DNA of 35,112 nucleotides, taken from the IMG/VR virus record IMGVR_UViG_3300046318_000098, positions 1 through 35,112 of that record; one strand, written 5' to 3'. The position numbers and the translations under genes were made by a program. How positions within the stretch are numbered: the stretch's first letter is position 1; every line of letters starts with the position of its first letter. Positions 1 through 35,112 of the stretch are shown one piece after another. The notes below the pieces were generated by a model that saw only the letters and a program-made list of their open reading frames with translations, was not told the origin of the DNA and did not search any database. The DNA is from a virus.

Positions 1-2
1 CT

Positions 3-551
3 CAGTTATGGCAGGCTCACGACTTGAGTAATAAAAAGAACGACCAGGACTTTATCAAGGAGCGTATTGCTAGCTTGACAGGAGGAATTGCTGTTATTCA
101 CGTCGGAGGGAACTCTGACTTAGAGCAGAAGGAACGCAAGGACAGAGTAGACGACGCAGTATGCGCGGTACGATCTGCACTGGAGGAGGGCATCCTACCT
201 GGTGGTGGAGTAGCACTGTTCAACGAGTCGTACGCGATCATTGCAGATGCAGACGACATGATCGAGGATATCAGCGCCGAGCAGTACGCGGCGATGCATA
301 TTGTGGCAAGAGCCATTCAGGCACCGTTGCTACAGATATTTGAGAACGCCGGACTAGATGGATACGAGTTGATGGATGGACTACAAGGATACACCGTTGG
401 ATTCGATATTAAGAACATGACAACTGGCGACATGTACAAGATGGGTGTAATCGATCCGCTAAAAGTAACAAAGAACGCACTGAAGAATGCCGTATCAGTA
501 TCGACAACAGTGCTTAGTACTAACGCAATTATAACAATGGCAAGAGCATAA
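3..551 (+). CDS. groEL: Chaperonin GroEL, C-terminal part (5' end outside window)
   Basis: This is the end of an Hsp60/GroEL ATP-dependent protein-folding chaperonin. The frame is open to the window edge, so the TTG at 24 is an internal Leu codon and the 182 visible residues are a fragment. They cover the end of the apical domain, the second intermediate segment and the C-terminal equatorial domain. Visible hallmarks are R-V-D-D at 48-51 (D51 matches the ATPase aspartate D398 of E. coli GroEL), G-G-G-V-A-L at 67-72, and G-V-I-D-P at 148-152 (D151 matches nucleotide-binding D495). The protein stops at M-A-R-A and lacks the Gly-Gly-Met tail of bacterial GroEL. GroES follows after one base, so the two are co-transcribed. 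Base composition is visibly more GC-rich than in the rest of the window. The GroEL assignment is secure; that it is phage-borne rests on the neighbouring genes. Confidence 0.95.
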   Translation, partial: QLWQAHDLSNKKNDQDFIKERIASLTGGIAVIHVGGNSDLEQKERKDRVDDAVCAVRSALEEGILPGGGVALFNESYAIIADADDMIEDISAEQYAAMHIVARAIQAPLLQIFENAGLDGYELMDGLQGYTVGFDIKNMTTGDMYKMGVIDPLKVTKNALKNAVSVSTTVLSTNAIITMARA

Positions 552-552
552 C

Positions 553-852
553 ATGTGGACAGCTAATAACACATCAGAAAACAAAATGAGTAAATTTCAA
601 CCAATAAATAAGTACATAGTAATAAATGCGATTGACGAGCAGATCCAGACAGACTCTGGACTACTACTGTCAGGAAGTGATAACGAAAAGTTTCGCTACA
701 AAAAAGGCCAGGTCGTTCGACCTGGCACAAATGTAGACTGTGTAAAGGAGGAGGACCTTATATATTATGATAAGGGAGCTGGTTATACCATGCTAATCAA
801 CGACACTCCTTACACGATTATACTAGAGCGCGACATCGTCGTTGTTCTTTAG
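553..852 (+). CDS. groES: Co-chaperonin GroES
   Basis: This 10-kDa co-chaperonin would cap the GroEL ring encoded just upstream. The 99 residues show the GroES pattern. A mobile loop lies at about 29-46 with the hydrophobic tripeptide L37-L38-L39, corresponding to the I-V-L that contacts GroEL. It is followed by K-K-G-Q-V-V-R-P-G, the acidic roof-type segment, Y-Y-D-K-G-A-G-Y, and a typical C-terminal strand ending L-E-R-D-I-V-V-V-L. The first ATG (553) lies one base after the GroEL stop. A second in-frame ATG at 586, preceded by an A-rich stretch, gives a start closer to the usual GroES N-terminus (M-S-K-F-Q-P-I-N) and may be the true one. The last 30 bases overlap the convergent leftward gene. 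A strong inverted repeat in the coding region (707-726) looks like that leftward gene's terminator. Confidence 0.92.
   Translation: MWTANNTSENKMSKFQPINKYIVINAIDEQIQTDSGLLLSGSDNEKFRYKKGQVVRPGTNVDCVKEEDLIYYDKGAGYTMLINDTPYTIILERDIVVVL
700..726 (-). terminator. Leftward rho-independent terminator inside groES
   Basis: A perfect 9-bp stem, GCCAGGTCG (707-715) with CGACCTGGC (718-726), closes on a 2-base loop. Read on the minus strand it is followed by C and then six T (complement of 700-705), the arrangement of an intrinsic terminator. On the plus strand no T-run follows, so it should act leftward only. It lies about 97 bases past the stop of the leftward gene at 823-1416 and inside the coding region of groES. 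Confidence 0.75.
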
Positions 853-1416
853 GCTCTTTTTATACTCTAGATAAGGAGTTATCTCCTTTCTTCTCTTAAT
901 AACATGAGGCTGCTTCTGGTACTCTTGCTCAGCAAGGTCAGACAGCCTCTTTTTTTCTTTTCTTGTACGATTCATCTTACGAATTATAGTCTTATCGCGG
1001 TCCATAGCGTACCCACTGTTCCTTTTTTGAAACATTGGATTGGCACTAGGCGACTCAGATATAGTCTGCTCACCCTCAAGCTTCTTGTAGATGGCCTTTA
1101 TAAGATTTCGACCCTTCAACGACACCTCATATAGCGTAGCCTCGTTACCGATACGGTCCCTCCACTTGCTAATCCATCCGTCACGGTATAGTCTAGCAAA
1201 TCTTACGTTGTCCCACGACATCATCTTGTTGAATTCTACGAACTTTGACTTGTTAAAAAGCCTCTCGCTGTGTAAAAATAGTAGCATCTCTAGGTCTGAA
1301 TAGCTTAGACCGTGTTTTTCTCTGGCCCATATACGAACAATACGCCAGTACTTGAGATAATCTGACTTTGGTTCTACCCTTGTATAGGTTTTCTTGATTA
1401 TTTTAGTAAATTTCAT
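823..1416 (-). CDS. Conserved phage protein, possible winged-helix DNA-binding protein
   Basis: This is the only convincing leftward gene in the window and encodes 197 residues. Residues 20-110 look like a winged-helix fold. A helical segment (Y-W-R-I-V-R-I-W-A-R-E-K-H-G-L-S-Y-S-D-L-E-M-L) is followed by a second helical pair with M-S-W-D-N-V-R-F, then G-W-I-S-K-W-R and L-Y-E-V-S-L-K-G-R, a MarR-like wing pattern. The C-terminal third is highly charged (K-E-K-K-R, K-R-R-K-E) and likely disordered or nucleic-acid binding. The start ATG at 1416 lies 16 bases from the shared palindromic promoter. Its 3' end overlaps groES by 30 bases, and its probable terminator lies at 700-726. A role as transcriptional regulator, perhaps of the adjacent divergent promoter, is inference from fold and position. 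I do not recognise a named family. Confidence 0.8.
   Translation of the reverse strand: MKFTKIIKKTYTRVEPKSDYLKYWRIVRIWAREKHGLSYSDLEMLLFLHSERLFNKSKFVEFNKMMSWDNVRFARLYRDGWISKWRDRIGNEATLYEVSLKGRNLIKAIYKKLEGEQTISESPSANPMFQKRNSGYAMDRDKTIIRKMNRTRKEKKRLSDLAEQEYQKQPHVIKRRKEITPYLEYKKSLKNNDDVAL
906..956 (+). terminator. Rightward terminator for the groEL-groES transcript, inside the opposing gene
   Basis: GAGGCTG (906-912) pairs with CAGCCTC (943-949). Inside it TCTG (915-918) pairs with CAGA (939-942), and CTTGC (924-928) pairs with GCAAG (932-936) around a 3-base loop. Seven T follow at 950-956. The T-run exists only for rightward transcription. The site begins 54 bases after the groES stop and lies within the coding region of the leftward gene. 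Confidence 0.75.
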
Positions 1417-1431
1417 TTGAATTAAATTTAA

Positions 1432-1447
1432 TATCTTTGCAAAGATA
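1432..1447. promoter_or_regulatory. Palindromic divergent promoter with two opposed -7 elements
   Basis: TATCTTTGCAAAGATA is a perfect 16-bp palindrome. Each half reads TATCTTTG, matching the Bacteroidota -7 consensus TAnnTTTG, one on each strand. The start codons lie 16 bases to the left (1416, minus strand) and 15 bases to the right (1462, plus strand), giving short A/T-rich leaders on both sides. I see no clear -33 TTTG element at standard spacing for either direction. The palindrome could also be an operator. Confidence 0.8.
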
Positions 1448-1461
1448 AATAATTTATAGCT

Positions 1462-1578
1462 ATGAAGAAAAAATGTGCACCTAGCATGGCTGCTGGAAAG
1501 AAAAAAGCAGCTCAGTACGAGTCAAAAAAGTCTCTTAATAACAAAATGAGCTACTTAAAGGGTAACGTAAAGAAATAA
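1462..1578 (+). CDS. Small basic protein, 38 residues
   Basis: First gene right of the divergent promoter. It encodes 38 residues with 11 Lys and no strongly hydrophobic stretch, beginning M-K-K-K-C-A-P-S-M and ending G-N-V-K-K. The start is the ATG 15 bases after the -7 palindrome. The stop TAA is followed after three bases by the next ATG, so it opens a polycistronic run. Composition suggests a nucleic-acid-binding or virion-packaged basic peptide, but no domain is recognisable. It is too short to be certain, although the open frame, promoter position and tight junction to the next gene support translation. Confidence 0.65.
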   Translation: MKKKCAPSMAAGKKKAAQYESKKSLNNKMSYLKGNVKK

Positions 1579-1581
1579 ATT

Positions 1582-1713
1582 ATGCCGTTAAAGTCAGGAA
1601 AGAGCGCTAAAACAATTAGTGCCAACATAAGAACAGAAATGAAGCACGGAAAGCCTCAAAAGCAGGCTATTGCTATTGCATTATCAAAGGCTGGAAAGTC
1701 TAAAAAGAAGTAA
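1582..1713 (+). CDS. Small basic phage protein of the '[11 protein letters not shown]' type, 43 residues
   Basis: The protein reads M-P-L-K-S-G-K-S, then [14 protein letters not shown], then [14 protein letters not shown] and a Lys tail. I recognise this pattern (an N-I-R-x-E/M segment, then K-P-Q-K-Q-A-x-A-I-A-L) from short conserved proteins that are common among phage structural genes and that resemble the DUF6496-type repeat. The function is unknown. The helix-forming core and strong positive charge would suit DNA or RNA binding. It sits three bases after the previous gene's stop and three bases before the next start, with the recurrent junction TAAGTTATG. Confidence 0.75.
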
Positions 1714-1716
1714 GTT

Positions 1717-2007
1717 ATGATTGATAAGAAGTCAATGAAGTGCAACACTCCTAAGAGAACACCTAGTCACCCTACAAAGTCTCATGTTGTAAAGGCGTGT
1801 ACTAATGGAAAGGAAAAGATAATTCGATTCGGAGAGCAAGGAGCTAAGACAGCAGGAAAACCAAAGGCAGGAGAGAGCGACGCAATGAAGGCGAAGAGGG
1901 CGTCATTTAAGGCAAGACATGGAAAGAATATAGCTAAAGGAAAATCAAGTGCGGCCTTTTGGTCGGATAAAATTAAATGGATTATAGTTATATCTTTTTT
2001 TATTTAA
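1717..2007 (+). CDS. Conserved basic phage protein, C-terminus possibly altered by HNH insertion
   Basis: The 96 residues begin M-I-D-K-K-S-M-K-C-N-T-P-K-R-T-P and continue with S-H-P-T-K-S-H-V-V-K-A-C, I-R-F-G-E-Q-G-A, and F-K-A-R-H-G-K-N-I-A-K-G-K-S-S-A-A-F-W. I recognise this as a conserved small protein of phages and other large-genome viruses, function unknown. Homologues as I remember them end near the S-A-A-x-W-x-x-K-x-K-W segment. Here that is followed by a hydrophobic I-I-V-I-S-F-F-I coded by a T-run, directly before the HNH endonuclease gene. The odd tail may therefore be insertion-derived sequence read through to a chance stop. The identity as a conserved family is fairly sure; the altered tail is inference. 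Confidence 0.8.
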   Translation: MIDKKSMKCNTPKRTPSHPTKSHVVKACTNGKEKIIRFGEQGAKTAGKPKAGESDAMKAKRASFKARHGKNIAKGKSSAAFWSDKIKWIIVISFFI

Positions 2008-2016
2008 AAAAAAACA

Positions 2017-2505
2017 ATGAACGTAATAAAAAAGGAAGACGGTAGGTTTTATAAAGAATGCCCTAGTTGTGGAGAAGAACAAAGTTATTTAAGAAAAAAT
2101 TACGCAGAAGAGTCTTTTAAGCTAGAAAAACTTTGTAAAAAGTGTAGTAATAAAATTCCAGAAAACAATTCTCATAAAGGTTATTACAAAAACGTTCTTA
2201 GAAAATCTTTTGCGCATAAATACAAAACTAACGCTTTAATTAGACGTATAGATTGGAATGTATCTTTTGATTATCTTGCAGAATTATTAATAGAACAAGA
2301 TTTTAAATGCGCATTGACTGATTTTGACATACACGCAATGGAGGTTAATAGTCCAGCTTCATTAGATAGAATCGATAGTTCTATTGGTTATGTTGAAGGT
2401 AATTTACAATGGGTAACAAGTAAAGTTAATATGATGAAGCAGCAATATAGCCAAGAAGACTTTATTCAAGTTTGTATTGCTGTATCAAATAAACATAAGT
2501 TATGA
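2017..2505 (+). CDS. HNH endonuclease with N-terminal zinc ribbon (free-standing homing type)
   Basis: The 162 residues carry two parts. Residues 15-43 hold a zinc ribbon with C-P-S-C (15-18) and C-K-K-C (40-43). The C-terminal half has the HNH variant of many phage homing enzymes: C-A-L-T-D-F-D, then S-L-D-R-I-D-S-S-I-G-Y-V-E-G-N-L-Q-W-V and a following N-M-M-K. Such enzymes cut specific DNA sites so that their own gene is copied into uninfected alleles; some act as nickases. The gene interrupts the run of tiny basic genes, is more AT-rich than its neighbours, and overlaps the next gene as ATGA. Upstream, TATCTTTT (1991-1998) resembles a -7 element but lacks the final G. The family is clear; the cut site cannot be read from sequence. 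Confidence 0.9.
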   Translation: MNVIKKEDGRFYKECPSCGEEQSYLRKNYAEESFKLEKLCKKCSNKIPENNSHKGYYKNVLRKSFAHKYKTNALIRRIDWNVSFDYLAELLIEQDFKCALTDFDIHAMEVNSPASLDRIDSSIGYVEGNLQWVTSKVNMMKQQYSQEDFIQVCIAVSNKHKL

Positions 2506-2639
2506 AGATGATGAAAAGAAAAGATGGATCAGTATCTAAGCGAGGTCTATGGGACAACATTAGAGCTAATGCTGGAAGTGGAAAGGCTCCAACAAAAGAG
2601 ATGCTAAAGCAAGAAAAAAAGATAAAAAAGAAGAAATAA
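2502..2639 (+). CDS. Small conserved phage protein with G-L-W-D-N-I-R-A-N motif, 45 residues
   Basis: The protein reads M-K-M-M-K-R-K-D-G-S, then G-L-W-D-N-I-R-A-N-A-G-S-G-K-A-P-T-K-E-M and a Lys-rich end. I recognise the G-L-W-D-N-I-R-A-N-x-G-S-G-K-x-P-T-x-E-M segment from small conserved proteins of Bacteroidota phages, where it also occurs in the tails of longer proteins. Its function is unknown. The ATG overlaps the stop of the HNH gene (ATGA), and its own TAA shares a base with the next ATG. Without the HNH gene it would directly follow the 1717-2007 gene, matching the tight spacing elsewhere in this cluster. Confidence 0.75.
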   Translation: MKMMKRKDGSVSKRGLWDNIRANAGSGKAPTKEMLKQEKKIKKKK

Positions 2640-2914
2640 TGCCAGGTAAAACTGCTACATATTACAAAGAGAATCCAGAAGCTAGAAAAAAACGTAACGA
2701 GTATCAGAAGGAATATAATAAATCTGATAAACAAGTAGCTAAACGAGTAGAGCTTAACCGTGAGAATCGTAAAAGAGGAACCTACGGAGATAAGAACGGA
2801 ATGGACCTAGCACATACTAAGAGAGGGTATGTAATGAAGAAGGCGTCAATTAACAGAGGAGATACTAACGACATGCCTGGAGATAAAAGAGCTAGAGGCA
2901 AAAAAAATAAATAA
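2639..2914 (+). CDS. Conserved basic viral protein with G-D-K-R-A-R-G end, 91 residues
   Basis: The protein is strongly basic. It starts M-P-G-K-T-A-T-Y-Y-K-E-N-P-E-A-R-K-K, continues with V-E-L-N-R-E-N-R-K-R-G-T-Y-G-D, and ends with N-R-G-D-T-N-D-M-P-G-D-K-R-A-R-G. I recognise the combination (Y-Y-K-x-N-P-x-A-R, R-V-E-L-N-R-x-N-R, D-M-P-G-D-K-R-A-R-G) from small proteins of large phages and algal viruses. I know of no established function, and charge suggests nucleic-acid binding or virion packaging. TAATG coupling to the upstream gene argues for coordinated translation. A leftward reading frame across the start of this gene has no homology-like features and was rejected. Confidence 0.8.
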   Translation: MPGKTATYYKENPEARKKRNEYQKEYNKSDKQVAKRVELNRENRKRGTYGDKNGMDLAHTKRGYVMKKASINRGDTNDMPGDKRARGKKNK

Positions 2915-2915
2915 T

Positions 2916-3074
2916 ATGTTACTAGGAAACGCAATAGAATTAGTTACTACTAAGACAGGAATAAAGAAAGTAGTAGAGAAGGTATCAGAAAAAACAGGAA
3001 AGGACTGCGGATGCGCTGCTAGAAAGGTAAAACTAAACAATCCTAATTTACTAATAAACAAAATATTAAAATAA
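2916..3074 (+). CDS. Small protein with C-G-C-x-x-R-K motif, 52 residues
   Basis: The 52 residues start M-L-L-G-N-A-I-E-L-V-T-T-K-T-G-I-K-K-V-V-E-K-V and then show D-C-G-C-A-A-R-K-V-K-L-N-N. The pattern of an amphipathic helix followed by D-C-G-C-x-x-R-x-x-x-L-N is familiar from short conserved proteins of Bacteroidota phages. The Cys pair could bind a metal or redox partner, but no function is established. It starts two bases after the preceding stop and is followed one base later by the next gene, the usual spacing in this cluster. No signal peptide or membrane span is visible. Confidence 0.75.
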   Translation: MLLGNAIELVTTKTGIKKVVEKVSEKTGKDCGCAARKVKLNNPNLLINKILK

Positions 3075-3075
3075 G

Positions 3076-3336
3076 ATGGCATATCAAAAATTACAGACCG
3101 AAAGAGGCTTAGCAGTAGTTAAATCTGATACGGTAAATATTCCTTCGGTTAACGGAGCAGCAAAAGCAGATCCGTGTGTACTATACACTGGATCAGGAGG
3201 AATTATTAGAGTTCTTACCGCAGGAGGTGATGACATTACATTAAATGCTGTTCCAGCAGGAGTAGTATTGCCAATTCAAGTAGTTCGTGTATTCTCAACA
3301 ACAACAACAGCTACAGGAATAGTAGCTCTTTGGTAG
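3076..3336 (+). CDS. Small virion/spike-type protein, 86 residues
   Basis: The sequence M-A-Y-Q-K-L-Q-T-E-R-G-L-A-V-V-K-S-D-T-V-N-I-P-S-V-N is followed by alternating beta-rich segments (C-V-L-Y-T-G-S-G-G-I-I-R-V-L-T-A-G-G-D-D-I-T-L) and ends with V-P-A-G-V-V-L-P-I-Q-V-V-R-V-F, a Thr run and I-V-A-L-W. This layout matches small structural proteins found in many marine and Bacteroidota phages (spike-base or decoration-like). The all-beta composition, lack of charge and lack of a signal fit a virion component. It ends the small-gene cluster and leads directly into the lysis genes. Assignment as structural is moderately confident; the precise virion position is unknown. Confidence 0.65.
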   Translation: MAYQKLQTERGLAVVKSDTVNIPSVNGAAKADPCVLYTGSGGIIRVLTAGGDDITLNAVPAGVVLPIQVVRVFSTTTTATGIVALW

Positions 3337-3337
3337 T

Positions 3338-3529
3338 ATGCGTAAGAACCTTGATACAATAATAAACAGATGGATAAGTAGAAAACTTTTTGTTTTTCTT
3401 ATAGGATGTGCTGGACTATTCTCAGGTACACTAACATCTTCAGACTGGGTTATAATAGCAACAGCGTATATTAGTATTCAAGGTGTTACAGATATTGTCG
3501 AAAAATTATCCATAAAGAAAAATGAGTAA
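3338..3529 (+). CDS. Holin-like small membrane protein, 63 residues
   Basis: The protein has a basic N-terminus (M-R-K-N-L ... R-W-I-S-R-K), a first membrane span at about 17-33 (L-F-V-F-L-I-G-C-A-G-L-F), a short polar turn (T-S-S-D-W), a second span at about 37-50 and a charged C-terminus. Size, two spans, and position directly before an endolysin fit a class II-like holin, which would open the inner membrane to end the infection cycle. Its stop overlaps the next gene by eight bases. No sequence signature proves holin activity, so the call rests on topology and neighbours. Confidence 0.65.
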   Translation: MRKNLDTIINRWISRKLFVFLIGCAGLFSGTLTSSDWVIIATAYISIQGVTDIVEKLSIKKNE

Positions 3530-3815
3530 TTTAGAGATAGAGAGATTGGATAGACTTGAAAAAAAACAGCAGGAACTTGTTGAAGACTTGGCTATTGTCG
3601 GAGAAAATATCCGCGACATTAAGAATGCTATTGTTGGTAATGAACTCAACAATAACCACGGAATGCTTTACAAGATAAACGAAATAGAGGACCGTGTTGA
3701 GGATCTTGAGGTATTTAAAAATGAGGTGTCTGTATATGTAAAGCAGTTTAAGGTGGTGATGCTTATTATATTAGGATCATTAGGTACTATACTAGTAAAA
3801 ATATTTTCAAAATAA
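3522..3815 (+). CDS. Coiled-coil protein with C-terminal membrane anchor (lysis-associated)
   Basis: The 97 residues divide into a long, strongly charged heptad-like helix (about 1-72, with a break near the N-N-N-H-G at 43-47) and one C-terminal hydrophobic span at 77-95 (V-V-M-L-I-I-L-G-S-L-G-T-I-L-V) ending in a basic K-I-F-S-K. This is the architecture of XhlA-like holin partners: a cytoplasmic coiled coil tethered to the inner membrane. It overlaps the holin-like gene upstream and shares a base with the endolysin start (TAATG). A role as holin partner or antiholin is inferred from topology and position only. Confidence 0.6.
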   Translation: MSNLEIERLDRLEKKQQELVEDLAIVGENIRDIKNAIVGNELNNNHGMLYKINEIEDRVEDLEVFKNEVSVYVKQFKVVMLIILGSLGTILVKIFSK

Positions 3816-4273
3816 TGAATCTATCCAAGAACCTGTCACTAGCAGAAATGATTAGTAGTGAATCTGCTAAAAGGAACGGTATAAAAAACGAACCTACAGC
3901 AGAGCACTTAGAGAATATGAAAAAGCTAGCTACAAACGTTTTTCAGCCTATTAGAGATCACTTTAATACTCCGATACATATAAGTTCCGGATATAGAAGT
4001 TTAGCTCTAAATAAGGCTATAAAAGGATCATTATCAAGTCAGCACTGTTCTGGTGAGGCTATGGACATAGACATGGACGGGACAAGTATTACAAATGCTA
4101 AAATATTCAATTACATAAAAGATAACTTAGTTTTTGATCAGTTAATATGGGAGTTCGGTACAGATAAGAATCCAGACTGGGTACACGTATCTTACGAATC
4201 AAAAGGAAAGCAAAGAAAACAGGTTCTTAAAGCAATAAAAAAAAATGGCAAGACTGCTTATACTATTTATTAG
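3815..4273 (+). CDS. Peptidase M15 endolysin (D-Ala peptidase fold)
   Basis: The 152-residue protein belongs to the M15 zinc metallopeptidases that cut peptidoglycan cross-links. It starts with the common M15_3 N-terminus (L-S-K-N-L-S-L-A-E-M-I-S-S-E-S-A-K-R) and has S-S-G-Y-R-S at 58-62. The zinc site is S-S-Q-H-C-S-G-E-A-M-D-I-D (H77, D84), completed by W-V-H-V-S-Y (H124). All expected ligands are present, and length is normal for a single-domain phage endolysin. There is no signal peptide or wall-binding domain, so release through a holin is expected, and a holin-like gene lies just upstream. Its 3' end overlaps the spanin-like gene by 29 bases. Confidence 0.9.
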   Translation: MNLSKNLSLAEMISSESAKRNGIKNEPTAEHLENMKKLATNVFQPIRDHFNTPIHISSGYRSLALNKAIKGSLSSQHCSGEAMDIDMDGTSITNAKIFNYIKDNLVFDQLIWEFGTDKNPDWVHVSYESKGKQRKQVLKAIKKNGKTAYTIY

Positions 4274-4709
4274 TGTGTTATTACTTCATTCTTGTGCGTC
4301 TAGAAAGGTAGACGTATCTAAAGTGACTGTGGAGACTAAGATTGATAGTGTGTCTGAAGTAAAGGTAGACGGAACGTACGTTAAAGATAATAACGTAGTT
4401 GTAATAGAGTCTATAGATGAGGTTGAGTACACAGCAAAGGATACATCAAAGCCTATGGAAATTGACGGAAAGGTTTTTAAAAACGTAGTTATAAAGAGCA
4501 AGAAATCAAAAAAAGAAACCATAGATAAAACAAAAGAAATTTCAAAAGTATCTTCTGTAAAAAAGTTAAATGTAAAAAGAGAAGGTATTAAAAAAACTTT
4601 CGAAAAAAAGGTAGACAAAAAAGTAAACAATTTTGTTTATTTATGGTTATTACTCATACCTGTCGGAATGTATGTTTATAGACAGATCAAAAACAAAATA
4701 TTCTTATAA
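4245..4709 (+). CDS. Probable unimolecular spanin (outer-membrane lipoprotein with C-terminal membrane span)
   Basis: The 154-residue protein begins with a lipoprotein signal (M-A-R-L-L-I-L-F-I-S-V-L-L-L-H-S-C); Cys17 would be lipidated. Its middle is hydrophilic, Lys- and Val-rich, with alternating and helical segments. Residues 129-146 form a hydrophobic span (V-Y-L-W-L-L-L-I-P-V-G-M-Y-V-Y) followed by a basic R-Q-I-K-N-K end. A protein tethered to the outer membrane by lipid and to the inner membrane by its C-terminus is the architecture of u-spanins such as T1 gp11, which fuse the two membranes in the last lysis step. Direct overlap with the endolysin gene supports this. The H at -2 of the lipobox is atypical. 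Function is inferred from topology. Confidence 0.75.
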   Translation: MARLLILFISVLLLHSCASRKVDVSKVTVETKIDSVSEVKVDGTYVKDNNVVVIESIDEVEYTAKDTSKPMEIDGKVFKNVVIKSKKSKKETIDKTKEISKVSSVKKLNVKREGIKKTFEKKVDKKVNNFVYLWLLLIPVGMYVYRQIKNKIFL

Positions 4710-4843
4710 TGGCTAAGCAGACAGAATCAAACAAGAAGGAATCTAAAAGCATTAAGCGTCCAGGCGCTCATAGTAAAAGCAAGACTTCTAAATTAAAATC
4801 TAGCAAGAACTACGTTAAAAAGAACGTAGGTCAAGGAAAGTAG
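4709..4843 (+). CDS. Small basic phage protein (K-R-P-G-x-H type), 44 residues
   Basis: The protein has 14 Lys in 44 residues. It contains S-I-K-R-P-G-A-H-S-K-S-K-T-S-K, then S-S-K-N-Y-V-K-K and ends G-Q-G-K. I recognise the K-R-P-G-x-H-x-K-x-K-T-S ... K-N-Y-x-K-K ... G-Q-G pattern from tiny conserved Bacteroidota phage proteins of unknown function. Its ATG shares a base with the spanin-like stop (TAATG), and the next gene starts one base after its stop. It is physically separate from the similar basic genes at 1462-2914, so the class is spread across the late region. Confidence 0.75.
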   Translation: MAKQTESNKKESKSIKRPGAHSKSKTSKLKSSKNYVKKNVGQGK

Positions 4844-4844
4844 T

Positions 4845-5558
4845 ATGACAAAAATAAGTACATATACATTAGACGAAAAGATAACCGCACTTGATAAGTG
4901 GATTGGATCTGATGTTAATCAACAGAACAGAACTAAAAACTTTACACCTAAGAAGTTAGCCGAGTACTTTAACGAAAATCAAGTTATTAATATTGGTGTT
5001 CCGTTACAGTATAAGTACTATACACTAGATCCTTTAGAAGCTAGACCTAACGGAACCTTGACGTTTATACCAGAGAGAGGAGCTACGGTTAATTTTTCTT
5101 CTATAAGTACATTTATTCTTAGTAAGTACACAATGAAACAGAACATAGTTTCTGACTTCCTTGATTTCTTAAATAAATGTGAGGTTCTTATATTCAAATC
5201 TAGCGATATTAATTCATTTGGATTTTATAAGATATCTGATATTGTAATATACGATGAGGAACCCAACTTCTTTACTGTTACTGTAGATTATAGAACAGGG
5301 CACGGTTTTATGGAGGAGGACGAGGACTACATGATATCTCTTGTTAGTTTAGATTCTGCTGTAGATAAAACATTTGTATTTACACAAGACACTCCTGCTA
5401 ATCCATGGATAATCAATCACAATCTTGATAAATTTCCATCAGTAACAATGGTGCTATCTACTGGACAAGTAGGTATGGCTGATGTTAATTATATAGACGC
5501 AAACAACTTAACAATAACTTTTTCTGGAGATGAATCTGGAAAAGCATATATGAACTAA
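4845..5558 (+). CDS. Tail-fibre/appendage protein with shared N-terminal anchor module
   Basis: The 237-residue protein starts M-T-K-I-S-T-Y-T-L-D-E-K-I-T-A-L-D-K-W-I-G-S-D, then T-K-N-F-T; nearly the same module opens the 87-residue protein at 12655. The middle is beta-rich without recognised motifs. The C-terminal 60 residues (N-P-W-I-I-N-H-N-L, P-S-V-T-M-V, Y-I-D-A-N-N-L-T-I-T-F, G-K-A-Y-M-N) match a small domain I know from many phage tail fibres (W-x-I-x-H-N-L ... G-K-A-Y). It opens a run of fibre genes with 1-2 base gaps. The fibre or adaptor role is well supported; its position in the tail is not known. Confidence 0.75.
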   Translation: MTKISTYTLDEKITALDKWIGSDVNQQNRTKNFTPKKLAEYFNENQVINIGVPLQYKYYTLDPLEARPNGTLTFIPERGATVNFSSISTFILSKYTMKQNIVSDFLDFLNKCEVLIFKSSDINSFGFYKISDIVIYDEEPNFFTVTVDYRTGHGFMEEDEDYMISLVSLDSAVDKTFVFTQDTPANPWIINHNLDKFPSVTMVLSTGQVGMADVNYIDANNLTITFSGDESGKAYMN

Positions 5559-5560
5559 CT

Positions 5561-6886
5561 ATGGCAATACAGTTTTTAAACAATCTAAACCTCAACGACA
5601 ACCAACTTCTAAACGCTAAGGTTCAGGTTGCGTCAACAGCTCCTACAGCTGCTAAGGGTCAAATATACTTAGACAGTACTACTAATGTAAATACGTTTAA
5701 GTACCACGACGGATCACAATGGATAGGTTTAAAGCAATTAAACTTAAACAACAGTACATTTATTAACCTATCTAATTTAAGCGCTACAGGAAGTAATGTC
5801 ATTAGTTTAGAGGCAAGTTTAAACGCTACCGGGACTCCAGACAATACAAAATTCTTAAGAGGAGATAATACTTGGGCTGCTCCATTACAGTATGCTGGAT
5901 GGACGTTATCTGGTAATACAGGAACTCCACAATCAATAGATTCTGGAAATACAGTTAGCATATTAGGTGGAACAGTTATGTCTACAGTAGCTAGTGCTGC
6001 AGATACATTAACTATCAACCACGCATCAGTATCAAGAATAAATACTACTTCTACAGCATCTCCATCAGCTGGCGCGACATTTACCGCAGTTGACAGTGTT
6101 ACTAGTAGCGCTGAAGGACATATAACTGCTTTAAATTTAAAGACAGTTACATTACCATCTAACCCTACAATTACTTTAACCGGTGATGTTACAGGGTCTG
6201 GAACAACATCTATCGCAACTACGATTGCTTCTGGTGCTGTAGAATTCGCAATGATCGACCCCGCGGCGGTTATTACTTCAAGCGAAGGAATAGCTAGTAA
6301 CAACAATGATGTTACACTACCAACGAGTGCCGCTGTAAAATCTTATGTTGATTCATCTTTAGTTGGATCTTTAATATTTCAAGGTGGGTATAACGCTGCT
6401 ACAAATACACCAAATTTAGATTCACCTCCAACAGGTGTGATCAAAAAAGGTTTTATGTGGACAGTCACTGCTGATGGGTTATTCTTTACCGAACAAGTTA
6501 GAATTGGGGATTCATTAATTGCAAACATTGACACACCTACAACATTAGCAGATTGGACAAGAGTACAAAGCAATATTGATTTAGCTACACTTTCAACTGT
6601 AGGTATTGGTAATGTAAATGCAGGAACAGGTATTAGTGTATCTTATTCTAATGGCACAGCTACTGTAAGTACTACATCAATATCCGCTACTGGGCAGATT
6701 ACAGCTGGATCTTTATCGGGCACTGTAACACATGCATTTGGTTTAAATACTATGGTACAAACATACGATGCAACATCCGGTGATACCGTATATTGTGACG
6801 TAACTAGAACAACAACTTCTGTAACAGCTACTATTGCAGCTGTAAATGCTAATAATATAATTATTTTAGTACAAAAAATAGGATAA
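5561..6886 (+). CDS. Tail-fibre protein, 441 residues
   Basis: The N-terminus (A-I-Q-F-L-N-N-L-N-L-N-D-N-Q-L-L-N-A-K-V-Q) and the following G-Q-I-Y-L-D-S-T-T-N-V-N-T-F-K-Y-H-D-G-S-Q-W segment are typical of phage fibre proteins, in which such short 'N-Q-L-L-N-A ... G-Q-I-Y' modules form the trimeric stalk base. The remainder is rich in Thr, Ser, Ala and Gly with many T-L-T-G-D-V-T-G-S-G-T repeats, a fibrous beta pattern. There is no catalytic motif and no S74 chaperone end, unlike the next gene. It lies 13 bases before that gene, so the two are probably assembled together. A 215-residue leftward reading frame within it is a repeat-composition shadow. Confidence 0.8.
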   Translation: MAIQFLNNLNLNDNQLLNAKVQVASTAPTAAKGQIYLDSTTNVNTFKYHDGSQWIGLKQLNLNNSTFINLSNLSATGSNVISLEASLNATGTPDNTKFLRGDNTWAAPLQYAGWTLSGNTGTPQSIDSGNTVSILGGTVMSTVASAADTLTINHASVSRINTTSTASPSAGATFTAVDSVTSSAEGHITALNLKTVTLPSNPTITLTGDVTGSGTTSIATTIASGAVEFAMIDPAAVITSSEGIASNNNDVTLPTSAAVKSYVDSSLVGSLIFQGGYNAATNTPNLDSPPTGVIKKGFMWTVTADGLFFTEQVRIGDSLIANIDTPTTLADWTRVQSNIDLATLSTVGIGNVNAGTGISVSYSNGTATVSTTSISATGQITAGSLSGTVTHAFGLNTMVQTYDATSGDTVYCDVTRTTTSVTATIAAVNANNIIILVQKIG

Positions 6887-6899
6887 TAAAATATAATAT

Positions 6900-9800
6900 A
6901 TGAAATTTAAAAGCGATATAGAGGTCCAAGCGGGTCTGAAGGATTCTTCAGGCTCCAATGGTACTTCAGGCCAAGTACTATCTTCAAATGGAGCAACAGT
7001 TAGTTGGATAAACGAAAGCTTAGTTGCTAGCGATGTTCAGAACCAAGTTAAGGCAGGTGTCGCTATAAATAAAGGGCAGGCTGTCTATGTTACTGGAGCT
7101 GACGGAACAAATATAATTGTAGGGTTGGCATCAAATACTTCTGAAGCTACTTCTTCAAAAACATTGGGATTACTTAACGCTACAGTTGCTATTAACGGTT
7201 TTGCTGATGTTGTACAAATAGGCAGATTAGCTGGATTAGATACATCTGCTGCTACTGTTGGCGATCCTGTATGGCTTGGCACTAATGGTAATCTTATCTA
7301 TGGATTAGCAAATAAACCTTATGCTCCTGCTCACTTAGTTTTTATCGGAGTTATCACTAGAGTAAATTCTAACAACGGAGAGATATTCATAAACGTACAA
7401 AACGGTTTTGAATTAAACGAAATTCACGATGTAGACATTAAAACCGATGTGCCAATTAATGGCGATGTACTTGGTTACAACGGAACATTATGGGTAAATA
7501 AAACGATTGCTGAGTGGCTAGGCTTTACACCAGTATCAGTATCAGGAACAGGAACAACAAATACACTACCTAAGTTCACAGGATCAACTACATTAGGTAA
7601 CAGTTCTATCCAAGATTTAACAACAGGAGTATTAATTAATAATTCAATTACTGCTACTTCTGCTATTGCAAGAGGAACAAATTTAACTCCTACATTAGTA
7701 GCTACTGCAAATAATGATATATTAGTTGGATTGGATATTTCTCCTACTTTTACAAATGGAGCTTTTACTACTGTTACAAATGCGTCTTTACGACTTAATG
7801 GTACAAATCAAGGATTTATTTTTGCTGATTATGTTGGCGGAAATAGTAATTATGCAATATATCCAAAAACAATACCTAATGCCAATAATTTTGTTTTAAG
7901 GACTGATAGTTCTAATACAATTTTAAATGCGCCAGCTAGCAATGGTACTCTTTCACTTAGATTAGCTAATACTACTTTTGCTCAAATTTCTCCAACTTCA
8001 GGTAATTTTATACTTCAAAATGGCGGTACATTTACAGACGCTGGTTTTAGATTAGACGTTAACGGAACTGCAAGAGTACAAGGTGCTTTAACTGCTACTG
8101 CTGATTCTACTATTAATGGAGTAAATATAGGATTAGGTGGCGGAGCGGTTGCTTCTAACACAAGGGTAGGCACAAGCGCTTTAAATGCTAATACAACAGG
8201 TACTAATAATTCTGCCTTTGGAAATCAATCTTTGTTTTTTAATACAACTGGAGGTTTTAATACTGCATTTGGAGCTGGTTCGCTTAGAATAAACACAACT
8301 GGTTCTGTAAATACAGCGGTTGGATCGGAAGCATTATATAATAATAATGGAGGTCAAAATACAGCGGTTGGAGTATCGGCATTATACGGAAATACTACTG
8401 GAGGTCAAAATATTGCGTTAGGAAGAGATGCTGGAAGGCATATTGCTAACGGAACAACTGCAAATACAATATCTAATAATTCTATATTTTTAGGTTTTGC
8501 AACAAAAGCATTAGCGGACAATCAAACTAATCAAATTGTAATTGGTCATAACGCAATAGGTTTAGGTTCTAACACAACGATTATAGGTAATACATCGACA
8601 ACTGCTACTGCTATTTACGGAGACTTATTGTTAGGCGGTACAACAGATAACGGAACAGATAAGTTACAAGTTACTGGTAGTGCAAATATTACAGGTCAAT
8701 TAAAACTAGGCTCTACAATAACTAATGGCACTTTTACTTATACATTACCAGGAGCTACAGGAACATTAGCTTTAGCTGGAGACATTCCTACGTCTATAGT
8801 AACAACATTCTCAGCAGGTACAACAGGTCTTACACCAAATACAGCTACAAGCGGAGCTATAACATTAGGCGGTACTTTAGTTATTGCAAATGGAGGTACT
8901 GGATCAACAACTGCTGCTGGAGCAAGAACAAATTTAGGCGCTACAACAGTTGGGAGTAATATGTTTACATTAACCAATCCAGGTGCTATTACATTTCCAA
9001 GATTTAATGCTGACAATACTGTTTCTGCATTAGACGCTGCTTCTTTTAGAACAGCTATTGGAGCTGGTACAGGATCAGGCACAGTAACTTCGGTTGCTGC
9101 TTTGACTATAGGTACAACTGGAACAGATATAACATCAACAGTAGCTACAGGAACAACAACTCCGGTAATTACTTTAAATGTTCCAACTGCAAGTGCAACA
9201 AATAGGGGAGCGTTAAGTGCTGCTGATTGGACAACTTTTAATAGCAAAGCTCCAAGATATTCAAGCTATGTAATTGTAAGTCATTCGTCATATACTAATA
9301 TATGTACAATTAACGGAGATGCTCTTGCTTCAGCTATAAAAATGTCTTTTCAAGGAACTTCTGGAGGAGTTGTTGTGAACACAACAGCAGAAATACTTGT
9401 CAATCATTACCAAGATATATCTATAACTTCTAATTCAGGATTTTATTCTCAATTAAATATTAGAATAGTAAGTAACAACAACGAATCTTATTCAATAGAG
9501 GCCCAAGTTATCGGGGCAGCTCAAGCAACGGGATTAAACATCGAAGTATTTCCTTTAAACAGTGAATCTGTTACATTCCAAGGAACATTAGTTACGGCAG
9601 GAACTACTCTTGTGCATACAACTAGACCTGGAATATATATTAGCGCTACAGGAGGGGATACTGGAACTATTTCATCTGGTGGTAATATAAATTCCGGTGG
9701 TGATGTAAACGTAGCCGGTATTTTAAATGTTGGATCGACAACTAATGTTTACCCTGTTATACAAAGAGGCTCAACACCTTCGGGATCACAAGGTATCGTA

Positions 9801-11444
9801 TTAACAGCTGGAGCTAATAAATCCGCAGCTGGAGGAGGAATAACATTTGCAGACAATGCAGATAGCGGAGGCACTATAACTTTGGTTGGTAATTCAGGCG
9901 ATATTTATGGAGGTGGTGTTAATATCACGGCTTACGGTCAATATAACGCTGCTAATATCATAACATTTGCAACAAGAAGTGGAGCAGGAACAACTGCTGA
10001 GCGTATGCGTATCTTTTCAGATGGAAATGTTTCTTTAGGTTCTTCAACACCAACAAATAATGGATATAGATTTCAAGTTAATGGAGGTCAATATGGAACT
10101 TATTTAAAAGGTGGTGATTACGGGACTGGTAGTACAATAGCAAATTTTGTAGATGCGGGCGGAACATCGGCAATGTATGTAAGAGGCGATAATAGAGTCG
10201 GTATTGGAACTGTAAGCCCTAACTATAAGTTGTCGGTAGTTCCTTTAGCTACTTATGGAAATGCTGAAGATGGGAATATAAGTATAAGTGCTTCTGCAAG
10301 TGGAGGAACAGTATCGGCACCTACAACTGCTGGAGGTATAGTTTTTGGAGATCAAAATGTAACTAATGGATACGCAGGAAGAATAGCTGTAATACAGAAT
10401 AGCCCATCAAACTCTACCGCATCACAAATGCGGTTTTATACAAATAGCGGAGGTGGAAATAATTCTACAGCCGAACGTGTGCGTATTACATCTGCTGGTG
10501 ATGTAGGAATAGGAGCTGTTTCTCCTAGGGTTAAATTAGACGTAGAAGCATATACTGCATTTATGTCTTTGTCTTCAGCTATAAATTCAGAAGCTACTAC
10601 AGTTGACCAACAAATAGGAGGAATTGATTTTAGAAAACATTATGCTTTAGCTATAAGCGGATCTATAAGGTTATTGCAATCCGGCGGAGTTAATAATTAT
10701 TCTCAAGGTCATTTAGCTTTTTATACAAATGACGGATCTACGCCTTTTGGAAGCGTGCCTCCTGAAAAAATGCGAATTACTTCGAATGGAACTGTACTAA
10801 TAGGCACAACCACAGACGCAGGGTATAAGTTAACACTAAAGGGTACTGCTGGAATAGGTCAATTTACAAATGGGACTGCTGCAATTGATGCTTATGGGTC
10901 TATTGCTTATTATGGGTGTAATACTGCTACTAATGGTATTAGAATAAATTCAGTCGGTGATTTATTAGTTGGTAAAACAGGAGGGTGGACTGAAAATGGT
11001 TTTCAAACTGAAGCAGGGGCAACTACGGTAGGTATAACAAATAATTCTACGGCAAACAATATATTTTTAAGAAAAAATGGTGTTTCTGGAAATGTAATTG
11101 CGTTTTATTATGATGGTACTGGTGTTGGTTCTATTGCTATAACATCATCTACAACAGGTTATTATACAAGTTCAGATTATAGACTTAAACAAGATTTAAA
11201 ATCTTTTAACGGATTAGATTTAGTTTCTAAAATAAAAGTTTATGATTATGAATGGAAATCAGATGAAACTCGCTCTTATGGAGTTATAGCTCACGAATTA
11301 CAAGAAGTAATACCACAAGCAGTAACTGGAGATAAAGATGCGGAAAAAATGCAATCAGTAGATTATTCAAAATTAGTTCCTATATTAGTAGCATCTATTC
11401 AAGAACTAAAAGCAGAAATTGAACTTTTAAAATCTAAATTGTAA
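6900..11444 (+). CDS. Long tail fibre with YadA-like repeats and C-terminal S74 self-cleaving chaperone
   Basis: The 1514-residue protein is the main candidate receptor-binding fibre. Residues 1-170 form a stalk-like start (G-T-S-G-Q-V-L-S-S-N-G ... V-K-A-G-V-A-I-N-K-G-Q-A-V-Y-V). Residues about 425-515 show YadA/Hep_Hag-type repeats (N-T-A-F-G-A-G-S-L, N-T-A-V-G-S-E-A-L, N-T-A-V-G-V-S-A-L) that build trimeric beta-rolls. Long Ser/Thr/Gly-rich sections with S-G-G-T-I and A-E-R-M-R-I motifs follow. The end has the S74 intramolecular chaperone: S1425-D-Y-R-L-K1430 (catalytic Ser/Lys motif), Y-G-V-I-A-H-E-L-Q, and a terminal coiled coil. The chaperone normally trims itself off after trimer folding. 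Fold class is secure; receptor unknown. Confidence 0.93.
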   Translation: MKFKSDIEVQAGLKDSSGSNGTSGQVLSSNGATVSWINESLVASDVQNQVKAGVAINKGQAVYVTGADGTNIIVGLASNTSEATSSKTLGLLNATVAINGFADVVQIGRLAGLDTSAATVGDPVWLGTNGNLIYGLANKPYAPAHLVFIGVITRVNSNNGEIFINVQNGFELNEIHDVDIKTDVPINGDVLGYNGTLWVNKTIAEWLGFTPVSVSGTGTTNTLPKFTGSTTLGNSSIQDLTTGVLINNSITATSAIARGTNLTPTLVATANNDILVGLDISPTFTNGAFTTVTNASLRLNGTNQGFIFADYVGGNSNYAIYPKTIPNANNFVLRTDSSNTILNAPASNGTLSLRLANTTFAQISPTSGNFILQNGGTFTDAGFRLDVNGTARVQGALTATADSTINGVNIGLGGGAVASNTRVGTSALNANTTGTNNSAFGNQSLFFNTTGGFNTAFGAGSLRINTTGSVNTAVGSEALYNNNGGQNTAVGVSALYGNTTGGQNIALGRDAGRHIANGTTANTISNNSIFLGFATKALADNQTNQIVIGHNAIGLGSNTTIIGNTSTTATAIYGDLLLGGTTDNGTDKLQVTGSANITGQLKLGSTITNGTFTYTLPGATGTLALAGDIPTSIVTTFSAGTTGLTPNTATSGAITLGGTLVIANGGTGSTTAAGARTNLGATTVGSNMFTLTNPGAITFPRFNADNTVSALDAASFRTAIGAGTGSGTVTSVAALTIGTTGTDITSTVATGTTTPVITLNVPTASATNRGALSAADWTTFNSKAPRYSSYVIVSHSSYTNICTINGDALASAIKMSFQGTSGGVVVNTTAEILVNHYQDISITSNSGFYSQLNIRIVSNNNESYSIEAQVIGAAQATGLNIEVFPLNSESVTFQGTLVTAGTTLVHTTRPGIYISATGGDTGTISSGGNINSGGDVNVAGILNVGSTTNVYPVIQRGSTPSGSQGIVLTAGANKSAAGGGITFADNADSGGTITLVGNSGDIYGGGVNITAYGQYNAANIITFATRSGAGTTAERMRIFSDGNVSLGSSTPTNNGYRFQVNGGQYGTYLKGGDYGTGSTIANFVDAGGTSAMYVRGDNRVGIGTVSPNYKLSVVPLATYGNAEDGNISISASASGGTVSAPTTAGGIVFGDQNVTNGYAGRIAVIQNSPSNSTASQMRFYTNSGGGNNSTAERVRITSAGDVGIGAVSPRVKLDVEAYTAFMSLSSAINSEATTVDQQIGGIDFRKHYALAISGSIRLLQSGGVNNYSQGHLAFYTNDGSTPFGSVPPEKMRITSNGTVLIGTTTDAGYKLTLKGTAGIGQFTNGTAAIDAYGSIAYYGCNTATNGIRINSVGDLLVGKTGGWTENGFQTEAGATTVGITNNSTANNIFLRKNGVSGNVIAFYYDGTGVGSIAITSSTTGYYTSSDYRLKQDLKSFNGLDLVSKIKVYDYEWKSDETRSYGVIAHELQEVIPQAVTGDKDAEKMQSVDYSKLVPILVASIQELKAEIELLKSKL

Positions 11445-12265
11445 TGGGTTGGAGTGATTTAGCAAATAATCAAATGGTAAGTTATGCGGATGCTCAGAGC
11501 GGAGGGTTTACTCTTAAACCTGGGCAGTCTTCTGTAACTTCAAACCAGTGTATGACAAAGAACGATGCTTTTACTAAATATAATTTGGCAACAACATCTA
11601 ATACAAACACTGTCGCTTCAAATCAATTAATGAGAAAAGATTATTGGACAGCGGCTACAGTATTACCGTATTCCTATACATTGTATTATCAGACACAGGC
11701 GGATGTTAGCCTTTTTGGATTTACTACAAGTTCCGCTGCGTGTTCTTCTGTATCTCCATCTATAACAGTATATTCTAGTTCAAGCACTATAGCAGCGGGA
11801 ATGGCTTTATTTTATGATCAATATGGCAATAATCAAATATACGCTTCTAGTTATGCTGCAAGTGATCCTTATTTTAAGTTAAACAATTCTTTGGTAAGAT
11901 TTCAACAAAATGACCCTGAAACACTTCAAGGCTATGTCTTATACGATGTATCAACATGTATTGTGAATTCAGTGGTATTTAGTAGCCTTTATTCTTATAC
12001 AGGAAGTTCAAGTGCTAGTTATAGTGGAACAGTTACTATTACTGGAGCAAGTGCTACGTTTAACGCAAGATCAACGTCTACGGGTAACTTTAGTACGGAT
12101 ACAAACATAAACATTGGGGGTAATGCTAGAAGAGCAAGACAAACAACAACTGGAACATTAGATTCAACAACATTTACATTAAGTCCAGGGACATATAGTT
12201 ATACATTCTCTTGTCAAGTTACAGGAGGAGGAACCGGTATAGGTCAAATAATATTTACACAATAA
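11444..12265 (+). CDS. Tail appendage protein with beta-rich repeats, 273 residues
   Basis: It starts M-G-W-S-D-L-A-N-N-Q-M-V-S-Y-A-D-A and contains F-T-L-K-P-G-Q-S-S-V-T-S-N-Q-C-M-T-K-N-D-A. Further on it has a 'Y-x-L-Y-Y-x-T ... C-S-S ... Y-S-S-S-S-T-I-A-A-G-M-A-L-F-Y-D' module, which I recognise from Bacteroidota phage and cell-surface proteins. The second half is Ser/Thr-rich beta sequence ending in a Gly-rich strand. No catalytic residues or membrane segments are visible. It shares one base with the long fibre gene stop (TAATG), suggesting coordinated synthesis as a fibre partner. The function in host binding is inferred from position. Confidence 0.65.
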   Translation: MGWSDLANNQMVSYADAQSGGFTLKPGQSSVTSNQCMTKNDAFTKYNLATTSNTNTVASNQLMRKDYWTAATVLPYSYTLYYQTQADVSLFGFTTSSAACSSVSPSITVYSSSSTIAAGMALFYDQYGNNQIYASSYAASDPYFKLNNSLVRFQQNDPETLQGYVLYDVSTCIVNSVVFSSLYSYTGSSSASYSGTVTITGASATFNARSTSTGNFSTDTNINIGGNARRARQTTTGTLDSTTFTLSPGTYSYTFSCQVTGGGTGIGQIIFTQ

Positions 12266-12295
12266 ACCAATAAATAAACAAATAAACAAACAACA

Positions 12296-12649
12296 ATGAA
12301 AACAATCGAAGCAGTATCCATTTGGGATAACGGAACAGTACAACAAGCAACTATCTTAAATGCTTATGCAGTAAATGTAACATTGAATACGTCTGCAACA
12401 TTTTATTACTCTTTAATGGCTCAAACTGCAGAAGGTAATGTAGGAATGCAATTAGCTCAAGGTAACTTAACTATGACAGGAGAAGCTTATACTGACTGGA
12501 CAGTTGATAATTATGCTTGGGATTGGATTGCAGAACAATTAAATCTTGTAATTACGGGAGAATATGTTCCGCCAGTTCCACCAGAACCAATTGTAGAAGA
12601 AGTAGTTGCTGAGGAAGCAGTAGTTGAAGAAACTCCAGTAGTAGAGTAA
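12296..12649 (+). CDS. Small fibre-module protein with acidic Pro/Val/Glu tail, 117 residues
   Basis: The first 90 residues are a compact beta-rich domain (I-E-A-V-S-I-W-D-N-G-T-V-Q-Q-A-T, F-Y-Y-S-L-M-A, L-A-Q-G-N-L-T-M-T-G-E-A-Y-T-D-W, Y-A-W-D-W-I-A-E-Q-L-N). I have seen this pattern next to fibre genes in other Bacteroidota phages. The last 27 residues are a low-complexity Pro/Val/Glu tail. An A-rich leader of about 30 bases with repeated AATAAAC precedes the ATG, replacing a Shine-Dalgarno sequence. The function is unknown; a tail-associated or fibre-tip role is suggested only by its location. Confidence 0.65.
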   Translation: MKTIEAVSIWDNGTVQQATILNAYAVNVTLNTSATFYYSLMAQTAEGNVGMQLAQGNLTMTGEAYTDWTVDNYAWDWIAEQLNLVITGEYVPPVPPEPIVEEVVAEEAVVEETPVVE

Positions 12650-12654
12650 CTAGT

Positions 12655-12918
12655 ATGACAAAGATTAGTCAATTCCCAGACGATAGCGAAATTACAGTAG
12701 ACGACAAGTTAGTCGGAACTGACGCTGAGAATAGTTTAGAAACTAAAAACTTCACGTTTGCTGATGTAATTAGTTTTCTACAACAGAACCTTTTAATATT
12801 AAACACCCCATCGCTAACTGGCGTGCCTGAGTATGCAGATAATGCAGCGGCAGTTACCGCTGGACTAGTAGTTGGTAGGGTATACAGAACGGCAGATATT
12901 CTAAAAATCGTACATTAA
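12655..12918 (+). CDS. Short fibre-like protein sharing the N-terminal anchor module, 87 residues
   Basis: Residues 1-50 (M-T-K-I-S-Q-F-P-D-D-S-E-I-T-V-D-D-K-L-V-G-T-D ... T-K-N-F-T) repeat the N-terminal module of the 237-residue protein at 4845. The C-terminal 30 residues (Y-A-D-N-A-A-A-V-T-A-G-L-V-V-G-R-V-Y-R-T-A-D-I-L-K-I-V) match a short terminal module I know from Bacteroidota phage fibre proteins. The protein is thus an anchor joined directly to a tip module, with the middle of a full fibre missing. It may be a minimal fibre or the remnant of a deleted one. It closes the fibre cluster before the promoter at 12931. Confidence 0.7.
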   Translation: MTKISQFPDDSEITVDDKLVGTDAENSLETKNFTFADVISFLQQNLLILNTPSLTGVPEYADNAAAVTAGLVVGRVYRTADILKIVH

Positions 12919-12930
12919 AAAATAATTTTG

Positions 12931-12939
12931 TATATTTGC
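12931..12939 (+). promoter_or_regulatory. Promoter-like -7 element ahead of the packaging genes
   Basis: TATATTTGC fits the Bacteroidota TAnnTTTG element and sits 19 bases before the ATG at 12958 in the only sizeable gap around it. No clear -33 TTTG is seen. Confidence 0.6.
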
Positions 12940-12957
12940 CAATAAATTTAAATCAAA

Positions 12958-13224
12958 ATGAAAAAAGCAGAAGAAAAAAAATCAATTGAAGAAAAAGAAT
13001 TAAAGAAGTTACAAGAACTTGAGTCATTCTTTAAAAGTGCTAATGAGGCGTTAGGTCAATTAACAACAGATTACGAATTCAAGAAGTCTGACGTTTTGAG
13101 ACAGGTTAACGAAAAGTTAATCAAACAAGACGAACTTAAAAAAGAACTAGCTGGGATCTACGGAGAAAATATCTCTATAAACATTAACACAGGGGAGATC
13201 TCTGAAGGTGAAGCTCAGGCATAA
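12958..13224 (+). CDS. Coiled-coil protein of unknown function, 88 residues
   Basis: The sequence is a continuous charged helix for about 70 residues (K-K-A-E-E-K-K-S-I-E-E-K-E-L-K-K-L-Q-E-L ...). It is followed by a short beta end, I-Y-G-E-N-I-S-I-N-I-N-T-G-E-I-S-E-G. A helical rod finished by a 'Y-G-x-x-x-x-x-I-N-x-x-T-G-E' segment is a pattern I recognise from conserved small phage proteins near structural genes, with no known function. It is the first gene after the promoter at 12931, and its stop shares one base with the next ATG. No membrane span or signal is present. Confidence 0.7.
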   Translation: MKKAEEKKSIEEKELKKLQELESFFKSANEALGQLTTDYEFKKSDVLRQVNEKLIKQDELKKELAGIYGENISININTGEISEGEAQA

Positions 13225-13451
13225 TGTTCGACATTAGAAAAATAACAATAGGGGCTGACTACAAGAGTAATGGTATGCATTACATTGTAGGTCAGCTTGT
13301 ATTGAATAATTCCCACACAATACATCACATACGACTAGACGATAGCACAGGAGGAATAAAGATCTGGATAGAGAAGGAAGACGAAGTATTTCTCTGGAAA
13401 GAATTTAATGCTAACATGCCAATCTCTATAGAGTATAACATCAACTTCTAA
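13224..13451 (+). CDS. Conserved small phage protein, 75 residues
   Basis: The protein is mostly beta (I-R-K-I-T-I-G-A-D-Y-K-S-N-G-M-H-Y-I-V-G-Q-L-V, H-T-I-H-H-I-R-L-D-D, I-K-I-W-I-E-K-E-D-E-V-F-L-W-K-E-F-N, P-I-S-I-E-Y-N-I-N-F). The G-A-D-Y-K ... M-H-Y-I-V-G-Q and K-I-W-I-E-K ... L-W-K-E-F-N segments are familiar from small proteins conserved in Bacteroidota and marine phages. I know no function. Position between the packaging promoter and the terminase genes, with one-base overlaps on both sides, places it in that operon. Confidence 0.75.
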   Translation: MFDIRKITIGADYKSNGMHYIVGQLVLNNSHTIHHIRLDDSTGGIKIWIEKEDEVFLWKEFNANMPISIEYNINF

Positions 13452-14017
13452 TGAAATCCCCAAACATGTTCATCGTAAGACCTTTGAATGGAAGGAGATA
13501 CGATAATATAAAGAACATAGGAGGAGTAGACTTAATTACTAGTGTATCTCAGGAAGACCACGAGTCATCAAATAGATACGCTGAGGTAGTCGAAACACCT
13601 ATTAACTATTCAGGAGAAATAACTAAAGGAGACGTACTACTTGTACATCATAATGTATTTAAGCTGTATTACGACATGAAAGGAAGAGAAAAGAGTGGCG
13701 CAAGCTACTTTAAGGACGACTTATTCTTTGTTGACCAAGAACAATTCTTTATGTACAAACATAATGATGTATGGAAGGCTCACTCTAAGTACTGTTTTAT
13801 TAAACCTACAGAATCAAAAGAATCAATAATTAAAAAGAACTGTAAGGAAGAACCTCTTATAGGAACTATTGCTTATATAAATAACGAACTACTATCTCTA
13901 GGACTTAATGTCGGAGATGAAATTGCATTTGAACCGGATAGTGAATATCCTTTTACTATAGAAGATCAAAAACTATACAGGATGTTTACTAATAACATCA
14001 CACTTAAATGGAATTAA
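13451..14017 (+). CDS. Tandem GroES-like (Cpn10-type) phage protein, 188 residues
   Basis: Two stretches resemble GroES beta-barrels. In the first (about 1-117), P-L-N-G-R-R-Y is followed by A-E-V-V-E-T-P, I-T-K-G-D-V-L-L-V-H-H-N-V-F and F-I-K-P. In the second (about 113-188), I-G-T-I-A-Y-I is followed by L-N-V-G-D-E-I-A-F-E-P-D-S-E-Y-P-F-T-I and L-Y-R-M-F-T-N-N-I-T. The V-G-D-E-I-x-F, hydrophobic strand and terminal x-x-N-N-I-T order matches the C-terminal half of GroES. Related phage proteins are sometimes annotated as co-chaperonins. It could be a second chaperonin cap for capsid folding or a barrel-shaped structural protein. The fold call is moderate and the function uncertain. Confidence 0.6.
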   Translation: MKSPNMFIVRPLNGRRYDNIKNIGGVDLITSVSQEDHESSNRYAEVVETPINYSGEITKGDVLLVHHNVFKLYYDMKGREKSGASYFKDDLFFVDQEQFFMYKHNDVWKAHSKYCFIKPTESKESIIKKNCKEEPLIGTIAYINNELLSLGLNVGDEIAFEPDSEYPFTIEDQKLYRMFTNNITLKWN

Positions 14018-14748
14018 AAGAAGAAGATAATTGTATATTATACAGACATATAAGACTAGATAAAAATGAAGTTTTTTATATAGGAATTGGTAAACAGAAA
14101 AATAGACCTTACGAATCAGGATCTAAAAGATCTTTATTTTGGCATAGAGTAACTTCTAAAACAAATTACGAAGTAGAAATATTATTTGATAATCTATCTT
14201 GGGATCAAGCTAAAGAAAAAGAAAAGGAGTTTATAAAAATATACGGGAGAAGAGATTTAAATTCTGGAACATTAGTTAATATGACAGACGGAGGTGATGG
14301 GAATATCAATCCTTCTTTATCTAGAAGGTTAAAAATGGCAGATGAATCGAGAAATAGAGTATGGACTGATGAATCAAGAAGTAAATTATCTAAATCTAAA
14401 TCAGGAAAGAATCATCACATGTATGGAATAAGGGGAGATAAAAATCCATTATACGGAAGAAAGCATTCTGAAGAAACTAAAAATAAAATATCTAAAGCTA
14501 GATTAGGTTTTGTAACTGATAGAGAAGTTGTAAATAAAATAGCAGATAAACTTAGAGGTAGAAAAAGAAGTCCTCACATAGGATTAGCTATATCAGAATC
14601 CAGATCAAAAATAGTATTAGATACTCAAAACGGAATATACTATAAAAATGCAAAAGAAGCTGCTGAAATTTTAAATGTAAAATACAGTACAATTAGATGT
14701 TGGTTAAACGGAAGTAGAAAAAACATAAGTAATTTAATTTATGTATAA
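14008..14748 (+). CDS. GIY-YIG homing endonuclease with NUMOD3 repeats and C-terminal NUMOD1-like domain
   Basis: The 246 residues begin with a degenerate GIY-YIG nuclease domain. L-Y-R-H-I (11-15) stands in for GIY and F-Y-I-G-I-G (23-28) for YIG. These are followed by the conserved helix with E (K-E-K-E-F-I-K-I-Y-G-R, 71-81) and N-M-T-D-G-G-D-G at 91-98. Two NUMOD3-type DNA-binding motifs follow (G-K-N-H-H-M-Y-G at 133-140; G-D-K-N-P-L-Y-G-R-K-H-S at 143-154). Residues 202-246 resemble NUMOD1 with a helix-turn-helix (A-K-E-A-A-E-I-L-N-V-K-Y-S-T-I-R). It overlaps the gene before it by 10 bases and shares a base with the gene after it. It is AT-rich like the other endonuclease genes. Confidence 0.9.
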   Translation: MELKEEDNCILYRHIRLDKNEVFYIGIGKQKNRPYESGSKRSLFWHRVTSKTNYEVEILFDNLSWDQAKEKEKEFIKIYGRRDLNSGTLVNMTDGGDGNINPSLSRRLKMADESRNRVWTDESRSKLSKSKSGKNHHMYGIRGDKNPLYGRKHSEETKNKISKARLGFVTDREVVNKIADKLRGRKRSPHIGLAISESRSKIVLDTQNGIYYKNAKEAAEILNVKYSTIRCWLNGSRKNISNLIYV

Positions 14749-15032
14749 TGGATGAATCTAAAGATTTAAAATTAAGAATTATATCAGCTGGATATAAAGC
14801 TGTAGAAGAGTTAATAAAAGTTGCTGAAGATACAATTATAAGAGGTGGAGATGATGATCTTTCATCTGATAAATTAAAGAATGCGGCAGCTACAAAACGT
14901 TTAGCTATAGAAGATGCTTTTAGTATTCTTAACAGAATAGAGCAAGAATCTGAAAAACTAAACGAGTATCCTAAAGAAGTAGCTAAGCCAGAACCTAAAA
15001 TACAAGGATTTGCAGAAAAACGATCAAAATAA
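14748..15032 (+). CDS. Putative small terminase subunit or terminase-associated protein, 94 residues
   Basis: The protein is almost entirely helical, with acidic and basic patches (V-E-E-L-I-K-V-A-E-D-T-I, L-K-N-A-A-A-T-K-R-L-A-I-E-D-A-F-S-I-L-N-R-I, F-A-E-K-R-S-K). The L-K-N-A-A-A-x-K-x-L-A-I-x-D-A-x-x-I-L-x-R-I segment is one I recognise as conserved directly upstream of large terminase genes in Bacteroidota phages. Position and size suggest the small, DNA-recognising terminase subunit, but no helix-turn-helix is obvious. Its 3' end overlaps the terminase gene by 23 bases. It lies just after a GIY-YIG gene, with which it shares the A of TAATG. Confidence 0.65.
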   Translation: MDESKDLKLRIISAGYKAVEELIKVAEDTIIRGGDDDLSSDKLKNAAATKRLAIEDAFSILNRIEQESEKLNEYPKEVAKPEPKIQGFAEKRSK

Positions 15033-17256
15033 TTTATACTCGGTTGTAAAGAATCATATTCCTCCAACTGTGCTGGCTAATAAGAACAATAAAAAATCTT
15101 GGCAGTACGGATACGATGAGAAGTATGACATGATTGTTATATCTAAGAACGGAACCATAGGCGAAGTTTATAATATAAACGGACTACTTATAGCTCTACC
15201 TAAAACTCCAGATGTAGTATACTCTAGAGATAAGAAAAAAGAAAATCAATACTGGCAACCATTTGAATATCCTAAAGAGTTAGATAAAATAAAGTCTATA
15301 TTTCATTGGCATGATATGCCTAATGATTTTAAATCTAAGTGGGTTGACTATATAGAGACTGAGTTCGACAGAAGAGAAAACGGATTCTTCTTCATGAATA
15401 ATGGAGTAGAGACTTATATGACCGGGTCTCACTACATGTATTGTCAGTGGACAAAGATTGACGTCGGACTTCCTGACTTTCGTGAGGCTAATAGAATATT
15501 CTTTATTTACTGGGAGGCATGTCGTGCAGACGATAGATGCTTCGGTATGGTTTACTTAAAGATTAGACGTTCTGGATTTTCTTTTATGGCTTCATCGGAG
15601 GCTGTAAATATAGCTACATTAGCGAAAGACGCTAGGATTGGTATCCAGTCTAAGACAGGGGGTGACGCTAAGACTATGTTTACTAATAAGGTTGTTCCTA
15701 TATCTAGCAATCTACCATTCTTCTTTAAACCAATCATGGATGGTATGGACAAGCCTAAGACTGAACTTGCCTTCAGGGTTCCTGCGTCTAAGATTACAAA
15801 GAAGAATATGTACGAAAGTTCAGAAGCTGAACTAGAAGGATTAGATACATCTATTGACTGGAAGAACACAGCTGACAACAGTTATGACGGTGAGAAATTA
15901 GTATATCTTGTTGAGGACGAGTCTGGTAAGCTAGAAGCTCCTAACAATATCCTTAACGGATGGCGAGTTAGAAAGACTTGTCTTCGTTTAGGTAGTAGAA
16001 TTATCGGTAAATGTATGATGGGTTCAACTCCTAACGCGCTTGCTAAGGGTGGATCTAATTTTAAGAAGCTATACGAGGATTCAAATATAAAAACACGTAA
16101 CGAGAACGGCCAGACAAAATCCGGAATGTATTCATTATATATTCCAATGGAGTGGAACTTCGAGGGTTATATTGACAGATACGGAATGCCTGTATTTAGA
16201 AAGCCAGAAACTCCGGTAACCGGGATAGACGGAAGACTAATAACAAACGGAGCCATAGACTACTGGGAGAATGAGGTTGCATCTTTAAAGAATGATGCAG
16301 ACGCATTGAATGAGTTTTATAGACAGTTCTCCAGAACAGAGTCTCACGCGTTTAGAGATGAGAGCAAGGCGTCTTTGTTTAACTTAACAAAGATCTATCA
16401 ACAGATAGACTATAACGACTCTCTAATCAGAGATCAGATACTAACTAGAGGATCGTTTCACTGGAAGAATGGAGAGAAGGACACTCAGGTTATTTGGACT
16501 CCAGATCCAAGGGGTAGATTCCTTGTTTCATGGATCCCTAATTCAGCAATGCAGAACCAAGTAGTTTATAAAAATGGAAACAAGTACCCTGGTAATGAGC
16601 ACATTGGTGCTTTTGGTTGTGACCCTTACGATATATCCGGAACTGTCGGTGGAGGAGGATCTAACGGATCTCTACATGGACTTACTAAGTTTAATATGGA
16701 TAATGCTCCTAGTAACCATTTCTTCCTTGAGTATATAGCTCGCCCTCAGACGGCAGAGATATTCTTTGAAGAGGTTCTTATGGCCTGCATATTTTATGGG
16801 ATGCCAATTCTAGTAGAGAACAATAAACCTAGGCTGCTATATCACTTTAAGAACAGAGGCTATAGAGGATTTTCAATGAACAGACCGGATAAGCACTTTA
16901 CCAATCTATCAAAGACAGAGCGTGAGCTTGGAGGAATACCAAACTCATCTGAAGATGTTAAGCAGTCGCACGCGGCCGCTATTCAATCTTATATAGAGAA
17001 GTATGTCGGAATGGATACTGAAGGAACTTATAGAGACTCTGATGAGATGGGCGACATGTACTTCACTAGAACTATAGAGGAGTGGGCTAAATTTGATATA
17101 AATAACAGGACTAAATTTGACGCTGCAATCAGTTCAGGACTAGCTATTATGGCTAATCAGAAGAACATATACTTGGCGGCAAAGAAAGAGTCGAAAATAA
17201 GTGTTAATTTTGCAAAGTATAATAACTCAGGAACTAGAAGTGAACTTATTAGATAA
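15010..17256 (+). CDS. terL: Terminase large subunit
   Basis: The 748-residue DNA-packaging motor shows a deviant Walker A, R186-R187-S-G-F-S191, without the usual Lys before Ser. The Walker B is L-V-Y-L-V-E302-D303-E304. The RNase H-like nuclease has F-G-C-D538-P-Y-D541, I-L-V-E603 and F-D704-A-A-I-S-S-G-L-A. The frame has no ATG before residue 41 (15130), yet the preceding stretch (L-Y-S-V-V-K-N-H-I-P-P-T-V-L-A-N-K) looks conserved. TTG at 15010 is the only NTG start in the open frame after the stop at 14980, so the start is probably TTG. It overlaps the putative small subunit and is flanked by GIY-YIG genes. Length fits crAss-like and related terminases. Confidence 0.93.
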   Translation: MQKNDQNNLYSVVKNHIPPTVLANKNNKKSWQYGYDEKYDMIVISKNGTIGEVYNINGLLIALPKTPDVVYSRDKKKENQYWQPFEYPKELDKIKSIFHWHDMPNDFKSKWVDYIETEFDRRENGFFFMNNGVETYMTGSHYMYCQWTKIDVGLPDFREANRIFFIYWEACRADDRCFGMVYLKIRRSGFSFMASSEAVNIATLAKDARIGIQSKTGGDAKTMFTNKVVPISSNLPFFFKPIMDGMDKPKTELAFRVPASKITKKNMYESSEAELEGLDTSIDWKNTADNSYDGEKLVYLVEDESGKLEAPNNILNGWRVRKTCLRLGSRIIGKCMMGSTPNALAKGGSNFKKLYEDSNIKTRNENGQTKSGMYSLYIPMEWNFEGYIDRYGMPVFRKPETPVTGIDGRLITNGAIDYWENEVASLKNDADALNEFYRQFSRTESHAFRDESKASLFNLTKIYQQIDYNDSLIRDQILTRGSFHWKNGEKDTQVIWTPDPRGRFLVSWIPNSAMQNQVVYKNGNKYPGNEHIGAFGCDPYDISGTVGGGGSNGSLHGLTKFNMDNAPSNHFFLEYIARPQTAEIFFEEVLMACIFYGMPILVENNKPRLLYHFKNRGYRGFSMNRPDKHFTNLSKTERELGGIPNSSEDVKQSHAAAIQSYIEKYVGMDTEGTYRDSDEMGDMYFTRTIEEWAKFDINNRTKFDAAISSGLAIMANQKNIYLAAKKESKISVNFAKYNNSGTRSELIR

Positions 17257-17930
17257 TGGCATACTTATACAGACATATTAGATTAGATAAGAACGTTCCG
17301 TTTTATATTGGTATAGGAATAGACAATACTTACTATAGAGCTAACTCTAAGAAGAGTAGGAATGATCATTGGAATAAGATAATCAATAAGACAGATTACG
17401 AAGTTGAAATATTATTTGAGCATGATGATTACGATTTTATAAAAGAAAAAGAAATTGAATTTATTGCTTTACACGGAAGAAGCGATTTAGCGTTAGGTAC
17501 TTTATGTAATCTAACAAATGGAGGTGATGGATGTTTAGGTTTAGTTCATTCAGATGAAGCTAAATTAAAAATGAGTATTCCTAATAAAGGAAAGATAATT
17601 TCTGAAGAACAAAGAAGAAAAGTTTCTGAGTTTCAAAAAGGAAGAGTTCATAGTTTAGAATCTAGAAAAAAAATGTCAGAGGCTGTCATGGGCGAAAAGA
17701 ATCACATGTACGGAAAAAAGATATCAGAAGAAACTAGACAAAAGAAAATAAAATCAGCTAAAAGGGGTTCTGAAAATGTAACTGCTAAATTAACTGATCA
17801 AGATGTTTTAAGGATAAGAGAAATATACTTAACCAAAAAATACAGTCATATAAAGTTAGCTGAAATGTACAATATATCTAAAAGTAACGTATATTCCATA
17901 TTGAAAAGAAATACTTGGAAACATATATAA
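17256..17930 (+). CDS. GIY-YIG homing endonuclease with NUMOD3 repeats and C-terminal helix-turn-helix
   Basis: This 224-residue protein is a paralogue of the one at 14008. Its start (L-Y-R-H-I-R-L-D-K-N-V-P-F-Y-I-G-I-G) is nearly the same, and both have N-K/S-K-T-x-Y-E-V-E-I-L-F and K-E-K-E-I-E-F-I-A-L-H-G-R. The conserved N-L-T-N-G-G-D-G lies at 85-92. NUMOD3-type segments follow (G-E-K-N-H-M-Y-G-K-K-I-S at 146-157). The end differs from its paralogue: K-L-T-D-Q-D-V-L-R-I-R-E-I-Y ... L-A-E-M-Y-N-I-S-K-S-N-V-Y-S-I-L is a helix-turn-helix typical of endonuclease DNA-binding tails. It starts on the last base of terL (TAATG) and ends five bases before the portal gene, so it sits between two essential genes. 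Confidence 0.9.
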   Translation: MAYLYRHIRLDKNVPFYIGIGIDNTYYRANSKKSRNDHWNKIINKTDYEVEILFEHDDYDFIKEKEIEFIALHGRSDLALGTLCNLTNGGDGCLGLVHSDEAKLKMSIPNKGKIISEEQRRKVSEFQKGRVHSLESRKKMSEAVMGEKNHMYGKKISEETRQKKIKSAKRGSENVTAKLTDQDVLRIREIYLTKKYSHIKLAEMYNISKSNVYSILKRNTWKHI

Positions 17931-17935
17931 TATAA

Positions 17936-20371
17936 ATGAAAGACGTAAAAATAAATATCCCTGCGACTAGTTTTCCAAATCAATTCGCATCTGACAAAGA
18001 AAAAGAGACCTTTGAATACGGTCTAAAGATCTCACAGTCAATACAATACGAGTGGTTTTTCAAAACAGGTAATAACTCAAGATTCTACGATCAATGGGGT
18101 AACTTCCATAAGCTAAGATTATACGCAAGGGGTGAGCAGTCTATAGGTAAGTATAAGGACCAGATAGCCGTTGATGGTGACTTGTCTCATACCAACCTTG
18201 ACTTTACTCCGGTACCTATTATACCTAAGTTCGTTGATATCGTTGTCAACGGAATGAATGACAGATTATTTAAGCCTAAGGCCTACGCTCAGGACGCTAT
18301 GTCTATGGAGAAGAGATCTAAGTATCAGGACATGATACAGGCTGACATGGTATCTAAGGATATGTTGATTCAAGTTAAGGAGCAGTTTGGCGTTAATGCA
18401 TTTGATACTAATCCTGATGACTTACCTGAGAATGATGAGGAGCTTTCATTATATATGCAGCTTAAGTATAAGCCTGCTATTGAGATAGCCGAAGAAGAGG
18501 CTATTAACACTGTACTTGACGAAAATAAATATAACGAAACTAGAAAGAGAGTAGACTATGATATCGCTACAATTGGTATTGGTATGGCTAAGCACATGTT
18601 CCTTCCTGGTGACGGAGTAAGAATAGAGTATGTTGATCCAGCTAACGTAGTGTATAGCTACACAGAGGACCCTTACTTTAAGGACTGTTTTTATTGGGGA
18701 GAAATTAAGACGGTTCCAATTACAGAGCTTGTTAAAATAGACCCTACACTTACCAACGAAGATTTAGAAGAAATTTCTAAGTACAGTCAGTCGTGGTATG
18801 ATTATTATAACTCAGCTCAATTTTATAATAATAGCTTATTCAGTAATGACACAGCTACTTTATTATATGTAAACTATAAGACAACCAAGAAGATAGTATA
18901 CAAGAAAAAGATACTTGAAGACGGAAGTTTTAAAATGATAGAAAAAGACGACACGTTCAATCCTCCACAAGAGATGATGGATGAAGGTCGTTTCGAAAAA
19001 ATAGAGAAGACTATCGATGTTTGGTATGACGGTGTTATGGTTATGGGTACTAATATCATGTTAAAGTGGGAGTTATCTCGAAACATGGTTAGACCTAAAT
19101 CAGCTTCACAACACGCTATACCTAATTACGTAGCGGTTGCTCCAAGAATGTATAAAGGAAACATAGAGTCTCTTGTTAAGAGAATGATTCCTTTTGCTGA
19201 TTTAATTCAGATGACACACTTGAAGTTACAACAAGTTATTGCTAAAGTAGTTCCTGACGGTGTATTCATTGACGCTGACGGACTTAACGAGGTTGACTTA
19301 GGTAACGGGGCAGCATACAATCCAACTGAAGCATTGAGATTATACTTCCAGACGGGTAGTGTAATTGGTAGAAGTTACACAGGAGATGGAGAATTCAATA
19401 ATGCCAGAGTTCCAATTCAAGAACTTAACTCTAATAGTGGGCAAGGTAAAATATCTAGTTTAGTAGGTAGTTATAATCACTACCTAAGTATGATTAGAGA
19501 CGTAACAGGATTAAACGAGGCTAGAGACGGATCAAATCCTGACCCTAACTCATTAGTAGGTGTTCAGAAGTTAGCTGCTCTTAATTCTAATACAGCTACA
19601 AGACACATACTAGAGTCTAGCTTATTTGTTACTAAATCATTAGCTGAAGCTATCTCATATAGAGTAGCTGATATTTTAGAATACTCTGATTTTAAAGAAG
19701 AGTTTATCAATCAAATTGGTAAATATAACGTAGGTATACTAGACGAAATTAAGGACTTATATATTTATGACTTTGGTATTTTTATCGAGGTATCGCCAGA
19801 CGAAGAAGAAAAGGCTCAGTTAGAACAGAATATTAGTTTGGCATTATCTCGTGACTCTATTTACTTAGAGGATGCGATTGATATTAGAGAGATGAGAAAT
19901 CTTAAACTAGCTAATCAGTTGCTTAAACTTAAGAGAAAGAAGAAGGAAGAGCAACTGCAAAAGAACGAGCAGGCTAAGCAACAAATGCAAGGTCAGATCC
20001 AAATGCAGTCACAACAAATGGCAGCTCAGACTGCAATGCAAAATATACAGGCTGAGACTCAGTCAAAAATGCAGATTAAGCAGGCAGAGGTTGCCTATGA
20101 AATAGAGAAGATGAAGAGTGAGGCTCAATTAAAGATGGAGCTTATGCAGATGGAATTCCAAATGCAGATGCAACTTAAAGGAGCTGAATTCGAAACTACC
20201 AAAACAAAAGAGCAATTAAAAGAAGAGGCTAAAGACAAACGTATAAGTCTACAAAACACACAGCAGTCTAAACTAATTGATCAACGAAAAAATAATCTTC
20301 CTCCAATGAACTTTGAGTCTACAGAGGACAGTTTAGATGGGTTTGACCTAGCTGAATTCGAGCCTAGATAG
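17936..20371 (+). CDS. Portal protein
   Basis: The 811-residue size, position right after the large terminase and general pattern identify the portal, the dodecameric channel at one capsid vertex through which DNA enters and leaves. Recognisable stretches are F-F-K-T-G-N-N-S-R-F-Y-D-Q-W-G-N-F-H-K-L-R-L-Y-A-R-G-E-Q-S near the start, D-F-T-P-V-P-I-I-P-K-F-V-D-I-V-V-N-G-M, and V-T-G-L-N-E-A-R-D-G-S-N-P-D-P-N-S-L-V-G-V-Q, which are familiar from portals of crAss-like and related phages. From about 660 to 765 the protein becomes a Gln/Met/Glu-rich long helix, followed by an acidic end (S-L-D-G-F-D-L-A-E-F-E-P-R). No signal or membrane span is present. Confidence 0.88.
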   Translation: MKDVKINIPATSFPNQFASDKEKETFEYGLKISQSIQYEWFFKTGNNSRFYDQWGNFHKLRLYARGEQSIGKYKDQIAVDGDLSHTNLDFTPVPIIPKFVDIVVNGMNDRLFKPKAYAQDAMSMEKRSKYQDMIQADMVSKDMLIQVKEQFGVNAFDTNPDDLPENDEELSLYMQLKYKPAIEIAEEEAINTVLDENKYNETRKRVDYDIATIGIGMAKHMFLPGDGVRIEYVDPANVVYSYTEDPYFKDCFYWGEIKTVPITELVKIDPTLTNEDLEEISKYSQSWYDYYNSAQFYNNSLFSNDTATLLYVNYKTTKKIVYKKKILEDGSFKMIEKDDTFNPPQEMMDEGRFEKIEKTIDVWYDGVMVMGTNIMLKWELSRNMVRPKSASQHAIPNYVAVAPRMYKGNIESLVKRMIPFADLIQMTHLKLQQVIAKVVPDGVFIDADGLNEVDLGNGAAYNPTEALRLYFQTGSVIGRSYTGDGEFNNARVPIQELNSNSGQGKISSLVGSYNHYLSMIRDVTGLNEARDGSNPDPNSLVGVQKLAALNSNTATRHILESSLFVTKSLAEAISYRVADILEYSDFKEEFINQIGKYNVGILDEIKDLYIYDFGIFIEVSPDEEEKAQLEQNISLALSRDSIYLEDAIDIREMRNLKLANQLLKLKRKKKEEQLQKNEQAKQQMQGQIQMQSQQMAAQTAMQNIQAETQSKMQIKQAEVAYEIEKMKSEAQLKMELMQMEFQMQMQLKGAEFETTKTKEQLKEEAKDKRISLQNTQQSKLIDQRKNNLPPMNFESTEDSLDGFDLAEFEPR

Positions 20372-20389
20372 TATAAAATTATAATTAAG

Positions 20390-20398
20390 TAACTTTGC
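20390..20398 (+). promoter_or_regulatory. Promoter-like -7 element ahead of scaffold and capsid
   Basis: TAACTTTGC matches TAnnTTTG and lies 16 bases before the ATG at 20414 in a 42-base gap after the portal gene. The A-rich leader AAAAAATTAAATCAA separates it from the start codon. Confidence 0.65.
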
Positions 20399-20413
20399 AA
20401 AAAATTAAATCAA

Positions 20414-21514
20414 ATGGAAAACACTTTTACTGTAAGGGACCTAGGTGTCGCCGAGCAAAAATCAGTACAGGAAGTTGAACAAGAGTTATTGGATAAGCAT
20501 GAGGAGAGTATTGCTGAACCAGAGCATGTAGAAGTTCAAAACGAACCTGAAGTAGAATTACCAGCAGAGCCATCAAGGGCAGAGCTAGAAGATAATGACG
20601 TTCTTTCATATATTAAAAACAGATACGGAAAGGAAGTAAACTCTATTAATGATCTTATCGCAGAGAGAGAAGAGAAGAAAGAGGACTTACCAGAGGACGT
20701 AGCTGCGTATTTTAAATACAAAAAAGAAACTGGACGTGGAATTGAAGATTTTGTTAAACTAAACAGAAACTTTGACGACATGGATCCAGATGATTTATTA
20801 GTTGAGTACTACTCTCAAACAGAAGAGGACTTAGATAGAGATGATATTCAATATATGATCGAAGATAAGTTTGCTTACGATGAAGAGTTTGATGATCCAA
20901 AGGACATCAAGAAAAAGGAAATCGCTAAGAAAAAAGAGCTTGCTAAAGCTAAGAAGTTTTTTGATGAGTATAAGGAAACATATAAGACGCCTCTTGAGTC
21001 AAAAGGTAGTTCTGTTTCTGATGACGAAAAAGAAGCTTACGAGGCTTACAAGAAATATGTTCAAGATTCCAGTAATCAACAAGAAGAGAATCTTAGAAAG
21101 TCTCAATACTTTCAAAAGAAGACTGAAGAACTTTTCTCTGATGAATTCAAAGGTTTTGATTTCAATGTAGGAGATAAGACAATTAAGTTTTTACCAGGAG
21201 ACGTTACAGAGACTAAGAAGGCACAATCTGATGTTACCAATTTTATATCTAAGTATTTAGATGAGAATGGATTGATTTCAGACCACGTTGGTTATCATCG
21301 TTCATTAGCTGCCGCTATGAATCCAGAAAAAGTTGCTAAGTTCTTTTACGAACAAGGTAGAGCAGAGGCGTTATTAGATAACACCAAAAGAATTAAGAAT
21401 ATTGATATGGAGATGAGAAATTCTCCTCAATCAATTGCTCAGTCTGGATTTAAAGTTGTTGCATCTGATGGAGATAGCGGAAGAGGACTAAGAATAAAAA
21501 GTAATAAAAAATAA
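20414..21514 (+). CDS. Capsid assembly scaffold-like protein
   Basis: The 366-residue protein is acidic, helical and low in hydrophobics, with Glu-rich stretches at the start (V-Q-E-V-E-Q-E-L-L-D-K-H-E-E) and long Lys/Glu helices in the middle (D-I-K-K-K-E-I-A-K-K-K-E-L-A-K-A-K-K). The C-terminal part is more basic (Y-E-Q-G-R-A-E-A-L-L-D-N-T-K-R-I-K ... R-G-L-R-I-K-S-N-K-K). This is the usual make-up of scaffolding proteins, which bind capsid subunits through a basic C-terminus. Location directly between portal and major capsid supports it. I see no protease catalytic triad, so a separate or fused prohead protease is not evident. The capsid gene follows after 19 bases. Confidence 0.75.
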   Translation: MENTFTVRDLGVAEQKSVQEVEQELLDKHEESIAEPEHVEVQNEPEVELPAEPSRAELEDNDVLSYIKNRYGKEVNSINDLIAEREEKKEDLPEDVAAYFKYKKETGRGIEDFVKLNRNFDDMDPDDLLVEYYSQTEEDLDRDDIQYMIEDKFAYDEEFDDPKDIKKKEIAKKKELAKAKKFFDEYKETYKTPLESKGSSVSDDEKEAYEAYKKYVQDSSNQQEENLRKSQYFQKKTEELFSDEFKGFDFNVGDKTIKFLPGDVTETKKAQSDVTNFISKYLDENGLISDHVGYHRSLAAAMNPEKVAKFFYEQGRAEALLDNTKRIKNIDMEMRNSPQSIAQSGFKVVASDGDSGRGLRIKSNKK

Positions 21515-21533
21515 CAAACAAAACTAAAACAAA

Positions 21534-22934
21534 ATGGCTGGATCAGTACAAGCAACCCCAGGGTTTGCATTACAACCTAGTGCTACAAGACAAACATTAA
21601 GCACTAACTACATCACAAATTTCGACTTCTTGAATCAGTATCTTCCTGATACTTACGAGAAAGAATTCGAGCGTTACGGAAATCGTTCTGTTGCATCTTT
21701 CTTAAGAGCAGTAGGAGCTGAGATGCCGTCTAACTCAGACCTTATCAAATGGGCAGAACAAGGTCGTCTTCACACTAAATACATTGACTGTTCTTCTGAT
21801 GCAGCTGTAGGTGGAGATACTGCTACAATTACAGTTGATGACGCATTAACAGGATCTATCGCTTTCAAACCAGGGCAAACAGTTTTCTTATCAGATAACG
21901 CTGCTGCTGCTAACTCAAACAAAGCTATCATTACTTCTGTTGATTATGCTGCTGGTACTTTTGACGTAGCTTACTACGAGGCTGCTGGACAGTCTTTCGC
22001 TGCTACTGCTACAGTAACTGCTTTCGTTTATGGTTCTGAATTCAAAAAAGGAACTGAAGGTCAAACTGAATCTTTAGAGGCTCAAGATGATATCTTCGAA
22101 AACAGCCCAATCATCATCAAAGAGAAATACGCTGTTTCTGGTTCTGACATGGCTCAAATCGGATGGGTTGAAGTAACTACTGAAAATGGTGCTACTGGAT
22201 ACTTATGGTACATTAAATCTGAGCACGAAACTCGTTTGCGTTTCGAAGATTACTTAGAAATGTCTATGATCGAAGCTGTTCCTGCTGAGGCTAACTCTGG
22301 AGCTGTAGCTAATACTGCTTTTGGAAACAAAGGATCAGAAGGTTTATTCTACGCTGTAGGACAAAGAGGTAACGTATGGTCAGGCGGTAACCCAACTGCT
22401 TTATCTGATTTTGACGCTATCATCCAACGTTTGGATAAGCAAGGAGCTATCGAAGAGAACGTATTGTTCATCAACCGTCAATTCTCTTTTGATATCGACG
22501 ATATGTTGGCTGCTCAAAACTCTTACGGAGCTGGTGGAACATCTTACGGATTGTTCGACAACGATAAAGAAATGGCATTAAACTTAGGATTTACAGGATT
22601 CCGTAGAGGTTACGATTTCTACAAAACTGACTGGAAATACTTAAACGACGCTACACTTAGAGGTGGAGTTGTTGGAGGTGCTATCAATGGTGTATTAGTT
22701 CCTGCTGGATCTACTACTGTTTACGATCAAGTACTTGGTAAAAACGCTAAACGTCCATTCTTACACGTTCGTTATAGAGCTTCTGAAACTGAAGACAGAC
22801 GTTACAAAACTTGGATTACTGGTTCTGCTGGTGGAGCACAAACTTCTAGCTTAGATGCTATGGAAGTTCACTTCTTGTCAGAAAGAGCTTTATGTACTTT
22901 AGGTGCTAACAACTTCTTCTTGTTCGAGAACTAG
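21534..22934 (+). CDS. Major capsid protein
   Basis: The 466-residue protein has the start N-F-D-F-L-N-Q-Y-L-P-D-T-Y-E-K-E-F-E-R-Y-G-N-R-S-V and D-L-I-K-W-A-E-Q-G-R-L-H-T. Its end, H-V-R-Y-R-A-S-E-T-E-D-R-R-Y-K-T-W-I-T-G-S-A-G-G ... L-S-E-R-A-L-C-T-L-G-A-N-N-F-F-L-F, is a C-terminal pattern I know from crAss-like and related HK97-fold capsids. Codon use differs from neighbours: CGT for Arg, TTC, AAC and GCT are frequent, while nearby genes prefer AGA and A/T-ending codons. That is typical of a very highly expressed product. A terminator follows directly. Residues 85-165 could be an inserted beta subdomain (Ala/Thr-rich). Confidence 0.9.
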   Translation: MAGSVQATPGFALQPSATRQTLSTNYITNFDFLNQYLPDTYEKEFERYGNRSVASFLRAVGAEMPSNSDLIKWAEQGRLHTKYIDCSSDAAVGGDTATITVDDALTGSIAFKPGQTVFLSDNAAAANSNKAIITSVDYAAGTFDVAYYEAAGQSFAATATVTAFVYGSEFKKGTEGQTESLEAQDDIFENSPIIIKEKYAVSGSDMAQIGWVEVTTENGATGYLWYIKSEHETRLRFEDYLEMSMIEAVPAEANSGAVANTAFGNKGSEGLFYAVGQRGNVWSGGNPTALSDFDAIIQRLDKQGAIEENVLFINRQFSFDIDDMLAAQNSYGAGGTSYGLFDNDKEMALNLGFTGFRRGYDFYKTDWKYLNDATLRGGVVGGAINGVLVPAGSTTVYDQVLGKNAKRPFLHVRYRASETEDRRYKTWITGSAGGAQTSSLDAMEVHFLSERALCTLGANNFFLFEN

Positions 22935-22946
22935 AAAATAGTTATA

Positions 22947-22980
22947 ATAAGCCAGGGTGTAACAGCCCTGGTTATTTTTT
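22947..22980 (+). terminator. Intrinsic terminator after the capsid gene
   Basis: CCAGGG (22952-22957) pairs with CCCTGG (22966-22971). The flanking ATAA/TTAT also pair around a bulged G, and the hairpin is followed by ATTTTTT. It lies 12 bases past the capsid stop and would end or reduce transcription beyond it. Confidence 0.8.
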
Positions 22981-22998
22981 AAATTTAAATCTTATCAA

Positions 22999-23739
22999 AT
23001 GGCAAATCAAATTTCAAGTGCGGATAAAATATACGTACTTAAGAAAAAAAACACCCCGCTATCTTATATGTTAGCATCAAGAAACACACGTAGATCTCCG
23101 TTACTACACTTTGACGGAAAATCAAACAGACCTTTAAGATATGCAGTTAACCAAAGAAGCCCGTTCGAAGACGAACAGGATGGTAACGCTATTTTAGAAC
23201 CTATTGTATTTGTTGACGGTGCCTTAAAGGTATCAAAGACAAATCCAGTACTACAATATTTTTTAGAACTACATCCTGGTAATGGTCAGGTATTTGAAGA
23301 GGTAAACACTGAAAAGGATGCTTCATCTGATATCGACAAATTAACAAGCGAATTAGACGCTCAAATTGCAGCAAGAGACTTAGATATTGACTCTTTAGAG
23401 GCTGTAGCTAGAGTTCTATTAGGATCTAAAATTGATAAAATGTCTACTGCTGAATTAAAGCGCGACGTATTTGTTTATGCAAGAAATTATCCAATGTCAT
23501 TCTTAGAGATGTTGAACGATCCAATGCTACAACTAAGAAATACATGTGCTAAATTCTTTGAGTACGACTTATTAAAGTTAAAGAATAAGGGTAGAGATAT
23601 CTACTTTAATCTTCCACAAAACAAGAAAAAATTATTGACTGTCCCATTCGGAGAGAATCATATTTACATATTAGCTTCTTACTTACAGACAGATGAAGGT
23701 ATTGAAGTGTTAAGATTACTTGAGAATAAAATCGAGTAA
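22999..23739 (+). CDS. Conserved structural protein downstream of the capsid, 246 residues
   Basis: It begins M-A-N-Q-I-S-S-A-D-K-I-Y-V-L-K-K-K-N-T-P-L-S-Y-M-L-A-S-R-N-T-R-R and continues H-F-D-G-K-S-N-R-P-L-R-Y-A, N-Q-R-S-P-F-E-D-E-Q-D-G-N-A-I-L-E-P-I-V-F, and T-N-P-V-L-Q-Y-F. I recognise this N-terminal block from virion proteins that follow the capsid gene in many Bacteroidota phages. The C-terminal half is helical with L-R-N-T-C-A-K-F-F-E-Y-D. The function is unknown; head decoration or head-closure is plausible. The gene sits alone between two terminators with no promoter-like element ahead of it, so it may depend on read-through from the capsid transcript. Confidence 0.75.
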   Translation: MANQISSADKIYVLKKKNTPLSYMLASRNTRRSPLLHFDGKSNRPLRYAVNQRSPFEDEQDGNAILEPIVFVDGALKVSKTNPVLQYFLELHPGNGQVFEEVNTEKDASSDIDKLTSELDAQIAARDLDIDSLEAVARVLLGSKIDKMSTAELKRDVFVYARNYPMSFLEMLNDPMLQLRNTCAKFFEYDLLKLKNKGRDIYFNLPQNKKKLLTVPFGENHIYILASYLQTDEGIEVLRLLENKIE

Positions 23740-23760
23740 ATTACTTTTCTTTTTGCATTT

Positions 23761-23791
23761 AAAGGCGCTCTTTTACAGGGCGCTTTTTTTT
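23761..23791 (+). terminator. Intrinsic terminator before the connector operon
   Basis: AAAGGCGCTC (23761-23770) pairs over 10 positions, two of them G-U, with GGGCGCTTTT (23778-23787) around the loop TTTTACA, and the T-run extends to 23791. A promoter-like element starts only three bases later. Confidence 0.85.
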
Positions 23792-23793
23792 AT

Positions 23794-23801
23794 TATCTTT
23801 G
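23794..23801 (+). promoter_or_regulatory. Promoter-like -7 element for the connector/tail operon
   Basis: TATCTTTG lies 16 bases before the ATG at 23818, directly after the terminator T-run. The 19 bases TTTATTATCTTTGTAAAAA (23789-23807) recur exactly at 33410-33428, supporting a functional promoter. Confidence 0.75.
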
Positions 23802-23817
23802 TAAAAAGTTTTTAAGA

Positions 23818-24507
23818 ATGATAAACTCAGTAAGAAACACTGTATTATCTGTTGCTAATAAGAATAACTTCGGGTATATTACTCCGGATGACTTTAACTT
23901 ATATGCTAAACAGGCTCAGCTAGATATATTCGAAGATTATTTCTATCAGTATAATACATGGATATTAAAACAAAACGCTAGACAATCAGGAAGCGGATAT
24001 GCAGATATAGTTAAGAATGTTGAAGAGGTTATTGATAGCCTGTCTTCTACTGCTACATTATCATACAGCAGCCCATCATTTGTTTTGCCTAGTAACTTCT
24101 ACTATTTAAACACTGTAAGATACGGATCAAAGGAAATAGATAGGGTATCACAAGATAAGATACTAAATCTATTATCTTCTAATCTTACAAGTCCATCTGT
24201 ACTATATCCAGCGTATGTTCTAGAAGGTAACCATATAAAAGTATACCCTTCATCAATACAATCAAACGTATCTACTCAGTACATTAGATATCCTAAGGAT
24301 CCTAAGTGGACGTATACATCTTTATTAGGTGGAGAGCCGTTATTTAATCAATCAGCTTCTGACTATCAGGACTTTGAACTTCCATTAACAGACGAACCAT
24401 TGTTAACAGCTAAGATACTTCAGTTTGCTGGAATATCTATTAGAGAAGCGGATGTGTTCTCGTTTGGCACAAGTGAAGAAGTTAAGAACCAACAAACTCA
24501 AGGATAG
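23818..24507 (+). CDS. Head-tail connector (neck) protein, 229 residues
   Basis: The protein starts M-I-N-S-V-R-N-T-V-L-S-V-A-N-K-N-N-F-G-Y-I-T-P-D-D-F-N-L-Y-A-K-Q-A-Q-L-D-I-F-E-D-Y-F-Y, which I recognise from neck or ring proteins of Bacteroidota podoviruses. The middle is beta-rich (S-Y-S-S-P-S-F-V-L-P-S-N-F-Y-Y-L-N-T-V-R-Y-G) and the end helical. That layout suits a connector ring between portal and tail. It is the first gene after the promoter at 23794, and the next gene starts two bases after its stop. Its role as connector is inferred from gene order and remembered family context, without a structural match. Confidence 0.7.
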   Translation: MINSVRNTVLSVANKNNFGYITPDDFNLYAKQAQLDIFEDYFYQYNTWILKQNARQSGSGYADIVKNVEEVIDSLSSTATLSYSSPSFVLPSNFYYLNTVRYGSKEIDRVSQDKILNLLSSNLTSPSVLYPAYVLEGNHIKVYPSSIQSNVSTQYIRYPKDPKWTYTSLLGGEPLFNQSASDYQDFELPLTDEPLLTAKILQFAGISIREADVFSFGTSEEVKNQQTQG

Positions 24508-24509
24508 AT

Positions 24510-25427
24510 ATGGCATATTTAACTGGTTATCAATACTATGAGAACTCAGGTAACATACCTGAAAATGAAAACTGGGGATCGTATCAGTATGTTTCCCTAG
24601 ACGATATTGTAAATAATTTTATGTTAATGTATGTTGGCAACGACAAGTTAATAAATAACGTACAAAGATATAACGTATTATTTCACGCAAAAAGAGGAAT
24701 TCAAGAAATAAACTACGATGCTCTTAAAGAAATCAAGGTACTAGAAATTAGTATCTGTGACGATCTTAAGTTTATATTGCCAAACGACTATGTAAATTAC
24801 GTTAGAATATCATTATATAAAGATGGTGTATTACGACCGCTTACTGAAAACATTCAAACGAATTATAGTAATAGTTATTTACAGGATAATAACTGTAGGG
24901 TTTTATTTGATCAGGACGGAAATATATTGGAGGGAACTTCTATTTTAGATTACGATAGGGTTACTGACAAACAAAAAACAATGTATCCTGGAAGCGGAAT
25001 GTATGCTGGTAGAGAAGGTGTAAATATAGATCAGAACTGGTACTTCGATTACTCTATTGGAGCTAACTACGGTTTAAACACAGAGACAGCTAACGTCAAT
25101 CCAACATATAGAATTGATAAAGCTTCAGGAGTTATTAATTTCGGTTCTGGTATGGCCGGAGAGTTATGTATTTTAGAATATATTTCTGATGGAATGCAGG
25201 ACGGTGATGATTCTAAGGTAAGCATCAATAAGATGGCCGAAGAGTTTATATATGCTTACATTAAGTATGCTATACTAAATGCTAAGGTTGGAGTTCAGGA
25301 ATATATAGTTAACAGAGCTAAGAAGGACAAAACAGCCCTTCTAAGAAACGCAAAAATAAGATTGAGTAATATTCATCCGGGAAGACTTTTGATGAATATG
25401 AGAGGTCGTGATAAATGGATTAAGTAA
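24510..25427 (+). CDS. Head-tail connector / tail tubular-like protein, 305 residues
   Basis: The sequence has V-S-L-D-D-I-V-N-N-F-M-L-M-Y-V-G-N-D-K-L-I-N-N-V-Q-R-Y-N-V-L-F-H-A-K-R-G-I-Q-E-I-N-Y-D and I-L-P-N-D-Y-V-N-Y-V-R-I-S, a pattern of many phage neck proteins in which helices frame a beta core. Near the end, A-E-E-F-I-Y-A-Y-I-K-Y-A-I-L-N and R-R-A/K-K-D-K-T-A-L-L-R-N-A-K-I-R-L-S form a helical exit. It sits between the other connector and the giant stabilization protein. The name tail-tubular-like is by position; a T7 gp11-type fold is possible but not shown by sequence. Confidence 0.7.
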   Translation: MAYLTGYQYYENSGNIPENENWGSYQYVSLDDIVNNFMLMYVGNDKLINNVQRYNVLFHAKRGIQEINYDALKEIKVLEISICDDLKFILPNDYVNYVRISLYKDGVLRPLTENIQTNYSNSYLQDNNCRVLFDQDGNILEGTSILDYDRVTDKQKTMYPGSGMYAGREGVNIDQNWYFDYSIGANYGLNTETANVNPTYRIDKASGVINFGSGMAGELCILEYISDGMQDGDDSKVSINKMAEEFIYAYIKYAILNAKVGVQEYIVNRAKKDKTALLRNAKIRLSNIHPGRLLMNMRGRDKWIK

Positions 25428-25432
25428 TATAT

Positions 25433-28400
25433 ATGGCAAATATTGATGTAAATTTTATTGCCGGTAGAATGAACAAAGATTTTGATGAGCGCGTAATCCC
25501 TGCTGGGGAATATGTAGACGCGTTAAATATTAGAGTCGGATCTACTGAAAATAATAGTGTAGGGGCTGTAGAAAATGCTAAGGGAAATATTAAGCTTACT
25601 AACTTACAGTATAACGGAACTTCTCTTATAGATGCTAAATGTATTGGCGCATATGAGGATGGATCTAATGAAACGCTATACTGGCTTGTAGCATCTGCTA
25701 CTGTTGATATAGTAGTATCATTTAATGCAGAAAAAAACTTACTAAAGTACCATGTAGTATCTGAAGACGTACTTAACTTTGACCATAAGTACTTAGTTAC
25801 AGGTATTAACTTAATCGATGACTTACTATTCTGGACGGATAATTTAAATCCTCCTAGAAAAATAAACGTAAATAGAAACTACCCCGAACCAATAGGCGGC
25901 GTAGATCAAATTGATGATAGTGATATATCTGTGATAGTCGCTCCTCCTTCATCAGCGCCTACAATATCATTACTTACTGTACCTAGGGAAGAGAATTATA
26001 TGACTGATAAGTTCATATCTTTTGCTTATAGATACAAATATAAGGATGGTGAGTATAGTGCTTTATCTCAGTTTAGTGATATAGCATTTGAACCTGGAGC
26101 ATTTGGACTTGATTATTCTACATTTGAGAATTCAGGAATGCAGAATATATTTAACTCTGTTAATGTAAAGTTCAATACTGGTACTGATAATGTCGTTGGT
26201 GTAGATATCTGCTTTAAACTATCAGACTCTAGTGTAATAAATGTTGTAGAAAAATACAACAAATCTCAAGAAGGGTGGGCTGATAACAAAATAGAACAGA
26301 TTACATTTACAAATAAAAAAATATATACAACCCTTACAGAGAGCGAGCTGCTTCGTACGTTTGATAACGTGCCTAGATTAGCTAAGGCTCAAACAGTCAT
26401 GGGTAATAGGTTAATGTATGGAAACTATGTTGATGGTTACAACATTACAGACGAAGACGGTAACGAAATAGACATTGACTACAACTTAGATTTAATGTCT
26501 GAGAATATAGGATTTGTTGAACTTCCTATTACATTAAATAGCGGAGTTAACTATACAATAGATCCATCTAGTACAAAGACTGTAAACGACTCTCAGTTTA
26601 ATATAGATTTAACAGGTATGCCGCTAGTTAGTGGATCATACCTTTCTATAACTGTAAACTTACAACATGACTCATACTCAGGAGATGCTTCGTATACGAA
26701 TCCTCCTAGAAATGATTTTGAATATGAGTTAGTATTTAATATTCAAAAAAATTACAGTAGCGTTAATGAGTTGGCTACTAGTCAAGAATTTATAGACGCA
26801 ATATCAACTCATAAAATATATGCTGACGCGTGTTCTGGAACTTCATTAACAGATTTCTTTAACTGTCAGTTGATTACAAAGGCGGGATGGAGTGAAATAG
26901 GAACTGGTATATCTAACGCTACTGGCGGATTTACTATATCATCTACATTAGGTTCTGATATTATAAGCATTCAGATTCCAGCTATCAAGTTTGGATACGA
27001 GGCAACTCCAGGTCAATTTGTATATGCTTATGAGTACCTTGCAAATACTAATACTTATGCTAGCTTTTCAGCTATAGGATCTAATCAGAGCCTTCATAGT
27101 AATAGGGATTATGAGGTAGCTATTGTATACATGGATGAATATAACCGTAGTTCAACTGCCCTAGTAGATACAAATAATACAGTATTTATTCCTCCGTATA
27201 ATTCAGATAAAAAGAATTATATAAGAGCAAGTATAATTAGTAAAGCTCCAAGCTGGGCTAAGAAGTATAAGTTTGTAGTAAAGCCTTCAAAAAGTCAGTA
27301 TCAGGTTGTATACTCTAATCTTTTCTTTCAAGAAGACTCAGGATTTACTTGGTTTAAATTAGAAGGAGATAATAGAAGTAAGGTACAAGAAAACTCAACG
27401 CTTATTGTTAAGGCAGACTCTAATGGGGTATTAAATAGTTTAGTAAAAACTAAGGTTCTTGCATTAGAGGCACAACCTAGAGACTTTATAAAAGACAATA
27501 AGAATTCAGCAGGTCAAGATATTATAGAGCCAGCAGGAATGTATATGAGGCTTAAGGCTTCTAATTTTTCGGCTGCATATACTGAGAACTCATTTATAGA
27601 TGAGGGAGAAATAAGTGAAGCTGGAAGCTACGCTAATTTATCTTATCCTTGTTATATAGATAATCCATTATTTGGACAACCTGGAGAATTACAATTTGCT
27701 CCTTACGATATACCAGCTGGAAGTTTAATAAATATTAACTTTAAACTAACTAGAGAAGCTGCCGTAAGCAGTTGTGGTAATAGAACGTATACATTTAATA
27801 AGTCGTTTACAGCATCTCAAGATTACACTAGTTTATATACCTTTATAATAGGGGATCAAATAAACTTAGAAGCAGGAGATAGTACGGGTGGTGATGATAC
27901 GGTAAATAAAAACGACTTTAATAAGAACTTAGTTAGTCCTTATACAGGTGATATTAACGCCATACCAGGTACTAACCAATACGAATTTCAACAAGATACT
28001 ACTGACGGAAGGTTATTCTTCGTAATGAAGAGTGGTACGCCTAACTGTAGTGGTAAGAAGTCAAGAGTGTCTTGTCAAATACAAGTACAAAGAACTGAAT
28101 CATTAATCATATTTGAAACAGAAGCCGCTGATGCTAATGGTGAGACTTACTTTGAAGGAAGCGAATCATTTGATATTATAAACGGATATCATCAAGGAAA
28201 TGTTACTAATCAGTCGTCTGGTATTCCAGCTGTAGTTGATTTGAACTTCTTTGACTGCTTTGCATTTGGTAATGGTGTTGAAAGTTACAAGGTTGGGGAC
28301 TCGTTAACAGGAGCTCCGTTTTACTTAGGAAGCAGGGTTACTGCTGTTTCTCAAGAGGAATTTAAAGAAGCGCATAGATATGCTGGAATAACATACAGCG

Positions 28401-31400
28401 GAATATACAATGAAGAAACTAATGTAAATAAATTAAATGAATTTAATTTAGCACTAGCAAACTTCAAGGACTGTGAGAAATCATTCGGTCCAATTAACAT
28501 ACTTCACGGAAGAAAAACAGACGTGCTTACCTTACAAGAGGATAAGATATCCTATGTATTAGCGGGTAAGAATTTACTTTCTGATGCTGCCGGAGGTGGT
28601 GCGATTACATCTATACCTGAAGTATTAGGTACTCAAATATCTAGAATTGAAGAGTTTGGTATTAGTAACGATGCGGCTAGTTTTGCTGCATGGGGAGAGG
28701 ATATTTACTTTACAGATACTAAGAGAACATCTGTTATTAATTTAAAAGGAGGAGCATCTCAATCCGACAACTTAATTCCTATATCTAAATTAGGTATGAA
28801 TGGTTGGTTTAGAGATAACTTTAAGGACAAGTTAAATAATCAAAAGATTGGTGGATACGACCCTTATTTAAAGGAGTATGTACTATCTGTTAATGATGAA
28901 AAGCTACCGGCCCCTATAGAAACATTTGACTGTGGATTTACAATATCTCAAGATAATTCTAATAGTGAGTTAGTATTTAATTTGGAGTATGGTAAAATAA
29001 TAGGAGAAGCTTCTTTTGATTATAACTTTGAATCAGGATCAGCACATATACTTATACAATATAATGGCGAAACTGTTATAGATGAGGACTTGTCTGGATC
29101 AGGAGCTATATCATTTTATAAAAATGTAATAAATCCTACAACGGCTCTAGTTACAATAACTCCAGTAAATGCTACTTACAACATACTTTCAAACTGTATA
29201 GAATCAGATGAAATAACAGTTGTTAGAATTGTAGTTAACTCACCTTCAAATGAAGGACAGACTACTCATAATAATTATAACTGGGCGCTTAATGGATATA
29301 GCAGCCCTACAAATATTGACTTCGTACTATTAGAATCTGATGGATTATCACTTTATCAATCTACCACAAGTCAAGCATCTATAGGTGTTATACCTGCGTT
29401 TGGTAGTACCATTAAGATGCAATCTGATAAATACATTACGGATACGTTTGATTTTGACCCAGAGGCTAATTCTCTTAAGTATTTAGTGTCCGATACATTA
29501 TATACAGAGGCCGATATAAATACGTTAAGACCTTTATTAAATACAGCTACGCCTATAATAAATCCGTCTAGCGGTAAATTTGAATCTTCATTTATATATA
29601 ACAATCCGAACAGACTTCAGTATCTTTATTTAGTTTGGGACTTAGTAAATGCATACGGAATTGACTTATGTTACAGCGATATAAGCAGTGAAGATGTTTG
29701 TATCAACTGTGGACCTATCAACTGTGAGGTATCTGATTGGTCTGATTGGTCTGAGTGCATTGATGGAATTCAAACTAGAACTAGAACAGTTTTAGTTCCT
29801 GCTGAAAATGGAGGTACACCTTGTCCTGACTTATCAGAGAATAGGGTTTGTGGATATCAAGCAGACTTTTGTTACGATGACTTAAGTAGTCAATTAGCTT
29901 GTTACTGTGGTGCTCCAGAGGTGAACTGTCAGGTATCTGACTGGACCGATTGGTCTGAATGTATTAATGGATCTCAAACAAGAACAAGAACGGTACTAGT
30001 TCCACCTTCAGGAGGAGGAGATTCATGTCCTGTGCTATCAGAGACAAGAAGTTGTGTTCCAGTTGTTAACTGCCAAGTATCAGATTGGTCAGACTGGTCA
30101 ACATGTGACGATGGATTCCAAACAAGAACCAGAACGGTTATAGTAGAACCTTCTGGAGGAGGTACTCCATGTCCTACATTATCAGAAACTCGTGCTTGTT
30201 CAAGTATAAGTATAACAAACGCTATATGTAATACAGACGGAGGAAGCACTATTACAAAAAGATTTAGAATATCTATTGGTAATGCTCCAGCTATTTACAC
30301 AATTGCGGCTGGTACCACAATAAACCCAGCAAACTTAGAGTATTCTATATCTTCTGCTCCTGGAGATTCATTCTTAGAGGTTAAATTTAAACCGGCCCTA
30401 ACTTATGGTAATGAGTTCTCTATTGAATTGTTATTGAAGAACTCAACAGGAACCATTGTAGCTACCAATATTACTCAAACAGTATATGGTGATTATCAGA
30501 GCTTTTTGCCTGGATGTACTCCTGTTAACTGTGTAGTGTCTGAGTGGTCTGCATGGTCTGCATGTGTTAACAACGTTTCTACTAGAACTCGTACAATATT
30601 AACTCAGCCTACAGGAGGAGGAACTCCATGCCCTGAATTATCAGAATCAAGAGACTGTGCTAACTGTGAGGTTTCAGAGTGGTCTGCGTATTCAGCATGT
30701 AACGACGGTTTTAAAACTAGAACTAGAACAATTGTAACTCAACCATACAATGGAGGATCTGCATGCCCTACATTAACAGAGACTGTAACGTGCTCAAGCA
30801 TCAGTATAACAAATCCAATATGTAACGATCCGAATAGCGGAGGTATAGTATTGAGAAAGTTTAGAATATCTATAGGTGACGCTCCTGCTACATATACTAT
30901 TCAAGCAGGAACTGTAATTAACCCTGCTGGATTAGAGTATACTATAGTAGCTACTCCTGGTGATTCTTACTTACAAGTTAAGTTTAGACCAGCTGTAACT
31001 TATGGTAACGAATTCTCAATAGAATTATTACTTAAAAACTCAACAGGAGCTACGGTTGGAACTAACGTTAGTCAAACTGTATATGGAGATTATCAAAGCT
31101 TCTTACCAGTTTGTACACCGGTGAACTGTGTAGTTTCTGACTGGTCAGCTTGGTCAACTTGTAACGGTGGAACTCAAAGCAGAACTAGAACTATTATAAC
31201 TCAGCCTTCAGGTGGTGGACAAGCTTGTCCTACACTAACGGAGACTAGAGATTGTCCTGTAGACTGTGTTGTTTCAGCTTGGTCTGATTGGTCAACTTGT
31301 TCAGAAGGTTTACAGAGTAGAACTAGAACAGTAGTAACCCCTGCAATTAACGGAGGAGCTGCTTGTCCGGTACTATCAGAAACTAGAACATGCTCAAGCA

Positions 31401-32116
31401 TAGGAATAGGAAGTACAATATGTAATACAGATGGAGGAAGTACTATTACAAAAAGATTTGCAATATCTATTGGTAACGCTCCTTCTACATATACAATTGT
31501 AGCCGGTACAGTTTCTAATCCTGCTGGCCTTGAATATAGTATAAACTCTACTCCTGGATCTTCTTATTTACAGGTTACATTTAGACCTTCTGTTACTTAT
31601 GGTGGTGAGTTTTCAATAGACTTAATATTAAAGAACCCGTCTGGAATTACTGTAGGATCAAGTGGACTACAAACAGTATACAGTACATATCAAAGCTTCT
31701 TGCCTGGTTGTTACCCAGTAAACTGTGTAGTATCAGATTGGTCAGCTTGGTCAGCATGTATTGATGGAGTAGAGACAAGAACAAGAACCATTATAACTCA
31801 ACCTTCTGGAGGAGGAAATCCTTGTCCTCCATTAACAGAGACTAGAGGATGTTATGTTCCGCCAACAAGCTATGCGTTTACATTATCTAATAGTGCTAGC
31901 TATGATTTTAGTTATGCTTGTACATTCTTAGATATGGGATTAACTTTATACGGATCTGAAAGTAGTATCTTTAGCAATCAATACTTATATTCTGATTCAG
32001 GATTAACATCTCTATTTGATGGGGAAAGTAAATTTAGAAGATACGAAGGATTTGGTTTTGCAAACACTATTGCAATAGGTAGTAACGGTGAAATTATAAC
32101 ATACGAAAATTGTTAA
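25433..32116 (+). CDS. Giant tail 'stabilization' protein with C-terminal thrombospondin type 1-like array
   Basis: The 2227-residue protein starts with the signature I-D-V-N-F-I-A-G-R-M-N-K-D-F-D-E-R-V-I-P-A-G-E-Y-V-D-A-L-N-I-R-V-G, which is well known from tail stabilization proteins of crAss-like and other Bacteroidota phages. The conserved body ends near Y-L-V-W-D-L-V-N-A-Y-G-I-D-L-C-Y-S at about 1415. Residues 1430-2140 hold eight copies of a W-S-x-W-S-x-C ... T-R-T-R-T ... G-G-x-x-C-P-x-L-x-E-x-x-x-C domain, interleaved with three copies of a roughly 109-residue beta module. A short Y/S/G-rich end (2141-2227) follows. The array looks like an adhesive extension added to the structural core and may contact host glycans or proteins. 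No signal peptide is present, as expected for a virion protein. Confidence 0.88.
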   Translation: MANIDVNFIAGRMNKDFDERVIPAGEYVDALNIRVGSTENNSVGAVENAKGNIKLTNLQYNGTSLIDAKCIGAYEDGSNETLYWLVASATVDIVVSFNAEKNLLKYHVVSEDVLNFDHKYLVTGINLIDDLLFWTDNLNPPRKINVNRNYPEPIGGVDQIDDSDISVIVAPPSSAPTISLLTVPREENYMTDKFISFAYRYKYKDGEYSALSQFSDIAFEPGAFGLDYSTFENSGMQNIFNSVNVKFNTGTDNVVGVDICFKLSDSSVINVVEKYNKSQEGWADNKIEQITFTNKKIYTTLTESELLRTFDNVPRLAKAQTVMGNRLMYGNYVDGYNITDEDGNEIDIDYNLDLMSENIGFVELPITLNSGVNYTIDPSSTKTVNDSQFNIDLTGMPLVSGSYLSITVNLQHDSYSGDASYTNPPRNDFEYELVFNIQKNYSSVNELATSQEFIDAISTHKIYADACSGTSLTDFFNCQLITKAGWSEIGTGISNATGGFTISSTLGSDIISIQIPAIKFGYEATPGQFVYAYEYLANTNTYASFSAIGSNQSLHSNRDYEVAIVYMDEYNRSSTALVDTNNTVFIPPYNSDKKNYIRASIISKAPSWAKKYKFVVKPSKSQYQVVYSNLFFQEDSGFTWFKLEGDNRSKVQENSTLIVKADSNGVLNSLVKTKVLALEAQPRDFIKDNKNSAGQDIIEPAGMYMRLKASNFSAAYTENSFIDEGEISEAGSYANLSYPCYIDNPLFGQPGELQFAPYDIPAGSLININFKLTREAAVSSCGNRTYTFNKSFTASQDYTSLYTFIIGDQINLEAGDSTGGDDTVNKNDFNKNLVSPYTGDINAIPGTNQYEFQQDTTDGRLFFVMKSGTPNCSGKKSRVSCQIQVQRTESLIIFETEAADANGETYFEGSESFDIINGYHQGNVTNQSSGIPAVVDLNFFDCFAFGNGVESYKVGDSLTGAPFYLGSRVTAVSQEEFKEAHRYAGITYSGIYNEETNVNKLNEFNLALANFKDCEKSFGPINILHGRKTDVLTLQEDKISYVLAGKNLLSDAAGGGAITSIPEVLGTQISRIEEFGISNDAASFAAWGEDIYFTDTKRTSVINLKGGASQSDNLIPISKLGMNGWFRDNFKDKLNNQKIGGYDPYLKEYVLSVNDEKLPAPIETFDCGFTISQDNSNSELVFNLEYGKIIGEASFDYNFESGSAHILIQYNGETVIDEDLSGSGAISFYKNVINPTTALVTITPVNATYNILSNCIESDEITVVRIVVNSPSNEGQTTHNNYNWALNGYSSPTNIDFVLLESDGLSLYQSTTSQASIGVIPAFGSTIKMQSDKYITDTFDFDPEANSLKYLVSDTLYTEADINTLRPLLNTATPIINPSSGKFESSFIYNNPNRLQYLYLVWDLVNAYGIDLCYSDISSEDVCINCGPINCEVSDWSDWSECIDGIQTRTRTVLVPAENGGTPCPDLSENRVCGYQADFCYDDLSSQLACYCGAPEVNCQVSDWTDWSECINGSQTRTRTVLVPPSGGGDSCPVLSETRSCVPVVNCQVSDWSDWSTCDDGFQTRTRTVIVEPSGGGTPCPTLSETRACSSISITNAICNTDGGSTITKRFRISIGNAPAIYTIAAGTTINPANLEYSISSAPGDSFLEVKFKPALTYGNEFSIELLLKNSTGTIVATNITQTVYGDYQSFLPGCTPVNCVVSEWSAWSACVNNVSTRTRTILTQPTGGGTPCPELSESRDCANCEVSEWSAYSACNDGFKTRTRTIVTQPYNGGSACPTLTETVTCSSISITNPICNDPNSGGIVLRKFRISIGDAPATYTIQAGTVINPAGLEYTIVATPGDSYLQVKFRPAVTYGNEFSIELLLKNSTGATVGTNVSQTVYGDYQSFLPVCTPVNCVVSDWSAWSTCNGGTQSRTRTIITQPSGGGQACPTLTETRDCPVDCVVSAWSDWSTCSEGLQSRTRTVVTPAINGGAACPVLSETRTCSSIGIGSTICNTDGGSTITKRFAISIGNAPSTYTIVAGTVSNPAGLEYSINSTPGSSYLQVTFRPSVTYGGEFSIDLILKNPSGITVGSSGLQTVYSTYQSFLPGCYPVNCVVSDWSAWSACIDGVETRTRTIITQPSGGGNPCPPLTETRGCYVPPTSYAFTLSNSASYDFSYACTFLDMGLTLYGSESSIFSNQYLYSDSGLTSLFDGESKFRRYEGFGFANTIAIGSNGEIITYENC
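30200..30526 (+). repeat. Beta module copy a (109 residues)
   Basis: First of four copies. It runs from S-S-I-S-I-T-N-A-I-C through K-R-F-R-I-S-I-G-N-A-P, G-D-S-F-L-E-V-K-F-K-P, N-E-F-S-I-E-L-L-L-K-N to Y-Q-S-F-L-P-G-C-T-P. It lies between thrombospondin-like repeats 3 and 4. Confidence 0.85.
30794..31123 (+). repeat. Beta module copy b (110 residues)
   Basis: Second copy, between thrombospondin-like repeats 5 and 6. It differs from copy a mainly near its start (C-N-D-P-N-S-G-G-I-V-L-R-K) and keeps the N-E-F-S-I-E-L-L-L-K-N-S-T-G and Y-Q-S-F-L-P cores. Confidence 0.85.
31394..31720 (+). repeat. Beta module copy c (109 residues)
   Basis: Third copy, between thrombospondin-like repeats 7 and 8. 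Its first 80 bases are very close to copy a at DNA level (T-I-C-N-T-D-G-G-S-T-I-T-K-R-F coding stretch), while its later part is more diverged (S-T-Y-Q-S-F-L-P). Confidence 0.85.
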
Positions 32117-32136
32117 ATAAATAAAAAATAAATAAA

Positions 32137-32649
32137 ATGGCAGTATACTATATAGATACACAAGATTTTTCTACAGCAACAGCTATATGGACAGATTCTA
32201 TTCTTACAACAAAGGCTCCTGATGGTTATTACTCTTTTGATTTTAACTATAGAAGACAGTTTAATGGGTTGCTACAGACAATTGGGTCTTGTTCAACTCC
32301 ACCACCACCAGATGTTCCTAGCATAAGTATAACAAATACAATTTGTAACACATCTGACGGAGGAAATACTGTATTGAAAAGATTTAGAATATCTGTTGGT
32401 AATCCACCTTTAAACTATACGATTGTAACTGGTACGGTTGTAAACCCTGCCGGCCTTGTATTTTCAGTTGTAACTACTCCTGGAGACTCTTATCTAGAGG
32501 TTGCGTTTAAACCATCGCAAACTTCTGGAAGCGAGTTCTCTATAGAGTTATTACTTGAAAATTCATCTGGAACAGTTGTTGCTACTAATGTTAGTCAAAC
32601 TGTATATGGTAACTACCAAAGCTTCTTACCATCATGTCCATCAAACTAA
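32137..32649 (+). CDS. Short tail protein carrying a fourth beta module, 170 residues
   Basis: Residues 1-58 resemble a surface module common in Bacteroidota proteins (T-T-K-A-P-D-G-Y-Y-S-F-D-F-N-Y-R-R-Q-F-N-G-L-L-Q-T-I-G-S-C), which normally follows a Y-L-Y-S-D-S-G-L-T segment like the one ending the giant protein upstream. After a Pro linker, residues 62-167 are a fourth copy of the beta module (S-I-S-I-T-N-T-I-C ... Y-Q-S-F-L-P-S-C). No thrombospondin-like repeat is present. The gene follows the giant protein after 20 A/T-only bases, so it looks like a split-off or duplicated end of that protein. The function is inferred as tail adhesion. Confidence 0.75.
   Translation: MAVYYIDTQDFSTATAIWTDSILTTKAPDGYYSFDFNYRRQFNGLLQTIGSCSTPPPPDVPSISITNTICNTSDGGNTVLKRFRISVGNPPLNYTIVTGTVVNPAGLVFSVVTTPGDSYLEVAFKPSQTSGSEFSIELLLENSSGTVVATNVSQTVYGNYQSFLPSCPSN
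32320..32637 (+). repeat. Beta module copy d, in a separate gene
   Basis: Fourth copy of the module, outside the giant gene. It keeps K-R-F-R-I-S-V-G-N, G-D-S-Y-L-E-V-A-F-K-P, S-E-F-S-I-E-L-L-L-E-N and Y-Q-S-F-L-P, with N-P-A-G-L-V-F in place of N-P-A-G-L-E-Y. Confidence 0.85.
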
Positions 32650-32661
32650 ATAAATAAATAG

Positions 32662-33408
32662 ATGCAATATACATTATCGTTTAGTGAAGACTCAAAGGGA
32701 TGGACATCATTCTTTTCGTTTATTCCAGAGAAGATGATCGGTATGAACTCATACTTCTACACGTTTAAAAACGGAAACTTATATAGACATAACTCCAATG
32801 ATCTTAGAAATAACTTCTATGGTGTTCAGTATAGCTCTAGAATAAAAGGGGTTTTTAATGTAGAGAATGGCATGGTTAAGAACTTCAAGACTATATCATT
32901 AAATAGTGATGACTCTTGGAATTGTAGTATTATTACCGACATGGATTCTGGGTTTATAAGTAATTCATACTTTACATTAAAGGAGGGTGATTACTTTGGA
33001 TATATAAGAAGATATGTTTCAGATGATAACCTTTCTATGAGGTCTGCTCAGGGTATAGGTGACGTGTCGTTTGTTAATTCCTCTAACGCATCTGCCGTTG
33101 TAGTGCTATTTAACTTTGCTATTGGAAGTATAATAAACGTTGGGGATATGATATATAAAAACAATTCTGGATCAATAATAAAGATCGGAGAAATTGTTGC
33201 TGTATCAGGTAACTCTATAACTGTAAATACTACTATAACTGGAGGTAGCATACCTTCTATATCTGACTATATTTTATGCCTTAAGAATAGCACTGCTGAG
33301 TCTTATGGAGCAAGAGGATATTACATGCAATTTGATTTAGAGAATGCTAATACTTCAAGAGTAGAGCTGTTTTCTGTAGGAAGTAACATTTTTAAAAGTT
33401 ACCCTTAA
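32662..33408 (+). CDS. Tail protein of the 'K-G-W-T-S-F' family, 248 residues
   Basis: The start L-S-F-S-E-D-S-K-G-W-T-S-F-F-S-F-I-P-E-K-M-I-G-M-N-S-Y-F-Y-T-F-K-N-G-N-L-Y-R-H-N is a conserved block I know from virion proteins encoded beside the stabilization protein in crAss-like and related phages. It continues N-F-Y-G-V-Q-Y-S-S-R-I and F-K-T-I-S-L-N-S-D-D-S-W. The C-terminal part is beta-rich with two G-x-I-I-N-V-G-D-M-I-type segments. In related phages the family is a tail component. It is preceded by a repetitive TAAATAAATA leader without a Shine-Dalgarno sequence. Position and family support a tail role; its precise place is unknown. Confidence 0.75.
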   Translation: MQYTLSFSEDSKGWTSFFSFIPEKMIGMNSYFYTFKNGNLYRHNSNDLRNNFYGVQYSSRIKGVFNVENGMVKNFKTISLNSDDSWNCSIITDMDSGFISNSYFTLKEGDYFGYIRRYVSDDNLSMRSAQGIGDVSFVNSSNASAVVVLFNFAIGSIINVGDMIYKNNSGSIIKIGEIVAVSGNSITVNTTITGGSIPSISDYILCLKNSTAESYGARGYYMQFDLENANTSRVELFSVGSNIFKSYP

Positions 33409-33414
33409 ATTTAT

Positions 33415-33422
33415 TATCTTTG
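33415..33422 (+). promoter_or_regulatory. Promoter-like -7 element for the internal-protein genes, nearly leaderless
   Basis: TATCTTTG ends only eight bases before the ATG at 33431, so the transcript leader would be just a few bases. The surrounding 19 bases are identical to those at 23789-23807. Confidence 0.7.
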
Positions 33423-33430
33423 TAAAAAAA

Positions 33431-33826
33431 ATGTTTTCCTGTAGAATAGAGAATAAGCATGATTTTTACAATACATTATGTGAGTGGTGGACGGACTGGA
33501 AGTTTCCAGTAATGAGCATAGGATCACTTCCAAACAACATATTTGTAGTTAGTAATGACGGGGTTGATTTATATGCAATCCCTGTTTATTTAAGCGATTC
33601 TGATGTTTGTTGGATTGGGTTTATAACAGGGAATAAAAAAAGCACTAAGGCATTACGTTCTGGATCCTTAGATTACCTAATAAAATATACAGAACAATAT
33701 TTAAAACAGTCTGGACGAGAGTTTATAATGACTGTTAGTAATACTCCTGTGTTAAAGAAAATATTTAAAGATAATGGATATTTACTGTCAGGAGAGGGTA
33801 TTAACGAATACATAAAAAAAATATAG
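33431..33826 (+). CDS. Small GNAT-like phage protein, 131 residues
   Basis: The pattern L-C-E-W-W-T-D-W-K-F-P, S-L-P-N-N-I-F-V-V, V-Y-L-S-D-S-D-V-C-W-I-G-F-I, then a helix (L-D-Y-L-I-K-Y-T-E-Q-Y-L) and I-M-T-V-S-N-T-P-V-L-K-K-I-F-K-D-N-G-Y fits the small GNAT-fold acetyltransferase-like proteins found beside internal virion genes in several podoviruses. A clear acetyl-CoA-binding R/Q-x-x-G-x-G/A loop is not visible, so enzymatic activity is doubtful. It is the first gene after a promoter giving a very short leader. The next gene starts two bases after its stop. Confidence 0.6.
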   Translation: MFSCRIENKHDFYNTLCEWWTDWKFPVMSIGSLPNNIFVVSNDGVDLYAIPVYLSDSDVCWIGFITGNKKSTKALRSGSLDYLIKYTEQYLKQSGREFIMTVSNTPVLKKIFKDNGYLLSGEGINEYIKKI

Positions 33827-33828
33827 TT

Positions 33829-34638
33829 ATGGGACAAGGAGCAGCGGGAGTTACTCAAGGACTATCAGGTGTTGCAGCAGCAGCTGGAGGACCTATTGGA
33901 ATGGGTGTTGCAGCAGCGGCAAATATAGGTATGAGCCTAGTTGAGGCTAGTAAACAAAAAGAATTACAAAGATCAGCTGATAGAGAAGTTGAAAAGGCAG
34001 CAGCAGAACAGGAACGACTATTAAGTCAGAACTTTTTTGAAGGCCTTCAAGTTCCTATGCAAGCATACGATAGAGAGTTTAGAGAGACTACAGCTCAGCA
34101 ACAACAAGCAATGTCTGCGCTACAAGAAGGTGATCCTAGATTACTTTTAGGTGGTGTTGGAAAGGTTCAGGCTGTTGCTGCAGATCAAGAAGCCAAGACT
34201 AGAGAGGCATTAGGTCAAGACTTATTTAATATAGGTAAATTACAAGCTTTTGAGGCAGGTCAAACCAATGATCAATTAGCCAAACTAGAAGGAGAAAGAT
34301 TAGCTGGAGCTCAAAAAGCGTCAGCTGCTGCAGCTGCTGCTAGATTAAACTCTCAACAAGGAGCTTTAAAGGCCGGAGGAGATTTGATAAAAGGACTAGG
34401 AGCATTAGTTCCTGAATATTCTGATGCTAATAGTATGGATATGTCTACGGCATTAACTCCTGCTGGAATGGCTACGACTGGTTCAAGCGCAGCGTCTCAA
34501 CTCCAAGCTAATACATCTGGATCTTTAAATCCATTATATAAACAATATAGTTGGGGGTCATTAGCAAACCCAAGCATGGGGTCTCAACTACTTGGAAGTA
34601 CTAACAACGTTCTAGCTGGCTTTAGAATGCCTGGTTAA
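33829..34638 (+). CDS. Internal virion (ejected) protein, T7 gp14-like by position, 269 residues
   Basis: The N-terminus is rich in Gly/Ala with a possible membrane-active helix (G-V-A-A-A-A-G-G-P-I-G-M-G-V-A-A-A-A-N-I-G-M). It is followed by an Ala/Gln/Glu-rich long helical region with E-G-D-P-R-L-L-L-G-G-V-G-K-V-Q. This composition and the G-D-P-R-L-L-x-G-G-V-G stretch are familiar from podovirus internal proteins that are ejected into the host and insert in its envelope to help DNA entry. The C-terminal 80 residues are Ser/Asn/Gly-rich and probably disordered. It follows the GNAT-like gene by two bases and precedes a second probable internal protein. Confidence 0.7.
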   Translation: MGQGAAGVTQGLSGVAAAAGGPIGMGVAAAANIGMSLVEASKQKELQRSADREVEKAAAEQERLLSQNFFEGLQVPMQAYDREFRETTAQQQQAMSALQEGDPRLLLGGVGKVQAVAADQEAKTREALGQDLFNIGKLQAFEAGQTNDQLAKLEGERLAGAQKASAAAAAARLNSQQGALKAGGDLIKGLGALVPEYSDANSMDMSTALTPAGMATTGSSAASQLQANTSGSLNPLYKQYSWGSLANPSMGSQLLGSTNNVLAGFRMPG

Positions 34639-34654
34639 ATAAATAAAAAAAATT

Positions 34655-35112
34655 ATGGCAGAGTACTTAGGATATGTAAATCCAGCAGAAACTAAAGCTA
34701 ACCCAACATTAGACTGGTCTACAGTTATTAATGATGTTAGGGATACATTAGTTAGTCAAGAGGCTACTAGAGAAGCTACTAGGCAAAAAGCTAAGCAAGA
34801 AACTAACGAGCTATACAATTCGTTAAATAAAATATCAGCAGGTCAAAACCAAGGATTAAATGGTTTTATAACAAATGCTAGCTATCAATCTAAGAACCTA
34901 CTTGGTGAGGCGTATAAATTATACACATCTGGTAAAATAAAGGGAAAAGAATATACTGAAATACAAAATAACATGAAGGCATCATTTAACGACATCAACG
35001 ATGTTGTTAAGACTATGCAGACAGATTATGAAAAGTATATGGACTTACTAGGTAAAGGGCAAACCTCGATTATAGATGAATATAATCAAAAACAAAAGGG
35101 TGAAGCTTTAGA
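34655..35112 (+). CDS. N-terminal part of a probable internal/structural protein (3' end outside window)
   Basis: An open frame runs from ATG 34655 to the window edge without a stop (152 complete codons). It starts M-A-E-Y-L-G-Y-V-N-P-A-E-T-K-A-N-P-T-L-D-W-S and then becomes a long polar helix rich in Gln, Lys and Glu (V-S-Q-E-A-T-R-E-A-T-R-Q-K-A-K-Q-E-T-N-E). The A-E-Y-L-G-Y-V-N-P-x-x-x-K-A-N-P-x-x-D-W-S start recalls internal virion proteins of related phages. An A-rich leader of 16 bases follows the previous gene, so co-expression is likely. Function is inferred from position and helical make-up. Confidence 0.75.
   Translation, partial: MAEYLGYVNPAETKANPTLDWSTVINDVRDTLVSQEATREATRQKAKQETNELYNSLNKISAGQNQGLNGFITNASYQSKNLLGEAYKLYTSGKIKGKEYTEIQNNMKASFNDINDVVKTMQTDYEKYMDLLGKGQTSIIDEYNQKQKGEAL

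Follow-up and report, generated by a model that had tools for sequence, protein, structure and literature searches.

Thrombospondin type 1 repeats at the split muzzle gene of a crass-related phage form an exchangeable cassette and, probably, an adhesion arm

The window analyzed here (35,112 nt of the IMG/VR virus record IMGVR_UViG_3300046318_000098) contains a 2227-a.a open reading frame (ORF) on the + strand (nt. 25433–32116) with no internal stop codon. Its C-terminal end comprises eight thrombospondin type 1 (TSP1) repeats of 43 a.a each (beginning at a.a 1431, 1499, 1547, 1700, 1745, 1899, 1945, and 2098; nt. 29723–31852), the groups of which are separated by three copies of a 105-a.a module. 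The resulting order, 3-module-2-module-2-module-1, is exactly that given in a first-pass annotation made from the sequence alone. The features of the locus are as follows.

25433–28891, + strand: muzzle N-terminal core (a.a 1–1153), homologous to phiCrAss001 gp44 and the elemo, Calle, and phi13:2 proteins (profile, Foldseek)
28892–29710, + strand: accessory region (a.a 1154–1426), closing with the conserved end motif LYLxWD...LCYxxxSSxxxCxxC
29723–29851, + strand: TSP1 repeat 1 (Pfam)
29864–29911, + strand: second copy of the FCYDDLSSQLACYCG-type Cys motif, between repeats 1 and 2 (sequence)
29927–30055, + strand: TSP1 repeat 2 (Pfam; AF2 model)
30071–30199, + strand: TSP1 repeat 3 (Pfam; AF2 model)
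30203–30517, + strand: module 1, beta-strand, with one Cys near either end (AF2 model, sequence)
30530–30658, + strand: TSP1 repeat 4 (Pfam; AF2 model)
30665–30793, + strand: TSP1 repeat 5 (Pfam; AF2 model)
30797–31114, + strand: module 2 (72% a.a identity to module 1)
31127–31255, + strand: TSP1 repeat 6 (Pfam)
31265–31393, + strand: TSP1 repeat 7 (Pfam)
31397–31711, + strand: module 3 (68% a.a identity to module 1)
31724–31852, + strand: TSP1 repeat 8 (Pfam)
31862–32116, + strand: C-terminal tail domain (a.a 2144–2227) with a YSDSGLT...FDG-type motif, and the stop codon (sequence)
32137–32649, + strand: 170-a.a ORF, a short conserved N-terminal domain followed by a fourth module copy
32662–33408, + strand: 248-a.a ORF, muzzle C-terminal part (Pfam crAss_MUZ_C, E = 5e-12)

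The N-terminal domain of the 170-a.a ORF carries the motif YYIDTxxFSTATAxWTDxxLTTKAPDGYYS, and its module copy lies at about nt. 32323–32637 (69% identity to module 1). The entire 2227-a.a ORF occurs with zero mismatches in an independent, near-identical contig (L009), and this base-for-base identity indicates that it is not an assembly artefact. Across the 13,540 bases shared with that contig, 37 of the 39 mismatches fall at nt. 21614–22580, within a gene in the major-capsid-type position (nt. 21534–22934), with none in the next 12 kb, a cluster of the kind that recombination at the capsid gene would leave. We also noted a homing endonuclease ORF (nt. 17256–17930) between the terminase large subunit and portal genes.

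The earlier annotation had recognized TSP1-like domains by eye and proposed profile searches and structure prediction, both of which bear the assignment out. The 2227-a.a ORF matched Pfam PF19028 TSP1_spondin (E = 1.2e-100, eight stretches) and PF00090 TSP_1 (E = 1.7e-30, seven stretches), both far over the cut-off, and 500 shuffled versions of the array region gave no TSP1 HMM match at E ≤ 10. An AlphaFold (AF2) model of repeats 2–5 (pLDDT 85.5; pTM 0.54, the domain arrangement being uncertain) adopted the TSP1 fold, with Foldseek matches to properdin (prob 1.00) and complement C6 and C9; global TM-scores were low because the query is multi-domain. At the level of residue identity across 88 distinct repeats, the ladder positions W6, R19, and R21 were invariant and W9 was kept in 82, with conserved positions being mostly ladder and disulphide residues. 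The HMMs and the predicted fold together show the repeats to be true TSP1-superfamily domains. The array is acidic (net charge −20) and was not detected at the DNA level by Tandem Repeats Finder. Recent slippage as the source of the copies was ruled out because these have diverged (about 70% in DNA among modules).

Residues 1–1426, upstream of the array, match phage structural proteins (phrog_14478; 40% to MW202828). The relationship to the muzzle protein gp44 of phiCrAss001 was missed among PDB sequences by phmmer and by a 7-sequence muzzle profile, and was detected only by hhalign with a profile of 32 relatives (aligned over gp44 7–151, E = 3e-6) and by fold search. The AlphaFold model of a.a 1–1150 is of moderate confidence (pLDDT 68, pTM 0.49); its top PDB matches by far were the phiCrAss001 structures 7qol_P (E = 5e-9) and 7qok_A (E = 6e-8), both at prob 1.00 and covering about 1120 columns, i.e., the muzzle fold with its propeller, Ig-like, and crass domains. 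The C-terminal part of the muzzle is supplied by the separate 248-a.a ORF, which matches gp44 1200–1283 (33%) as well as the C-termini of the elemo and Calle fused proteins, making this a split variant of what is otherwise one chain. In the fused muzzles, the N and C parts lie about 5–20 a.a apart (boundaries at 1240 and 1260 in elemoF, 1072 and 1078 in Calle), while the gene is likewise split in phi13:2 and MW202828. The array sits at the split point together with the accessory region and the 170-a.a ORF, whereas fused relatives run straight through; the accessory region (a.a 1154–1426) is absent from elemo and Calle and present in MW202828 and phi13:2. An end motif (LYLxWD...LCYxxxSSxxACxxC) closes the core in most of 80 muzzle-family loci, beyond which the C-termini diverge; the family as a whole has more than 560 members at minimum. 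These data show the array carrier to be a crassvirus-type muzzle homologue whose gene is split at the array. The assignment to a phage tail protein in the first-pass annotation thus stands, with its identity amended and a fourth module added in the next ORF.

The LCYxDxSSxxxCxxC form of this motif is found at the end of the core (nt. 29666–29710), again within arrays (nt. 29864–29911), and in L069, L074, and L044; it may be a small Cys hairpin serving as a joint. Elemovirus, Pervagoviridae, and Pachyviridae contain the closest relatives in culture; the records put none of these in Crassvirales, so that "crass-related" is the safe term. The hosts of the window virus are probably Flavobacterium-type bacteria, and contig L066 hints at Flavobacterium as a host genus among its relatives. 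The muzzle of phiCrAss001, a hexamer, sits at the end of the tail and gates ejection, its surfaces are said to vary via insertions, and the crass domain at the tail tip is thought to touch the cell (PMC10172136).

The array differs sharply in length between related phages, a comparison that the earlier annotation had proposed. Relatives with a 78% identical core carry zero TSP1 repeats (L069–L072, L091) or one (L073, and L082, which adds a vWA-like domain), compared to eight in the window and 11 in L010, whose core is 90% identical. L021 and L025 share 84% DNA identity flanking the array on both sides, yet L021 has four repeats and no modules, and L025 has ten repeats and three modules. The L025 array instead resembles that of L010 (69–71% DNA identity over 1.3–2 kb; best module 85% a.a), even though these two muzzle cores share only about 35% protein identity. 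The content of the 170-a.a ORF also varies, with a module in the window and L010 and a TSP1 repeat in L021, L025, L027, L032, L038, and L066, and in phi13:2 a Big_9/cadherin-like domain occupies the array slot. Array gain, loss, and swap amid a kept core, together with the L021/L025/L010 pattern and the phi13:2 slot, show that the array is an exchangeable cassette, the length and content of which turn over while the flanking muzzle stays intact. In a further muzzle protein (L044, nt. 1627–6930), a TSP1 repeat precedes a vWA-like domain; the latter has a DxTGS motif and scores 20.7 bits with Pfam VWA, under the cut-off of 23.8.

Of the 58 cysteines in the 2227-a.a protein, 45 lie beyond residue 1420. 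Each repeat has four (C1, C2, C4, and C5) and lacks C3 and C6, and the CSxxCGG segment is 4 a.a shorter than in bacterial six-Cys relatives; the four-cysteine pattern and the shortened Cys-Gly segment had both been read correctly from the sequence alone. Given the group-2 pairing of C1–C4, C2–C5, and C3–C6 (PMC11990869), the absence of C3 and C6 amounts to the loss of one whole disulphide, and the phage repeats are a reduced, two-disulphide variant of the six-Cys group-2 (spondin-type) repeat.

The first-pass annotation had questioned how such domains could fold. Virions are assembled in a normally reducing cytoplasm, which would favor reduced cysteines, with folding by means of the Trp-Arg ladder alone or with bound metal. 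The distribution of cysteines across 133 non-redundant repeats in 49 proteins argues against this, as partners vanish as pairs. Bacterial repeats in this survey have six cysteines, C3 and C6 are absent together as standard in the phage repeats, C2 and C5 are both absent in L050, L053, and L055, and C1 and C4 are both absent in repeat 1 of L049. The modules behave similarly, with both of their cysteines (one near each end) lost from module 1 of L025 and L027. Other discordant cases, judged by eye, reflected a contig end that cut the repeat off, a shifted C5 position, or a cysteine of the next domain, except for the degenerate L055 repeat 2, which is not parsable and looks like a real exception to paired loss. 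A cysteine 4–5 residues after C5 in six last-in-array or boundary repeats was considered as C6 and rejected, as by eye it belongs to the start of the next domain. Separately, we noted that L049, L050, and L053–L055 have TSP1-like repeats that retain just one of the disulphide pairs (C1–C4 or C2–C5), a natural reduction series.

TSP1 repeats also occur in unrelated phages (L011, L022, L026, L033–L037, L039, and L041), as 1–5 copies in proteins of 300–600 a.a that have a Cys-rich N-terminal domain in common and whose adjoining genes show almost no PHROGs match. In the fibre-type arrays counted among these (L011, L022, L026, L033–L036, and L041), new cysteines appear as matched pairs: an extra Cys just after C5 of one repeat was accompanied by an extra loop Cys in the next repeat in 14 of 14 cases, compared to 0 of 36 where the former was lacking (Fisher 7e-11, which overstates the significance given the cells are related), and repeats with and without the pair sit side by side within the same proteins. 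Two more Cys-bearing linkers, in L049 and L067, are of another type. The matched cysteines suggest inter-repeat disulphides, and these patterns are most simply read as showing bonds that form, those between repeats included. Since cysteine partners are lost and gained as pairs, the disulphides of the TSP1 array itself probably form too. Nor would this be unprecedented, as disulphides are present in the tail hub, ring, and portal-vertex proteins of the phiCrAss001 virion (PMC10172136). We therefore regard reduced cysteines as very unlikely, and the concern over a reducing cytoplasm as partly answered.

The first-pass annotation had likened the repeat cores to animal TSP1 domains. The cores are indeed those of TSP1, but the animal kinship does not hold, as the nearest sequences are bacterial and other phage repeats. 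The closest sequences outside phages are bacterial six-Cys TSP1 repeats (50–60% identical over the repeat), from metagenome-assembled genomes (MAGs) of Thermodesulfovibrionia, Acidobacteriota, Acidimicrobiales, Phycisphaerales, Nitrospina, and Myxococcales (L056–L067). That a TSP1 gene was captured recently from an animal or another eukaryote might be entertained given that the Pfam family is named after animal spondins and that TSP1-like folds also occur in algal-virus proteins; however, with phage repeats far closer to bacterial repeats of several phyla, sharing even the PVDC linker, and only weak matches to animal PDB entries, we consider such a capture extremely improbable. A core-motif scan of 84,980 species genomes returned 13 loci, most of them of the six-Cys type and located in MAGs of other phyla. 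In about 300 Flavobacteriaceae and 395 Bacteroidota genomes, PF19028 exceeded its cut-off only in the genome holding L066, a Flavobacterium MAG contig that itself bears muzzle-family genes, and a host origin of the array was rejected on this basis. Because Bacteroidota genomes are essentially without the family, the TSP1 repeat was probably not taken from the present hosts. Searches (tblastn) of 50,697 phage records with the array and with the L011 protein gave no match at this sensitivity, while the same tool detects muzzle relatives.

Based on domain type, position, and turnover, adhesion is the function we favor, and the eight repeats are most plausibly an accessory arm for adhesion that can be exchanged and that sits on the tail muzzle of a crass-related phage with Flavobacteriales-type hosts. 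Each muzzle subunit would display TSP1 repeats and beta modules as a stiff arm, stabilized by C1–C4 and C2–C5 disulphides that probably form on exit of the virion from the cell, or earlier. With six subunits per virion, a number taken from phiCrAss001 only, this would amount to about 48 repeats that, ahead of muzzle opening, touch the bacterial surface or its matrix at many points. The arm would project from the propeller region, and may do so sideways, because the split point in gp44 would fall in the propeller and not in the distal crass domain. The array is not essential, given that close relatives do without it. The window also encodes a separate 1514-a.a tail-fibre protein (nt. 6900–11444), the C-terminal end of which matches several tail-fibre families. 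This protein is likely to be the conventional binder of the receptor, and with such a gene present the arm may bind secondarily or at first contact.

The same components could instead serve as a structural spacer or docking arm, with rods of TSP1 and beta modules bearing or fixing other components of the tail (for example, the 170-a.a protein or the tail fibres) and no ligand bound outside the virion. This would suit the recurrence of the module in the adjacent 170-a.a ORF (replaced by a TSP1 repeat in other phages), the concentration of conservation on ladder and disulphide residues, and the tight head-to-tail packing that extra-Cys pairing suggests for fibre-type arrays. A copy number of 0 to 11 in close relatives is, however, hard to fit with a fixed spacer, and unrelated adhesive-type domains fill the slot in other phages, which makes a spacer unlikely. 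Adhesion might also be directed elsewhere, with the array holding the virion on non-host surfaces such as mucus or algal and particle polysaccharide and thereby raising encounter rates. A surface-retention role has been proposed for Ig-like domains on other phages, and the hosts, likely aquatic flavobacteria, feed on polysaccharide from algae; an accessory, variable, multivalent array unrelated to the infection machinery would be in keeping with such a role. The sequence, with its net charge of −20, points to no such ligand, and we hold this reading to be rather less probable still than a spacer. That the adhesion arm meets glycans at all is a guess.

More tentatively, crass-related phages may have opened the muzzle gene at a single point and come to use the gap to receive interchangeable arrays stapled by disulphides (TSP1, beta module, cadherin-like, vWA-like) that set what the tail sticks to, which would place adhesion cassettes on the ejection gate and not on a tail fibre. 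Here a classic "animal" adhesion domain acts as a mobile part of a phage, and the muzzle, which gates the ejection of DNA and protein, emerges as a place where crass-related phages alter their surface. The locus also offers a natural-variation test for disulphide formation in a cytoplasmically assembled virion protein, and its two-bond repeats, maybe folding without C3–C6 or fucosylation, could aid studies of TSP1 folding. No description of muzzle TSP1 arrays, their Cys pairing, or cassette exchange was found in the open-access literature searched.

Among known systems, the phiCrAss001 muzzle gp44 (7qok, 7qol; PMC10172136) is alike in core profile and fold, MUZ_C, and a similar tail-gene order, but is encoded by one gene, compared to two in the window, where the TSP1 array and a small ORF occupy the break. 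Annotation of TSP1 already exists in databases for proteins of uncultured Caudovirales (e.g., A0A6J5N7M8) and prasinoviruses. The group-2 repeats of PF19028 and PF00090 share the ladder residues W6, W9, R19, and R21 and the properdin fold match, whereas the phage repeats are without the C3–C6 bond and the CSxxCGG loop, have no secretion route, and sit on a virion. The heparin-binding TSRs are unlike the acidic array. The bacterial six-Cys repeats share the CVVSxWSxW...TRTRT...GGxxCPxL core and the PVDC linker, but keep all six cysteines (CGGG, CNTQPC) and lie on MAG contigs of other phyla. Finally, the TRAP/MIC2 adhesins of apicomplexans share the tandem adhesive design, and L044, where TSP1 is joined to the sub-threshold vWA-like domain, recalls them, although this is an analogy only, with no close kinship.
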